DNA of 64,000 nucleotides from Aegilops tauschii subsp. strangulata. Taxonomy: Eukaryota; Streptophyta; Magnoliopsida; Poales; Poaceae. The stretch is taken from positions 321,311,294-321,375,293 of the forward strand of contig NC_053037.3 in assembly GCF_002575655.3 (NCBI RefSeq), given 5' to 3'. This document shows, piece by piece, positions 1 through 64,000 of the stretch (position 1 is its first letter; every line of letters starts with the position of its first letter). The translations under genes were made by a program, and so were the position numbers. The notes beneath the pieces were generated by a model. The model searched no databases. It worked only from the letters and a program-made list of their open reading frames with translations, and had not been told where the DNA came from.

Positions 1-2355
1 CTCGTCTGCAGCTGCTCGAGCTCGCGGCTACGCTCCATGGCCTCCAGGGCCAGCGCCTCCTCATGCTTTCGGACCTCCTCTTCCTCTGCGGGCATCCCCC
101 TCAGCGACGCAAAAGCGGCCCTACGCGCCTCCACTTGCTACTCAAGAGACGCGCTCCAGGCCTGGAGCTCCCACGCGCGCTACTCCGCAGCCTCGCGAGC
201 CTCTTCCAAGGCTCGTGAGCGGGCTTCATGGGAAACCTTGAGAGACGCCTCGGCCTTCGCGTTGTCAAGGTCAAGCTAATAGCGGCCGAGGTTGATGGCC
301 ACCTTCAGCTTGCGCCGCTCCTCCGCCAGCCGGAGACCTTCAGCCTCAAGACGTGAATCGACACTCGCGAGCTCTTCACCAAGTCAGCTCATCGCGTTCA
401 TCAGCTCATGGCGAACCACGCTCCGCCCGCGCTCAAGCTCGAACGCCTGGCCTTCTTCGTCCTCCACCTCGGGGGCTGCGGGCGGGGCGCCAAGCGGCAC
501 GCCACCCCTCGGCAGGGGGCTGGGGGCTAGCGCCACACCCGACACCAGCCCGTCCTCGCGAGAAGCCCAAGCCGGCTGGGGCTCGCTGCTCGAAGAGGAG
601 CCGAAGAACAAAGCCAACAAGTTGCCTTCAAAGACCATCGGAGGAGTCTTGGGCACGCCTGCCAAGCTCCACGCCAGACCAAGGGGGAGGAGTGACGAGG
701 CCGCAGGTTCAGCGCGCCAGGAAGGCAGGAGTGCCCCTTCATCCAACCCTGCTCCAGGGGCAACCAGCGGACTCGGAGCGCTCGAGGCCGACGGAAGAGT
801 TAAGGAAGAAGGAGGCCGTTTCTCAGGAGACTCAGCAGCCTCAGTGGAAGGAGCCCTGAAAGACTGGCGTTAGAAGAAGAAAGCAGCACATAGAGAGCCA
901 CAGTGGTACGATGCTTACACGTCGACGGCGATGTACTTCCTCCGCTTTAGCGGTCCAAAGATGCTGCTGCTTCTAGGGGATCCCTTCCTCTTGCGGAGCT
1001 CTTCGAAGTCCACACAAAGGCGACAGAAGCGCTGGACGTGACGGCCAGTGCGCAGCGGGGCCGAAGAAGAGCTCGGAAGAATATCTTCAGGGGTGCCCGG
1101 CTGCGGCGAACAGCCGGGCAGCGTTTCACCACAACCTCCCGAGGCTCCTGGAGCCTTGGCCTCGGGAGTCGCATACAGCGTCTCCTCAGCATCCGACGTC
1201 TCAGGAGGCGAGTGGCAGGCTCCTGAGGACGATGCCCCAGGATCACCACACAGCACGTGCTCCTCAGCACTCGAGCCGCCGGCCTCCGCCTAAGCTCGCC
1301 CGCCTGCACCGTCACTTGGGGCGAGCTCAGCATCAGGGGCAAGGAAGGGAACCACGATGACGGGGTTCTCACGAGGCCCCTCCAGGCCAATCGGCCGCGG
1401 CCCCCATTCATCAAAGAGAGGCATGTCCTTTACAAATTGATCCTTATTCTTGCAGTGGTACAACAAACAGTTCTTCCCAGGCAGTTCGGCCGGCAGAAAG
1501 ACACCCGTTAGGACCATGAGCATTGTTCGCCGCGTCCCGAGGAGGGGCCCGGACTCCTGAAACCTCATGTGGTCCGGGCTACTGAGCAAGGTCCACATTG
1601 GGTGAGAATGGCGCTGAAGCGGAGCGACCCAACGTTGGACGAATTCCTTCACCACCATCGGTGGAGTTACGCCGCGATCCTTCAACAACCTCAACCTGAG
1701 CCAGACGCGGGCAAGGTCGGGGCTTGCGAGCCGCTGATGGCTCCAGCCGGAGTTAGGAACAGCGGGCCCCGACGGAGCCTAAAGCAGAGGACTGAGCACA
1801 CCGGCATCGACGAACACCCATCGTGTCCGGAATTCACTCGTGGATGGAGGAAGCTCGAAAACGATCCCCTCGCCCACCGTCGCAGCCACGGCCTGGAAGC
1901 TCATGCACCCCGGGCATTGCTGAGGGTCGGCCAGATGCAATGATAAGAAATGACGGAGGAGATCCACCGAAGGAGCGATGCCCACCATGGCTTCGCACAC
2001 GAAGGCGAAGACAACAAGAAGAGTCATAGACTGAGGGTCAAGATGCAGCGTGTGGATCTGATAATGCTCAAGCACAGCATTGAAGAAGGCAGAGAAAGGA
2101 GGAATCAGGCCAGTCCAGAGGGCATCTATGAAGATTGGGACCTCGGTGGCCGTCTGAGCCGTGCGAGTGCGAGACGCGGGCCAAGCCACCGTCCCCCCCC
2201 CACTCATTGAAGCTAGAAGCAAGCATCGGGCGCACCTTGTCCATTGCCTCGTCGTTGAGCACCCGAGACCGGCCAAGCGCCGGTGCAAAGGACGGAGGCG
2301 CAGGTGGAAGAGACAGAGGAGTCTTCCCCTTCTCAGCTTGTTTCGGCGCCACGGC
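1..2355 (-). pseudogene. Antisense extra ORF of gypsy element XY (Transposase_28-type domain plus coiled coil), broken
   Basis: Read on the minus strand, one frame runs from about 2190 to the window edge through several stops. A Transposase_28-like domain (putative gypsy-type transposon domain) spans about 2110-1790, with the motifs FNAVLEHYQIH, FAFVCEAMVGIAPS and DLLRHFLSLHL. Downstream come FLPAELPGKN and LPLFDEWGP-type blocks (about 1560-1400), a basic patch KRRKY near 930, and a charged alpha-helical stretch (about 400-1) rich in E, A, R and L, coiled-coil in character. The start region is recognisable at 2352, but the codon is GTG where D has ATG (APKQAEKGK against APIRRFSATEKGK). A run of nine C at 2193-2201 shifts the frame. 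In-frame stops lie at 1779, 1290, 915 and 384 and further left. It is antisense to the inferred plus-strand gag-pol of XY, which lies left of the window. Antisense extra ORFs are known in Tat-lineage gypsy elements; their function is not established. Confidence 0.72.
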
Positions 2356-2584
2356 GACGGAGCAGGCGGAGCGCAAGTCAGATTGGAGAAGAGAAGCAGA
2401 GCCGCGAGGAAGCAGGGGAATTGGGGAAGCGAGGCGCGGGAGGCAGAGGAATAACTGTGTAGGCCGCAGGGGCCGCATAGCCAGGCGGATTTAAAGGCAT
2501 CGTGGGGAAGCGGAGAGGCCCATGTCCAATCAACCGCCACGCGTCGACCGAGCCCACAAGCTATTGGGGCCCGCGGTGCTCCGA
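2356..2584 (-). other. XY spacer between antisense ORF and lost 3' LTR
   Basis: This aligns by eye, in reverse complement, with D 40190-40300 (shared words ccgcgggcccca, ggtcgacgcgtgg, ttgattggac). It would be the upstream region of the antisense ORF. A weak TATA-like TTTAAAT sits at 2489-2496 on the minus strand. The stretch that should follow, the PPT and the first 360 bp or so of the XY 3' LTR, is missing. Confidence 0.6.
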
Positions 2585-2607
2585 ATTTAAAGGCATCGTG
2601 GGTGAGT
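2585..2607. repeat. Filler DNA at the left border of element A
   Basis: Positions 2585-2602 repeat 2489-2506 exactly (18 bp, atttaaaggcatcgtggg), 96 bp apart. They are followed by tgagt and then the LTR start TGTCACATCC. The octamer gggtgagt at 2600-2607 also equals 12366-12373, just inside the 3' LTR of A. No TSD of A is present here. This looks like templated insertion during break repair. Confidence 0.7.
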
Positions 2608-5600
2608 TGTCACATCCTAGCTAGTTCATGCATTAGAGTGTTGCATCATGTTTACATTTCACAGAAACCTGAAATGGGGAATGCCAGAAACCCCCAGCAC
2701 CCCCCCTGGAACAACTAGGGTTTACTAAAATTCTTTTCAATGAACCTGAAATGCCCTCCATAAATGTTCACCACCTTTGGTCTTGGCTAAAACCTTTGCC
2801 AAAAATGGTTTCATATTTTTGGAGGCCATCTTGGATTTTTGCACAAGTCATAAGTACTTGCATTTGGGCATTTTAAATGCTATAAATATTTTCAAATGCC
2901 CAAATAATTTTGAAAGTATTTTTAGGCTGTTGGGAATAATCTCAAAGGTGCCTCAGAATATTTTCAGGATTTTTCCAAATGAAATAGTATTTTTACTATT
3001 TCAAAACACAGAACGGAAATAAATAAAAAGAGAAAGAAACAGAAGGCAGAGAAACTTACCTGGCAGCCCACCTGGCGGCCCAGCACTGTGCTGGCCCACG
3101 CCAGTCAACTGCCTGCTCTCGCCAGAGCAGGCAGAGAGGTGACGCCGGCGAGCGTGAGCTCGCCACGGCGCCAGCTGCTTGCCGCCCTCGCCGCGGATGA
3201 GCTGGCCGACCTCCCTCGACGCGCCCCGAGCCTCTGGACACCGTCATTCTCCCCCATCGCCTCTCCCTCGCTTTCTCCCCACCATGGCCGACGCCGCCGC
3301 AGACACCTCACCGGAGTAGCCGCGCCCACCGTCGACCTCGCGCCGTTCTAGCGTGTCCTACAGCACCGCCGTCGCCCGCTCCTTCGAGCAAGCCGAGCCC
3401 CGAGCGCTCAGTTGCCCTGAAGCTCCGTCACCGACCTCGCCTTCGCCGCTCCCCGTCGGAGATCCCCTCCGCCGTCGCCACTGCAACAGCTCACCTCCGA
3501 CCTCGCCGCCTGCTCCGTTGCAACCGCCGTGAGCATGGCCACCTTCCCATCCTCTCCCCTCTCTCTCTCGAGCTCTGTAGCCACCGCACGAAGCTCACCC
3601 GCACGCGCCGCCGCACGAGCTCGTCGCCGACGAGGCTCCGGCCATCCAACGGCCGCACCACCGTAGCCATTAGCTTCACCGCAACGCCAGGAACCCGTAG
3701 CACCCTCGCACGTTCCTCGCCGTGCTCTCTAGCTACGGTTTCAACCACGCCCGTACCCCGGCAGCCGCACGGCTCGTCGCCGGCGTCGATTCCGGCGACC
3801 CCGAGCCCCACTACCACCACCAGTCGACGCGGTTCGCCCTCAGCTACCCGTAGGTACTCTCCGCCGTCCTTTTGGTCGCCGGAGGGGGGATCCCGCACTC
3901 CATCGCCGCGTCTGGACGTCGCCGGCGGCTAAACGCCGGCGAGTCAACGTGGTTTGACCACAGGTTGACCCCCCCAGGGTCACTGACAAGTGGGGCCGCC
4001 TGCTAATTAATCTGAGTCAGAGAGTTAAACTAATCCTAATTAACTAATTACCTAACAGTGACACTGACACAGGGGACCCACGCGTCAGGTTTGACCTGGA
4101 CGACCCCGTTGACCTACTGACATCACACTGACGTCAGGCTGACGCAGTAAAGCATTACTGGAATTATTCTTATATTGGAAATTCCAGAAATTATCACAAA
4201 CTTCAAAAAATCATAGAAAATAATCTATAGCTCAGAATGAAAAGATTTATATATGAAAAATGATCAGAAAAATCCATTCTATCCATCTGTACTGGTTTCA
4301 TGCATGATTAAGCAAGTTAACCTACTGTTTTATACAGAACAAGATAAAGCACTAATATGGGCCATTTATGAACTTGGAATTTGAATCTTTGATTCAAATT
4401 AGTCCAAACCCATCTGGTCTTAGTTGCATTAGCCCAATACATCCATTTTGCCATGTCTCATGCATGCATCATATTGTTGCACTTGCTTGGCGTTGATTGT
4501 GCTTCGATGTGTTCATTGTGGTAGGTCCTGCCTCCGAGGATATTCACGGGTATCCAACTGAAGGGCAGTATCCCACCACCACTCCGTCAGGCAAGCAACC
4601 ATTGATCATTTCGATACAAACCCATCTTCTCGCTTCTGCTCTCGTTTACTGCATTAAGACAACGCGATTCAAACTGCTGCGTGTGTTGCGGTAGTTGAAC
4701 CCACTTTCCTCTGCATGACCTGTCATTGCCACAGTAACTAGATGAAACCCACTAGCATGAGTAGGAGTTGATTGAGCCATGTTGTGTTCCTACAATGCTA
4801 TGCTTGCTACGCTTAGAGTTGTGTCAGGTCTGGCTCATCAGGGTGATGAACTAGAGTGAAAGTGTGTGTGTCGATAATGAGAGTGAAGTGTTGAATACGA
4901 TTTGGTAAAGGTATCGATGGGAGGCCATGTAGGAGTACATGGTTGGTTGTTTCATTGAGACCGCCCCTAAGAACTGAGATCTGTATGCGTGATTTAAGAT
5001 TCAGCTACTACCACACTTTGGGCCCAAAACCAATGGACCCCCTCGGCTTCTTATTCACCCTTGTCCTCTGTCCAGGAGTTGCACGTAGTTTCTGGTGTTT
5101 GTAGTAAGCTGGAGGCCATGGACAGCGCTGACCAAGGGGTGGGCTGTGATGCGGTAGGCTCATGGCACGGTGTACCGAGTCGCCCGTTTGGTGCCCGGGA
5201 ACCCTGCACACATCGTTCGGGGCCGTATGTGGAAACCTCGGCCGGACTCCCTGCGGATGGAACCTGAATAGGCGATAAACCTGGACTAGAGACTCGAGTG
5301 TTTAGGTAGGCTGTGGCCGACACCCACGTTGGGCTTCCGCTTGAAGGTTGCCGAGTACACGTCGTGTAGCGACGATAAGTGGTGAGAGCGTGTGTGACGA
5401 AGTACACCCCTGCAGGGTATAAAACTATTCGAATAGCCGCGTCCGCGGTAAAGGACTACTTGGTCGCTTATGCAGTTCATAGACAAGTAAATGGATACTA
5501 CTAAAAGCCTCAAGATAAGTGTGAGTACTGCGGATGGCCCTCTCGTGGGATGACGAGGGAGGATCCACGGTGGAGTATTGAGATGGTGATTAGTGGACTC

Positions 5601-6671
5601 GTGTGCGAAAACTATTTCACAAGTGGTGTACCGTAGGATAGCTTAGCCAAGAGTCAAAGCTGGCTTGCTGCAATAACCCCACTACCTTCTTGAGAATGAA
5701 CTTGTATAGTAGGATCTTTTGTAAGACTTGCTGAGTACCTTTGTACTCATGTTGCTTTAATTACTGTTTTCAGACGACAACACCGCCCCTTCTGATGGGT
5801 TCTATGTAGAACTCGACGACGACGAGTGACTTGCCACCCAGGTGGTGATCTAGGCTTGTGAAGGGCCTATGTAGATAGACAGGCTTCGTCAAGCCTTCTT
5901 TCTTTCTAGTGTCTGTACCCAGACAGTTTGCTTCCGCATGTGCTTGTATGATTGTATGACTTGAGTGTCGGGTCATGTGACCCCTATCTGTATGAACAAG
6001 TTATGTAAGGCTCTCCGGAGCCCTTTAAATAAAGTACTTGGAGTTGTAGAGTTTTGTTGTGATGCCATGTTGTATTTGCACATATCGAGCATATTGTGTG
6101 TATGTTTGAAATGCTTGGTATGTTTGGGATCCGACAATCTAGTTGTTTATCCTTGGCAGCCTCTCTTATGGGGAAATGTAGACTAGTGCCTCCTTGAGCC
6201 ATAGTAGTCCGCTACAGCCCGGTTCACCGGAGTCCTGCTAGCCCAGCACTACTGCTCTGGACACTTGACTGGCCGGCATGTGAGTCATATCGTTCCTGTG
6301 TCTGTCCCTTCGGGAAATGTCACGCGGTGACATCTGGAGTCCTGCCTAGCCTGCTACAGCCCGGGTTCCCGGAGTCCTGTTAGCCCAGTGCTACAGCCCG
6401 GATTCACACGCTGCTGACCGACACGTTCGATGTTGATTCATGTATGCATGTCCCCATACGTTAGTGCCGCGTTGGGTTCACGACTAGCCATGTCGGCCCG
6501 GGTTCTCTGTCATATGGATGCTAGCGACATTGTCATATACGTGAGCCAAAAGGCGCAAACGGTCCCGGGCCATGGTAAGGCGACACCCGTGGGAGTACCG
6601 TGCGTGAGGCCGCAATGTGATATGAGGTGTTACAGGCTAGATCGGTGTGACTTGGAATCGGGGTCCTGACA
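2608..6671 (+). repeat. 5' LTR of element A
   Basis: Matches 12374-16437 along its full length at a constant offset of 9766 bp. It includes a GC-rich block (about 3080-3920), AT-rich blocks, a TATA-type core at 5418-5424 and an AATAAA at 6027-6032. Short open frames inside occur in both copies, lack family motifs and are not genes. Confidence 0.92.
5404..5424 (+). promoter_or_regulatory. LTR core promoter candidate of A
   Basis: The 20-mer acacccctgcagggtataaa contains TATAAAA from 5418. The same 20-mer occurs in the 3' LTR of A (from about 15170) and in the diverged LTR of element B. A related version lies in S near 50877. Position and conservation suggest the TATA box and nearby initiator elements. 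Confidence 0.6.
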
Positions 6672-6675
6672 GCGT

Positions 6676-6690
6676 TGGCATCAGAGCCGG
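6676..6690 (+). other. Primer binding site of A
   Basis: TGGCATCAGAGCCGG lies four bases after the 5' LTR. It resembles the canonical TGGTATCAGAGC site complementary to the 3' end of initiator tRNA-Met, with a T-to-C change. The leader 6691-7110 shows no coding signal. Confidence 0.8.
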
Positions 6691-7110
6691 ACTGCCTGTA
6701 GGTGCGATAAGCCAGACTGGTCGATGTCGAGTCTAGAAATGCTTTAGTTATACGTAGGGGAATTGATTGTGGGAGGGAACGTAAGGTGCTTTTACTCCTT
6801 TACCTCATGCCCTCTGATCTGAGTCATACTCTTCTCATTCCACGTGGGTTAAGGACTAGGCTCTCTCCTCTCTATCAGGTTCACGTGTTACTAATCCGTA
6901 GTAACTTATAGGATTGTTGGTTCCATGCTTCAGTTCAGTTTCTACTACCCTGGTATGTTGTCGGTTGAACCAGAACCTTGACATGATGTTGTTGAGTGGT
7001 ATTGCAAAACTGTTGCGAATGTCTCAAATCCTTTTCCGAGCATTTACAGCGGTTATGCTGTCCGAATTCTCCTAGAAATACTAATGCCTTGCATTATTTC
7101 GTGCTTTTAG

Positions 7111-7884
7111 ATGGCCACCCGTTCCCAGAACCAAGTGGTTCGTCTGACCCGGTGCATCGGCGTACCTGGTCACACGGCCATGTTGGTCCGAGTGATGGTT
7201 GAGACAGGCTATCGTTGGTATCCCGAGTATACCGTCGAGGAGCAGTTTCGAGACTTTAATCAAAGCCAATATCTTTGCACAGTCAGGATTTACCCATCCT
7301 ATCCTGGAGCCACTGAACCCCTCCATTGCTCTTATGGACTTGGGGTTACTATCGAGATGTCTGTGCAGGACGCAGTTTACTCAATGATGACTATCATGCG
7401 AGCCAGAACTGCTTTGCTTCAGAACACCGACTACCGCTACATGCCAACAGCACTCCCTGGGGCACAGGGGTACTATCAGGCTACTTACTGTGATTCTACC
7501 CATGAGGACTCACTACTCCGCACCACCACCGAGATGCTTGAGGACAAGGACCGTGAGAACCGTGCCTTGCTAATGGAGCTCTTTAATGCTTGTGCTGATC
7601 ACTGGGCCACACTGACACGGTTTGCACCTGCCGTGCAAGCTGGGTTCATGGACATGAGGGACTTATACCCCGTGCGATCTAGTCTGCCAGAATGTATGGA
7701 ATGGTGTGATGTAGGATGCATCACCCCTCCTCGTGGACCCCGTCTGCCACCGTTTGTTGGACCAAGGCCACACCCGAGTCCCTATGGACCACAAGCTCCA
7801 CAAGACCGACTGTTTCCGGATGATCATGTTCAGCTCCCAGGACATGGTGGTGACTTCTATGAAGATTACTACGGAGACGTCTGA
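7111..7884 (+). CDS. Extra ORF upstream of gag in element A, unknown function
   Basis: An uninterrupted 257-codon ORF between the PBS leader and gag. It starts at the first ATG of the frame (MATRSQNQVV) and ends TGA at 7882. I do not recognise a catalytic motif, signal peptide or membrane segment. The N-terminal 110 residues look globular. Residues 130-190 are helical and charged. The C-terminus (about 200-257) is rich in Pro, Gly, Arg, Asp and Tyr (PPRGPRLPPF, GGDFYEDYYGDV), as in disordered or RNA-binding tails. Survival as a long open frame while gag and pol around it are broken may reflect recent insertion. Gag lies 21-130 bp downstream in another frame with a hairpin between, so in active relatives this may be the N-terminal part of Gag or a separately translated product. 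I cannot decide which. Confidence 0.7.
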   Translation: MATRSQNQVVRLTRCIGVPGHTAMLVRVMVETGYRWYPEYTVEEQFRDFNQSQYLCTVRIYPSYPGATEPLHCSYGLGVTIEMSVQDAVYSMMTIMRARTALLQNTDYRYMPTALPGAQGYYQATYCDSTHEDSLLRTTTEMLEDKDRENRALLMELFNACADHWATLTRFAPAVQAGFMDMRDLYPVRSSLPECMEWCDVGCITPPRGPRLPPFVGPRPHPSPYGPQAPQDRLFPDDHVQLPGHGGDFYEDYYGDV

Positions 7885-7905
7885 GTTGGTAGTAGTTCGG
7901 CTAGT

Positions 7906-7931
7906 GTTGCGGGTATTGTAACACCCGCAAC
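7906..7931. other. Perfect hairpin between ORF1 and gag of A
   Basis: A 9-bp stem, gttgcgggt at 7906-7914 pairing with acccgcaac at 7923-7931, with an 8-nt loop. It begins 22 nt after the ORF1 stop, where the gag frame opens (7905) with no ATG until 8013. Position suggests a role in translation coupling; this is inference. Confidence 0.6.
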
Positions 7932-8012
7932 AACCCTGCCGTCCAGGAGCAGGGTGAAGCCAATGCAGCCAGGGCGGAGAACCTGCCCCAACCGCCTTCA
8001 CTGGCCGAAGTT

Positions 8013-8960
8013 ATGCTGGAGGCAGAAAGAAACAAGCGTGAGACTAACCGCTTGCTAGAGCGAATTGAGCAGAATACTGCACGTCACCAGAGGAACGACC
8101 TGGTGTCCATCAATGACTTTATCAAGTTGTACCCACCGAAGTTCAACCATTCCGTCGAGCCCCTTGATGCGGATGATTGGCTTCGCAGCATCACCCATAA
8201 GCTACGTTCTGCCAACGTAGCCGAAGCTGATAAGGTTACCTACGCTGCCTATCACCTTGAAGGCCCTGCTAGCCTTTGGTGGGAGAACTTTGAGGCTATG
8301 CGCCCAGCTGGCCAAATCACTACTTGGGCTGAGTTCAGTGAGGCTTTCCGTGAGCATCACATTCTGGAGGGTCTCATAGATCATAAGCGGGAAGAATTCT
8401 GCAACTTCACCCAAGGCAGACTGACCATGGATGCATACAGCCGTGAGTTTGGAAATCTAGCACGCTATGCTCCTGAAGAGGTATCCACCGACGCCAAGAA
8501 GCAGGCAAGGTTCCGCAAGGGACTTAGCCTTGAGCTTCGCCGTGATCTTCGTCTGCATGAGTGCACCTCTTTCCAGAAGTTGGTCAATAAGGCCATCAGT
8601 GCCGAGACAGGACAGACTGACTATGACGCTACACGCAAGAACTCTCGCGATTTTGGTTCCTCATCCGGCTCCGGATCCCAGAAGCGCCGGGTCTGGATTC
8701 CAAATACTGCTCTGCCACCCAGGTTCACTCCGAGGCCATCCTTCGAGGCGCCTCGCCCCAACTAGCAGCATGCACCGCCCAAGGTTTATGGTGGCCCCGC
8801 TGCTCATGCCGCTCCACGCCCCAATATTGTGACATGCTTCAAGTGTGGAGAAACGGGTCACTATTTGCGCGAGTGCCCCCAAAACAACCTCAACCAACCT
8901 GGACAGTCCGTTGGCCGTGGTAAGCCAGCAGGAAAGACTTACTACGCCAAGCCAGCCACC
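8013..8960 (+). pseudogene. gag: Gag of element A, one in-frame stop
   Basis: Structural capsid-nucleocapsid protein that would package the element's RNA. The frame is open from 7905; the first ATG is 8013. A retrotransposon-gag capsid domain covers roughly 8090-8620 (DADDWLRSITHKL, ASLWWENFEA, FREHHILEGLIDHKREEF, RYAPEEVSTD). The CCHC zinc knuckle [14 protein letters not shown] lies at 8835-8876. A TAG at 8763-8765 cuts the frame between capsid and zinc knuckle. The next codon is CAG, so a CAG-to-TAG change is likely. The frame otherwise continues directly into protease, so gag and pol are one polyprotein as in Tekay elements. Length and layout are normal for the clade. Confidence 0.88.
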
Positions 8961-11900
8961 ACTGCACGTGGCCATGTCAACTATGTTTCAGCTGAAGAAA
9001 CTCATGAGGATCCCAACGTCGTCCTTGGTACGCTCCTTGTTAATTGCCATCCGGCAACTGTTCTTTTCGATACTGGAGCATCTCATTCATTTATCTCCGA
9101 GAGCTATGCTCGATTGCACAACACCACATTTTGTGACATGCCCACTTCCATGGTAATCCAAACCCCTGGTACTAAGTGGCAAACCTCTAAGATAAGCCAT
9201 GGAAATGAAATTCTTGTTGACAGATTGGTCTTCCTTGCGTCACTAATAGCTCTCAAGTCCTCGGACATAAACATCATCTTGGGTATGGACTGGATGTCAG
9301 CACATTATGCTAAGATTGATTGCTCTACTAGAACTGTTCAACTCACCCATCCGTCGGGCAAGACAGTCAATGTTTTGACCCGAGTGTCTAAGCGTCAGCT
9401 CTACTCATTAAATGTCAACCCTCTTCCAGACCTCGAAGATGTGCCGGTAGTCCGTGACTTCCCGGATGTCTTCCCTGAAGAACTGCCGGGTATTCCACCT
9501 GACAGGGATGTCGAGTTCGTGATAGACCTTGTTCCAGGAACCGTCCCAATCTCTAGAAGACCCTATAAGATGGCACCCCTAGAGCTAGCCGAGCTTAAGA
9601 AACAACTCGATGAGTCCTTGAAAAAGGGTTTCATCCGTCCTAGTTCTTCTCCGTGGGCTTGCCCCGTCCTCTTCGTCAAGAAGAAGGATGGTACGAATCG
9701 GATGGTTGTAGATTACCGACCCGTCAACCTAGTCACAATCAAGAACAAGTATCCGCTTCCCAGGATCAACGACCTGTATGATCAGCTCGCTGGATCCTCA
9801 GTCTTCTCTAAGATGGATTTGAGGTTGGGCTACCATCAAATCAAAATCAAGAACGGGGACATTCCTAAAACGGCCTTTGTTACTCGTTATGGCCAATACG
9901 AGTATACTGTCATGTCCTTCGGGTTAACCAATGCTCCAGCAACCTTTTCTCGATTAATGAACTCAATCTTCATGGAGTATTTGGATAAATTCGTCGTAGT
10001 ATACCTTGATGATATACTCATCTACTCCAAGAACGAGGCAGAACATGCCGAGCATTTAAGGCTAGTACTGATGAAACTTCGAGAGCATCGCCTTTATGCT
10101 AAATTCTCTAAGTGTGAATTCTGGTTGCCAGAAGTGACCTACCTAGGCCACGTGATCTCTGGTAAGGGTATTGCTGTTAATCCCGAGCGAGTTCAAGCCA
10201 TCCTTGACTGGACTCCCCCTGAAACGGTCAAGCAAGTCCGGAGTTTCCTTGGCTTAGCGAGCTACTGTCGCCGCTTCGTCGAGAATTTCTCCAAGGTTGC
10301 TAAACCTCTAACCGAACTCCTCAAGAAAGATAAAAAGTTCGAGTGGACCCCACAGTGCGAGTTCAGCTTTCAGGAACTGAAAAGACGCCTGACATCTGCC
10401 CCCGTACTCGTACCACCAGATTTTTCTAAGGACTTTGTTATCTATTGCGACGCCTCGCGACAAGGACTAGGTTGCATACTCATGCAAGATCGTCATGTGA
10501 TTGCCTACGCTTCCCGACAGTTGCGTCCACATGAGGATAATTATCCCACACATGATCTAGAGCTTGCAGCCGTAGTCCATGGACTCAAAACATGGCGACA
10601 TTACCTTCTCGGTAACCGTTGCGAGATTTTCACCGACCACCAGAGTCTGAAATACATCTTCACCCAGCCGGATTTGAATCTCAGGCAAAGACGTTGGGTC
10701 GAGTTGATCTCAGACTACGACTTAGGAATTACTTACACCCCGGGCAAAGCCAACGCTCATGGCTGATGCGCTAAGCCGTAAATCCTATTGTAACAACTTG
10801 ATGTTACAACAAAGTCAACCACTTCTCCACGAGGAATTCTGTAAGCTTAACCTTCACATTGCTCCTCAAGGATTTCTATCCACCCTGGTGGCGAAACCAA
10901 TCCTTACGGATCAGATCATCAAAGCTCAGAAGGTAGATCCGGGAATATCCCGTATTAAGAGAAACATCAAGAAAGGAGTCGCGGATTGTTTCTCCGTTGA
11001 TGACCAAGGTGTTGTGTTCTTTGGAGACCGCCTAGTGGTTCCCAAGGTATGCAACCTGAGGCGATTGATCCTTAAGGAAGCTCATGAATCTCCTCTCACC
11101 ATTCATCCCGGTAGTACTAAAATGTATCAAGACCTACGCCAGAGGTTTTGGTGGACTAGGATGAAGAGAGAAATTGCTCAATACATTGCTAATTGCGACG
11201 TTTGCCGTCGTGTTAAAGCAGAGCATCAACGGCCTGCTGGCACCCTTCAGCCTCTGGCTATTCCTGAATGGAAATGGGATAAAATCGGTATGGATTTCAT
11301 TACCGGGTTTCCCAGGACCAAGAGAGGGAATAATGCTATCTTCGTTGTTGTCGATCGCCTTTCCAAAGTAGCCCACTTCCTACCAGTTCGTGAGAGTATA
11401 ACCGCTAGCCAGCTAGCAGACTTGTACATCTCCCGAATAGTGTCTCTTCATGGTGTTCCATTGGAAATTAACTCAGACCGTGGAAGTCTCTTCACCTCTC
11501 GATTTTGGGAAAGTTTCCAAAATGCTATGGGAACTCGTCTCTCTTTTAGCACCGCCTTTCACCCTCAATCAAGTGGTCAGGTAGAACGAGTTAATCAAAT
11601 TCTGGAGGATATGCTCCGAGCTTCTGTCATCTCGTTTGGCATGGATTGGGAGAAATGCCTTCCATTCGCCGAGTTCGCTTATAACAATAGTTACCAAGCT
11701 AGCTTGGGCAAAGCCCCTTCCGAGGTTCTCTATGGACGAAAATGTCGAACGCCTCTTAACTGGTCAGAAACCGGGGAAAGACAACTCTTTGGCCCGGATA
11801 TGATTCAGGAAGCAGAAGAGCAGGTTCGCATTATTCGTGAGAAATTGAAAACAGCCCAATCTCGCCAAAAGAGCCATTATGATCGCAAACATAAGGCTAT

Positions 11901-12312
11901 GACTTTTGAGGTTGACGAGAAGGCTTACCTTCGGGTGACTCCTTTAAAGGGAACCCATCGATTCGGTATCAAAGGCAAATTGGCTCCTCGCTACATTGGA
12001 CCCTTTCGCACTCTTGCCAAGCGAGGAGAAGTTGCCTACCAATTGGAACTACCTCCGCATCTTTCCAAGGTTCATGACGTCTTCCATGTTTCCCAACTCA
12101 GGCGTTGCTTCTCGGATCCTATCCGTGGAGTGGACCACGAAACGCTTGATCTCCAAGATAATCTCACATACCGGGAGTATCCCATTCGAATCCTTGATCA
12201 AGCCGAGCGTACCACTCGACGCCAAAACATCAAGTTTCTCAAAGTTCAATGGTCACACCATTCCGAGAAAGAAGCTACTTGGGAAAGGGAGGATCGTCTT
12301 CGACTTGAGTAA
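8961..12312 (+). pseudogene. pol: Pol of element A: protease, RT, RNase H, integrase, chromodomain; one frameshift
   Basis: Polyprotein that would copy and insert the element. The aspartic protease has DTGAS at 9069. RT runs about 9560-10150 with YLDD at 10002-10013 and the [11 protein letters not shown] block. RNase H begins at IYCDAS near 10440 with later FTDHQSLKY. Integrase has a zinc-binding H/C region (about 11090-11210, CDVC) and the catalytic triad in GMDFITGF (about 11290), NSDRGSLF (about 11475) and GQVERVNQ (about 11585). A C-terminal chromodomain (about 12165-12310, aromatic and acidic EATWEREDRL) marks a chromovirus and is thought to guide insertion to heterochromatin. RNase H and integrase are in different frames: an extra base near 10756 (gccaacgctcatggct) puts a TGA at 10764. 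All catalytic residues I looked for are present. Confidence 0.93.
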
Positions 12313-12345
12313 CCCACCTTCTTCCCAACGGATCCTAAATCTCGG

Positions 12346-12373
12346 GACGAGATTCTTTTGAGTGGGGGTGAGT
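12346..12373 (+). other. Polypurine tract region of A
   Basis: ATCTCGGGACGAGAT followed by a purine-rich gagtgggggtgagt immediately before the 3' LTR. The same tctcgggacgagat block precedes the 3' LTR of element B. It would prime plus-strand DNA synthesis. Confidence 0.7.
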
Positions 12374-15300
12374 TGTCACATCCTAGCTAGTTCATGCATT
12401 AGAGTGTTGCATCATGTTTACATTTCACAGAAACCTGAAATGGGGAATGCCAGAAACCCCCAGCACCCCCCCTGGAACAACTAGGGTTTACTAAAATTCT
12501 TTTCAATGAACCTGAAATGCCCTCCATAAATGTTCACCACCTTTGGTCTTGGCTAAAACCTCTGCCAAAAATGGTTTCATATTTTTGGAGGCCATCTTGG
12601 ATTTTTGCACAAGTCATAAGTACTTGCATTTGGGCATTTTAAATGCTATAAATATTTTCAAATGCCCAAATAATTTTGAAAGTATTTTTAGGCTGTTGGG
12701 AATAATCTCAAAGGTGCCTCAGAATATTTTCAGGATTTTTCCAAATGAAATAGTATTTTTACTATTTCAAAACACAGAACAGAAATAAATAAAAAGAGAA
12801 AGAAACAGAAGGCAGAGAAACTTACCTGGCAGCCCACCTGGCGGCCCAGCACTGTGCTGGCCCGCGCCAGTCAGCTGCCTGCTCTCGCCAGAGCAGGCAG
12901 AGAGGTGACGCCGGCGAGCGTGAGCTCGCCACGGCGCCAGCTGCTTGCCGCCCTCGCCGCGGATGAGTTGGCCGACCTACCTCGACGCGCCCCGAGCCTC
13001 TGGACACCGTCATTCTCCCCCATCGCCTCTCCCTCGCTTTCTCCCCACCATGGCCGACGCCGCCGCAGACACCTCACCGGAGTAGCCGCGCCCACCGTCG
13101 ACCTCGCGCCGTTCCAGCGTGTCCTACAGCACCGCCGTCGCCCGCTCCTTCGAGCAAGCCGAGCCCCGAGCGCTCGGTTGCCCGGAAGCTCCGTCACCGA
13201 CCTCGCCTTCGCCGCTCCTCGTCGGAGATCCCCTCCGCCGTCGCCACTGCAGCAGCTCGCCTCAGACCTCGCCGCCTGCTCCGTCGCAACCGCCGTGAGC
13301 ATGGCCACCTTCCCATCCTCTCCTCTCTCTCTCTCGAGCTCTGTAGCCACCGCACGAAGCTCACCCGCACGCGCCGCCGCACGAGCTCGTCGCCGACGAG
13401 GCTCCGGCCATCCAACGGCCGCACCACCGTAGCCATTAGCTTCACCGCAACGCCAGGAACCCGTAGCACCCTTGCACGTTCCTCGCCGTGCTCTCTAGCT
13501 ACGGTTTCAACCACGCCCGTACCCCGGCAGCCGCACGGCTCGTCGCCGGCGTCGATTCCGGCGACCCCGAGCCCCACTACCACCACCAGTCGACGCGGTT
13601 CGCCCTCAGCTACCCGTAGGTACTCTCCGCCGTCCTTTTGGTCGCCGAAGGGGGGATCCCGCACTCCACCGCCGCGTCTGGACGTCGCCGGCGGCTAAAC
13701 GCCGGCGAGTCAACGTGGTTTGACCACAGGTTGACCCCCCCAGGGTCACTGACAAGTGGGGCCGCCTGCTAATTAATCTGAGTCAGAGAGTTAAACTAAT
13801 CCTAATTAACTAATTACCTAACAGTGACACTGACACAGGGGACCCACGCGTCAGGTTTGACCTGGACGACCCCGTTGACCTGCTGACATCACACTGACGT
13901 CAGGCTGACGCAGTAAAGCATTACTGGAATTATTCTTATATTGGAAATTCCAGAAATTATCACAAACTTCAAAAAATCATAGAAAATAATCTATAGCTCA
14001 GAATGAAAAGATTTATATATGAAAAATGATCAGAAAAATCCATTCTATCCATCTGTACTAGTTTCATGCATGATTAAGCAAGTTAACCTACTGTTTTATA
14101 CAGAACAAGATAAAGCACTAATATGGGCCATTTATGAACTTGGAATTTGAATCTTTGATTCAAATTAGTCCAAACCCATCTGGTCTTAGTTGCATTAGCC
14201 CAATACATCCATTTTGCCATGTCTCATGCATGCATCATATTGTTGCACTTGCTTGGCGTTGATTGTGCTTCGATGTGTTCATTGTGGTAGGTCCTGCCTC
14301 CGAGGATATTCACGGGTATCCAACTGAAGGGCAGTATCCCACCACCACTCCGTCAGGCAAGCAACCATTGATCATTTCAATACAAACCCATCTTCTCGCT
14401 TCTGCTCTCGTTTACTGCATTAAGACAACGCGATTCAAACTACTGCGTGTGTTGCGGTAGTTGAACCCACTTTCCTCTGCATGACCTGTCATTGCCACAG
14501 TAACTAGATGAAACCCACTAGCATGAGTAGGAGTTGATTGAACCATGTTGTGTTCCTACAATGCTATGCTTGCTACGCTTACAGTTGTGTCAGGTCTGGC
14601 TCATCAGGGTGATGAACTAGAGTGAAAGTGTGTGTGTCGATAATGAGAGTGAAGTGTTGAATACGATTTGGTAAAGGTATCGATGGGAGGCCATGTAGGA
14701 GTACATGGTGGGTTGTTTCATTGAGACCGTCCCTAAGAACTGAGATCTGTATGCGTGATTTAAGATTCAGCTACTACCACACATTGGGCCCGAAACCAAT
14801 GGACCCCCTCGGCTTCTTATTCACCCTTGTCCTCTGTCCAGGAGTTGCACGTAGTTTCTGGTGTTTGTAGTAAGCTGGAGGCCGTGGACAACGCTGACCA
14901 AGGGGTGGGCTGTGATGCAGTAGGCTCGTGGCACGGTGTACCGAGTCGCCCGTTTGGTGTCCGGGAACCCTGCACACATCGTTCGGGGCCGTATGTGGAA
15001 ACCTCGGCCGGACTCCCTGCGGATGGAACCTGAATAGGCGATAAACCTGGACTAGAGACTCGAGTGTTTAGGTAGGCTGTGGCTGACACCCACGTTGGGC
15101 TTCCGCTTGAAGGTTGCCGAGTACACGTCGTGTAGCGACGATAAGTGGTGAGAGCGTGTGTGACGAAGTACACCCCTGCAGGGTATAAAACTATTCGAAT
15201 AGCCGCGTCCGCGGTAAAGGACTACTTGGTCGCTTATGCAGTTCATAGACAAGTAAATGGATACTACTAAAAGCCTCAAGATAAGTGTGAGTACCGCGGA

Positions 15301-16437
15301 TGGCCCTCTCGTGGGATGACGAGGGAGGATCCACGGTGGAGTATTGAGATGGTGATTAGTGGACTCGTGTGCGAAAACTATTTCACAAGTGGTGTACCGT
15401 AGGATAGCTTAGCCAAGAGTCAAAGCTGGCTTGCTGCAATAACCCCACTACCTTCTTGAGAATGAACATGTATAGTAGGATCTGTTGTAAGACTTGCTGA
15501 GTACCTTTGTACTCATGTTGCTTTAATTACTGTTTTCAGACGACAACACCGCCCCTTCTGATGGGTTCTACGTAGAACTCGACAACGACGAGTGACTTGC
15601 CACCCAGGTGGTGATCTAGGCTTGTGAAGGGCCTATGTAGATAGACAGGCTTCGTCAAGCCTTCTTTCTTTCTAGTGTTTGTACCCAGACAGTTTGCTTC
15701 CGCATGTGCTTGTATGATTGTATGACTTGAGTGTCGGGTCATGTGACCCCTATCTGTATGAACAAGTTATGTAAGGCTCTCCGGAGCCCTTTAAATAAAG
15801 TACTTGGAGTTGTAGAGTTTTGTTGTGATGCCATGTTGTATTTGCACATATCGAGCATATTGTGTGTATGTTTGAAATGCTTGGTATGTGTGGGATCCGA
15901 CAATCTAGTTGTTTATCCTTGGCAGCCTCTCTTATGGGGAAATGTAGACTAGTGCCTCCTTGAGCCATAGTAGTCCGCTACAGCCCGGTTCACCAGAGTC
16001 CTGCTAGCCCAGCACTACTGCTCTGGACACTTGACTGGCCGGCATGTGAGTCATATCGTTTCTGTGTCTGTCCCTTTGGGAAATGTCACGCGGTGACATC
16101 TGGAGTCCTGCCTAGCCTGCTACAGCCCGGGTTCCCGGAGTCCTGTTAGCCCAGTGCTACAGCCCGGATTCACACGCTGCTGACCGACACGTTCGATGTT
16201 GATTCATGTATGCCTGTCCCCATACGTTAGTGCCGCTTTGGGTTCACGACTAGCCATGTCGGCCCGGGTTCTCTGTCATATGGATGCTAGCGACATTATC
16301 ATATACGTGAGCCAAAAGGCGCAAACGGTCCCGGGCCATGGTAAGGCGACACCCGTGGGAGTACCGTGCGTGAGGCCGCAATGTGATATGAGGTGTTACA
16401 GGCTAGATCGGTGTGACTTGGAATCGGGGTCTTGACA
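12374..16437 (+). repeat. 3' LTR of element A
   Basis: Same length as the 5' copy with about 48 single-base differences and no indels that I see. The right border tgaca is followed by tgcaa, the likely TSD copy and the resumption of the XY LTR. Confidence 0.92.
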
Positions 16438-16786
16438 TGCAACGAGACCAAGACCGGAGGACGGCAAGGCGGAGGTCATCGTGGAGCCCAAGACGGCTTC
16501 ACCCCAGAGCTTTTCGTAGGCGAAGACCGCTTTTGTCAGGATAGCTTGTACTAGCTGCCCCCCTTCAAATTCGCCCGCCGTTGTTGGCTCCCTTCCCGCT
16601 CGTTATTTGGGAAGAGGACCAGGGCCTATATAAGTAGAGCTAGCCACCACAGTAGAGGCATCGAATCCCCACGCCACAAATTCATACGCACAAGAACACC
16701 TCAACCTCAGGAGGCTGTTCTTCCCTTGTACTGTTCATCATCAGCCCAAGAGGCAATCCACCACCACCACACTGGAGTAGGGTATT
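16438..16786 (+). repeat. 3' LTR of element XY, part 1
   Basis: Matches the reverse complement of D 39430-39767 (tgcaacgagaccaag, ttgtcaggata, gggaagaggaccagggcct). A TATA-type TATATAAG at 16627-16634 corresponds to the D LTR box at 39573-39580. The first 360 bp or so of the LTR are missing at its left. It is interrupted at 16786 by element B and resumes at 33474. Confidence 0.82.
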
Positions 16787-16865
16787 TGTAACGTCCCAAG
16801 ACCGACGCTCCAGATGCCTTCCTTGTTTTGCGAGTCTGCTGTGATATTTATTTGTTTGTTGCATC
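16787..16865 (+). repeat. 5' LTR of element B, part 1
   Basis: Starts TGTAACGTCCCAAGACCGAC and matches 29316-29394. It is split after gcatc (16861-16865) by copia element F. Confidence 0.9.
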
Positions 16866-17004
16866 TGTTAGAGTAGTCATTATGGTATACGACTTCTAGT
16901 CCAAGTCAGTTTTGTACCCCTACCCCAAGTCGGTTTGTACCCTCTTATATACTCTTGTATGCCGCACCAACTCATCAATAAGCAACAGTTTTATTCAGCT
17001 TTCA
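16866..17004 (+). repeat. 5' LTR of F
   Basis: 139 bp, TGTTAGAGTAG to CAGCTTTCA. Contains TTATATACTC near 16945 as a TATA candidate. Confidence 0.93.
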
Positions 17005-17016
17005 TGGTATCAGATA
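17005..17016 (+). other. Primer binding site of F
   Basis: TGGTATCAGATA directly abuts the LTR. It matches the initiator tRNA-Met type site used by most plant copia elements. Confidence 0.85.
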
Positions 17017-17036
17017 CCGGTCCCAGGGTTTAGGGT

Positions 17037-18440
17037 ATGGCTCCGCCAACGCCACCGCCGCCGCCGCCGCCCGGCTACTTCGAGCGCCGGGCCGCACTCA
17101 TCGCCAAGGCTGCCAACGCCGCGGCCACTTCTCTCTCGGCCCTCACCATAGCTCCACAAAACTACCCTGCACCCATCCTCGCCGTACCAATATCTCTTGC
17201 TGACACAATCTCCGACGTCAGCCCCTACATCCCCATAGTTCTTGATCTCGCCGCCCACAACTACTACCATTGGAGACATCTCTTCGATCTCCACCTCGGC
17301 CGCTGCAACCTGCGCTCACATGTCGCCGCCACTGTCTTCCCCGCCCCGACGATCCGCAATGGTTGAAAGACGATCTCGCGATCGTCCAGTGGTTCTACAC
17401 CCGCATCACCACCGAGATCTTAAACATGCTCAATCACGACGGCGCCACCGCTGCCAACATCTGGCACTCCCTCCGTCAGCTCTTCCAAAGCAACACCGAC
17501 GCTCGGAAAAACACTCTCCACACCGAGCTTCGCAATATGGTGCAAGGAGACGCCCCGGTGAACCTGTTCTGCCAGCGCGTTAAGACCATTGGTGATGAGC
17601 TCCGCGAACTCGGCGATACAGTTAGCGACTCACAGCTAATCAATATCGTCGTCGTCGGCCTCAGCGAAGACTTTGACAAGCAAGCCTCGTTCATACCGAT
17701 GATACGGCCCCCTCCTACCTTCGCTGAAGTTCGTTCCTTGCTACAACTCGCGTCGGAAACACAAGCTCGCAAGGACTCTCGCCCCAAGGTCTTTCATGCT
17801 ACGGCTCGTCCTCCTCTGTCATCTACACCAGCGCCGCCTTCCAGGCCGGCTCCTGCCGCCGGGCCGTCCGCATCATCATCTGTTCAACCGCCCCCAGGCT
17901 GGCGTCCTAGTCCGAACTACCACGGAAAAAACCCTATCTACAGGCCGCCGTCGACATCACCAGCACCGAGTCCTGCACCACCCACCAGTGCTCCATCTGC
18001 GGTTGCATGGCGGCCTCCTCATGATCCTTGGACGGGGCTTGTTCAAGCATGGCCCATGCCCTGGTCCGCTCCGTCCACCCTCGGTGCTCCGCCGGCATAC
18101 TCAGGTGCCTGGCAACCCGGCCTTCGGCCGCCTACTGGTGCTCCCGGGGTTCTCAACCCCCGACAGCCGGCCAATGCCTATCACGCCGCCCCGACGTATG
18201 CTCCTTATGGTCATTACAGCACCGACGGCGGTGCCTACTACACACCTCAGCCGGCCCTGCTCCCGACGCCACCCCCACCACAGCCGGCCAATGCCTACTA
18301 CACTCCCCAGCCGGCCCTACTGCCTTCACCATCGTATCCGCCGGCACTGCTTCCGACGCCACCCTCACCTGCGACGCCGAGCTGGGATCAAGTTGCCTTT
18401 CTCCAGGCCATGAATAACTTTGCTGCACAAGGAAACTCAG
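17037..18440 (+). pseudogene. gag: Gag of element F, frameshifted, proline-rich C-terminus
   Basis: The start ATG at 17037 opens with a polyproline run (MAPPTPPPPPPP). The capsid-like region has NYYHWRHLFDLHLGRC before a frame break near 17335-17350. The second frame resumes with WLKDDLAIVQWFYTRI and continues through NIWHSLRQLF and VVVGLSEDFDK. After about 17820 the protein is Pro/Ala/Tyr-rich, with repeated QPANAY and TPQPALLP units at about 18165-18350. I see no CCHC zinc knuckle in this tail. The gag frame joins pol without a stop. Capsid function is inferred from position and the copia gag fold words; RNA binding would have to reside in the disordered tail. Confidence 0.82.
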
Positions 18441-21400
18441 GTACGGATTGGATCTTTGATTCAGGGGCCTCTAGTCATATGTCTGCATCTAGTAATTGGT
18501 TATCTTCTTGCACTAAATCTCCTTTCCCTTCCATTATCCTTGGAGATGGATCATCTATTCCTATATATTGTGTTGGTCAGGCTCAACTTCCCTCTTCCAC
18601 CAAACCTCTTTTACTTCGCGATGTTCTAGTTGCACCCGCCCTCATTAAAAATCTTATCTCTGTTCGCCAATTTACTTGCGACAATCTAGTTTCGGCTGAA
18701 TTTGACCCTTTTGGTTTATCTGTGAAGGATTACCTGACCAAGGCCGAGATCGCTCGCTTCAATAGCTCCGGTGATCTTTATTCTCTTAATGGAGTTCCTG
18801 CCGCCACCCCTCCAACATCCATGCTGGCCTCCGTCGATCTCTGGCATCGTCGCTTGGGCCATCCCAACCCCGCCGTCTTAGCTTCTATGCTTAGTGAATT
18901 TACCATACCATGTAATAGGGACTCTCATAATTCTGTGTTTTGCGAGTCTTGTCAATTAGGCAAACATGTGCGTCTTCCCTTTAGTTCCTCTAGTTCTTGT
19001 AGCACTTATCCCTTTGAATTAATACATTGTGATTTATGGACCTCTCCCATTGCAAGTGTTTCGGGTTTTAAATACTACCTTGTTATCCTAGATGATTTCA
19101 CCCACTTTGTCTGGACTTCTCCTCTACGCAACAAATCCGAGGTCCATTCTCTTTTCCATAATTTTCAACGCTATGTGTCTGTTCACTTCTTCCACCCAAT
19201 TCTCTTTATCTAATGTGACAATGGTCGCGAGTTTGATAACATTAAAAATCGTACTTTCTTCTTACAACATGGCATCCTGCTTAGGTTCTCATGTCCCTAC
19301 ACCTACCCTCAAAATGGTAAAGCAGAACGCTCTCTTCGCACCCTCAATGATATAGTTCGCACTCTCGTCATTCAATCATCTATGCCTCCCAAGTTTTGGG
19401 CTGAAGCCCTACACATGGCCACCTTCCTTCTAAATATTCGACCTTCTAAAACTAAACCCAACACTACTCCCTATTATTCCCTCTTTCTTTCCCACCCCGA
19501 CTACTCCGCGGTTCGTGTTTTCGGCTGTCTCTGTTTTCCCAATGCCTACGCCACTTCTGCAAATAAATTGTCACCATGCTCTATCCCATGTGCTTTTCTC
19601 GGCTTCTCTGATGAGCACAAAGGCTATCGCTGTCTCGATCTTCACACTGGACACGTTCATGTCTCTCGTCATGTCACGTTTGCTGAGCACATTTTTCCTT
19701 TCTCACAACGCACTACTACACCATCCAACACCCCTAGCTCCGCAAACACCCCCTCTCCCCGTCCTTTCCAACCATATACTCCCCTACCTGCCGAATACAA
19801 CTTATCACCACCACCAATAACACCCACCATAGCCAATCCCAACCATATACTCACCCCACCCGAGACGTCCCCAACACCCCCGACCCCTGCTCCCTCCCCA
19901 ACACCCCCGGCCCCTACTCCCACTCAACCACCCAGCCCTGCTCCCACTCCACCACCCAGCCCTACTCCTTCGTCCGACTCTTCCGCTGCGCCGGACTCAC
20001 CAGTACCCACCTTACCCCCTCGTGCTATTCCTACAGCAGCCCCGATTAATGATCATCGCATGCGTACTAGGGCCAAATCAGGATTTCATCAACCCCAAGA
20101 CCGCCTAAACCTTCATACCTCTGTATCTCTCACTTCTCTTCCAAAGAATTACAAAACTGCTCTACTTGATCCCAATTGGGCCGCTGCCATGCAAGAAGAA
20201 TATAATGCTTTACTTCAAAACAACACCTGGCAACTTGTTCCTCGTCCTCCCAATACAAATATTGTTTCTGGCAAATGGATTTTTCGCCAAAAGTTCCACT
20301 CCGATGGGAGCCTCTCACGATATAAAGCCAGGTGGGTTTGTCGTGGCTTTTCTCAGCAACAAGGAATTGATTACGAAGAAACCTTCTCTCCTGTTGTTAA
20401 ACCTAGCACCATTCGCACCGTTCTTAGTGTTGTTGTCTCCTCTTCATGGCCTATTCACCAACTTGATGTTAAAAATGCTTTCCTCCATGGTTCCCTTCAA
20501 GAAACTGTCTACTGCCAGCAACCTCTGGGTTTTGAAAATCCATCCTTTCCAACTCATGTATGTCTTCTTCAGAAATCTCTCTACGGTCTTAAACAGGCCC
20601 CACGAGCTTGGTTTCTACGCTTCTCCTCCTTCATTCAAACAATAGGCTTCACTCCATCTCTCTCCGACACCTCTCTTTTTGTGTATCATCAAACTTCTGA
20701 CACTGCCTATTTACTTCTCTATGTAGATGATATCATTCTTACCGCCTCCTCTCAAAAGTTCTTAGATCATATTGTCTCTCTTCTTAGATCTAAATTTTCT
20801 ATGACTGACCTAGGACTCCTTCATCATTTCTTAGGCATTGCTGTTGTTCGAGATTCCTCCAGCCTTTTTCTTTCCCAACGCCAGTATATTCTTGATCTTC
20901 TTAATCGTACTGGTATGCTTGACTGTCAATCATCTCGCACTCCTGTCGATACTAGTTTTAAACTTTCGGCTACCGGTGAACCCTTTTCCGATCCTACTCT
21001 CTATCGTAGCCTAACAGGTGCTCTCCAATATCTCACCATTACTCGTCCTGAAATCTCTTTTGCTGTTCAACAAGCATGTCTCTATATGCATGATCCCCGG
21101 GTTCCTCACTATAATCATGTTAAACACATTCTTCGGTATTTAAAAGGAACTCTCAATCATGGTCTCCACCTCAATAATTCTTCTCCAAACTCGCTTATCG
21201 CATACTCTGATGCAGACTGGGCTGGTTGTCCTCACACTCGAAGGTACACTTCCGGTTTTTGTGTCTTTCTTGGTAACAATTTGATTTCTTGGTCTTCGAA
21301 AAGACAGGTTACAGTCTCACGTTCGTCGGCCGAGGCTGAGTATCGCGCTGTGGCACATGCCGTTGCAGATACAATCTGGATTCGGCAGTTACTCTCCGAG

Positions 21401-21669
21401 CTACACAGGCCTATTGAGCAGGCCACTATTGTCTACTGTGAGAACATATCAGCAGTCTTGGTCAGGTTCAACACCGACGCACAAAGCATATTGAGATTGA
21501 TATTCATTTTGTTCGTGAAAAGGTTGCTCTTGGTCAGGTTCGGGTGCTTCATGTTCCCTCTACGGCTCAGTTTGCTGACATTTTCACCAAGGCACTGCCT
21601 ACTAAGCCGTTTCAAGATATCTGTTTCAGTCTCAACGTCGTCGAGCCTGCCGTTGATACTGCGGGGGGA
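18441..21669 (+). pseudogene. pol: Pol of element F: protease, integrase, RT, RNase H; one stop and a 3' frame break
   Basis: Copia protease with DSGAS near 18462. Integrase zinc region WHRRLGH ... CESCQLGKH at about 18840-18970, first catalytic Asp in HCDLWTSP, second in CDNGRE (19214 onward), Glu in GKAERSLR (about 19320). RT runs about 20160-20900 with WIFRQKFHSDGS, DVKNAFLHG and LLYVDDIILT (about 20718-20747). RNase H has SDADWAGC and SRSSAEAEYRA (about 21205-21350). A TAA at 19211-19213 splits integrase; the frame is otherwise continuous. Near 21455-21475 the reading frame is lost, so the last 60 or so codons are out of phase and the frame runs into the LTR. Catalytic residues are otherwise present. 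Confidence 0.92.
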
Positions 21670-21808
21670 TGTTAGAGTAGTCATTATGGTATACGACTTC
21701 TAGTCCAAGTCAGTTTTGTACCCCTACCCCAAGTCGGTCTGTACCCTCTTATATACTGTTGTATGCCGCACTGAATCATCAATAAGCAACAGTTTTATTC
21801 AGCTTTCA
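21670..21808 (+). repeat. 3' LTR of F with adjoining PPT
   Basis: 139 bp matching 16866-17004. The purine tract gcgggggga ends directly before it (21661-21669). Followed by the TSD copy gcatc. Confidence 0.93.
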
Positions 21809-21813
21809 GCATC

Positions 21814-24800
21814 TCATCTCATAGCATCATGCACATTGCATCTACATGTTTTCATAAAGCTTGCATCTGTTCGTAGTTGCTGCATTGCCCCTTGCCTTCG
21901 TTGACCGATCCGAGTCCAATCGGGTTTTCGCTTCCCTCTTGACCGTGACCACCTAACCTCTCTTGCCAGCTCGCAGCCCCCTCGCGCGCGCGTCCGAAAC
22001 TCCCCCGAACCCGACCCGGACAGTCATCGCCGTTGGGCACGGATCATCTTCAAACGTCCCTAAAAATATCTCCCGTCCTTTGTTTGCACTTCCTAACCTA
22101 TTTTCCCGGAGCCGTTCGATCATGATCGGATGGATGAGATATCCCCTAACTAAAAACCCACCTACTATATAATCAGTGTAAACCTACTTAACCCTAGAAC
22201 CTAGCCGTCCCATCCATCCATTCCTCCCCGCCGCCATTTTCCTCCACCCGGTCTCCATCTTCATCGGGATCTCCTCCCGATCCAAAATCCTCTCCGACCC
22301 CCTCCCTGTTTTTCAGCGCCGCCCAAATCGCAGTAGCCAACCACCATCCTTGCCCGAGCCACAGCGAGCCTCCAAGGCACCAGCCTCCCGTCTTCGTCCT
22401 TCGCCCCCGAGCTCCTCTTCTCGCGCACAAGCTCCACGACCCCGACGGCCACTTCGTCTGCCTCGTCGCCGGCCGACCGAACCAGCAGATGAGCCCCGCG
22501 TCGCTCCTTCCTTCCTCTCCCCCGATTTCTAGTCCCTCCTCTCACATCTCTCTCTCTGAACCAGGACACCGCCTCATCTCCGCCCGCGGGCTACCTCAGA
22601 ACGGAGCTCCACCGTCGCCCTGGCCTCGGATCCGGCCGATTCCCATCGCCTGGAGCCGCCACGCCAAGTCCCCCGCCGCATCATCTTCAAGCCATCGGGC
22701 GCCTGGTTCCCTGCCTGGCCCGCTCGTTCTTTGCACGAGGGAGACGCAACGCCAGCGCCTCGTCTGCCTCCCCTGCATCACGCCCTGTCGCCGGGAGCTC
22801 GTCCCCAAGTCCCGCAAGCGCCGCCTCGCCAAGTCGTCGCCGTCCCCACATCCGGTGCCCCAAGTTTCCGCCGCTGCACCATGTTGCCATTCCTCTGCTT
22901 TGTCGCCGTCCAGTACTTCCTCGCGCCACCTTCAGATCGAGCAAGAGTCTTGACCCCGAGCTCCACCTCTACTTCTTCCCTAGCGCCGCACCAAGCTCTG
23001 CCGCCCAAGCTGCGCCGTCGCCTGCCACAGTCCCTATCGCCGTCTTCTTCAACGGTTCCTGACGAGGACGACGCCCTCCTGTCCATCTCGAGCGCCAAGT
23101 CCCTCGCCTCGCTGCCTCATCGCCGCAGCAAAAGCAGCAGTTCGCCAAGTCCCAGCAACCGCTCCACCTCTGCGCGCCCGTCGCCTCCTCCACCGGATCT
23201 CGTTCACTCTGTTGCCCAGCCGCCGGTCTCCATCGCTGCATCGAGCAACACCAGTTCAGGCAGAGAAGGGTGATGCCTCTGCCTCGACACCTCCCGTTGA
23301 CCGCGCGTGGGCCTCCTCTTGCCTCGCCAAGGGCCAGCGCCGACCTCTGCCTCCCCTTCAACCGGCCTCCCTCTGCCCCATCTGGGCTTGGCCCAATGTG
23401 AGAAACCCTCACCCAAATACAGATTCGGCACAGTTCATGTTTTTTTTCCAGTTATGCAAATTTGTCTAATTATCCAGAGTATTGCAGATTTGCGGAAAAC
23501 CCCCTAGTGTTCATGCATCTAATAACTAATCAACCATGCATTGGTTTAAAATGATTTAAACATGTAAAGTGCTTAGATTTTTATCTAGTTTCATAATATT
23601 CCACTTCCATCCATGTTTAAAATGTTTAAATTGCCATTTGCTTTAATTTGCTCAAATGCCATGCTAAAATGCTTTATTTCATAACTTAATAACCGTAGCT
23701 CCGAATTTAATAAACTTTATATGTAAATGGGGTAGAATAATGCATAGATTAACTTGGTTCACTTTATTTTGATGTTTAACAACTCTAAAATATGCTTTAG
23801 GACAGAACAGTACCAAATCTAAAATATGCATATGAGGATTTTCCGGAATTATTGTTTGGTGTTCCGGCCTCATTTAGCCTCGGTTTCGTTCCGGAGTTGT
23901 GAGGATTCGTTCGACTACATCCGTTTGTCTTCTTCATGGACTCGTCCTTCTTCCTTGCGGGATCTCAGGCAAGATGACCATACCCTCGATATCACTTCTA
24001 TCTTTGCTTTGCTAGTTGTTCACTCTATTGCTATGCCGCGCTACCTACCACTTGCTATATCAAGCCTCCCAAATTGCCATGACAGCTTCTAACCTTTTTC
24101 ACCCTTCCTAGCAAACCGTTGTTTGGCTATGTTACCGCTTTGCTCAGCCCCTCTTATAGCGTTGGTAGTTGCAGGTGAAGATGAAGTTTGTTCCATGTTG
24201 GAACATGGATATGTTGGGATATCACAATATTTCTTATTTAATTAATGCATCTATATACTTGGTAAAGGGCGGAAGGCTCGCCCTTATGCCTGGTGTTTTG
24301 TTCCACTCTTGCCGCCCTAGTTTCTGTCATACCGGTGTTATGTTCCTTGATTTTGCGTTCCTTACGCGGTTGGGTGATTTATGGGACCCCCTTAACAGTT
24401 CGCTTTGAATAAAACTCCTCCAGCAAGGCCCAACCTTGGTTTTAACATTTTCCACCTAAGCCTTTTCCCTTGAGTTCTGCAGACTCAAGGGTCATCTTTA
24501 TTTAAACCCCCGGGCCAGTGCTCCTTCGAGTGCTGGTCCAAACAGAGCGATGTTCGGCGCCAGCTGGGCAACCAGGGTCTATGCCAACCCGACGTTTGGC
24601 TCATCCGATGTGCCCTGAGAACGAGATATGTGCAGCTCCTATCAGGATTTGTCGGCACATTCGGGCGGCTTTGCTGGTCTTGTTTTACCATTGTCGAAGT
24701 GTCTTGTAAACCAGGATTCCGAGACTGATCGGGTCTTCCCGGGAGAAGGAATATCCTTCGTTGACCGTGAGAGCTTATAATGGGCTAAGTTGGGACACCC

Positions 24801-25589
24801 CTGCAGGGTATAAACTTTTGAGAGCCGTGCCCGTGGTTATGTGGCAGATGGGAATTTGTTAATGTCCGGTTGTAGAGAACTTGACACTTGACTTAATTAA
24901 AATACATCAACCGCGTGTGTAGCCGTGATGGTCTCTTTTCGGCGGAGTCCGGGAAGTGAACACGGTTCTTATGTTATGCTTGAACGTAAGTAGTTTCGGG
25001 ATCACTTCTTGATCACTTCTAGTTCACGACCGCTGCGTTGCTTCTCTTCTCGCTCTTATTTGCGTATGTTAGCCACCATATATGCTTAGTGCTTGCTGCA
25101 GCTCCACCTCACTACCTTCTCCTACCCATAAGCTTAAATAGTCTTGATCTCGCGGGTTTTGAGATTGCTGAGTCCTCATGACACACCAGATACTACCAAA
25201 ACAGTTGCAGGTGCCGGTGATACCAGTGTAGGTGACACAACTGAGCTCAAGTGGGAGTTCGATGAAGACCTTGGTCGTTACTATGTTTCATTTCCGGTTG
25301 ATCAGTAGTGGAGCCCAGTTGGGGACGTTCAGGGATCTAGCATTTGGGGTTATCTTCTTTTCGTTTGGATTTGACCGTAGTCGGTCTATGTGTGTATTTT
25401 GAATGATGTATGAATTTATTTATGTATTGTGTGAAGTGGCGATTGTAAGCCAACTCTCTTTATTCCATTCTTGTTCATTACATGGGATTGTGTGAAGATG
25501 ACCCTTCTTGCAACAAAACCTACAATGCGGTTGTGCCTCTAAGTCGTGCCTCGACACGTGAGAGATATAGCCGCATCGTGGGCGTTACA
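21814..25589 (+). repeat. 5' LTR of element B, part 2, with internal deletion
   Basis: Matches 29395-33468 and ends GGGCGTTACA. At 23876/23877 it lacks the segment corresponding to 31463-31755 (293 bp). The break falls within TTA present at both ends. GC-rich open frames at 22190-23340 recur in the 3' LTR, are Ser/Pro/Arg-biased and show no domain. Confidence 0.88.
24795..24814 (+). promoter_or_regulatory. LTR core promoter candidate of B
   Basis: acacccctgcagggtataaa, identical over 20 bp to the block in element A (from 5404). A copy lies in the 3' LTR of B near 32674. Surrounding LTR sequence is otherwise diverged. Confidence 0.6.
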
Positions 25590-25591
25590 AG

Positions 25592-25606
25592 TTGGTAATC
25601 AGATCC
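25592..25606 (+). other. Primer binding site of B (degenerate)
   Basis: TTGGTAATCAGATCC lies two bases after the LTR. It resembles TTGGTATCAGAGC with an inserted A, consistent with a tRNA-Met type site that has decayed. Confidence 0.55.
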
Positions 25607-28600
25607 ATCCCCGACTTAGGAGCCCCCTGCTTGATCAAATTGCTGACGTTGTTGAGTCTAGAACAAAAATGTTTTGAGTCTTAGGATTATATATATCAGA
25701 GAGTAGGATTCTTTTTACTCCTCAGTCCCTTCATCGCTCTGGTGAGGCCTTCTGACGTAGATGTTTTGACTTTCCTCTCCTCAAATTTCACTAAAAAAAA
25801 TTTAGGATCACGCGGGTATCTTGGAATCGTTTCGATGGTTTTGTGATGAGAACATTGTTCTTGGTGCCTCCTGACATTTAGGGGTTGTGGCAGTGTCCCG
25901 GGGAGTTGAGCTCCGAGGTGTTGTCGTCACAATTTTATCGTTGCAGTTCTGGAATACCTGAGTTTTTTCGCCGACATCGAAAATCTCTTTTATGCAGTTG
26001 TTGGTGAGATCACCTCGACGCCACCCAGTACTGGGGCGGGAGTTCGGGAGTATTGCCATAACTCGTATAACGGATGCTTTTCGAAGGTTGAGGTACACGA
26101 TTTCCGGAGTTTTCTTGGTTATGTGTTGCCGGATGGATACAGCTGGATCTAGGTATTGTTAGTTTGGGTGAGATATATTGCGTCCCCTGTATCCCCAACA
26201 CCTGATTGCATAACCAGATAGTTTCCGGAGTTTATAGGTGGGAATTCAAGTAGCTCCTAGAATATCTTTTCGACAGATGTATGATTTGAGATTGGGGTCC
26301 AACGTCCAGTGGTTCGCTTTCCACGGTCGATTTACATTGGTCGCGAGGCGTCTTAAAGAATCCTTGGCTATGCTGATTCGGGGACGTCTTGTTGGTCATT
26401 CGTGACATCCACTGTACGTCATGCCCGTGGGGCCTCATCACGAACACTTTGGGCGAAATCTCTATCATATGTTTGTTTCCGGCTTATTCTGCAAGCCAAT
26501 CCTTTGTTTTGTTTTGAGTTGTGTTATTCGAGTTGCTTCGAAGTCAAATGTGGATTCCATACCTTTTCTAAGTGGTGTTCTCATATTCCTATGTGGATAC
26601 TAATCCTTCTTGATCATCGAGATTGCCGTCTTAATTCTATTTCCAACCGGTGCGTTTCTCTTCGAGATGATCCCATAATTCTCCCCATCCGGAAGATCAA
26701 TTATAAGTTTTATCAACGGTGTTTATTCCATATGCCCCAAGTTGCCTTTGTTTTCCCGCCCTCCCACCCTTTTCTTCAAGGACTCAGATTTCTTAATCAA
26801 GTATCCTTTTATTTGATGCGAAGTCTCTTCATTCTTTTCTTTCAATATTCTTATCTGGTGATTTCCCATGAAGATACTAACGGAGCTTCAAGTTTATTAT
26901 TCTTCGTTCTTTTTCTTCTCCAGTGGATTCAATTCAAGCTTTGTCTATCATATCCTTTCCTCGTTTCAAATGTTTTCTCATGCCGGTGCACCTCTTAATC
27001 ATCCATCTCTTGCTATTCATGTTTATCTGGAGTGCTGAAGGTATCCCAGAGGATTCATGTTTCTATTCTTAATCCTTTGAAGCTATTTCGAGGTCTTACC
27101 TTATTCAAGCTATTTAATTCAACCGACGCAATCTTTCTTTTAAATCGTTCAACGGTGTTTCTTTTGAGTGGGCCCTAACCCACAGGTCTTTTCCCAGGAT
27201 CCTACCTGACTCTTCTAATTTTCCCGGAGCTTCTAAAATTCTTTTCAAAGTTTGACGTAAGAATGGGTTATCATCAGTCATCTTTCGAATTCTTTTCATC
27301 GTTGGTTCAACCTTTCTAATTTTCATTCCGGAGTGCCTCAACAATTCATGGTGTTGTTTCTCGTCGTCATTCTCAGATTGTGAAGACCGAAGAAGAATTT
27401 CTCCTAAATCTTGGTCCGTTCTCTTGAAGATTCATAGTTCTAGCTTATGCCATCCTCTCATAATTGTTTTCGATTGTGAGAATTCTTCTCATACCCATCC
27501 GGAGCATTTCATGAGTTGTTTTAATTTCTTGATCATCAAAAGGCCATCATTTCAGAAGATTTCTTCGTTCTAAGTTTTCAGCCTCGTTCTCCAATTATTC
27601 TAAATTGATGTCTCTTCGTTCATCTCCATATTCTTCTGGTGCATCGTTCAAGTATTCTCTAATCAGCTCGTGATCTCTTCGTTCTCGTGTATCAAATTCC
27701 CTCAAGTATCTTCATTCGTTCTCTAATTCTTACCGGTGATTCACCCCTTTACTTCGTTCATTTTCAATTCGCACGGTGGTTCGTTCAAGATTCCTTTTCT
27801 CTTGTTCTCATATTGATGTTAAATCCCACCGGTGGTTCCATCAAGACCTTCTCAAGTTTACGCTATATCTCTCTTAATCCTTTCTACGAGAATAAGTAGT
27901 ATGTCAAATCCATTGCTTGTCATCAATTTAAATTGGTGAAGGATATGCATAACACAGTTCTTATTATGGTTTCATCCAAGTGATCTAGTTTCTTCTTTCT
28001 AGAGTTGTTCATCATGTCACATTTCTCGGTTCGAGAGGCTTCATCTTTTTCTTTTCCGGAGTTCCAAGCTTTCTGCATTATCTCGTCGCGAAGCTCCACC
28101 TAAATCATCACAAGGCTTCACCTTGTGTTGTCAACTTCTCTTTCTTTCTATCATCCTTTTGTTTACCGGAGTTCTTCATGGAGGCTCTACATGGTGCTTC
28201 GTCAAGGATTCCTTTCATTCTTCAATTGTTCTTCAAGATTTCTCTTGGAGTCAAGATCCGTCAAGCTATACTCTAAAATAAACATGGTGCTCAACACATG
28301 TTTGTTTCGAGGAGTTCAAGCATTTTTCATCTTGCATTCCGAAGTGCAATTCTTTCTCTCTTATCTTTTGAGGTGGTGTTATGTCATTCTTGATAATTTT
28401 CTTCATGTTTCATGATTCACAAGTTGTCAAGAATGAGATATTTAAACCCATCATATTTTCTTCGTCCATGAGTTGTTTCAACCCATAATAATCTCTTTGT
28501 TGGAGTTATCTTGGTATAGATTTCACTTAAAGCCTTCTCGAAGGAATGTTGCTAATTGTGGTGTCTATCAATGATCCAAGTTTTCTCCTATCCTCTCGGC

Positions 28601-29279
28601 GAGAGAAGTTTTCATCTCGTCGTTGATCTCAAGCAAGCAATTGTTTTCGTTAGTGGCAGAATTTCACCTCAAGTTTTGAGATGTCTCCATAAGCCCACGA
28701 AGATCATATCCTTTCTTTTTTGATTTTTCAACAACCCCGTTCTATCCTTCTTTTAAGGATGCTCTCTCAAATTCACTTAAGGTAGAACATGTTGCTTTCT
28801 TCTCCATTCTTTTCATTGCATTCTTTCATTTCTACCGGAGGCATTGTGATATTGCTCTCTTCGACCCATCTTCTTGTTTTGTCAAGATCATCTTCTTTCC
28901 TTGCTTATCCATTTAACCGGAGTGTTGTGTCATCTCTTCAATTTCTTTTCATCTTATCAAGTTTTCCTTCTCTTTTTCAACCGGAGTGCTGTCAAAATTA
29001 TGTCATTCTTGTTCCTTGGCTATCTCGTTATACCGGTGTGGTTTCATATTCTTTTGGTTCGTTAAGCCCTTGTTTCATGTCTTTCAACCCACAAGGTTCG
29101 CATAATGTTCCTTGTTCCCCTTTTCTAACAGAGTGTTTGTAATCTCGTTCATCCCCATTGTATTCTTTTCTCAAAATTGTTTAACCTCTCAAGGTTCTTT
29201 GGTTTCACTCATTTGTACAAGAAGCAACTTAGATTTACCGCTTCTCTTTCTTTTCTGCTTCTCTCCGGTGCCATCCTAG
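25607..29279 (+). other. Non-coding interior of element B
   Basis: About 3.7 kb, pyrimidine-rich on the plus strand, especially after 26400. I searched all frames for zinc knuckle, protease, RT, integrase and chromodomain motifs and found none. The longest open frames (for example 26402-26998) are Phe/Ser/Leu-rich, as expected from a T-rich strand. Words of the form CCGGAGT or CCGGTG recur at irregular 60-300 bp spacing (for example near 26113, 26224, 27328, 28060, 28165, 28836, 28916, 28980). Confidence 0.75.
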
Positions 29280-29315
29280 ATCTCGGGACGAGATCCTCTT
29301 GTAGTGGTGGAGTGT
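29280..29315 (+). other. PPT region of B
   Basis: atctcgggacgagatcctct followed by purine-rich gtagtggtggagtgt before the LTR. The first half is nearly identical to the block preceding the 3' LTR of A (12346-12360), linking B to the Tekay lineage. Confidence 0.7.
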
Positions 29316-32300
29316 TGTAACGCCCCAAGACCGACGCTCCAGATGCCTTACTTGTTTTGCGAGTCAGCTGTGATATTTATTTGTTTGTTGCATCTCATCT
29401 CATAGCATCATGCACATTGCATCTACATGTTTTCATAAAGCTTGCATCTATTCGTAGTTGCCGCGTTGCCCCTTGCCTTCGTTGACCGATCCGAGTCCAA
29501 TCGGGTTTTCGCTTCCCTCTTGACCGTGACCACCTAACCTCTCTTGCCAGCTCGTAGCCCCCTCGAGCGCGCGTCCGAAACTCCCCCGAACCCGACCCGG
29601 ATAGCCATCGCCGTTGGGCACGGATCATCTTTAAACGTCCCTAAAAATATCTCCCGTCCTTTGTTTGCACCTCCTAACCAATTTTCTCGGAGCCGTTCGA
29701 TCGTGATCGGATGGACCAGATTATCCCCTAACTAAAAACCCACCCACTATATAATTAGTGTAAACCTACCTAACCCTAGAACCTAGCCGTCCCATCCATC
29801 CATTCCTCCCCGCTGCCATTTTCCTCCACCCGGTCTCCATCTTCATCGGGATCTCCTCCCGATCCAAAATCCTCTCCGACCCCCTCCCTGTTTTTCAGCG
29901 CCGCCCAAATCGCAGCAGCCAACCACCATCCTTGCCCGAGCCACAGCGAGCCTCCAAGGCACCAGCCTCCCGTCTTCGTCCTTCGCCCCCGAGCTCCTCT
30001 TCTCGCGCACAAGCTCCGCGACCCCGACGGCCACTTCGTCCGCCTCGTCGCCGGCCGACCGAACCAGCAGATGAGCCCCGCGTCGCTCCTTCCTTCCCCT
30101 CCCCCGATTTCTAGTCCCTCCTCTCACATCTCTCTCTCTCTCTGAACCAGGATGCCACCTCGTCTCCGCCCGCGGGCTACCTCAGAACGGAGCTCCACCG
30201 TCGCCCTGGCCTCGGACCCGGCCGATTCCCATCGCCTGGAGCCGCCACGCCAAGTCCGCCGCAGCGTCATCTTCAAACCATCGGGTGCCTGGTTCCCTGC
30301 CTGGCCCGCTCGTTCTCTACACGAGGGAGACGCAACGCCAGCGCCTCGTCTGCCTCCCCTGCATCACGCCCCGTCGCCGGGAGCTCCTCCCTAAGTCCCG
30401 CCAGCGCCGCCTCGCCAAGTCGTCGCCGTCCCCACCTCCAGTGCCCCAAGTTCCCGCCGCCGCGCCATGTTGCCGTTCCTCTGCTTCATCGCCGTCCAGT
30501 ACTTCCTCGCGCCACCTTCAGATCGAGCAGGAGTCTTGACCCCGAGCTCCTCCTATGCTTCTTCTCTAGCGCCGCACCAAGCTCCGCCGCCCAAGCTGCG
30601 CCGTCGCCTGCCGCAGTCCCTGTCGCCGTCGTCTTCAACGGTTCCTGACGAGGACAACGCCCTCCTGTCCGTCTCGAGCGCCAAGTCCCTCGCCTCGCTG
30701 CCTCGTCGCCGCAGCAAAAGCAGTAGTTCGCCAAGTCCCGGCAACCGCTCCACCTCTGCGCGCCCGTCGCCTCCTCCACCGGATCTCGTTCACTCTGTCG
30801 CCCAGCCGCCGGTCTCCTTCGCTGCATCGAGCAGCACCAGTTCACGCAGAGGAGGGCGATGCCTCTGCCTTGACACCTCCCGTTGACCGCGCGTGGGCAT
30901 CCTCTTGCCTCGCCAAGGGCCAGCGCCCACCTCTGCCTCCCCTTCAACCGGCCTCCCTCTGCCCTAGCTGGGCTTGGCCCAATGTGAGCAACCCTCGCCC
31001 AAATACAGATTCGGCCCAGTTCATGTTTTTTTTTCAGTTATGCGAATTTGTCTAATTATCCAGAGTATTGCAGATTTGCGGAAAACCCCCTAGTGTTCAT
31101 GCATCTAATAACAAATCAACCATGCATCGGTTTAAAATGATTTAAACATGTAAAGTGCTTAGATTTTTATCTAGTTTCATAATATTCCACTTTCATCCAT
31201 GTTTAAAATGTTTAAATTGTTGTTTGCTTTAATTTGCTCAAATGCCATGCTAAAATGCTTTATTTCATAACTTAATAACCGTAGCTCCGAATTTAATAAA
31301 CTTTATATGTAAATGGGGTAGAATAATGCATAGAGTAACTTGGTTCACCTTATTTTGATGTTTAACAACTCTAAAATATGCTTTAGGACAGAACGGTACC
31401 AAATCTAAAATATGCATATGAGGATTTTCCGGAATTATTGTTTGGTGTTCAGGCCTCATTTAAACTTGCCTAAATAGTTAGTTTACTTATGCTTCACCCC
31501 TTGCCATGTTAATCAACATTTAACATTGTTGGGTACATAAATGAGAGCGAACTAAATAACTTGAATGTGGTGTTTCGTCAATATGCAACTTGTTACATAT
31601 TGAGCTCCACATAATTTGTAGTATTGTTTGTGCACTTTGCCATGCCATGCCTCATTAAACCGGACATGCATCATACTTGTTTGTGCATCATGCCATGTGT
31701 ATGTGGTGGTTGTTTACTATGTTGTTTGTTTCTTTCCGGGTTGCTTCTCTCGTTAGCTTCGGTTTCGTTCCGGAGTTGTGAGGATTCGTTCGACTACATC
31801 CGTTTGTCTTCTTCATGGACTCGTTCTTCTTCCTTGCGGGATCTCAGGCAAAATGACCATACCCTCGATATCACTTCTATCTTTGCTTTGCTAGTTGTTC
31901 GCTCTATTGCTATGCCGCGCTACCTACCACTTCCTATATCAAGCCTCCCAAATTGCCATGACAGCCTCTAACCTTTTTCACCCTTCCTAGCAAACCGTTG
32001 TTTGGCTATGTTGCCGCTTTGCTCAGCCCCTCTTATAGCGTTGGTAGTTGCAGGTGAAGATGAAGTTTGTTCCATGTTGGAACATTGATATGTTGGGATA
32101 TCACAATATCTCTTATTTAATTAATGCATCTATATACTTGGTAAAGGGTGGAAGGCTCGCCCTTATGCCTGGTGTTTTGTTCCACTTTTGCCGCCCTAGT
32201 TTCCATCATACCGGTGTTATGTTCCTTGATTTTGTGTTCCTTACGCGGTTGGGTGATATATGGGACCCCCTTGACAGTTCGCTTTGAATAAAACTCCTCC

Positions 32301-33468
32301 AGCAAGGCCCAACCTTGGTTTTAACATTTGCCACCTAAGCCTTTTCCCTTGGGTTCTGCAGACTCAAGGGTCATCTTTATTTAAACCCCCGGGCCAGTGC
32401 TCCTTCGAGTGCTGGTCCAAACCGAGCGATGTCCGGTGCCCCCTGGGCAACCAGGGTCTATGCCAACCCGACGTCTGGCTCATCCGATGTGCCCTGAGAA
32501 CGAGATATGTGCAGCTCCTATCAGGATTTGTCGGCACATTCGGGCGGCTTTGCTGGTCTTGTTTTACCATTGTCGAAGTGTCTTGTAAACCAGGATTCCG
32601 AGACTGATCGGGTCTTCCCGGGAGAAGGAATATCCTTCGTTGACCGTGAGAGCTTATAATGGGCTAAGTTGGGACACCCCTGCAGGGTATAAACTTTCAA
32701 GAGCCGTGCCCGTGGTTATGTGGCAGATGGGAATTTGTTAATGTCCGGTTGTAGAGAACTTGACACTTGACTTAATTAAAATACATCAACCGCGTGTGTA
32801 GCCGTGATGGTCTCTTTTCAGCGGAGTCCGGGAAGTGAACACGGTTCTTGTGTTATGCTTGAACGTAAGTAGTTTCAGGATCACTTCTTGATCACTTCTA
32901 GTTCACGACCGCTGCGTTGCTTCTCTTCTCGCTCTTATTTGCGTATGTTAGCCACCATATATGCTTAGTGCTTGTTGCAGCTCCACGTCACTACCTTCTC
33001 CTACCCATAAGCTTAAATAGTCTTGATCTCGCGGATTTTGAGATTGCTGAGTCCTCGTGACTCACCAGATACTACCAAAACAGTTGCAGGTGCCGGTGAT
33101 ACCAGTGCAGGTGACGCAACTGAGCTCAAGTGGGAGTTCGATGAAGACCTTGGACGTTACTAAGTTTCTTTTCCGGTTGATCAGTAGTGGAGCCCAGTTG
33201 GGGACGTTCAGGGATCTAGCATTTGGGGTTATCTTCTTTTCGTTTGGATTTGACCGTAGTCGGTCTATGTGTGTATTTTGAATGATGTGTGAATTTATTT
33301 ATGTATTGTGTGAAGTGGAGATTGTAAGCCAGCTCTCTTTATCCCATTCTTGTTCATTACATGGGATTGTGTGAAGATGACCCTTCTTGCGACAAAACCT
33401 ACAATGCGGTTATGCCTCTAAGTCGTGCCTCGACACGTGAGAGATATAGCCGCATCGTGGGCGTTACA
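29316..33468 (+). repeat. 3' LTR of element B
   Basis: 4153 bp, TGTAACGCCCCAAGACCGAC to GTGGGCGTTACA, followed by TSD gtatt. Contains the 293-bp segment missing from the 5' copy. Scanning the first 700 bp suggests about 3-4% divergence from the 5' LTR. Confidence 0.9.
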
Positions 33469-33473
33469 GTATT

Positions 33474-33647
33474 ACACCACAACGGTGGCCCGAACCAGTA
33501 TAAACCCCATGTCTCTCTGTGTTGCAAGTTCGTCAAGTTCATCCACGAGATCATAGCGAGCTAGAGCGTAGATCGGTAGGAGGGAGAGACTTCGCGCGCA
33601 CCCTAGTGTTCGAACCTCAAGGGTTTGCCGGAACCCCACATCCGACA
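33474..33647 (+). repeat. 3' LTR of element XY, part 2
   Basis: Continues from 16786 once B is removed (agtagggtatt + acaccacaacgg). It corresponds to the reverse complement of D 39240-39410 and ends CATCCGACA. It is followed by atgct (33648-33652), the probable right TSD of XY in the third ORF of C. Confidence 0.82.
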
Positions 33648-35340
33648 ATGCTCGATTTGAGGAAGGACTTCATCATCTTCAACATTGTCTTCACGACCAA
33701 TGTCTTCAGCTGTGATGGGGTCAACAACTAGCACTTATTCATTTTCAGGAGCCTCTGTGAATGCAGGCTCGTGGATCACAAGTGGACGCTCTTGGTTGGT
33801 GGAGGCAGGACGAGCAACTGAAATGGGCTCGACAACAAGAGGCTCAGAGGCCGCAACACGCTCTTTCTTTGAAGACTTCTTCAATTTCTTCTTTGATGGT
33901 GGATCATCAGAAGCATTCCTATGCTTGCGCTTCTTGGCTTCGGCTTCAGCTGCCCTTGTCTTCTTCAGTTTTGAAGCTACTGTGGGGACGTTAGGCTTCG
34001 AGACTGTCATGCTGGCAGGGAAGACAATGCGAGGTGCTTCCTGCCTTGATGCTTCAGCTTGGGCCATAGGAGGCTTCTTCTTCTGTTTGGCAACCAACTT
34101 GGGGTCAATGCCAGGATGCCCAAGAGCCTTTAGCTTCACCACGTTTCTTGTGAAACTGTTCTTTGAGCTCATGCAGCGTTTCCTTGAAGCTTTGTACATC
34201 AGCCACGCTGAGCTTGGCCATGTTCTTCTTAAAGTGAGCCTTTTCATAATCAATTTTGTTCTTCAGCTCAACAATCTTCTGGGCCAAGGCCAACTCATTA
34301 GCAATGGCTCCGTGGAAGGTGACGCTGATGTCAACTGGCAGCTAAAGATCATCAATGCTGAGGCTGGGATTTTCAAACCACTCGTCAAGGAAGTTATTCG
34401 AAATATCCACGTCAAAGAGGGGCGGATCGTTGAAGATCTCCGCCTCTTGCTTGGTCTTGATCAGTAGCTCAAGGGCATCATCACCAAGATCTTCGTCGCT
34501 TGATAGATCAATGGTTTCATCTTCGTTCCGCAGAACGGCAGCTGGAGTAAGTTCATGCCCAGAAATCTTCATGGGCTTCTTCTTCTTGAGCTTCTCCGTC
34601 TTCTTGGAGACAGGAGAAAGATCTTCAGGTTGCACACTGAGTTCAGGAGGTGCAGTTGCCAATGGCTTCACATGCGAAGCTTTTGGAGTGACAGAGGGCT
34701 TTGAAGCCTTTGATTTCTTCTGCTTCTGCGGCTTAGGTGGAGCTGGCGCTTCATCAAAATCTGCGTCATCAGCTGATTGCTCCACGGTGGCCCTCTGTGC
34801 GGCGATATGAGAGAGAAGGCCATCAAAGTTGGCGAAGAGGCCGATGACATTGGGATTGGCATCGCGTGTGCCATTAGCCCTTGGAGCAGATGGGCCAGGG
34901 TTGAAGTTGAGGCCCAGATCCTTCTTGTTCTTCACAGCAGAATCTCTTGCAAACTGATAATTGCGCTTGAAGAGATTGTCATCACGACACCACAACATAG
35001 ATGATGGGTTGGCATCTTCTGGCTTTGGTCCTCGGACCATACATGGGTAGAAGCCTTGAGCAATGGCTTCAGACTTGGACTTGGGCTGCAGATTTCTGTA
35101 TAGAATATCTCCCCATGGGCGCTTGATTGCGTTCTTTTCAGCATATTCAGCAGTCACAAATCTGTATTTGAACCATTCTTTTGCCCAATATCTACTAATC
35201 CATTGGATTCGGGTCTTGCGCTGATTGTAATTCTCTTCAGGATCTGTCTTGTACATTTCAAAGAGATCTGGGGGCAAGTCCTTGGCTGTATCCCCACGGC
35301 GCTACCTGCCGCCCTTTCTAGCAGATTTTTCAGATGCCAT
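33648..35340 (-). pseudogene. Third ORF of element C, downstream of pol, basic nuclear-type protein, broken
   Basis: SIRE-lineage elements carry an ORF after pol, often labelled env-like. Here it starts at ATG 35340 (MASEKSARKGG). The N-terminal third (about 35280-34900) has DLFEMYKTDPE, RIQWISRYWAKEWFKYRF and YRNLQPKSKSEAIAQGFYPC. The middle is acidic and Lys/Pro-rich. A coiled-coil-like segment (ALAQKIVELKNKIDYEK) lies at about 34290-34160. The C-terminal part is strongly basic (KKRKHR, KKKLKKSSKK), resembling nuclear localisation signals. I see no signal peptide or transmembrane helix, which argues against a classical envelope. In-frame TAG at 35302 and 34342, TAA at 33735 and a frameshift near 34140 inactivate it. 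XY truncates it at 33648. Function unknown. Confidence 0.75.
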
Positions 35341-35350
35341 AATACTCAGA

Positions 35351-35816
35351 CTGAAAGGCTTCAATACACTGAATGGCTTCCTTTTGCTGGTCAGATAGGA
35401 ACTGGCTTCAGGAGAATTGATGTGATGCTATAAGAACTCTGCAAATGCATGCAGACTATGAGAACCAAGGGATTCTCCCACGGACATGTACCTGTGACAG
35501 CATTAGAGGTTCGAGGGAAGGGGAAGTGGTCATATGCATTCTCAGAAGATTTTGAAGACAAATCAGTTTGAAGACATTGACCTCATAGCGCGAAGACATT
35601 CACTTATTTGATGAGAGTTGGTTCCAGATTTGTACGAATCCAAGAATAAGTACAAGTGAGGAATCTAACTAGTTGTGAAGCATAAGTGAATATACTTAGC
35701 AAGATATGAGATGCAAAAAAGAAGATAGATCCAGATTTGGAAGTTTAGAAACCACTTTTGGTTGAAGTGGATGGATCTGATGGATCAAAAGGCAGAAAAA
35801 AATAAGTTTTAATTAC
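35351..35816 (-). other. Candidate intron upstream of the third ORF of C
   Basis: On the minus strand CAAGG|GTAATT at 35816 is a good 5' splice site. TTGAAGCCTTTCAG ending at 35351 is a good 3' splice site, 11 bp before the ATG at 35340. Between them the sequence is AT-rich. This would join a GC-rich leader to the third ORF. Confidence 0.4.
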
Positions 35817-36065
35817 CCTTGACGAACTGCTAGACGAGGCGAAGAGGGAGGCCGAGCAGTTCAATCTCCCGTGCCCTAACTTGGCGGCGGAAGACACCTA
35901 TGGCGGCGGCGAAGAGGACGAGGTCCGCGGTCGGCGTGAGGACGACGTCAAAGAAGTCGTGGCAGCTAAGCGCTTCGTCTCCGGCGTCGCGTGAGCTAGC
36001 GGGGGCGCTAGGGTTTGTGCGAGGTGGCGAGGTGGAATAGGAGATTGTGACCGCGGTGAGTTGTG

Positions 36066-36073
36066 TATTTATA
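36066..36073 (-). promoter_or_regulatory. Internal TATA box candidate for the third ORF of C
   Basis: TATAAATA on the minus strand within CCTTATAAATACAC. It is followed by a GC-rich leader (36060-35820) containing AAACCCTAGCGC, typical of plant gene 5' regions and unlike the AT-rich sequence on either side. Confidence 0.45.
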
Positions 36074-36089
36074 AGGAAAGGGACAGCAC

Positions 36090-36784
36090 AGTGTAATTAC
36101 GCAGGTGCCCCTAGCGATTCACATCTGAAGGACACATGGCGTGCATGCAACTCGTTGGAAGTTGTTGCATGTTCCCACGCATGCCTGAATTGTCGGGTGG
36201 TCGTTCCGGATTCTCCGGGTTTCAGGCAATAAGGATATAGCATTAAAACAAATTCAACTTTTGTCTCTGTGTCTTCTGCCGACAAGGACTCAGAGAAGAC
36301 AATCGACAGATTCAATAGAATGCATATGATTTAGATAGATAGAATCTGAGGTGGAAGCATAGAGGGGGTTAGGGTCCGATCACATTCACTTAGATCAAAA
36401 GATTCAAACATGAAGACATAGCTATAAGTGAATGCTGTAGAGGATAGAACACAAATACATGTATATATCAGTATAAGACCAAATCAACATTGTGAAGATA
36501 AACATGAAGTCAATTCAATGTTGAAGACAAACCAAATGCGAAATCTTTGCAATTGTAATGCCAATTGAAACACTTCAAGCAAGAATTTGGTGGTGGCGTT
36601 ACCCACCGTATAGGAAGTATTAGACCCAGACACGGTGCACAATTATTGTGGCGCTCCAAAGTCAAATTCCGCATTAATGTATTCACACTTAGAGTGTATG
36701 TCTTCATTTATTGAAGATATACTTTACTTCATGTGTTGCACATCTAAGTCATCAACATGCATAAGCGTTAGGATGTGTGTCCAA
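36090..36784 (-). other. Non-coding spacer of C between pol and the third-ORF promoter
   Basis: AT-rich, no open frame with recognisable motifs on either strand. It begins directly after the pol stop at 36785. Confidence 0.6.
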
Positions 36785-39234
36785 TCACAGGACATTCGAG
36801 GATTCTAAGATATTTAGCTCACACCGCAACTTGCAAATCCTTTTCTCATCCAAGGGCTTTGTGAAGATATCAGCCAATTGCTCTTCAGTGTTGACGTGAA
36901 TGATATCAATATCTTCCTTCATGACATGATCTCTGAGAAAGTGATGACGGATCTGAATGTGCTTTGTCTTTGAGTGCTGAACTAGGTTGTTGGCAATCTT
37001 GATGGCACTTTCATTGTTGCAGTATAGTGGCACTTGGTTCAGATGGATGCCATAGTCTTCGAGAGTTTGCTTCATCCATAGAAGCTGGGCGCAGCAAGAT
37101 CCAGCAGCAATGTATTCAGATTCAGCAGTGGAGAGAGACACAGAGTTCTGCTTCTTTGAAGACCAACAGACAAGAGATCGTCCAAGAAGGTGACATGTGC
37201 CTGATGTGGACTTGTGATCAACCTTGTCACCAGCATAATCAGCATCTGAGAAACCAACTAGATCAAACTCTGAGCCCTTTGGATACCATAATCCTAGTGT
37301 TGGGGTGTAAGCCAAATATCGAAGAATTCGCTTCACAGCTAAGTGATGCGATTCCTTTGGTGCCGCTTGGAATTGGGCACACATGCAAACGCTAAGCATG
37401 ATATCTAGCCTAGATGCACATAAATAGAGTAAAGAACCAATCATGGAGCGGTATACCTTTTGATCGAACTCTTTACCATTGTCGTCGGGACCCAATTGAC
37501 CTTTGGTTGGCATTGGCGTCGTGTACCCTTTGCAGTCTTGCATTCCAAACTTCTTCAGGAAATCTTTGAGGTATTTCTCTTGAGATATGAAGATGTCGTT
37601 GCTCTGCTGACAGATTTGAAGACCAAGGAAGAACTTCAGCTCACCCATCATGGACATCTGATATTGCTCTTGCATCATGTGCCCAAACTCATCACTGTAT
37701 CTTTTGTCAGTGCAGCCGAAGATAATGTCATCCACATAGATCTGGCACACAAATAGTTCACCATCGTATATCTTCGTGAAGAGAGTGGGATCCAGGGAAC
37801 CAGGTTTGAAGCCTTTGCTCTTCAGGAAGTCTTTGAGTGTGTCATACCAAGCACGAGGGGCTTGTTTGAGGCCATACAGTGCCTTGTTGAGCTTGTATAC
37901 CATATCAGGATGTTTTGGATCTTCAAAGCTAGGTGGTTGTGCAACATACACTTCTTCTTCAATCTCGCCGTTGAGAAAGGCACTCTTCACACCCATTTGG
38001 TACAGGAGGATATTGTGATGGTTGGCATAGGCTAGTAGTATGCGAATGGCTTCAAGCCTAGCCACCGGAGCAAATGTTTCATCAAAGTCAATCCCTTCAA
38101 CTTGAGTGTATCCTTGAGCAACGAGACGAGCCTTGTTTCTGACAACTTGACCATGCTCATCTTGTTTGTTGCGATAGATCCATTTGGTGCCTATGATATT
38201 GTGCTTGCGAGGATCAGGACGCTTGACCAATTCCCACACATTGTTCAGCTCAAACTGTTGAAGCTCTTCTTGCATATCTTGAATCCATTTAGGTTCCATG
38301 AAGGCTTTAGCAACTTTCTTGGGTTCAGATATAGAGAAAAATGCAAAGTGCCCACAGAAAGTTGCTAGCTGTGTTGCTCTTGAACGAGTGAGTGGACCAG
38401 GTGCATTGATGCTATAAATTATCTTCTCAATCTGTACTTCATTTGCAACACGAGGATGAACTGGATGAAGATTTTGCCCTTGCTGACCATTGTCTTCTTC
38501 TTCAGCATTGGCTTCAGGCTGAGCAGTGTCTTCAGGTTGATTAGGCACAGAAATGATAAGTTCCTCTTCAGCCTGTGCCTCTGAAGGTATGATTTCTCCA
38601 GTACCCATAAGCTTAATCGATTCACTAGGAGGGACTTCATCTAGCACATTTGGCAGGTGCTCTCTTTGCGAGCCGTTAGTCTCATCGAACCGCACATCCA
38701 TAGTTTCAACCACTTTATAGTGAAAGAGGTTGAAAACTCTGTAGGAGTGCGAATCCTTTCCGTAAGCAAGCATAAAACCTTCATGTGCTTTCGGTGCAAA
38801 TTTTGAAGTGTGATGTGGATCTTTGATCCAGCACCTGGCACCAAATACTCTGAAGTAACTGACGTTTGGCTTCTTACCAGTTAGGAGCTCATAAGATGTC
38901 TTCTTTAGAAGCTTGTGAAGATAAAAACGGTTGATGATGTGGCATGCAGTATCAATAGCTTCAGGCCAGAACTTCCTTGGAGTCTTGTATTCATCAAGCA
39001 TCGTCTGAGCCATCTTAATGAGTGTTATGTTCTTGCGCTCCACGATGCCATTCTGCTGAGGTGTGTATGGAGCTAAGAATTCATGAGTGATGCCCAATGT
39101 ATCAAGATAAGTGTCGAGGCCGGTGTTTTTTAACTCAGTGACGTTGTCACTTCTAATGTGCTTGATCTTGATGCCATATAGTTAGTCATGGCACAATTGG
39201 CGAATCGTCTGAAGACATCCTGCACTTCATTCTT
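36785..39234 (-). pseudogene. pol: Pol of element C, 3' part: integrase C-terminal half, RT, RNase H
   Basis: Minus-strand coding in the copia order. Integrase second Asp lies in RSDNVTEL (about 39150) and Glu in GIVERKN (about 39040), followed by the [19 protein letters not shown] block. RT runs about 38290-37500 with [32 protein letters not shown] and [10 protein letters not shown] (YVDD about 37727-37742). RNase H has [23 protein letters not shown] and a terminal [10 protein letters not shown] (about 37230-36840). The stop at 36785 is natural. From 39097 downstream the frame is fully open for 770 codons. Upstream, two extra bases near 39180 break integrase, and D is inserted at 39240. RT catalytic residues are intact. 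Confidence 0.92.
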
Positions 39235-39239
39235 GTAAA

Positions 39240-40128
39240 TGTCGGATTTCGGGTTCCGGCGAAACCCTTGAGGTTCGAACACTGGGGTGCGCACGAAGAT
39301 CTCTCCTCTCCCAAGCTCGCACCCTCCATGATCTCACGGACTAGCTCGCCGAACCCAAAGAACACGAAGACACAAGATTTATACTAGTTCGGGTCACCGT
39401 TGTGGTGTAATACCCTACTCTAGTGTGGTGGTGGTGGATTGCCTCTCGGGCTGAGGATGAACAATACAAGGGAAGAACAACCTCCTGAGGAGAGGTGTTC
39501 TCGTGCTTGGTGAGCTAGTGTGCGGGTGAGGATTTCTGAAGATGAGTTGCCTCCTACGGTGATGACTAGTCATATTTATAGAGGCCCTGGTCCTCTTCCC
39601 AAACATTGAGTGGGAAGGGATCCCACAACGGCCAAGTTTGAAGGGGGACAGCTAGTACAGCTTATCCTGACAAAATTAGTCTTCGTCTGCCAAAGGCTCT
39701 GGTGGTGACGCTGTCTTGGACTCCACGATGACCTCCGTCCTGCCGTCCTACTAGTCTTGGTCTCGTTGCACCGATAGGGAAACCTTTGCCTGATGCCTCG
39801 GTACTCTTCGCCTGCACTTGCCTCCTTAGCACCATAGAGGAAACGAGGACACTGTGCGCGCTGGCGCCCGCATGGCTTGGTCGTCATGGCTTACGTCACG
39901 GGAAACCTCGCGAGGTACCCCCTTGCCTTGATCTCTCCGCCCCTCACGAGCCAGCCTGGTGAGGCCGCTCTTGAGCAGGTCTTGTGTCGTCCGCCTAGCG
40001 AGGCTTGGCCCCTCGCGAGGGTCTTGAGTGCTTGTTGGTGAAGATGGGCCGTACGGGCCCGCTTGTGGAGCCACGTCGTGGGCTGCAGGCAGGCAATTCT
40101 GGGGACCCCCGTTCCCAGAACGCCGACA
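39240..40128 (-). repeat. 3' LTR of element D (complete, 889 bp)
   Basis: On the minus strand TGTCGGCGTTCTGGG to AAATCCGACA. The LTR promoter TATAAATA is at 39573-39580 (minus). The adjoining purine-rich cttgggcccgggggctac (complement of 40129-40146) is the PPT. Its R-U5 part matches the XY LTR pieces. Confidence 0.88.
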
Positions 40129-40371
40129 GTAGCCCCCGGGCCCAAGGCGCGCTCGGACTTGGCTTTGAGGCGAAGCCAAAGGGCAAGTGCGGAGCGCCGC
40201 GGGCCCCAACAGCCTGCGGCCTTGGTCGACGCGTGGTGGTTGATTGGACGTGGGTGTCTCCGCTTCCCCACGCTGCCTCGGCAACTGCCCGAGTTGACGA
40301 GTCCCTGCTGCATGCAAAAAGGGTTATCATTACCTGCGATCGTGGGGGCCCACGGTTGGCCTCCCTTGGGT

Positions 40372-40379
40372 TATAAATA
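40372..40379 (+). promoter_or_regulatory. TATA box of the antisense ORF of D
   Basis: TATAAATA in ggttataaataaggaggcgg, on the strand opposite to gag-pol, 92 bp upstream of the ATG at 40464. The site faces inward from the 3' LTR. Confidence 0.6.
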
Positions 40380-40463
40380 AGGAGGCGGGCAGAGCCCCCG
40401 TCATCCATCTCTTCCTGTTCCGCTCGCTTATCCTCCCTGGCTCCATTGCTAGCAGCGGCATCC

Positions 40464-41324
40464 ATGGCGCCTATTCGGAGGTTTTCGGCCACAGAGAAAG
40501 GAAAAGCTCCCCGTGACGAGCTCGGGCCGCTTCCACAAAAGAAGAGGCCGAGCCACCGCCGCGACGTGGTCCTGAGGCCGAAGGTGACCAGGCCTTGGTA
40601 CGAGAGACCTCCTCCCGGGTACCCGCTGCCTTTGTATGCCCAAGCTGAGGGCTCCGGAGGAAGAGGCGACGAGCGCCGCCACCCACGCTGGGGCCGCAGC
40701 CGCCGCGCTGGGGCGACGCACACTGTCGCCCAAGGAATCCACGCCACGGACTCCTCGCGTGAGCTCGTGGTGCGGGCGGCGATGCCTCCGCGCACTTGGA
40801 TCCGCTTCCCTCAGTTCTTCTCCGCTGAGATGCTGTCGAGGGGCCCTCTGGAGCTGTGGCCGCGGCACGCCGACTGCAACGCCCTGGCGACCGGAGCGGA
40901 AGTTGAAGTCGTCTCCTCGGGCATGATCTTCATGACTCGAGGCCGGGGCGAGGTCGCCCGAATTTGCCGTGCAGAAGGTGCCCTTGCGATCCACTTCTAG
41001 TACGACGGCGCCTCCACAATGTTCTTCAAGGTCTTCGACGCGGAAGGCCGCCCCTTGGAGTGCTGCCCCGGGCGAGGCCGTCAGGACCGCCCCGCCATCG
41101 GTTTTTCCAGCAGTGGCAGCAACGTTTGGGAGTCCAGCGACTCTCCCGAGCTCTACGAGACTCCGGAGACAAGCGACGACAGCTATGTGCCCCCGAGCTT
41201 TCGCGCGCCCGGAGCAAGGCTACAGCGTCCGGCCGACGCCGTCGCTAATCTGGATGGGATTGGCGCCGGCCTCCCGTGGTCCACTGTAGATGATGGCGTC
41301 GGCCGCGCTGGTGCATGTAGATAG
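40464..41324 (+). pseudogene. Antisense extra ORF of element D with B3-like domain, one stop
   Basis: Starts in good context (catccATGGcg) with MAPIRRFSATEKGKAP, which resembles the start of the XY antisense ORF. Residues 20-110 are basic and low-complexity. From about 40790 a B3-like pattern appears: RFPQFFSAEML, GPLELWPRHADC, GMIFMTRGRGEVARICRAEG, then YDGASTMFFKVFDAEGRPLE after the stop. This resembles the end of plant REM-type B3 DNA-binding domains (a GD-lvF-yDG-F-v-iFd pattern). A TAG at 40998-41000 splits the domain. The tail (to 41324) is acidic, Ser/Pro-rich (SSDSPELYETPETSDDS). ATG 40446 six codons upstream is an alternative start. If expressed, the product would be a small DNA-binding or regulatory protein encoded antisense to gag-pol. 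B3 assignment is from pattern only. Confidence 0.62.
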
Positions 41325-42539
41325 GGCTCCTTGAATTTCCTTTCTTTTGTTCCCTACTAGGAATCGAAAATAGCCACGCGGGGGTGCGTAAAGGGCCTGT
41401 AATGTCTTTGGTCGATATCATCCTTATTATGAAATTGTGCGGGTGCGTGTCCTATTTCAGCTCAGTCTCCCCTTTCTATCCTCGCGACGGCTTGGTGCTC
41501 TACGCTGACAGGTCCCGGTCCTCTGGCAGGCTGCAGCCGTCGCTGGTATGCCAGGTCGCGATGCCGTGGTCAAGGCCAGGAGGTGAGCGGCCCGAGGTCC
41601 AGTAAGAGCTCCTGAGTCACGATGCTTAGGAGGTCCCCTTTAGCGTGCAAGTGGCCACCGAAGGTAAGAAAGGGAGGCGACGTTGCCGCAACAGAGCTGC
41701 AGCAAGTGAGGATCCCGTGTCATAGTGGTGGGTGGATTCCGAGCGCGAACTTATCTTGGTAGTCTGGAGTAGTTTCCTTTTGTTGCGCCAACTCGTGCGT
41801 GGCGGTCGTGGCGTAGCTAGGTTAGGGCCGTGCGTGCTTCCCCCTCTTCCTCATGCTCTCCTTAGTGCTCTACGTCCTCAGGTCCCGGGCCTCGAGCGAG
41901 CTCAGCCGCCACTGGTATGCCAGGTCACGATGTCGTGGTCAAGGCCAGGGGGTGAGGGCCGGAGAGCCAGTAGGAGCTCGTGAGTCGCGATGCTCAGGAG
42001 CCCCCCTTTTAACGCGCAAGCGAATCACATGAGAGAAGAGGGAGCCCGCGGTACCGCCCCCTGTTGTCCTCGGGAGCTTCCTGCAAGTCAACACGAGGAG
42101 AGGCGTAGATTTCCATTATGAGTGCCGGCCGGCCACTGGTCGCTCCGTAAGGGATTGAAGGCACTGAGGGCCTGGTGAGGTGACGCGCGCGGGGCGTGCA
42201 GCGGGCCAGAGCTCGACCGCTCAGATTTTTCGACATTGCAAGGACGGACCCATGCACAAGCATCGTGCCGGCGTGAGCAGCTCCCGTGGTAGGTGTCAGT
42301 CAAGCAAGTGTCAGCCATAGATAGATCATGCATGGAAAGAGAACTGACTTAGGTAAATGCACGAGCGATAGATGCCACCGGGTCGGACCCGAGCGGCTTG
42401 GGGATGGTGCAGCCCTTGGGGCGCCCCCAGCAAAGTAAGCGAAAGACATAAAAGGATACGTGCCGCAGGGACGGGCCCACGCGGCCTGGGAATGATGCAG
42501 CCCGAGGGGCGCTCCCAGCTAAATGAACTTGGAAAATGT
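41325..42539 (+). repeat. Spacer of D with internal degenerate repeats
   Basis: No convincing gene. Two direct repeats of about 145 bp lie at 41499-41641 and 41867-42009 (shared ctggtatgccaggtc, cgtggtcaaggccagg, cgatgct). A second pair of about 67 bp lies at 42373-42438 and 42462-42528 (gatggtgcagccc / gatgatgcagccc, ggggcgc). Confidence 0.6.
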
Positions 42540-43050
42540 CACCTGGTTCCGTTGTAGGAGGGGTGTTGGGGCAGCTGAAGATGCGTGGTGCAGGGGTTGC
42601 TCCTCATGAGCCACCGGGATCCTGAGCCTCGGGAGGCCCTGGGGGTCCAGGTGGTTCCTTGAGGACCGTCTCCATCTCCGCCAGGACTGCGTGGTGCCTG
42701 GCCTCCTGAGCCACCAGGATGCTCTGCAAGCATCGCTGGAAGGCGGACGCCATGCTCGGCAGGCCAAAAGGCATGCGAACATAGCTGTGAGGTGGGCCCT
42801 AGCAGCGTCCCACGCGCGAAGGCCAGAAGGGCTCCTGAGATGCGGCCCTGTTGAGCCTTGAGACATCGATGCAGACGCGCAGCCCGGCATCCTCGCCTGG
42901 ATGGGGAGTTGCGCCCGGTGAGCGGCGGTCGCCGCGCATGGCTCTCGCGTCTTGCAGTTCCTGAGTGGTCTTGGCAATGAATTCCTGAGCGTTGGGCGCT
43001 CCTTGCCCCTTGTCCTCTTGAGGGAGACGTGCCGTGAAGCACGCCTCCAA
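42540..43050 (-). pseudogene. pol: RT remnant of element D, palm deleted
   Basis: Minus-strand frame continuous with protease. GLRVCIDVSRLNRAASQEPF (about 42880-42820) is the RT fingers motif of gypsy elements. It jumps within a few codons to YVRMPFGLPSMASAFQRCLQ (about 42780-42720), so the segment with the first catalytic Asp is absent. After that no RT homology, no YVDD, RNase H or integrase can be seen. This copy cannot make a reverse transcriptase. Confidence 0.78.
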
Positions 43051-43806
43051 GTGGTGCCCGAGCGCCTCCCTCGTGACGTTGGCAAGGTCTGAGGCCCTCC
43101 ATAAGAGAGCCCCCGAGCCCTGCCCGAGGAGAGCGCCAGGCGCGCCTTCCTATGCGAGGGAGGGAGCCGCCCCAGGCGCGGGCGCTGATCCTGACGAGGT
43201 ACCACTTGTGGTGCCACTCTCCTGAGGTCCGGCACGGAGTATCTGCTTCTTCTTCTTGGGGACGACATCAGGAGGGTACTGAGCTGCATTGTTGTCGGGG
43301 TCTTCGATTGACACTACTTGGATGGCGCGCTCAAGGGAGCACACCGCATCTCTTTCCTCGCAGGGGACTGTGATGATCCCGCTTCTTCCTGGCATCTTGA
43401 GGACGTTGTTGCCGTGGTGCGTCACCGCCATGTACTTGGCCAGGGCCAGGTACCCGAGGATGGCATTGTATGGCAGACGGATGTGAGCGACGTCAAAGTC
43501 GATGAGCTCGGTGCGGTAGTTGTTGCGTTCTCCGAAGGTGACTGGAAGGCGGACCTGCCCTATCGGTGTGGTGGAGCCGTCAGTCACTCCTGAGAAGGGC
43601 TTGGTAGGCTGAAGCTGATCGTATGGCACTTGAAGGCTGTCGAACGTCTCGACGGACAGGACGTTGAGCCCTCCGCCGCCGTCGATGAGGGTCTTGGTGA
43701 CTTGTACGTTGCAGATGACGGGTGAACAAAGCATCGGGAGAGCACCAGCGGTTGCCACGCACTTGAGCTGATCTGCCGAACTGGAGGTGATGGCGCACTG
43801 GACCAC
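43051..43806 (-). pseudogene. pol: Protease region of element D
   Basis: Retroviral-type aspartic protease: LIDGGGGLNVLSVETFD near 43690-43640, followed by YNAILGYLALAKYMAV. The active site reads D-G-G, a usual variant in Tat-lineage elements. It overlaps the out-of-frame end of gag, showing a frameshift near 43810. A TAG at 43150-43152 separates it from the RT remnant in the same frame. The C-terminal linker is Ala/Pro/Ser-rich. Confidence 0.8.
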
Positions 43807-45283
43807 CTGAGCGGGCGCGTGGCCTCGAGCCTGGGGAAGACTGCGTTCACCTCGCGAGCAAATTGCTGGAAGATGTGTTGAGAGGCCGGGGCTTGAGCTC
43901 CGCCCAATATGCAGGCGATCGCACGCGGCTCCTGGAAGCCCCCATCCCCCTCGTCCTGATGGTGGTCGTCGTTCCTTCTTGGTGGTGGAGGCAGCGAAGC
44001 AAGACCGGCGTTGCCCGGAGGGCGGTCCTCGCGAGGCTGATCCCTCCAGGCGCCCTCGCGAGGCTGGTCCTGCCAGTGGTCTTCATGAGGACGGTCGCGC
44101 CACTCCTGGCGTGGGCCACGGTCGTCCCAGCATCCTCCGTCACGTCCTCCTCGTCGGCCGTAGCCCCAGTCGTTGCGCTCGGGGCGTCGACCGAAGCGTC
44201 CATCCCGGATGGCCCTGAGCTCTTGAAAGTCGTTGGTGTTGTGGCTGTGCATGTTATGGAAGGCGCAGAATGGTCGGCTGCTCTTGGATGACTCGGGTTG
44301 GTCCCTGCCGCGTTTCGTGTCCGGCTCTGCCGCGAGCACGGTCACTCCCTTGCGCTTCACATCCTTGGCCTTGGCTTTCTTTTCCTCTAGGTCGGCAGCT
44401 GGGAGCTCGAGGAGGGAAAGGCGCCCTTCCTCAGCTCTTGCGCACTTGGTCGCCAGGTTGAACAGCTCCAGAGATGTGCATAGCTCCTTGTGGATGGCGA
44501 GCTCCTCCTTCATCTTGACGTCGCGGACGCCATCAGAGAACGCCGAGATGATGGCCTCGTCCGTCACCTTGGGATCTTGAGGCGAACGTTGTTGAAGTGC
44601 TGGATGTACTTCTGGAGGGTCTCTCCTGGTTGCTGCTTGACGCGACGCAGGTCACCCGCGGCCGGGGGGCGGTCGCGCGTGCCCTGGAAGTTGGCGACGA
44701 AGCGGTCGTGCATCTCGTCCTAGGAGGAGATCGAGCCCGGAGGCAGGTTTAGGAGCCATGAATGAGCGCCGTCCTTGAGCGACATGGGGAACCAGTTCGC
44801 CATGACTTTCTCGTCGCCGTTGGTCGCCTCGATGTTCAGCTCATAGAGTTGCAAGAACTCTGCGGGGTCGGGGGTGCCGTCATAGCGAGGAGGCAGATCC
44901 GGCTTGAACTTGCCCGGCCAGGCGACGCTACGCAGCTCGGGGGTGAAGGCGCGACAGCCTGCCGTGGTCGCCGGGGCCCGCCGTGGAGGTGGAGCTCGAT
45001 CTTGGTGCCCCCGCGCCGCCACAGCAAGTGGCGCATGGCCCTGCCGCAACAAGCGATCTTGACGTGGCGGTGCGAGGAGCAGTGGAGCGTTCTCTTGAGG
45101 TTGAGGAACTTCTTGACAGCTTCTTTCTTCATGCGTGGGTGCTTCGCGCGGCAGGTCGCGCCGCGCGGCCGCGTGTCTTGGCGCTAGGGCGCCGTCTTGG
45201 TGCAGAGGTGGTGGAGGCGCTCTGTGAGCTACGTCGTCCATAGCCGGCGGTGGACGAGGCAGCGAGAGGGACGGTGCAAGGGA
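43807..45283 (-). pseudogene. gag: Gag of element D, stop and frameshift
   Basis: A minus-strand gag of Tat type. The retrotrans_gag core lies at about 44880-44600 (FLQLYELNIEATNGDEKVM, NWFPMSLKDGAHSWLLNL). The second half (44567 on) has AIISAFSDGVRDVKMKEEL and SLELFNLATKCARAEEGRL. The nucleocapsid part has CAFHNMHSHNT and a long Arg/Asp/Gly/Pro-rich tail (about 44200-43900) with repeated QPREGAWRDQPRED-like units. A TAG at 44720-44722 (where a Trp is usual) and a one-base loss near 44570 break it. Its first codons run straight out of the truncated LTR at 45284; the natural leader is gone. Confidence 0.84.
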
Positions 45284-45613
45284 GCCTACGCTTGCCTCCT
45301 TAGCACCAAAGAGGAAACGAGGACACTGTGCGCGCTGGCGCCCGCCTGGCGCCCGCCTGGCCTTGGTCGTCATGGCTTACGTCAGGGAAACCTCGCGAGG
45401 TACCCTCTTGCCTTGATCTCTCCGCCCCTCACGAGCCAGCCTGGTGAGGCCGCTCCCGAGGAGGTCTTGTGTCGTCCGCCTCGCGAGGCCTGGCCCCTCG
45501 CGAGGGTCTTGAGTGCTTGCTGGTGAAGATGGGCCATACGGGCCTGCTTGTGGAGCCATCCGTGGGCCGCACGCAGGCAAGTCTGGGGATCCCCGTTCCC
45601 TAGAACGCCAACA
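45284..45613 (-). repeat. 5' LTR of element D, truncated to its first 330 bp
   Basis: Matches 39811-40128 of the complete LTR (cttgcctccttagcacca, cctcgcgaggtaccc, aagatgggcc), with a local 10-bp duplication gcgcccgcctg. The remaining 570 bp or so of the LTR and the PBS are absent. The intact TSD shows the loss happened after insertion. Confidence 0.82.
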
Positions 45614-45618
45614 GTAAA

Positions 45619-46337
45619 GGATTATATGCACGCATGTGTATCTTGAATAATCATCAACAATGACGAAGCCATAGAGGCAAGTAGTGGTAGTGAGAGTAGA
45701 GTAGTGAGTAGGGCCAAATAGGTCCATGTGTAGTAGCTCGAAGGGACATGATGTCATCATGATTGTCTTCGAGGGATGCTTGGCCCTAGTCATCTTTCCA
45801 GCTTCGCAGGCATCACACAGATGATCCTTCTTGAACTTGACGCCCTCGATGCCTACGACGTGTTTCTTCTTCGCGAGTGTGTACAAGTTCCTCATGCCAG
45901 CATGCCCTAGCCTCCGATGCCAGAGCCAGCACTCTGACGCCTTTGCTAGAAGACATACGGCCAACTGTGGTCCTACTGAGAAATCTACCATGTACAAATC
46001 GTCCTTTCGATATCCTTCAAAGACTAGAGATTTATCAGACTCCATAAGCACAAGGCAATGATATTTTCCGAATATCACAATCATGTAAGTCACAAAGAAT
46101 TGAGACAGACATTAAGTTGAAACCAAGGGATTCATCAAGCACCACTTTATCCATGTGCTGATCCTTTGAGATTGCAACTCTACCTAGACCCAATACCTTG
46201 CTTTTACCAGTGTCAGCAAATTTGATGTGAATCTTGTTAGATGGACGTAGGGTTGAATCCATCAGAAGACTTCGATCACCAGTCATGTGGTTAGTGCATC
46301 CACTGTCCATAATCCATTCTGAAGCATATTGTGTCAT
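45619..46337 (-). pseudogene. pol: Pol of element C, 5' part: protease, GAG-pre-integrase, start of integrase
   Basis: Copia protease SEWIMDSGCTNHMTGDRS at about 46320-46265 with catalytic DSGC. GAG-pre-integrase and zinc region follow (WLWHRRLGHAGMRNLYTL about 45930-45880; CDACEAGKMTRAKH about 45810-45770). The first integrase Asp is in HMDLFGPTHYST (about 45735-45700). A frameshift near 46085 separates protease from pre-integrase. The frame is cut at 45618 by D and resumes at 39234. Confidence 0.87.
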
Positions 46338-47455
46338 ACCCTACAGTGTAGTTAGGGGGATAGGCTTCACCAAGGGAAATGTGAAGCATAAACATTTGAC
46401 GAACAAGCATATTATCAAAGTTCAGATCCTGGTTAGGGCAGATAGGATGATTGTCAAGGAATCCCGAAATAAAATACATAGTAAGAACATTTGGGCATTT
46501 TATCTTGCGCCCCACAAGTGTTTTAGGTCCCCAGCAATGCATCAGACGCCTTTGATTTCCGGCTGGAGACCTTTCCTTGCAAAAGAGAGTTAATTTTTCT
46601 TAACCACCCACATCTTCAGGGGTGGCTTAGAAGCAATGAGTCTGAGTGCAGCATCTGAGAACTTCGGCTTTGGAGCCCTAGCACATAGCCTTGCAGGAGG
46701 TGAATAATACTCATATGAATAAGCAGAATAGTTCTTGGTCTTATGAACATAGCGGTTTGACGAAACACGCTCATATTCATAAGTCTGAGTATGATTTCCC
46801 TACAAAACATTGGCGTTAGGGTGACTCTGGTGAGTCCTCTGTCTGTATGAAGACTTTGGACCATATGAAGCCTTTGGTCTGGGGTTTACCTTCTTCCCAG
46901 GTGGTGTGATGATGACATTCACAAGAAGATTCTCAAGACAACTTTTGGGTACCCAGATCTTCTTCATAGGTGGTCCATTCCTGCAGTTAGTACCAATATA
47001 CCTGGCAAGCACTTCACCATTCTGATTCTTAAATAGTTTATAGTTTGCATCAAAGGATTCATCAATGATAATCGGGTTAGCACAAGTGAAGCCAGACAAG
47101 GTAGATGGATCCACTGAAGGTCCCTTTGCAGCAACCCATGTGGTTTTGGGGTACTGCTCAGGCTTCCAGTAAGAACCATCAACATTCATTTTCCTCTCGA
47201 ACCCAACACCCTCTTTCCTAGGGTTTCGGTTCAGAATCTGCTTTTTGAGGACATCACATAGTGTCTGATGCCCTTTGAGACTTTTGTACATCCCTGTCTC
47301 AAGCAATGTCTTCAACCTGGCATTCTCATCAGCAATAGTAGTGGTATCCTCAGTAGAGGGGTTAGTTACCACATCAGTAGTTGAAGATATTGCAACAGTA
47401 GCAGTAGCAGAACTTTCAGCAACAAAGGCGGCATTATCACGCTCAAGGCATTTTA
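46338..47455 (-). pseudogene. Element C linker between gag and protease
   Basis: Minus-strand coding that continues gag across the E insertion (CIKCLERDNAAFVAESS at about 47455-47405). It includes a Thr/Val/Ala-rich acidic stretch, ENARLKTLLETGMYKSLKGHQTL (helical), CANPIIIDESFDANYKLF and TNCRNGPPMKKIWVPKS. It ends with a Tyr/Ser/Pro-rich part near 46800-46600. This long region between zinc knuckle and protease is usual in SIRE/Maximus elements. No catalytic motif. A frame change lies near 46800. Confidence 0.72.
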
Positions 47456-47460
47456 TACAT

Positions 47461-48614
47461 TGTCGGGGGTTGGGTGCGACATATGCCAATGGATGGCTTA
47501 TCATGGTGGGAGCGAGTAGAATGTCGCTGGTGCCTGGAAGCGGGATAAGGCGTAGACACGAACGCCGGCGCACTTTACCCAGGTTCGGGGCTCTCCTATA
47601 ACACCCCTAGTCCAGCTCTGCGGGGTCTCCGCATGATCACTAAGGCACAAGTGAATACAATGGTGCTCCTCGAGCTGTATGCTAGAGGTAGGAGAAGGTA
47701 AGGCTAGCTCTCTCCTTTCTCTATGGGTTGGTCTAGTTCTAACAGGTTTGGAACCCTTTGCATGGGTGCCCTGGGGGGTTTACATAGGCCTACCCCCCAG
47801 GGGTACAATGGTAATCCGGCCAGGTGTCGGACCCGGCTGTCGGTCTCTCTAGTTGCCGGCTTCTCCGCCGTCTGGTGGGGCCCGCCGACTGGTCTGGTAC
47901 GGGGCCGCCAGGCCACCCCCGCCGCTCACGGGTCTTGTCGGCGGCTGATCACTGTTGCCGTGATGCTTATGACGCAGGCACAGTCAGGGGAGCGTGGCTA
48001 CCGCTCCGCCGCCTGGCGGGCGATTATTGTAGCCACTCTGCGTCTCGTCTGGTTAATGGCGCGTGGGGCCCGAGGAAGGTGCGGGCCGACTACTGGAGGC
48101 CGACCTCCCTCGGGTCCAACACGTGGGGGTTTGGCCGTCTTCCGGGCTCTCGCTGACTGGTGGGGCCCGTCGTCCTTGGGCCGTACCGACAGGCCGTCGT
48201 GGGAGCAGGGCTCCGCCTGCTGGTGGTGACGTCAGGGGTGGAGTGGCAACAGTGCCGCGCCGGGCGGAGATCTCCACCGGTACGGTGCACTGTGGCCACG
48301 CCCATCCCGGGATTTGGGAGGGATGGGTTGTACTGTAGCCACTCCCTGTCTTGTCTTCCTTGATGGGGGCACAGGCGTCGTTGACGCCTCGGGCCGACTG
48401 CTAGGGGCCGGCTTCTCTGGAAGCCGCCCACTAGGAGTCGGCTTATCTTGATGCCGACTTCTGGAACTCGCCGTTTATGGGCAGCTGGCTATTCCTTCAG
48501 CCGGCTACCAGAAGGCGGCACTTTGTCTTGGTGCCTTGAGGGACGCAGCCTGCCCCGATGTCCTGAAAGGTTCTGGGTCTCGGGTTAGCCTACCCGTGGC
48601 CCATTACTCCGAGA
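47461..48614 (-). repeat. 3' LTR of element E
   Basis: 1154 bp, nearly identical to 58351-59508. The inner end reads ccgaga instead of ccgaca. The TATA-type tttatata of the other LTR reads tttacata here (about 47780), so the box is lost. The adjoining gtagtccccgaagctggtg (48615 on) is the complement of the PPT. Confidence 0.88.
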
Positions 48615-49071
48615 GTAGTCCCCGAAGCTGGTGAGGTGCCGCGGCTGAGCAGCCGAGGAGCCTCAGCAGTTTCTTTCTCCGGGTGCTTAAGGTGGAGCTT
48701 CGTCCGACTTCTGTCGGGTCGACTGGTGGGCGTCGGCCTTGTCCAGTCTGACTTATCCAAACTTCGAATGCGTCGGCGGGAACCAACTGGCGTGCTAGCT
48801 AAGCCTCCAGGCCGCCGCCCGTTGTGGGCATGTCACGTGGCGTCGAGCGGCCGGGCCAGTCTGCCAACCCACGCCATGATGCGACGCGCCTGCTGGCGGG
48901 GCCCGCCACTACCATGCCTCGGTACGCGAGCGGATCCGCTACGGCCGAGGTGGGCGGTTGAGTTTCCCACGGAGTTACTGCGCGCAGTAACTCGCGCTAT
49001 AAACGTGGGGCGTGGGGTCGTGGGCGCAGTAAATCCCATGATCGCCCGCTCGGCTTCGCAGCCCTTAGGCC

Positions 49072-49079
49072 TATAAGTA
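49072..49079 (+). promoter_or_regulatory. TATA box of the antisense ORF of E
   Basis: TATAAGTA in ggcctataagtaggggg, 118 bp before the ATG at 49197 and antisense to gag-pol. The region 48615-49071 is GC-rich with no ORF of note. Confidence 0.55.
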
Positions 49080-49196
49080 GGGGGAGGAGGGGGAGCGGTG
49101 GAGCGCGCGCGTCCCTCCTTCCCATTCTTTCCTCCTCCTTCCTCCTCTTGCCGTAGCGCCCCCAAGCCACGCTGAGCGCTGCGGTGGTCATCTCCG

Positions 49197-49765
49197 ATGA
49201 GCTCATCCTCCAATCCCACGCCCCCCATGGCGCGTTCCGGAGCATGGGACGGCTCCGGAGTTCACGACGACCACATTGATTTCCTCCGCCAGACGCGGCG
49301 GTTGCCCGGCAAAGATTACGTGAAGGCCCGCCTCGCGCAGAAGAGGGAGATCTCGCCGGCGCCGGAGGAGGGCGAGCGGGTCGTCTTCCGCTCGCACTAC
49401 CTGAGCGGCCTCGTCCTGCCGGTAGTAGCTTCTTCAAGTCCTTCCTCAAGTTCTACGGTCTCCAGCCGCACCACCTCACTCCGAACACGGTGGTGCTGCT
49501 GTCCGCCTTCGTCACCTTGTGTGAAGGCTTCCTTGGCGTCCTCCCCACCATCGAGCTCTGGGGGGAGTTCTTCTACATCAAGCTCGGCACCCTCGTCGTG
49601 GGCGTGCCGGCTCAATGCGCGTTCATCGCGGTGCGGAGGCCGGCGGCCGAAAATCCGTTCCCCCCATCCCGCTGATTAAGTTGGTGAAGATGTGGTAGCG
49701 GTCGTACTTCTATGTGAAGAGCGTCTTCGCGGAGGGCGACTGGGTCAACTTGCCGGCTTACGAAG
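49197..49765 (+). pseudogene. Antisense extra ORF of element E (Transposase_28-type), truncated
   Basis: Begins MSSSSNPTPPMARS and continues through DHIDFLRQTRRLPGKDYVKAR (about 49270-49335). A frameshift near 49430 moves the reading to VLLSAFVTLCEGFLGVLPTI (from about 49493), typical of the Transposase_28 domain, then ELWGEFFYIKLGT. A further shift and TAG near 49695 precede YFYVKSVFAEGDWVNLPAYE. Similarity ends at about 49765, where block S begins; the rest of the ORF is absent on the far side of S. It shares domain type and placement with the XY antisense ORF, suggesting a common ancestral antisense gene in these Tat elements. Confidence 0.68.
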
Positions 49766-51538
49766 TTCGCCGGTTCATTCATTTTAACGAACGTGTTTGC
49801 CGGTTAGTCGCAGTTAACGAACGTCCGTTCGTTTAACTGTTCGTCAGTTTTCTTTTTCGTTGGTTTTTCCACGATTATTCCAGATCGCGATTTCTGATCT
49901 GATTTTCGTTCTGGTATATCTTTTAGCTCGTTTATCGGAATTAGGCTATTCAAGCGCCTAGAGTTTCGTCTCAAAATTCTCTTTCCGTCTAACCTACTCA
50001 AACAAGTTTTTGCTACTATAAAATTTGACTTAGATCCAGATTAGTAAACGAAGCTTGTTTGTTTTGCCGTTTGACTTTCGTTGCTTCGTTTGATTTGATT
50101 CTTTTTGCAAACTGGAGTTCTTAAGTTGAACTTTCTGGTTAGATCTTTATTTGAGTTTTACCTATGCATTAGATGAGTGCTTATTGTATGCTTATTTGTT
50201 TGCGATAGAGTACCCGGAGTGCGCCGCTTGCTACTTCGAATCTCTAGGTTTCACGGATCATCAGCAAGGCAAGTAACACTTTGATCATACCTATTTTACT
50301 ACCCAGTTTTATTGCATTAGATCAACCCTCAGACATTGCATGATTAGGATCTAATTAAAGTGTGGGTATTGGGAAGTAGTTGAGGTAGTACCTATCACAT
50401 GTTTATTATCAAACCCTTGGGAGTTACTTCTATGTTGCTCATATTACTATGCTATGCTAGTAGACGTGGATTGGGTTTGAGTGTTACCATGACAGATGTG
50501 AGATTGTTCATTAATGGTTAACCTTAAGGTGGCAACTAAAACTCACATCTGGGTGGATTGAGGTACCTGGGTATTCCAGGATTGCCTGTTTTTCTTTTGG
50601 ACCGCCACCCAGGTTCAAAGGGATCATGAGATTATTCATGCTAGAAACTTCCGTGTGCAGCCACAAGCTATTATGGGATCTAGCATAGTTGATTAAGTTG
50701 TGTGAGCTCTTGAAGAGGTAGACTAGCAGATGTAGGGGTTGTAGGTGGTACTGTCTACCCGGAGTAGAGAGTTAACACTTCTGAAAGACTGTGTCTCGGT
50801 CATCCGTTTCTCAAACACCCTGAAGTGCGAGAATCCCAATGGAGGAGATCGAGTCTTGTGGGGAAAAGTGCGCAAACCTCTGCAGAGTGTATAAACTAAT
50901 CATGGTTAGCCCTGTCCCCGGTTATGGACATCTTGAGTATCTAGTATCTGGATTATCATGTGAATCTCATCATGTTACTTTAATTAATTTTGTTGGGTTA
51001 ATGATGATACTTAATTGGGATTGAGAATGCTGTCAACCATTCTCGATGTTTAACAACCACCATGATAGTTAAATAAAATTTATTCCTTTGCAGTAGGGAA
51101 AAATTGGCTTTTCGCAAAACTGTAACCATAGAGCCTTCTACCAGCCATATATGCATGTAGTATAGCATTATTATGTTCATTACTCTCTATGTGTTACATT
51201 GCCAGCATATTCCATGTGCTGGCCCGTTTTCGGGCTGCAACGTTTCATGTTGCAGACTTTTCAGACGACGACTAAGGTGCCTTAGGTCGTGGTCTTATAC
51301 TCAGTGATGCCGTTGGAGTTGATGGACTCACTTATCTTCCAAGTCTTCCGCTGTTATCGTTTTAGATGGCCTTAAGCCATATTTGTCATACTTATTTCTC
51401 TCTTGAGATACTCGATGTAATAAGTGTGTGATTGCTACTCTGTTATAAATCCTCCAAGTACTGTGCGTGTCAGCATTACTGATCCAGGGATGACACTAGT
51501 GCACGGTAGATCAGACTATTTGAGGTCTGGTCGCTACA
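49766..51538 (+). repeat. Block S: Tekay-type solo or truncated LTR inside E
   Basis: AT-rich, unlike its GC-rich host. It contains ctctgcagagtgtataaac near 50877, matching the LTR core promoter of A and B, and ttttcagacgacgac near 51261, matching ttttcagacgacaac of A (about 5768). It ends tttgaggtctggtcgctaca at 51538. The first possible LTR start TG is at 49794. I find no TSD, and the host ORF does not resume, so it is probably truncated at the left or came with a deletion. Confidence 0.55.
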
Positions 51539-51956
51539 CCATTTTTCATGTGGGCACCCTTTCTACCTTGCTCCTGCCCACCAGACAGTCGCTCTGCGAG
51601 CTGCGGCTTCTGGCAGGAGACGGCTTAAGTGCCAACACATTACTTGTCCGGCTGCAGGAAGCATTTCATAGTACAAGGCGGCAAGTCCCCGGGCCGACTA
51701 GTCGGACACGATACCAAGCGGCATAAAGAAAATGACACATTCATAGGCATAATTATTATCATATAGATAAAAGAGGGCAGTTCCCGAGCTCTTCTCGGGG
51801 GACCCAGAGTCTTCATACTTTAATACAAATGGTAGCGTGGTACATACTGCGTTAACTGTAAAATCTTCGGAGGAGATTTGCATTCCATGGCCGCTCTGTT
51901 TCCTTGCCAGAGTCGTCCCTTTTGCAGGCTCGAGGCTTCTGGGCATCGATCAGGTA
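51539..51956 (-). other. Element E spacer after integrase
   Basis: Host sequence of E resumes (ggcggcaagtccccgggccg). No coding motif found; it lies between the integrase stop and the former antisense ORF. Confidence 0.55.
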
Positions 51957-53423
51957 CTAGGAGTCGTTGCCCAACACTTTGCTGATGATGAAGGGGCCTT
52001 CCCAAGGCGCTGAGAGCTTCTGCTGGCCAGCTGTTCGCTGGATCAGCCGGAGCACAAGGTCTCCCTCTTGGAAGGATCTCGGCTTGACCTTCCGATTGTA
52101 GTATCGGTGCAGGCTCTGCTGGTAGATGCTGGACCGGCTGAGTGCCAACAGCCGGCCCTCCTCCAGCAGATCGACGCCGTCTTGACGTGCTTCTTCTGCC
52201 TCCTCTTCGGTGTACATGGTGACTCGAGGGGAGTCAAATTCTATGTCCGTTGGGATGACGGCTTCGGCACCGTAGACGAGAAAGAAAGGCGTGAAGCCGG
52301 TTGACTTGTTCGGAGTTGTGCGTAGGCTCCAGAGGACGGCTGGCAGGTCGTCGAGCCAGCAGCCGGCCGAACGCTCCAAAGGCTCGACCAGCCGGGGCTT
52401 GATGCCGGACAAGATGAGGCCGTTTGCTCGCTCTACTTGGCCGTTTGACAGCGGATGGGCAACGGACGCTAGGTCCAGTCGGATGCCCTGCGTCGCGCAG
52501 AAACGGGCCAAGGCGCCTTTGGCAAAGTTTGTGCCATTGTCGGTGATGATGCTGTGTGGTATGCCATACCGTATGGTGATGTCGGAAGCGAAAGTCATAG
52601 CAGTCGGACCGTTCAGCTTCTTGAATGGTTTTGCTTCTATCCACTTGGTGAACTTGTCTATTGCGACAAGCAGATGAGTCATGCCACCTCGTGTAGTCTT
52701 GAATGGTCCCACCATGTCCAGGCCCTAGACATCAAAGGGCCAGGCAATGGGGATAGTCTTGAGTGCAGAAGCCGGCTGATGTGGCTTGGAACAGAACTCC
52801 TGGCACCCTTTGCATTTCTGGACCAAGTCTTTGGCGTCTTCTAGAGCAGTCAGCCAGAACAAACCATGGCGGAAAGCTTTGGCGACAAGTGCTCTTGAAG
52901 CCGCATGGTGGCCACATTCGCCTTGATGGATGTCTTTGAGGATTGCTTGGCCTTGCTCCGGCTCCACGCAGCGCTGGTAGACACCAGTGACACTACACCT
53001 CACAAGCTCTCTGTTGACTATGGTGTATGCTGCTGCCCGGCGTTGCACTTGCCGAGCCGAGATCTCATCAGTCGGCAGCTCTTTTTGCACTAGGAAGTTG
53101 AGGATGGGCTGGGCCCATGAAGGTGCTGTGATTTCTTCGACTGCTAGGACTGCTACTTGCACAAGGGCGGTTGGGCCGGGAGGTGGCGGGTTAGAGTCAG
53201 CTGCCGCTGCTGCTTGCTGAGTTGATGAAGTCCCCGGGCCGATTGGTGCAGTCCCCGGGCCGGGCTCTGAAGTCCCCGGGCTGATCGCTGCAGTCCCCGG
53301 GCCGGGTTCTGAAGTCCCGGGGCCGGGTGCGACTGCCGCGGCCCCCGGGCCGCCTGCCGGAATTACCATGCCGACTGGTGGAGCTCTCAAGTCGGATCCG
53401 ACTGCTTCAGGAGGAGCCTGCAC
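51957..53423 (-). pseudogene. pol: Integrase of element E, one stop
   Basis: Minus-strand frame. An N-terminal Gly/Pro/Ser linker with repeated PGPGTSEPGPGT units (about 53350-53225) follows the second RNase H. The zinc-binding domain has GECGHHAASRALVAKAFRHG and CKGCQEFC (about 52930-52790). The catalytic core has Asp in GLDMVGPF (just after a stop), Asp in SIITDNGTNF (about 52555-52525) and Glu in SNGQVERANG (about 52460-52430). The C-terminal part has YYNRKVKPRSFQEGDLVLR. A TAG at 52725-52727 stands one codon before the first catalytic Asp motif, in the place of an expected Trp. The downstream end at 51957 is natural. Otherwise complete in length. Confidence 0.9.
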
Positions 53424-54627
53424 GAAGATAGAATCCGACTCTGGCGATGGCTTGACAGACGGCTTGAGGAGGCGTTGTAGGGCGACGCCGGTCGGTATTC
53501 TTGTCGGGTGGAGCCGATCCGTGCCAAGGCATCTGCTTGCTCATTGTCATTTCTTGGCACATGAGAAACTCGCACCCTTCAAAATATCCACTGAGTTGCT
53601 GTGCGAGGAAGCGGTAGCTTGCCATGTTTGCATCTTTGGCGTCCCAGTCGCCTGACGACTGCTGGACCACCAAGTCAGAGTCACCATAGCATAGGATCCG
53701 GCGAATGCCGAGCTCTTTGGCAAGCCGGAGCCCGTGAATGAGTGCCTCGTATTCAGCAACGTTGTTGGAGGCAGCAAAATGGATTTGCAGCACATATCTG
53801 AGCTTGTCGCCTTTGGGAGAGGTGAGGACGATGACGGCTCCCAAACCGGTGCGCATCTTGGAACCATCAAAATGCGTCCGCTAATGGGTGGAGTCGGGCG
53901 CTGGCGGCAGGTACTGAGTCTCGGCCCAGTCGACGAGGAAGTCAGCCAGCGCTTGTGACTTGATGGCGGTGCGAGGCTGGTAGTAGATGGTGTAGGGGGC
54001 CAAATCGATGGCCCATTTGGACACTCGTACTGAAGCATCCCGGCTTCCAATGATCTCGGCCAGTGGAGCTGTGCAGACCACAGTGATTGGGTGCTCTTGA
54101 AAATACGGCTTCAATTTCTTGGCGGCGAAGTGCACGCCGTAGCACATCTTCTGGTAGTGGGGGTTGTTTTGCTTGGTAGCTGACAGCACTTCACTCAGGT
54201 AATACACCGGTCTCTGGACTGGTAGTGCCTTGCCTTCCTCCTTGCGCTGTACCACTATGACTGTGCTGACCACTCGACTGGTGGCGGCGATGTAGAGGAG
54301 CATGGGCTCCTTAGGAGTCGGAGCTGCCAGGACAGGTGGAGTAGTCAACATCTTTTTGAGCTGGAGAAAAGCTTCATCCGCCTTGTCGTTCCACTCAAAA
54401 AAAGTGGTCTTCTTCATGAGCTGGTACAGGGGAAGAGCCTTCTCTCCCAGCCGACTGATGAAACGGCCGATGGACGCCAAACAGCCGGTGAACTTCTGCA
54501 CATCCAGCAGTCGGGTGGGCACTTCCATCCTCTCGATGGCCTTGATCTTCACAGGGTTGCACTCTATATGCCGCGCTCTGAGACCAGGAATCCAAGGAGC
54601 TGGCCGGCTGGTACTCCAAAGACGCAT
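53424..54627 (-). pseudogene. pol: Tandem RNase H region of element E
   Basis: The first RNase H-like domain (about 54400-54000) keeps the fold words PPVLAAPTPKEPMLLYIAAT and PVYYLSEVL, but the first catalytic Asp is replaced (LYIAATS). The second, archaeal-type RNase H (about 53880-53560) has FDGSKMRTGLGAVIVL, NNVAEYEALIHGLRLA and CYGDSDLVVQQSSGDW, giving the D-E-D set. This is the usual Tat arrangement, a decayed original RNase H followed by a functional acquired one. A TAG at 53881-53883 stands just before FDGSK. The junction to RT at about 54570 carries two extra bases. Confidence 0.88.
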
Positions 54628-55200
54628 TTCTCTGGGTTGAGCTTGATTTGAAATCGGCGCAAGTTCTCAAAGGTCTCCTTGAGGTCTTCTAGCAGCGTTC
54701 CACGCTTCTCCGTCTTCACCACAACATCGTCCACATAAACGTGGGCGTTTCTGCCAAGTTGTTTGAGGAGGTACTTCTGCATGCAACGTGGAAACGTGGC
54801 GCCGGCATTCCTCAAGCCGAACGTCATGGTGAAGTAGCAGAAGGCTCCAAATGGTGTGATGAAGGCGGTCTTCAGTCTGTCGGCCGGGTTCAGCTTGATC
54901 TGGTGATACCCTGAGTATGCATCCAAGAAACTCAACAGCTCGCATCCGGCTATGGAGTCCATCACTTGGTCAATTCTCGGCAAAGCAAACGGGTCTTTGG
55001 GGCAGGCTTTCTTGAGGCTGGTGTAATCAATACACATGCGCCACTGCTTGTTTTTCTTCAGCACAAGGACTGGGTTGGCTAGCCACTCTGGAAAGAACAC
55101 TTCCATGATGAAGCTGGCTGCCAGCAGCCGGGCTATCTCTTCTCCAACAACTCTTCTCTTTTCTTCTGATAGGCGGGCAAGGGCTGCCTGACTGGCTTGG
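54564..55200 (-). pseudogene. pol: Reverse transcriptase of element E
   Basis: Gypsy RT: WRMCIDYTSLKKACPKDPF, FLDAYSGYHQIKLNPADR, TFGLRNAGATFPRCMQ and HVYVDDVVVKT (YVDD about 54724-54738). All catalytic aspartates are present. It starts from the protease frame through a frameshift at about 55190 and ends early at 54564, where the frame shifts into RNase H. Confidence 0.92.
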
Positions 55201-56414
55201 CATCAGACCGGACATGTAACTTGTGCTCGGCGAAATCCGTCAGAACACCCGGCATGTCCTTAGGTGACCATGCAAAGATGTCTCGATTCTCACGGAGGAA
55301 ATCGACGAGCTCGCCTTCCTATTTGCTGTCGAGGTTTGCACCTATGACGGCGTACCTCTCCGGGTGCTCCGGGTCCAGGGGTATCTTCCTTGTCTCTTTG
55401 GCCGGCTTGAACGAGCCCTCGGCTTCCGACTCCTTGGGGTTGGGTGACATCTCCCGGTGCTTGCCTGCCATCGCCACAACTCGGTCAAGGAGCCGCTTTT
55501 CAGCCGCGATCACAAGGGACTCGGCCAGCCGACTGCTATCTGCTGCGCAAGCGGACGACTTCTTGTAATCCCCTGCTATGGTCAGAATTCCTTTGGAACT
55601 CGGCATCTTCATCTTGAGGTAAGCATAGTGGGGGACCGCCATGAACTTAGCCAGAGCAGGCCGGCCAAGTAGTGCATGGTATGGGCTTTCAAGGTCCACC
55701 ACCTCAAACCAGACTGGCTCTCGGCGGAAATGATCCTTGTCTCCGAAGAGGACGTCTATCTGTATCTTGCCGATTGGTGAGCAGGAAAGGCCAGGAACTA
55801 TGCCATGAAATACGGTCCGGCTGGACTGAAGCTTCCTTTGTTTGATTCCTAACTTCTCCATGGTATCCTTGTACAGGATGTTGATGCTGCTGCCGCCATC
55901 TATCAGAACTTGGGAAAAACGAGCAGCTCCCCTATCTATGGCAAAAGTGGCATCCAGAACCAGGGTGTAGGAGCTGGGATTGGGCATTACTTCCGGGTGG
56001 TCGTCTCTGCTCCAGCTGATGGGCTTCTCAGACCAATGCATGAACTCGGGGGTCTCTGATGCCACCGCATTCACTTCTTGCTGTCGTTGCCATCTGCTGT
56101 GCTTGTCGTCGGCCACACTGGTGAACACGACATAAGCTCCGTGCTGTTTAGGACACTCGTCTTGTATGGCTCCGACTGGTCGAACCGCTGGCTGCTGGGG
56201 GAGGAGGAGGCGGCTGCCCAGCAGGTGGAGGAGGCAGAAGGTCGTCTCCTTTGGAGATCCTGGTGAGCCAATGGCATTTCTGAGTGGTGTGGTTGGACGG
56301 CTTCGCACCACTGTGGAACTTGCAGGGTGCGTCAAGAGTCTGCTCATACGAGAAAGCAGGCAGCCAATTGGGCTTGCCGCCTTTCTGGCGCTTGGATGGA
56401 GGCTGCCCTTCTGG
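55201..56414 (-). pseudogene. pol: Protease and gag-pol linker of element E
   Basis: Aspartic protease at about 55960-55600: FSQVLIDGGSSINILYKDTMEKL, then YHALLGRPALAKFMAV. Upstream, still in the gag frame, a Cys/His group (CKFHSG ... TTQKCHW, about 56330-56265) may be the nucleocapsid zinc element. A proline-rich run near 56205 marks a frameshift. A TAG at 55319-55321 separates protease from the RT connection (EGELVDFLRENRDIF). Confidence 0.85.
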
Positions 56415-58298
56415 CTACTGGTCTTCGACTGTCGCCACCTGCCGGCTTGTGGAAGCCGGCTGCATGGCCTTGCGCTTGTTGTCGCTTGGTTGTTGGCGCC
56501 GACTGGTGTTCCCAGCCGGGGTCCGAGGAGCCTGAGGCGCCACTTTGCCAGATGCATCAACTTGGATTTCTGCCTTCATGGAGGAGTCGACCGTGGCATA
56601 TTTATCTCCTATGATCAGCAGCTCGTCAAGGGTCGCCGGCTCGTCGCAAAGAAGTCGGTGCTTGAGGAGGGTGCCCTCTCGGCACCCAGCAGTGAAGTAC
56701 TCGATGGCCTGCACCTCGTGCACGCCTTCGCAAGGGTTGCGGAGCTCGGCCCAGCGCGTGAGGTAGTCGCGAGTCGACTCGTTGGGGCCTTGCACGCATA
56801 AGGAGAGCCGGCGAGGTTTGGGCGGCCGCTTGTACGTGCTGGTGAAGTTGCGGATGAAGGCTTCGGTGAAGTCGACCCAGCTGTTGATGCTGCGGGGCTT
56901 CAGGCTGTTCAGCCACGTCCGGGCCGTGCCTTGGAGCATGAGCGGAAGGTACTTCACAGCAACGCGCTTGTTGCCGTTCGCGATGCTGACGGCTGTGGAG
57001 TAGTCGACCAGCCAGTCCTCCAGCTTCACGGAGCCGGTGTACTTGGGCGTATCTCTTGGGAGCATGAACCCTTTGGGGAAGGGCTCGTCTCGAATGCGGG
57101 GGACAAAACAAGGCGGACCCAGCTCATCTTCTTCTTCTAGCGCCAGGGATCGGTGGAGACGGTCGATCCGGTGGCGGGCATCGTTCTCTCTGACTCCCTC
57201 TCGGCGGCCAAGGCGGTCGCCGAGTGTCGGGTGTTCAACAGGTGGTGGGTAGACGCGCCTTTCCCTGCGAGGGGGAGGAGGCAGACAGTCGTCCCGTCGT
57301 TCCACTGCTCTCGGGCGGCCGTCTTGGTCGCGCTCAATGGTGATGCGAGTCCGTCTGTGCCTGGCAGCCGGCTCCTTGTCTCTTCTTCAGCGGACGCCAC
57401 CAGTCGGCGTCCGAGATGTCGTGCCTTGATCTCGGCGGGGAGGCAGATCGTCATTCTGTCGGTGAGGCGCCTCAGTGCGGCAACCGGCCTCATGCTGCTC
57501 AGCAGCCGCGTCGAGGAGTCGCTGGACGCGCTCCGCCATCTGGCGACGCTCTTCGCCCTCGAACTTGTCCAGTTCTTCTGCTGCCGCCTGGGCAGCTCGG
57601 ATATTTTCCACGGGCGTGGCATAGACGGGGCGATCTGCCCCGAACAGGTTGGCGATGGCCACGCCGCGCTGCAGGACCGTGCCAAGGCGGCTGGGCCCAC
57701 CGGGAGCCGGCGTGCTGCCCACAGCGCGGTCCATCTCGCGCTGGTAGGCCTCTGATAGGCGTCTCATGCTGGCTAGCTTCTTGGCGCCCTCGACGAGCTG
57801 GATGCGGCATGCTTCCAGCATCTCGGCGTCGGCGTCTTCTGGGATGGGCGCCGTCAGGTCTTGAAGTGCCGCATCGAGCGGGTCATGAGCACCTTCGCCG
57901 CAGTGCTCGCTGTGGCCGATGACTAGCACCTCCGTGACGGCGCTTTCGCCGCTCCCCGCGCGAGGAAGCGGCTCTTCGTAGACCACCACGTTGTTGGGGA
58001 ACGCGTCAAGCGACGCAGTGTCGGAATCGACAAGCATTGGGTCGGTGGAGCCAACAGACTCCAAGTCTACAGCAGGCTCGTTGGCGACATGGAGCTGATC
58101 GAGGAGGTTGACGAGGCGGCTCTCAGGGCCATCATTGCCCGCATCGGACGCCGGCTCATCGGAGAGGCAAACCTCGCCAATAAGGTCGGCGAGGCAGCTC
58201 GCCACGCAGGCGACCTCCGCGCCGTGCAGCGCATCGGTGCAGACTCCATCTGGCGTGCCGGGCTGGCTGCGCTCGCCAGGGAGGAAAAGGGTTCCCAT
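56415..58298 (-). pseudogene. gag: Gag of element E, two stops
   Basis: I place the start at ATG 58298 (MGTLFLPGERSQPGTP), 37 bp inside the PBS; frame upstream of it reads through the LTR and is not likely coding. The N-terminal half is acidic and helical (EADAEMLEACRIQLVEGAKKL-like, DKFEGEERRQMAERVQRLL). The retrotrans_gag core lies at about 57030-56700 (LEDWLVDYSTAVSIANGNKR, AVKYLPLMLQGTARTWLNSL, DYLTRWAELRNPCEGV). A TGA at 57387-57389 and a TAG at 56415-56417 interrupt it; the frame is otherwise constant. The long N-terminal extension before the capsid core is usual in Tat elements. Confidence 0.86.
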
Positions 58299-58335
58299 CC
58301 AGAACAGGTCTCCGGACGACGGTGCACCTCGCCCC

Positions 58336-58350
58336 ACGGTGGGCGCCAAA
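58336..58350 (-). other. Primer binding site of E
   Basis: On the minus strand TTTGGCGCCCACCGT directly follows the 5' LTR. TGGCGCC-type sites are usual in Tat and Athila elements and differ from the tRNA-Met type of A, C and F. Confidence 0.75.
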
Positions 58351-59508
58351 TGTCGGTGGTTGGGTGCGACATATGCCAATGGATGGCTTATCATGGTGGG
58401 AGCGAGTAGAACGTCGCCGGTGCCTGGAAGCGGGATAAGGCGTAGGCACGAACGCCGGCACACTTTACCCAGGTTCGGGGCTCTCCTAGGAGATAACACC
58501 CCTAGTCCAGCTCTGCGGGGTCTCCGCATGATCACTAAGGCACAAGTGAATACAATGGTGCTCCTCGAGCTGTATGCTAGAGGTAGGAGAAGGTAAGGCT
58601 AGCTCTCTCCTTTCTCTATGGGTTGGTCTAGTTCTAATAGGTTTGGAACCCTTTGCATGGGTGCCCTGGGGGGTTTATATAGGCCTACCCCCAGGGGTAC
58701 AATGGTAATCCGGCCGGGTGTCGGACCCGGCTGTCGGTCTCTCTAGTTGCCGGCTTCTCCGCCGTCTGGTGGGGCCCGCCGACTGGTCTGGTATGGGGCC
58801 GCCAGGCCACCCCCGCCGCTCACGGGTCTTGTCGGCGGCTGATCACTGTTGCCGTGATGCTTATGACGCAGGCACGGTCAGGGGAGCGTGGCTACAGCTC
58901 CGACGCCTGGCGGGCGATTACTGTAGCCACTCTGCGTCTTGTCTGGTTAATGGCGTGTGGGGCCCGAGGAAGGGGCGGGCCGACTGCTGGAGGCCGACCT
59001 CCCTCGGGTCCGACGGGTGGGGGTCTGGCCGTCTTCCGGGCTCTAGCTGACTGGTGGGGCCCGTCGTCCTTGGGCCGTATCAACAAGCCGTCGTGGGAGC
59101 AGGGATCCACCTGCTGGTGGTGACGTCAGGGGTGGAGTGGCAACAGTGCCGCGCTGAGCGGAGATCTCCACTGGTACGGTGCACTGTAGCCACGCCCATC
59201 CCGGGATTTGGGAGGGATGGGCTGTACTGTAGCCACTCCCTATCTTGTCTTCCTTGATGGGGGCGCAGGCGTTGTTGACGCCTCGGGCCGACTGCTAGGG
59301 GTCGGCTTCTCTGGAAGCCGCCCACTAGGAGTCGGCTTGTCTTGATGCCGGCTTCTGGAACTCGCCGTTTATGGGCAGCCGGCTATTCCTTCAGCCGGCT
59401 ACCAGAAGGCGGCACTTTGTCTTGGTGCCTTGAGGGGCGCAGCCTGCCCCGATGTCCTGAAAGGTTCTGGGTCTCAGGTTAGCCTTCCCGTGGCCCATTA
59501 CTCCGACA
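58351..59508 (-). repeat. 5' LTR of element E
   Basis: 1158 bp, TGTCGGAGTAATGGGCC to CAACCACCGACA on the minus strand. TATA-type TATATAAA lies at 58674-58681 (minus). GC-rich open frames in both LTR copies are not genes. Confidence 0.9.
58674..58681 (-). promoter_or_regulatory. TATA box of the E 5' LTR
   Basis: TATATAAA on the minus strand in cctatataaaccccc. The 3' LTR has TATGTAAA at the equivalent place (about 47779-47786), a single transition. Confidence 0.6.
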
Positions 59509-59513
59509 GACAT

Positions 59514-61177
59514 GGTGATTCAAATCCTTCATGGGCGGGACTGATCTTTTGAGCGCGAAGTGACTCGTTCTCTTTTTGAAGATCTTCACGAGCCGCTCTC
59601 AATTTCTCAAGTTCCTGCTTCCTTTGAAGATAATCGTAGGAAAGCTTTTCATGAGTTGTTGAGAGCGTTTCATGACGACTTTCAAGTTCCTCATACTTAA
59701 CATGAAGATTTTTGATGTCTTCAATTTAGGAGTGAGATCGAGTCATTTCCGCGTCCAACAGGTCATCGCTTTTGTCTAGCAATTTTTGAATATGTTCCAT
59801 AGCTTTCTGTTGTTCAGTTGCAATTTTAGCAAGTGTTTTGTAGCTAGGTTTGGATTCACAATCAGAGTCATCTTCACTTGATGTTTGAAAGTAAGCATCG
59901 TGTGAGTTTACCTTGGCACCACGTGCCATGAAGCAGTAGGTGGGAGCAAAGTCATCCTCATCATTAGCATCAGTGTTGGTGACGAGGCCATTGTCTTCAG
60001 TGTTGAAGATGGACTTTGCGACATACGCTGAAGCTAGAGCCAGGCTTGCCACGCCTGAATCAAAGTCCTCCTCAGACTCCACCTCCGCCTCCTCAGAAGC
60101 AGACTCCTCCTCTGAATCCATCTCCTTGCCAACAAATGCACGAGCCTTGCTTGATGAGCTCTTCTTGTGTGATGAAGACTTCGACGAAGATTTGGAAGAA
60201 GACTTTGACGATTTCTTCTTCTTCTTGCCATCAGAATTATATTCCTTGCTCTTCTTCTTCTTGTTGTTCTCATTGTCCCACTGCGGACATTCAGAGATGT
60301 AGTGACCAGGTTTCTTGCACTTGTGGCATGTTCTCTTCTTGTGGTCATGAGTAGAAGCTTCATCATTTCTTGAGCTGGATCTTGAAGACTTTCTGAAGCC
60401 TTTCTTCTTAGTGAATTTCTGGAACTTCTTCACAAGCATAGCAAGCTCCTTTCCAATGTCTTCAGGATCCCCAGAACTGTAGTCAGATTCTTCTTTAGAT
60501 GAGGAAACAGCCTTTGCCTTCAAAGCGCGAGTACGGCCATAGTTGGGACCATAGATATCTCTTTTCTCAGATAACTGGAACTCATGTGTGTTGAGCCTCT
60601 CAAGTATGTCAGATGAATCGAGAGTCTTGAAGTCAGGGCGCTCTTGAATCATCAGGGCTAGGGTCTCAAATGAGCTGTCAAGTGATCTCAAGAGTGTCTT
60701 GACGATTTCATGCTTGGTGATCTCAGTGGCGCCAAGTGCATGAAGCTTATTTGTGATATCATTGAGGCGATCGAACGTGAGATGGACATTCTCATTGTCA
60801 TTTCTCTTGAAGCGGTTGAAGAGGTTGCGAAGAACACTGATCCTTGAGTCTCTCTGGGTTGAGACGCCTTCGTTGACCTTGGAGAGCCAGTCCCAGACTA
60901 GCTTTGCAGTTTCCAGAGCACTCACACGACCATACTATCCTTTGTTCAGATGACCACAGATGATGTTGTTGGCAGTAGAATCCAGTTGAATGAACCTCTT
61001 GACATCAGCAGGGGTGACACCTTCACCGGCCCTGGGAATTCCGTTCTTGACGACATACCAGAGGTCAACATCAATGGCTTCAAGACGCATGCACATCTTA
61101 TTCTTCCAGTAGGGGTAATCAGTGCCATCGAAGACAGGGCACGCAGCGGTGACTTTGATTATCCCTGTAGTCGACAT
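59514..61177 (-). pseudogene. gag: Gag of element C, two stops, split from its end by E
   Basis: Starts at ATG 61177 (MSTTGIIKVTAACPVFDG), 66 bp after the PBS. The DUF4219/UBN2-like copia gag region spans about 61130-60550 (YPYWKNKMCMRLEA, RISVLRNLFNRFKRNDNENV, LRSLDSSFETLALMIQERPD). The CCHC knuckle CHKCKKPGHYISECP is at about 60330-60285. A Ser/Lys low-complexity run (KSSSKSSSK) follows at about 60245-60150, then an acidic segment (DSEEESASEEAEVESEED) and a helical tail. TAG at 60935-60937 and TAA at 59726-59728 interrupt a single frame. Coding continues past 59726 (IEDIKNLHVKYEELESRHE, coiled coil) to the E insertion at 59513. Confidence 0.9.
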
Positions 61178-61224
61178 AGCAAAAACTCCAGGTGGTTAAA
61201 CCGAATCACACAGAACAAGGGAGC

Positions 61225-61241
61225 ACCTTGCTCTGATACCA
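61225..61241 (-). other. Primer binding site of C
   Basis: On the minus strand TGGTATCAGAGCAAGGT, two bases after the LTR. It is an excellent match to the initiator tRNA-Met site. Confidence 0.9.
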
Positions 61242-61243
61242 AT

Positions 61244-62577
61244 TGAAAGTGCTAGTTATCGACTAGAGGGGCGTGAATAGGCAATTTTTATGGAAGTCTT
61301 CAAAACACGGGGGCTTTGAAGACAAACAATAGAAATGGACCTATAGATATGCAACGGAAGGTAGACTACACTAGACAAGCCATAGTCAATTAAGTAATGA
61401 AGTGAAAGCACGAAGACTATTAGCAGCTAGGTAGTATGGATCAGGATGGAAGATAGTATGAAGCCAAACAACAATAGTCTTCACACAGTGAAGCCAATCA
61501 GATCATGCAAGTAGGCAATGACTTCACGAAGACGAACTGTTAGTAAAGAGAGGTAAGAGATAGAACCAGATGCTTGGTGAGGACAAGGATTTGTTGGACC
61601 AGTTCCAGTTGCTGTGACAACTGTACGTCTGGTTAGGGAGGCTGAGATTTAACTCAGAAGACCTCGTCTTCACCTTATTCCCCTTGAGCTAAGGACACTT
61701 AGTCCTCGCCAAATCACACTGGTAAGTCTTCAAGGTAGACTTCCAAACCTTCACAGACATTGTTCACCGGCGATCCAAAATGACTCTTGGATGCACAGAA
61801 TGCGACGCCTAACCGGCTGGAGGATTCATAGTCCTCAAGTGTACTAAGTCTTCAGATCACGCAGACAGAAATACTTCAGTGATGCCTAAAACTCTTTGGC
61901 TCTGGGTGTTTTGGGCTTTGTCCTCGCAAGGATCTCTCTCTCAAATGCTTCGGAGGTGGGTTGATCTCAAATGACAAAAGCCGTGTACTAACTCTGAGTA
62001 GCCACCCATTTATGGTGTAGGGGGTGGGCTATTTATAGCCAGGAGGCAACCCAACCTAATTTGTCCGAAATGACCCTGGGTCACTAAGGAACTGACACGT
62101 GTCCAACAGTCAGATTTCAAACACACGCGACAACTTGACTTGGGCTATAAGTAAAGCTGACTCATCTAGCTCTGGATAAGATTTGCTCTCATTGTCTTTG
62201 CTCGAAGACATAGGATTTGGTTGAGCATCACTTTAGTCACTCTGACTTTGTTCACTTGGACCCCACTTAACAGTACGATGGTTCCTATGACTCAACAAAG
62301 AAGAAAAGGAAACTACGAAACAACTATTTCTTCGCACTCCATAGTCTTCACTTGAATGTCTTATCAAGCCATAATCTTCGTTGTGCATATCTTCACAGAC
62401 CACCATTGTCTTCAATGTCTTCACACATTTTTAGGGGTAATCTCTGGTAGGTAAACCGAATCAATGTGGGACTACTACCTGTGTTATCCTGCAATTCTCA
62501 CAAACACATTAGTCCCTCAACCAAGTTTGTCGCCAATACTCCAAAACCAACTAGGGGTGGCACTAGATGCACTTACA
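61244..62577 (-). repeat. 5' LTR of element C (1334 bp)
   Basis: Minus strand TGTAAGTGCATCTAGTGCC to CTAGCACTTTCA. TATA-type TATAAATA lies at 62030-62037 (minus). The right edge abuts ggcgt (62578-62582), the expected TSD in G. The partner LTR is outside the window. Confidence 0.87.
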
Positions 62578-62601
62578 GGCGTTCTCCGGAGTGTTATTGT
62601 C

Positions 62602-63506
62602 TCAATTGCCGGTATTACTTTTCTTGTCGCGGCGTGATTTTGAACGGCGTCGCTGATGCCGCTTCTTTGGTGGTTTATCAGTGTTATTGTCCTTGGTTGG
62701 ATCCTTACTGCCCTCACCGCCATCCTCTCTTGGCGTATCTACCATGCATACGTCGAATGTGGAGGTGGCCGCCCAGCATGTGGTATGCGGCGGGTTTTGG
62801 CTTTGTTCGTCTCCGGCATCAATGTCCATACCGTAGATGTCTTCGGAGTTACGATCAAGCATGTTGGTAAGGTCCTCGACAGTGGATATGAAGTGGGTGG
62901 TGGGTGGGACGTAAAATTCCCCTTCCTCAGCCCATAGTCCGAGCTGGGCATAATTCGGACGTTGCTCCTTTGTAATGACGAGTGATCGCATTAGGTCCAG
63001 ACCCTCGCTTAAAGCCGAGGTTCGGCCAGGGAAAAGAGAGTTCGTGGAGTACGGCGGGAAGAAAATCCCTTGGCCGGGCTGACATAATGTGGACTCCGAG
63101 GGTTCGGGGCCAGTGTTCGGAGAAGAGTCCGGCTTCATGATGATTGCCGTTGATACTCTTCCTCTGGCTCTCCCATGCTAGGCTCAATGGCCGCAGAGAG
63201 TCCGGCGGGCTCGAGAATCCCGTCTTCGGACCTGGTGAGGTGCTCCGGATCTAAGGCCAGAGAGGGGGTTGGGGTCGCGAATCCTTGGAAGATCAAGTCT
63301 CCTCGGACATCAGCGACATAATCTAGGTTTCCAAAACTAATCTGGTGATCTGGGGCGTAGCTGTCGATCTGCTCTAGACGGCCAAGTGAGTTGGCCCGCA
63401 GTGCGAAGCCGCCGAACACAAAGATCTGGCCAGGGAGAAACACCTCCCTCAGGGCAGTATTGTTGTAGATGATGTATGGAGCCATCGAACCTTCTAGCGA
63501 TGACAC
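62602..63506 (-). pseudogene. gag: Gag N-terminal region of element G, frameshifted
   Basis: Two overlapping minus-strand frames. The upstream one (63506-63135) has APYIIYNNTALREVFLPGQI and DLIFQGFATP. The downstream one (63138-62602) has VITKEQRPNYAQLGLWAEEG, MLDRNSEDIYGMDIDAGDEQ and a basic end DKPPKKRHQRRRSKSRRDKK. The last part resembles a nucleic-acid-binding or nuclear signal tail. This fits the long N-terminal part of gag in such gypsy elements. The frame change near 63137 is probably a small indel. The capsid core itself would lie beyond the C insertion, left of the window. Confidence 0.65.
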
Positions 63507-63519
63507 GGCGGATCTCTCT

Positions 63520-63534
63520 CAATGAAAGCACCAA
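63520..63534 (-). other. Primer binding site of G
   Basis: On the minus strand TTGGTGCTTTCATTG directly follows the LTR end. It is a TGGTGC-type site unlike the others in this window; the tRNA is not assigned. Confidence 0.55.
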
Positions 63535-64000
63535 TGTCAGTGTCAAAACCGGCGGATCTCGGGTAGGGGGTCCCGAACTGTGCGTCTAAGGTCGATGGTA
63601 ACATGAGACGGGGGACACGATGTTTACCCAGGTTCGGGCCCGCTTGATGGAGGTAATACCCTACTTCATGCTTGATTGATCTTGATGAATATGAGGATTA
63701 CAAGAGTTGATCTACCACGAGATCGTAATGGCTAAACCCTAGATGTCCAGCCTGTATGATTGTGATTACCTCTACGGACTAAACCCTCCAGTTTATATAG
63801 ACACCGGAGGGGCCTAGGGTTGTACATAGTCGGTTTACAGAGGAAGGAATCTTCATATCCGAACGCCAAGCTTGCCATCCACGCAAAGGAGAGTCCCATC
63901 CGGACACGGGAGGAAGTCTTCTGTCTTGTATCTTCATGGCCCATTAGTCCGGCCCACGTCAGATAGCCTGGACGCCCGAGGACCCCTTAATCCAGGACTC
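63535..64000 (-). repeat. 5' LTR of element G, partial
   Basis: Ends (minus strand) CCGGTTTTGACACTGACA at 63535. TATA-type TATATAAA lies at 63792-63799 (minus). The LTR start is beyond or close to the window end. Confidence 0.78.

Follow-up and report, generated by a model that had tools for sequence, protein, structure and literature searches.

The elements XY and D, two decayed Ty3/gypsy retrotransposons in a 64,000-nucleotide stretch of Aegilops tauschii subsp. strangulata DNA (the window), have related ends and carry unrelated antisense genes in the same slot. The gene of XY is of the Transposase_28 type, and the gene of D is predicted to encode a B3 fold. One sequenced mosaic, a pol-bearing relative on contig C4 with XY-type ends and a B3-type gene, points to an exchange in which the promoter region moved with the gene; the mosaic corresponds to one sequenced junction. 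XY and D are non-autonomous elements whose ends are common to a pol-bearing partner, the putative promoter and the antisense gene probably being exchanged as a block. The initial annotation had proposed a cassette slot with an exchanged gene, which was borne out as far as the different antisense genes in one slot and the single mosaic reach. An antisense slot with different DNA-binding-type genes is a real variant, unreported as far as searched.

Shared ends and the position of the homology break

The LTRs of XY and D are related at 81%, which agrees with their earlier assignment to one LTR family, and the antisense gene adjoins the 3' LTR in each. The PBS (TTTGGCGCGCCAGGTAGGGG), the LTR and the spacer are common to the two families; the antisense genes are not related. 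The homology ends about 150 bp inside of the 3' LTR, in the spacer, before the TATA-like box of D (40372-40379, within the D-specific part of the spacer) and upstream of both ATGs. Of the spacer that had been described as shared, the first ~150 bp could be aligned and the remainder in D was D-specific. The reported common gene start was reduced to a short protein motif, MAP...EKGK, the sole feature common to the XY and D gene starts, since at the DNA level they have no homology. The breakpoint, which had been placed downstream of the start, was mapped upstream of both start codons instead, and the suggested retention of promoter and start across the swap is ruled out at the DNA level by this position. 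The location of the break implies that promoter and start travel with the gene. A homology between the B3 and Transposase_28 domains was also rejected, as hhalign aligned the N-terminal motif alone (24 columns, probability 2.4%, E 0.019). The window copy of XY, which lacks the LTR-proximal spacer, was left out of the 49-pair spacer test.

The window is located on contig C3, and relatives were searched in the 4.10 Gb assembly, the counts of 40 places being lower bounds. The XY gene, the D gene and the C4-type partner gene each had a minimum of 40 scored genome places, with 86-93%, 81-89% and 89-92%, respectively, when the match of each gene to itself is left out of the range. The occurrence of both cargo types in one genome, for which the initial annotation had advised to look, was thereby confirmed. 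Among the scanned loci, both gene types were present together only in L016 and in the window, each time in different elements. With a substitution rate of 1.3e-8, the identities of five LTR pairs (94-96%) correspond to roughly 1.5-2.3 million years.

Both antisense genes are under purifying selection in the sampled copies. The dN/dS of XY exon 1 was 0.46 (28 pairs, 8 copies), with 0.74 and 0.95 in the shifted-frame controls. For the D gene, a value of 0.48 was determined (66 pairs, 12 copies; controls 0.89 and 1.00), which is unreliable for the last part of the gene because insertions were left out of the projected copies and all 11 other copies carry 1-2 extra bases compared to the window copy; the domain lies before that part.

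The mosaic element on C4

The pol-bearing relative extends from L016:2725 to L042:1321. Past the LTR of an XY copy (L015/L016) come the PBS, gag, RT, RNase H and integrase, and after the integrase an antisense B3-type ORF, the spacer and the 3' LTR. The whole arrangement is a tandem, LTR-XY-LTR-pol-bearing element-LTR, with a common middle LTR (L015 6226 to L042 1321). The pol is decayed and distributed over several frames; the Pfam matches were RVT_1 (E 9.9e-26), RNase H (E 7.3e-11) and rve (E 1.3e-9). The antisense ORF begins with MAPRRKFSAAEKGKA. Two sub-threshold matches were obtained in it, one covering half of the B3 domain (PF02362, E 7.2e-4) and one, narrowly missing the cutoff, with an AT-hook-like motif (E 0.0046). 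The distance from the LTR edge to the ATG is 332 bp, compared to 334 bp in D.

Of 58 diagnostic sites in the 3' LTR of this element, 51 were XY-like, 5 D-like and 2 different from both (46/53 XY-like in a separate count). The LTR grouped with three XY LTRs with a support of 0.991, two of these being derived from the tandem XY copy. In the spacer, columns 1-157 were XY-like at 7/7 sites, all within columns 29-104. Columns 158-200 were D-like at 13 of 14 sites and XY-like at one, and columns 201-320 were D-like at 43 of 55, with 6 XY-like sites, 5 other and 1 gap. This pattern places the switch from XY to D between columns 104 and 160, the XY-like part being represented by 7 sites, none of them in columns 105-159. 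Behind the integrase, a segment (L016:8294-8518) recurs in 8/8 XY copies with 80-87% identity. Because the ends and this segment are common, the sequences on either side of the antisense gene are shared by XY and the C4 element, whereas the gene between them is not. The first 30 bp of the leader are the same in the C4 element and in both families, and its gag-protease DNA is 65% like that of D.

According to the block exchange that we favour, XY and D would belong to one group of Ty3/gypsy (Retand-type) elements that have the LTR ends, PBS and 3' spacer in common with a pol-bearing partner. Between pol and the 3' LTR there would be one antisense gene under a putative promoter of its own. In XY this gene would contain an intron and encode a protein with Transposase_28 and a coiled coil; in D and in the partner it would encode a small, presumably DNA-binding B3-fold protein. 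Of the two exchange junctions, one would fall within the conserved spacer of ~150 bp or where it ends, and the second would be downstream of the integrase. The likeliest route would be template switching between co-packaged partner RNAs during minus-strand synthesis, and the switch may occur once the 3' LTR and spacer have just been copied, a region that would be reached soon after the first strand transfer. The antisense proteins are probably nuclear, DNA-binding accessory regulators of the LTR. As a tentative extension, the slot might be a modular regulator locus in which partners trade promoter-plus-gene cassettes for different DNA-binding proteins, one of them B3-derived, so that non-autonomous elements change the regulator of a shared LTR.

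The main rival to template switching is LTR recombination at the DNA level, because the C4 case is a tandem with one shared LTR, as such recombination leaves, and the ends of the C4 element could have been converted there. By unequal crossover or conversion, the XY LTR and spacer would have been copied onto a B3-type element, which means that ends and not genes were exchanged. However, the post-integrase segment is also common to XY and the C4 element and exceeds the ends, and the C4 3' LTR is 92.6% like the middle LTR, hence no fresh conversion has taken place. We regard this course of events as rather unlikely.

Somewhat less probable still is that XY and D are two sister families from a common ancestor, each of which gained its antisense gene once, long ago, with no ongoing exchange. 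In the sampled copies, the XY and D LTRs did fall into separate groups, from which it can be concluded that exchange is not rampant. All 12 D loci had mainly D-type LTR sites where readable (L032 with 11 sites only; L035 with 8/58 XY-like). Nevertheless, the C4 element carries a B3-type gene while its LTR belongs to the XY group.

A single ancestor with both genes, from which XY and D arose by complementary deletions, is very improbable. At locus L031, XY-family sequence with the terminal part of the Transposase_28 gene is joined to an inverted D-type B3 gene, but the inversion gives the locus the appearance of a rearrangement. No protein was common to the two lists of relatives (91 B3-type; best 120 of 134 Transposase_28-type), which were restricted to candidates of 0.55-1.75 times the query length. 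Both domains in one ORF, named in the initial annotation as the case that would speak against an exchange, did not occur in anything examined. The full copies scanned have one gene each. Each gene lies immediately next to the spacer and has an upstream sequence of its own, an arrangement that serial deletion would produce only if another junction had formed at that very site. At L031 1-1500, the D-type B3 gene and a D-type LTR lie tail to tail with XY-family sequence, in a rearrangement or another recombinant.

Comparison with known antisense genes

Antisense Transposase_28 genes have already been published (PMC11963269, PMC7264820, PMC6317226). According to the accessible part of Vicient 2025 (PMC11963269), Ty3/gypsy elements of the Retand lineage have an antisense TRP28 ORF between pol and the 3' LTR; Transposase_28 was present in 61/63 Retand clusters and lacking in 2/63, some antisense ORFs had Smc annotations, recently active defective clusters were described, and a pair of rye clusters had LTRs of about 950 bp. 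XY fits these elements, having an antisense TRP28 (PF04195) ORF beside the 3' LTR, whereas D does not have one; PF04195 was absent from D and from the scanned relatives. In contrast to the published elements, D and the C4 element carry a B3-type gene, and a B3 domain is unmentioned in the accessible text of PMC11963269. Since 61 of the 63 published clusters carry Transposase_28, B3 is probably the newcomer in the slot.

The antisense aORF-3R genes of Grande, RIRE2, Retand and PvRetro13, for which a nuclear accessory role was suggested (Vicient and Casacuberta 2020, PMC7264820), are alike in position and orientation, but here the slot holds a gene with a predicted B3 fold. In the available portion of that paper, no clear similarities of aORF-3R with other database proteins are described. 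The origin and role of plant gypsy antisense genes were left open, and no similarity outside transposable elements was reported, in the accessible parts of both studies (PMC11963269, PMC7264820). With a B3 fold in the slot, the antisense gene would have a known type of DNA-binding fold, and the LTR itself would be a target on which binding can be tested. If partners do swap their genes naturally, they would provide matched pairs that agree in the LTR and differ in the regulator. Jiang et al., in a study cited in PMC5491270, are said to have described in 2002 the non-autonomous rice element Dasheng, with RIRE2 as its putative autonomous partner. The pairing of non-autonomous and pol-bearing elements is alike, but the partners studied here differ in the antisense gene. 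An antisense B3 gene or an exchange of this kind was unreported in the titles and abstract starts searched, a scope mostly outside of which the subscription literature lies. Three of the papers retrieved, PMC13175896, PMC9289625 and PMC7602945, do use the term 'B3 domain'.

The predicted B3 fold

From the modelled structure of a relative, D is predicted to encode a cryptic B3-fold domain of the DNA-binding type. The B3 domain is a seven-stranded pseudobarrel with two helices. In the predicted structure of the relative P0006, 7 strands and 2 helices were present in residues 101-192, and B3 folds headed the list when residues 95-197 of the model were compared with known folds. The B3-like domain that had been assigned to D is upheld by this predicted fold, while the Pfam evidence is sub-threshold: D itself gave no match with PF02362, and the best score obtained was 19.9 bits, compared to the gathering score of 30.1. 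The plant B3 domains of VRN1, At1g16640, RAV1, VAL1 and ARF have the same fold as predicted for residues 95-197 of P0006, but the sequence identity is 5-15%, the Pfam score stays below its cutoff, and the domain is embedded in a retrotransposon. It is scarcely credible that the similarity arose by chance in a GC-rich, decayed ORF and that the domain is no true B3. PDB sequence searches with D gave nothing useful, and with a piece of the C4 element 1yel was obtained (E 0.1). A host-gene parent was not found among the best 120 of 398 profile-search matches, which were mostly unnamed fragments.

Structure of XY

XY occupies positions 1-2599, 16438-16786 and 33469-33647 and runs in from before position 1, its gag-pol side being off-window. 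The 5' part of its antisense gene (1..2352, minus strand; the remainder is off-window) is decayed, with GTG at the start position, a frameshift and stops. The Transposase_28-like domain noted earlier was verified as PF04195 at 1935..2135 on the minus strand (residues 74-140, E 1.5e-18); its structural model was helical, with a low confidence (mean pLDDT 43). A GT-AG intron of 63 nt is predicted at 856..918 (minus strand). The signals GTAAG...TTCAG were found in 8/8 XY copies, with a length of 63 nt in seven and 64 in one, and removal of the intron resulted in a continuous frame in both of the 2 copies checked. Exon 1 was open in 0/8 copies, which leaves present-day expression hypothetical.

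The conserved spacer piece adjoining the 3' LTR is located at 2495..2583, its LTR-proximal side being lost at the nested insertion. The middle part of the 3' LTR (16438..16786, plus strand) and its last part (33469..33647, plus strand) are separated by a nested element with 4-kb LTRs and the TSD GTATT (16782-16786 / 33469-33473). Another element, recognised as gypsy by eye from its ORFs, interrupts XY at 2600-16437 and has 98.8% identical LTRs. No matching 5-bp duplication was seen around it (2584-2600 vs 16438-16442), and by comparison with D about 420 bp of XY LTR and spacer are absent at its left edge, which together suggest a deletion. Judged from match positions, a further insertion of ~4 kb apparently lies within the antisense gene to the left of the window (L023 ~5308-9480). 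Five of the seven XY-family copies measured 7.2-7.3 kb from LTR to LTR and L009 6.9 kb; in L011 the 5' LTR is incomplete in the retrieved sequence. Pol was absent from the two XY-family copies with ORFs listed. Just past the end of XY, at 33735-35301, there are two more long minus-strand ORFs with no Pfam match.

Structure of D

D (39240..45613, minus strand) is a decayed Ty3/gypsy element with the orientation opposite to XY; it is inserted in a polyprotein that was recognised as copia-like by eye. It has paired LTRs and the 5-bp TSD GTAAA (39235-39239 / 45614-45618); the PBS and gag were established from the family copy L036. The 3' LTR (39240..40129, minus strand) has 890 bp, TGTCGG...CCGACA, and the 5' LTR is truncated (45284..45613, minus strand). 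The spacer/promoter region at 40130..40463 is followed by the antisense gene at 40464..41324 (plus strand), with the B3-fold domain, mapped from P0006, predicted at 40752..41051 (plus strand). The window copy contains a TAG at 40998-41000. In 4/12 copies the frame ends earlier, after 260-271 codons, and the final part of the gene in the window copy is probably out of its native frame.

The gag and protease-like region (43150..45283, minus strand) gave no Pfam match in the window copy itself; Retrotrans_gag (E 9.3e-20) was detected in L036, which has the gag and protease-like region and no complete pol. An RT remnant was read by eye near 42519-43313. There is no usable RT in XY or D, neither has a complete gag-pol, and the scanned pieces (3 of L011, 3 of L036) contained no RT or integrase. 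The spanned D-family copies, L036 and L040, were 7.3-7.4 kb long. A direct repeat of ~160 bp (82%; 41491-41651 and 41861-42020), located 3' of the antisense gene, occurs also in other D copies.

A third element of the window (47461-59509) is pol-bearing, with gag, RVT_1 and rve on the minus strand and LTRs of ~1.15 kb (96%). Its antisense Transposase_28 ORF was found at 49280-49672 on the plus strand (E 3.5e-18), which brings the antisense genes of the window to two of the Transposase_28 type and one of the B3 type.
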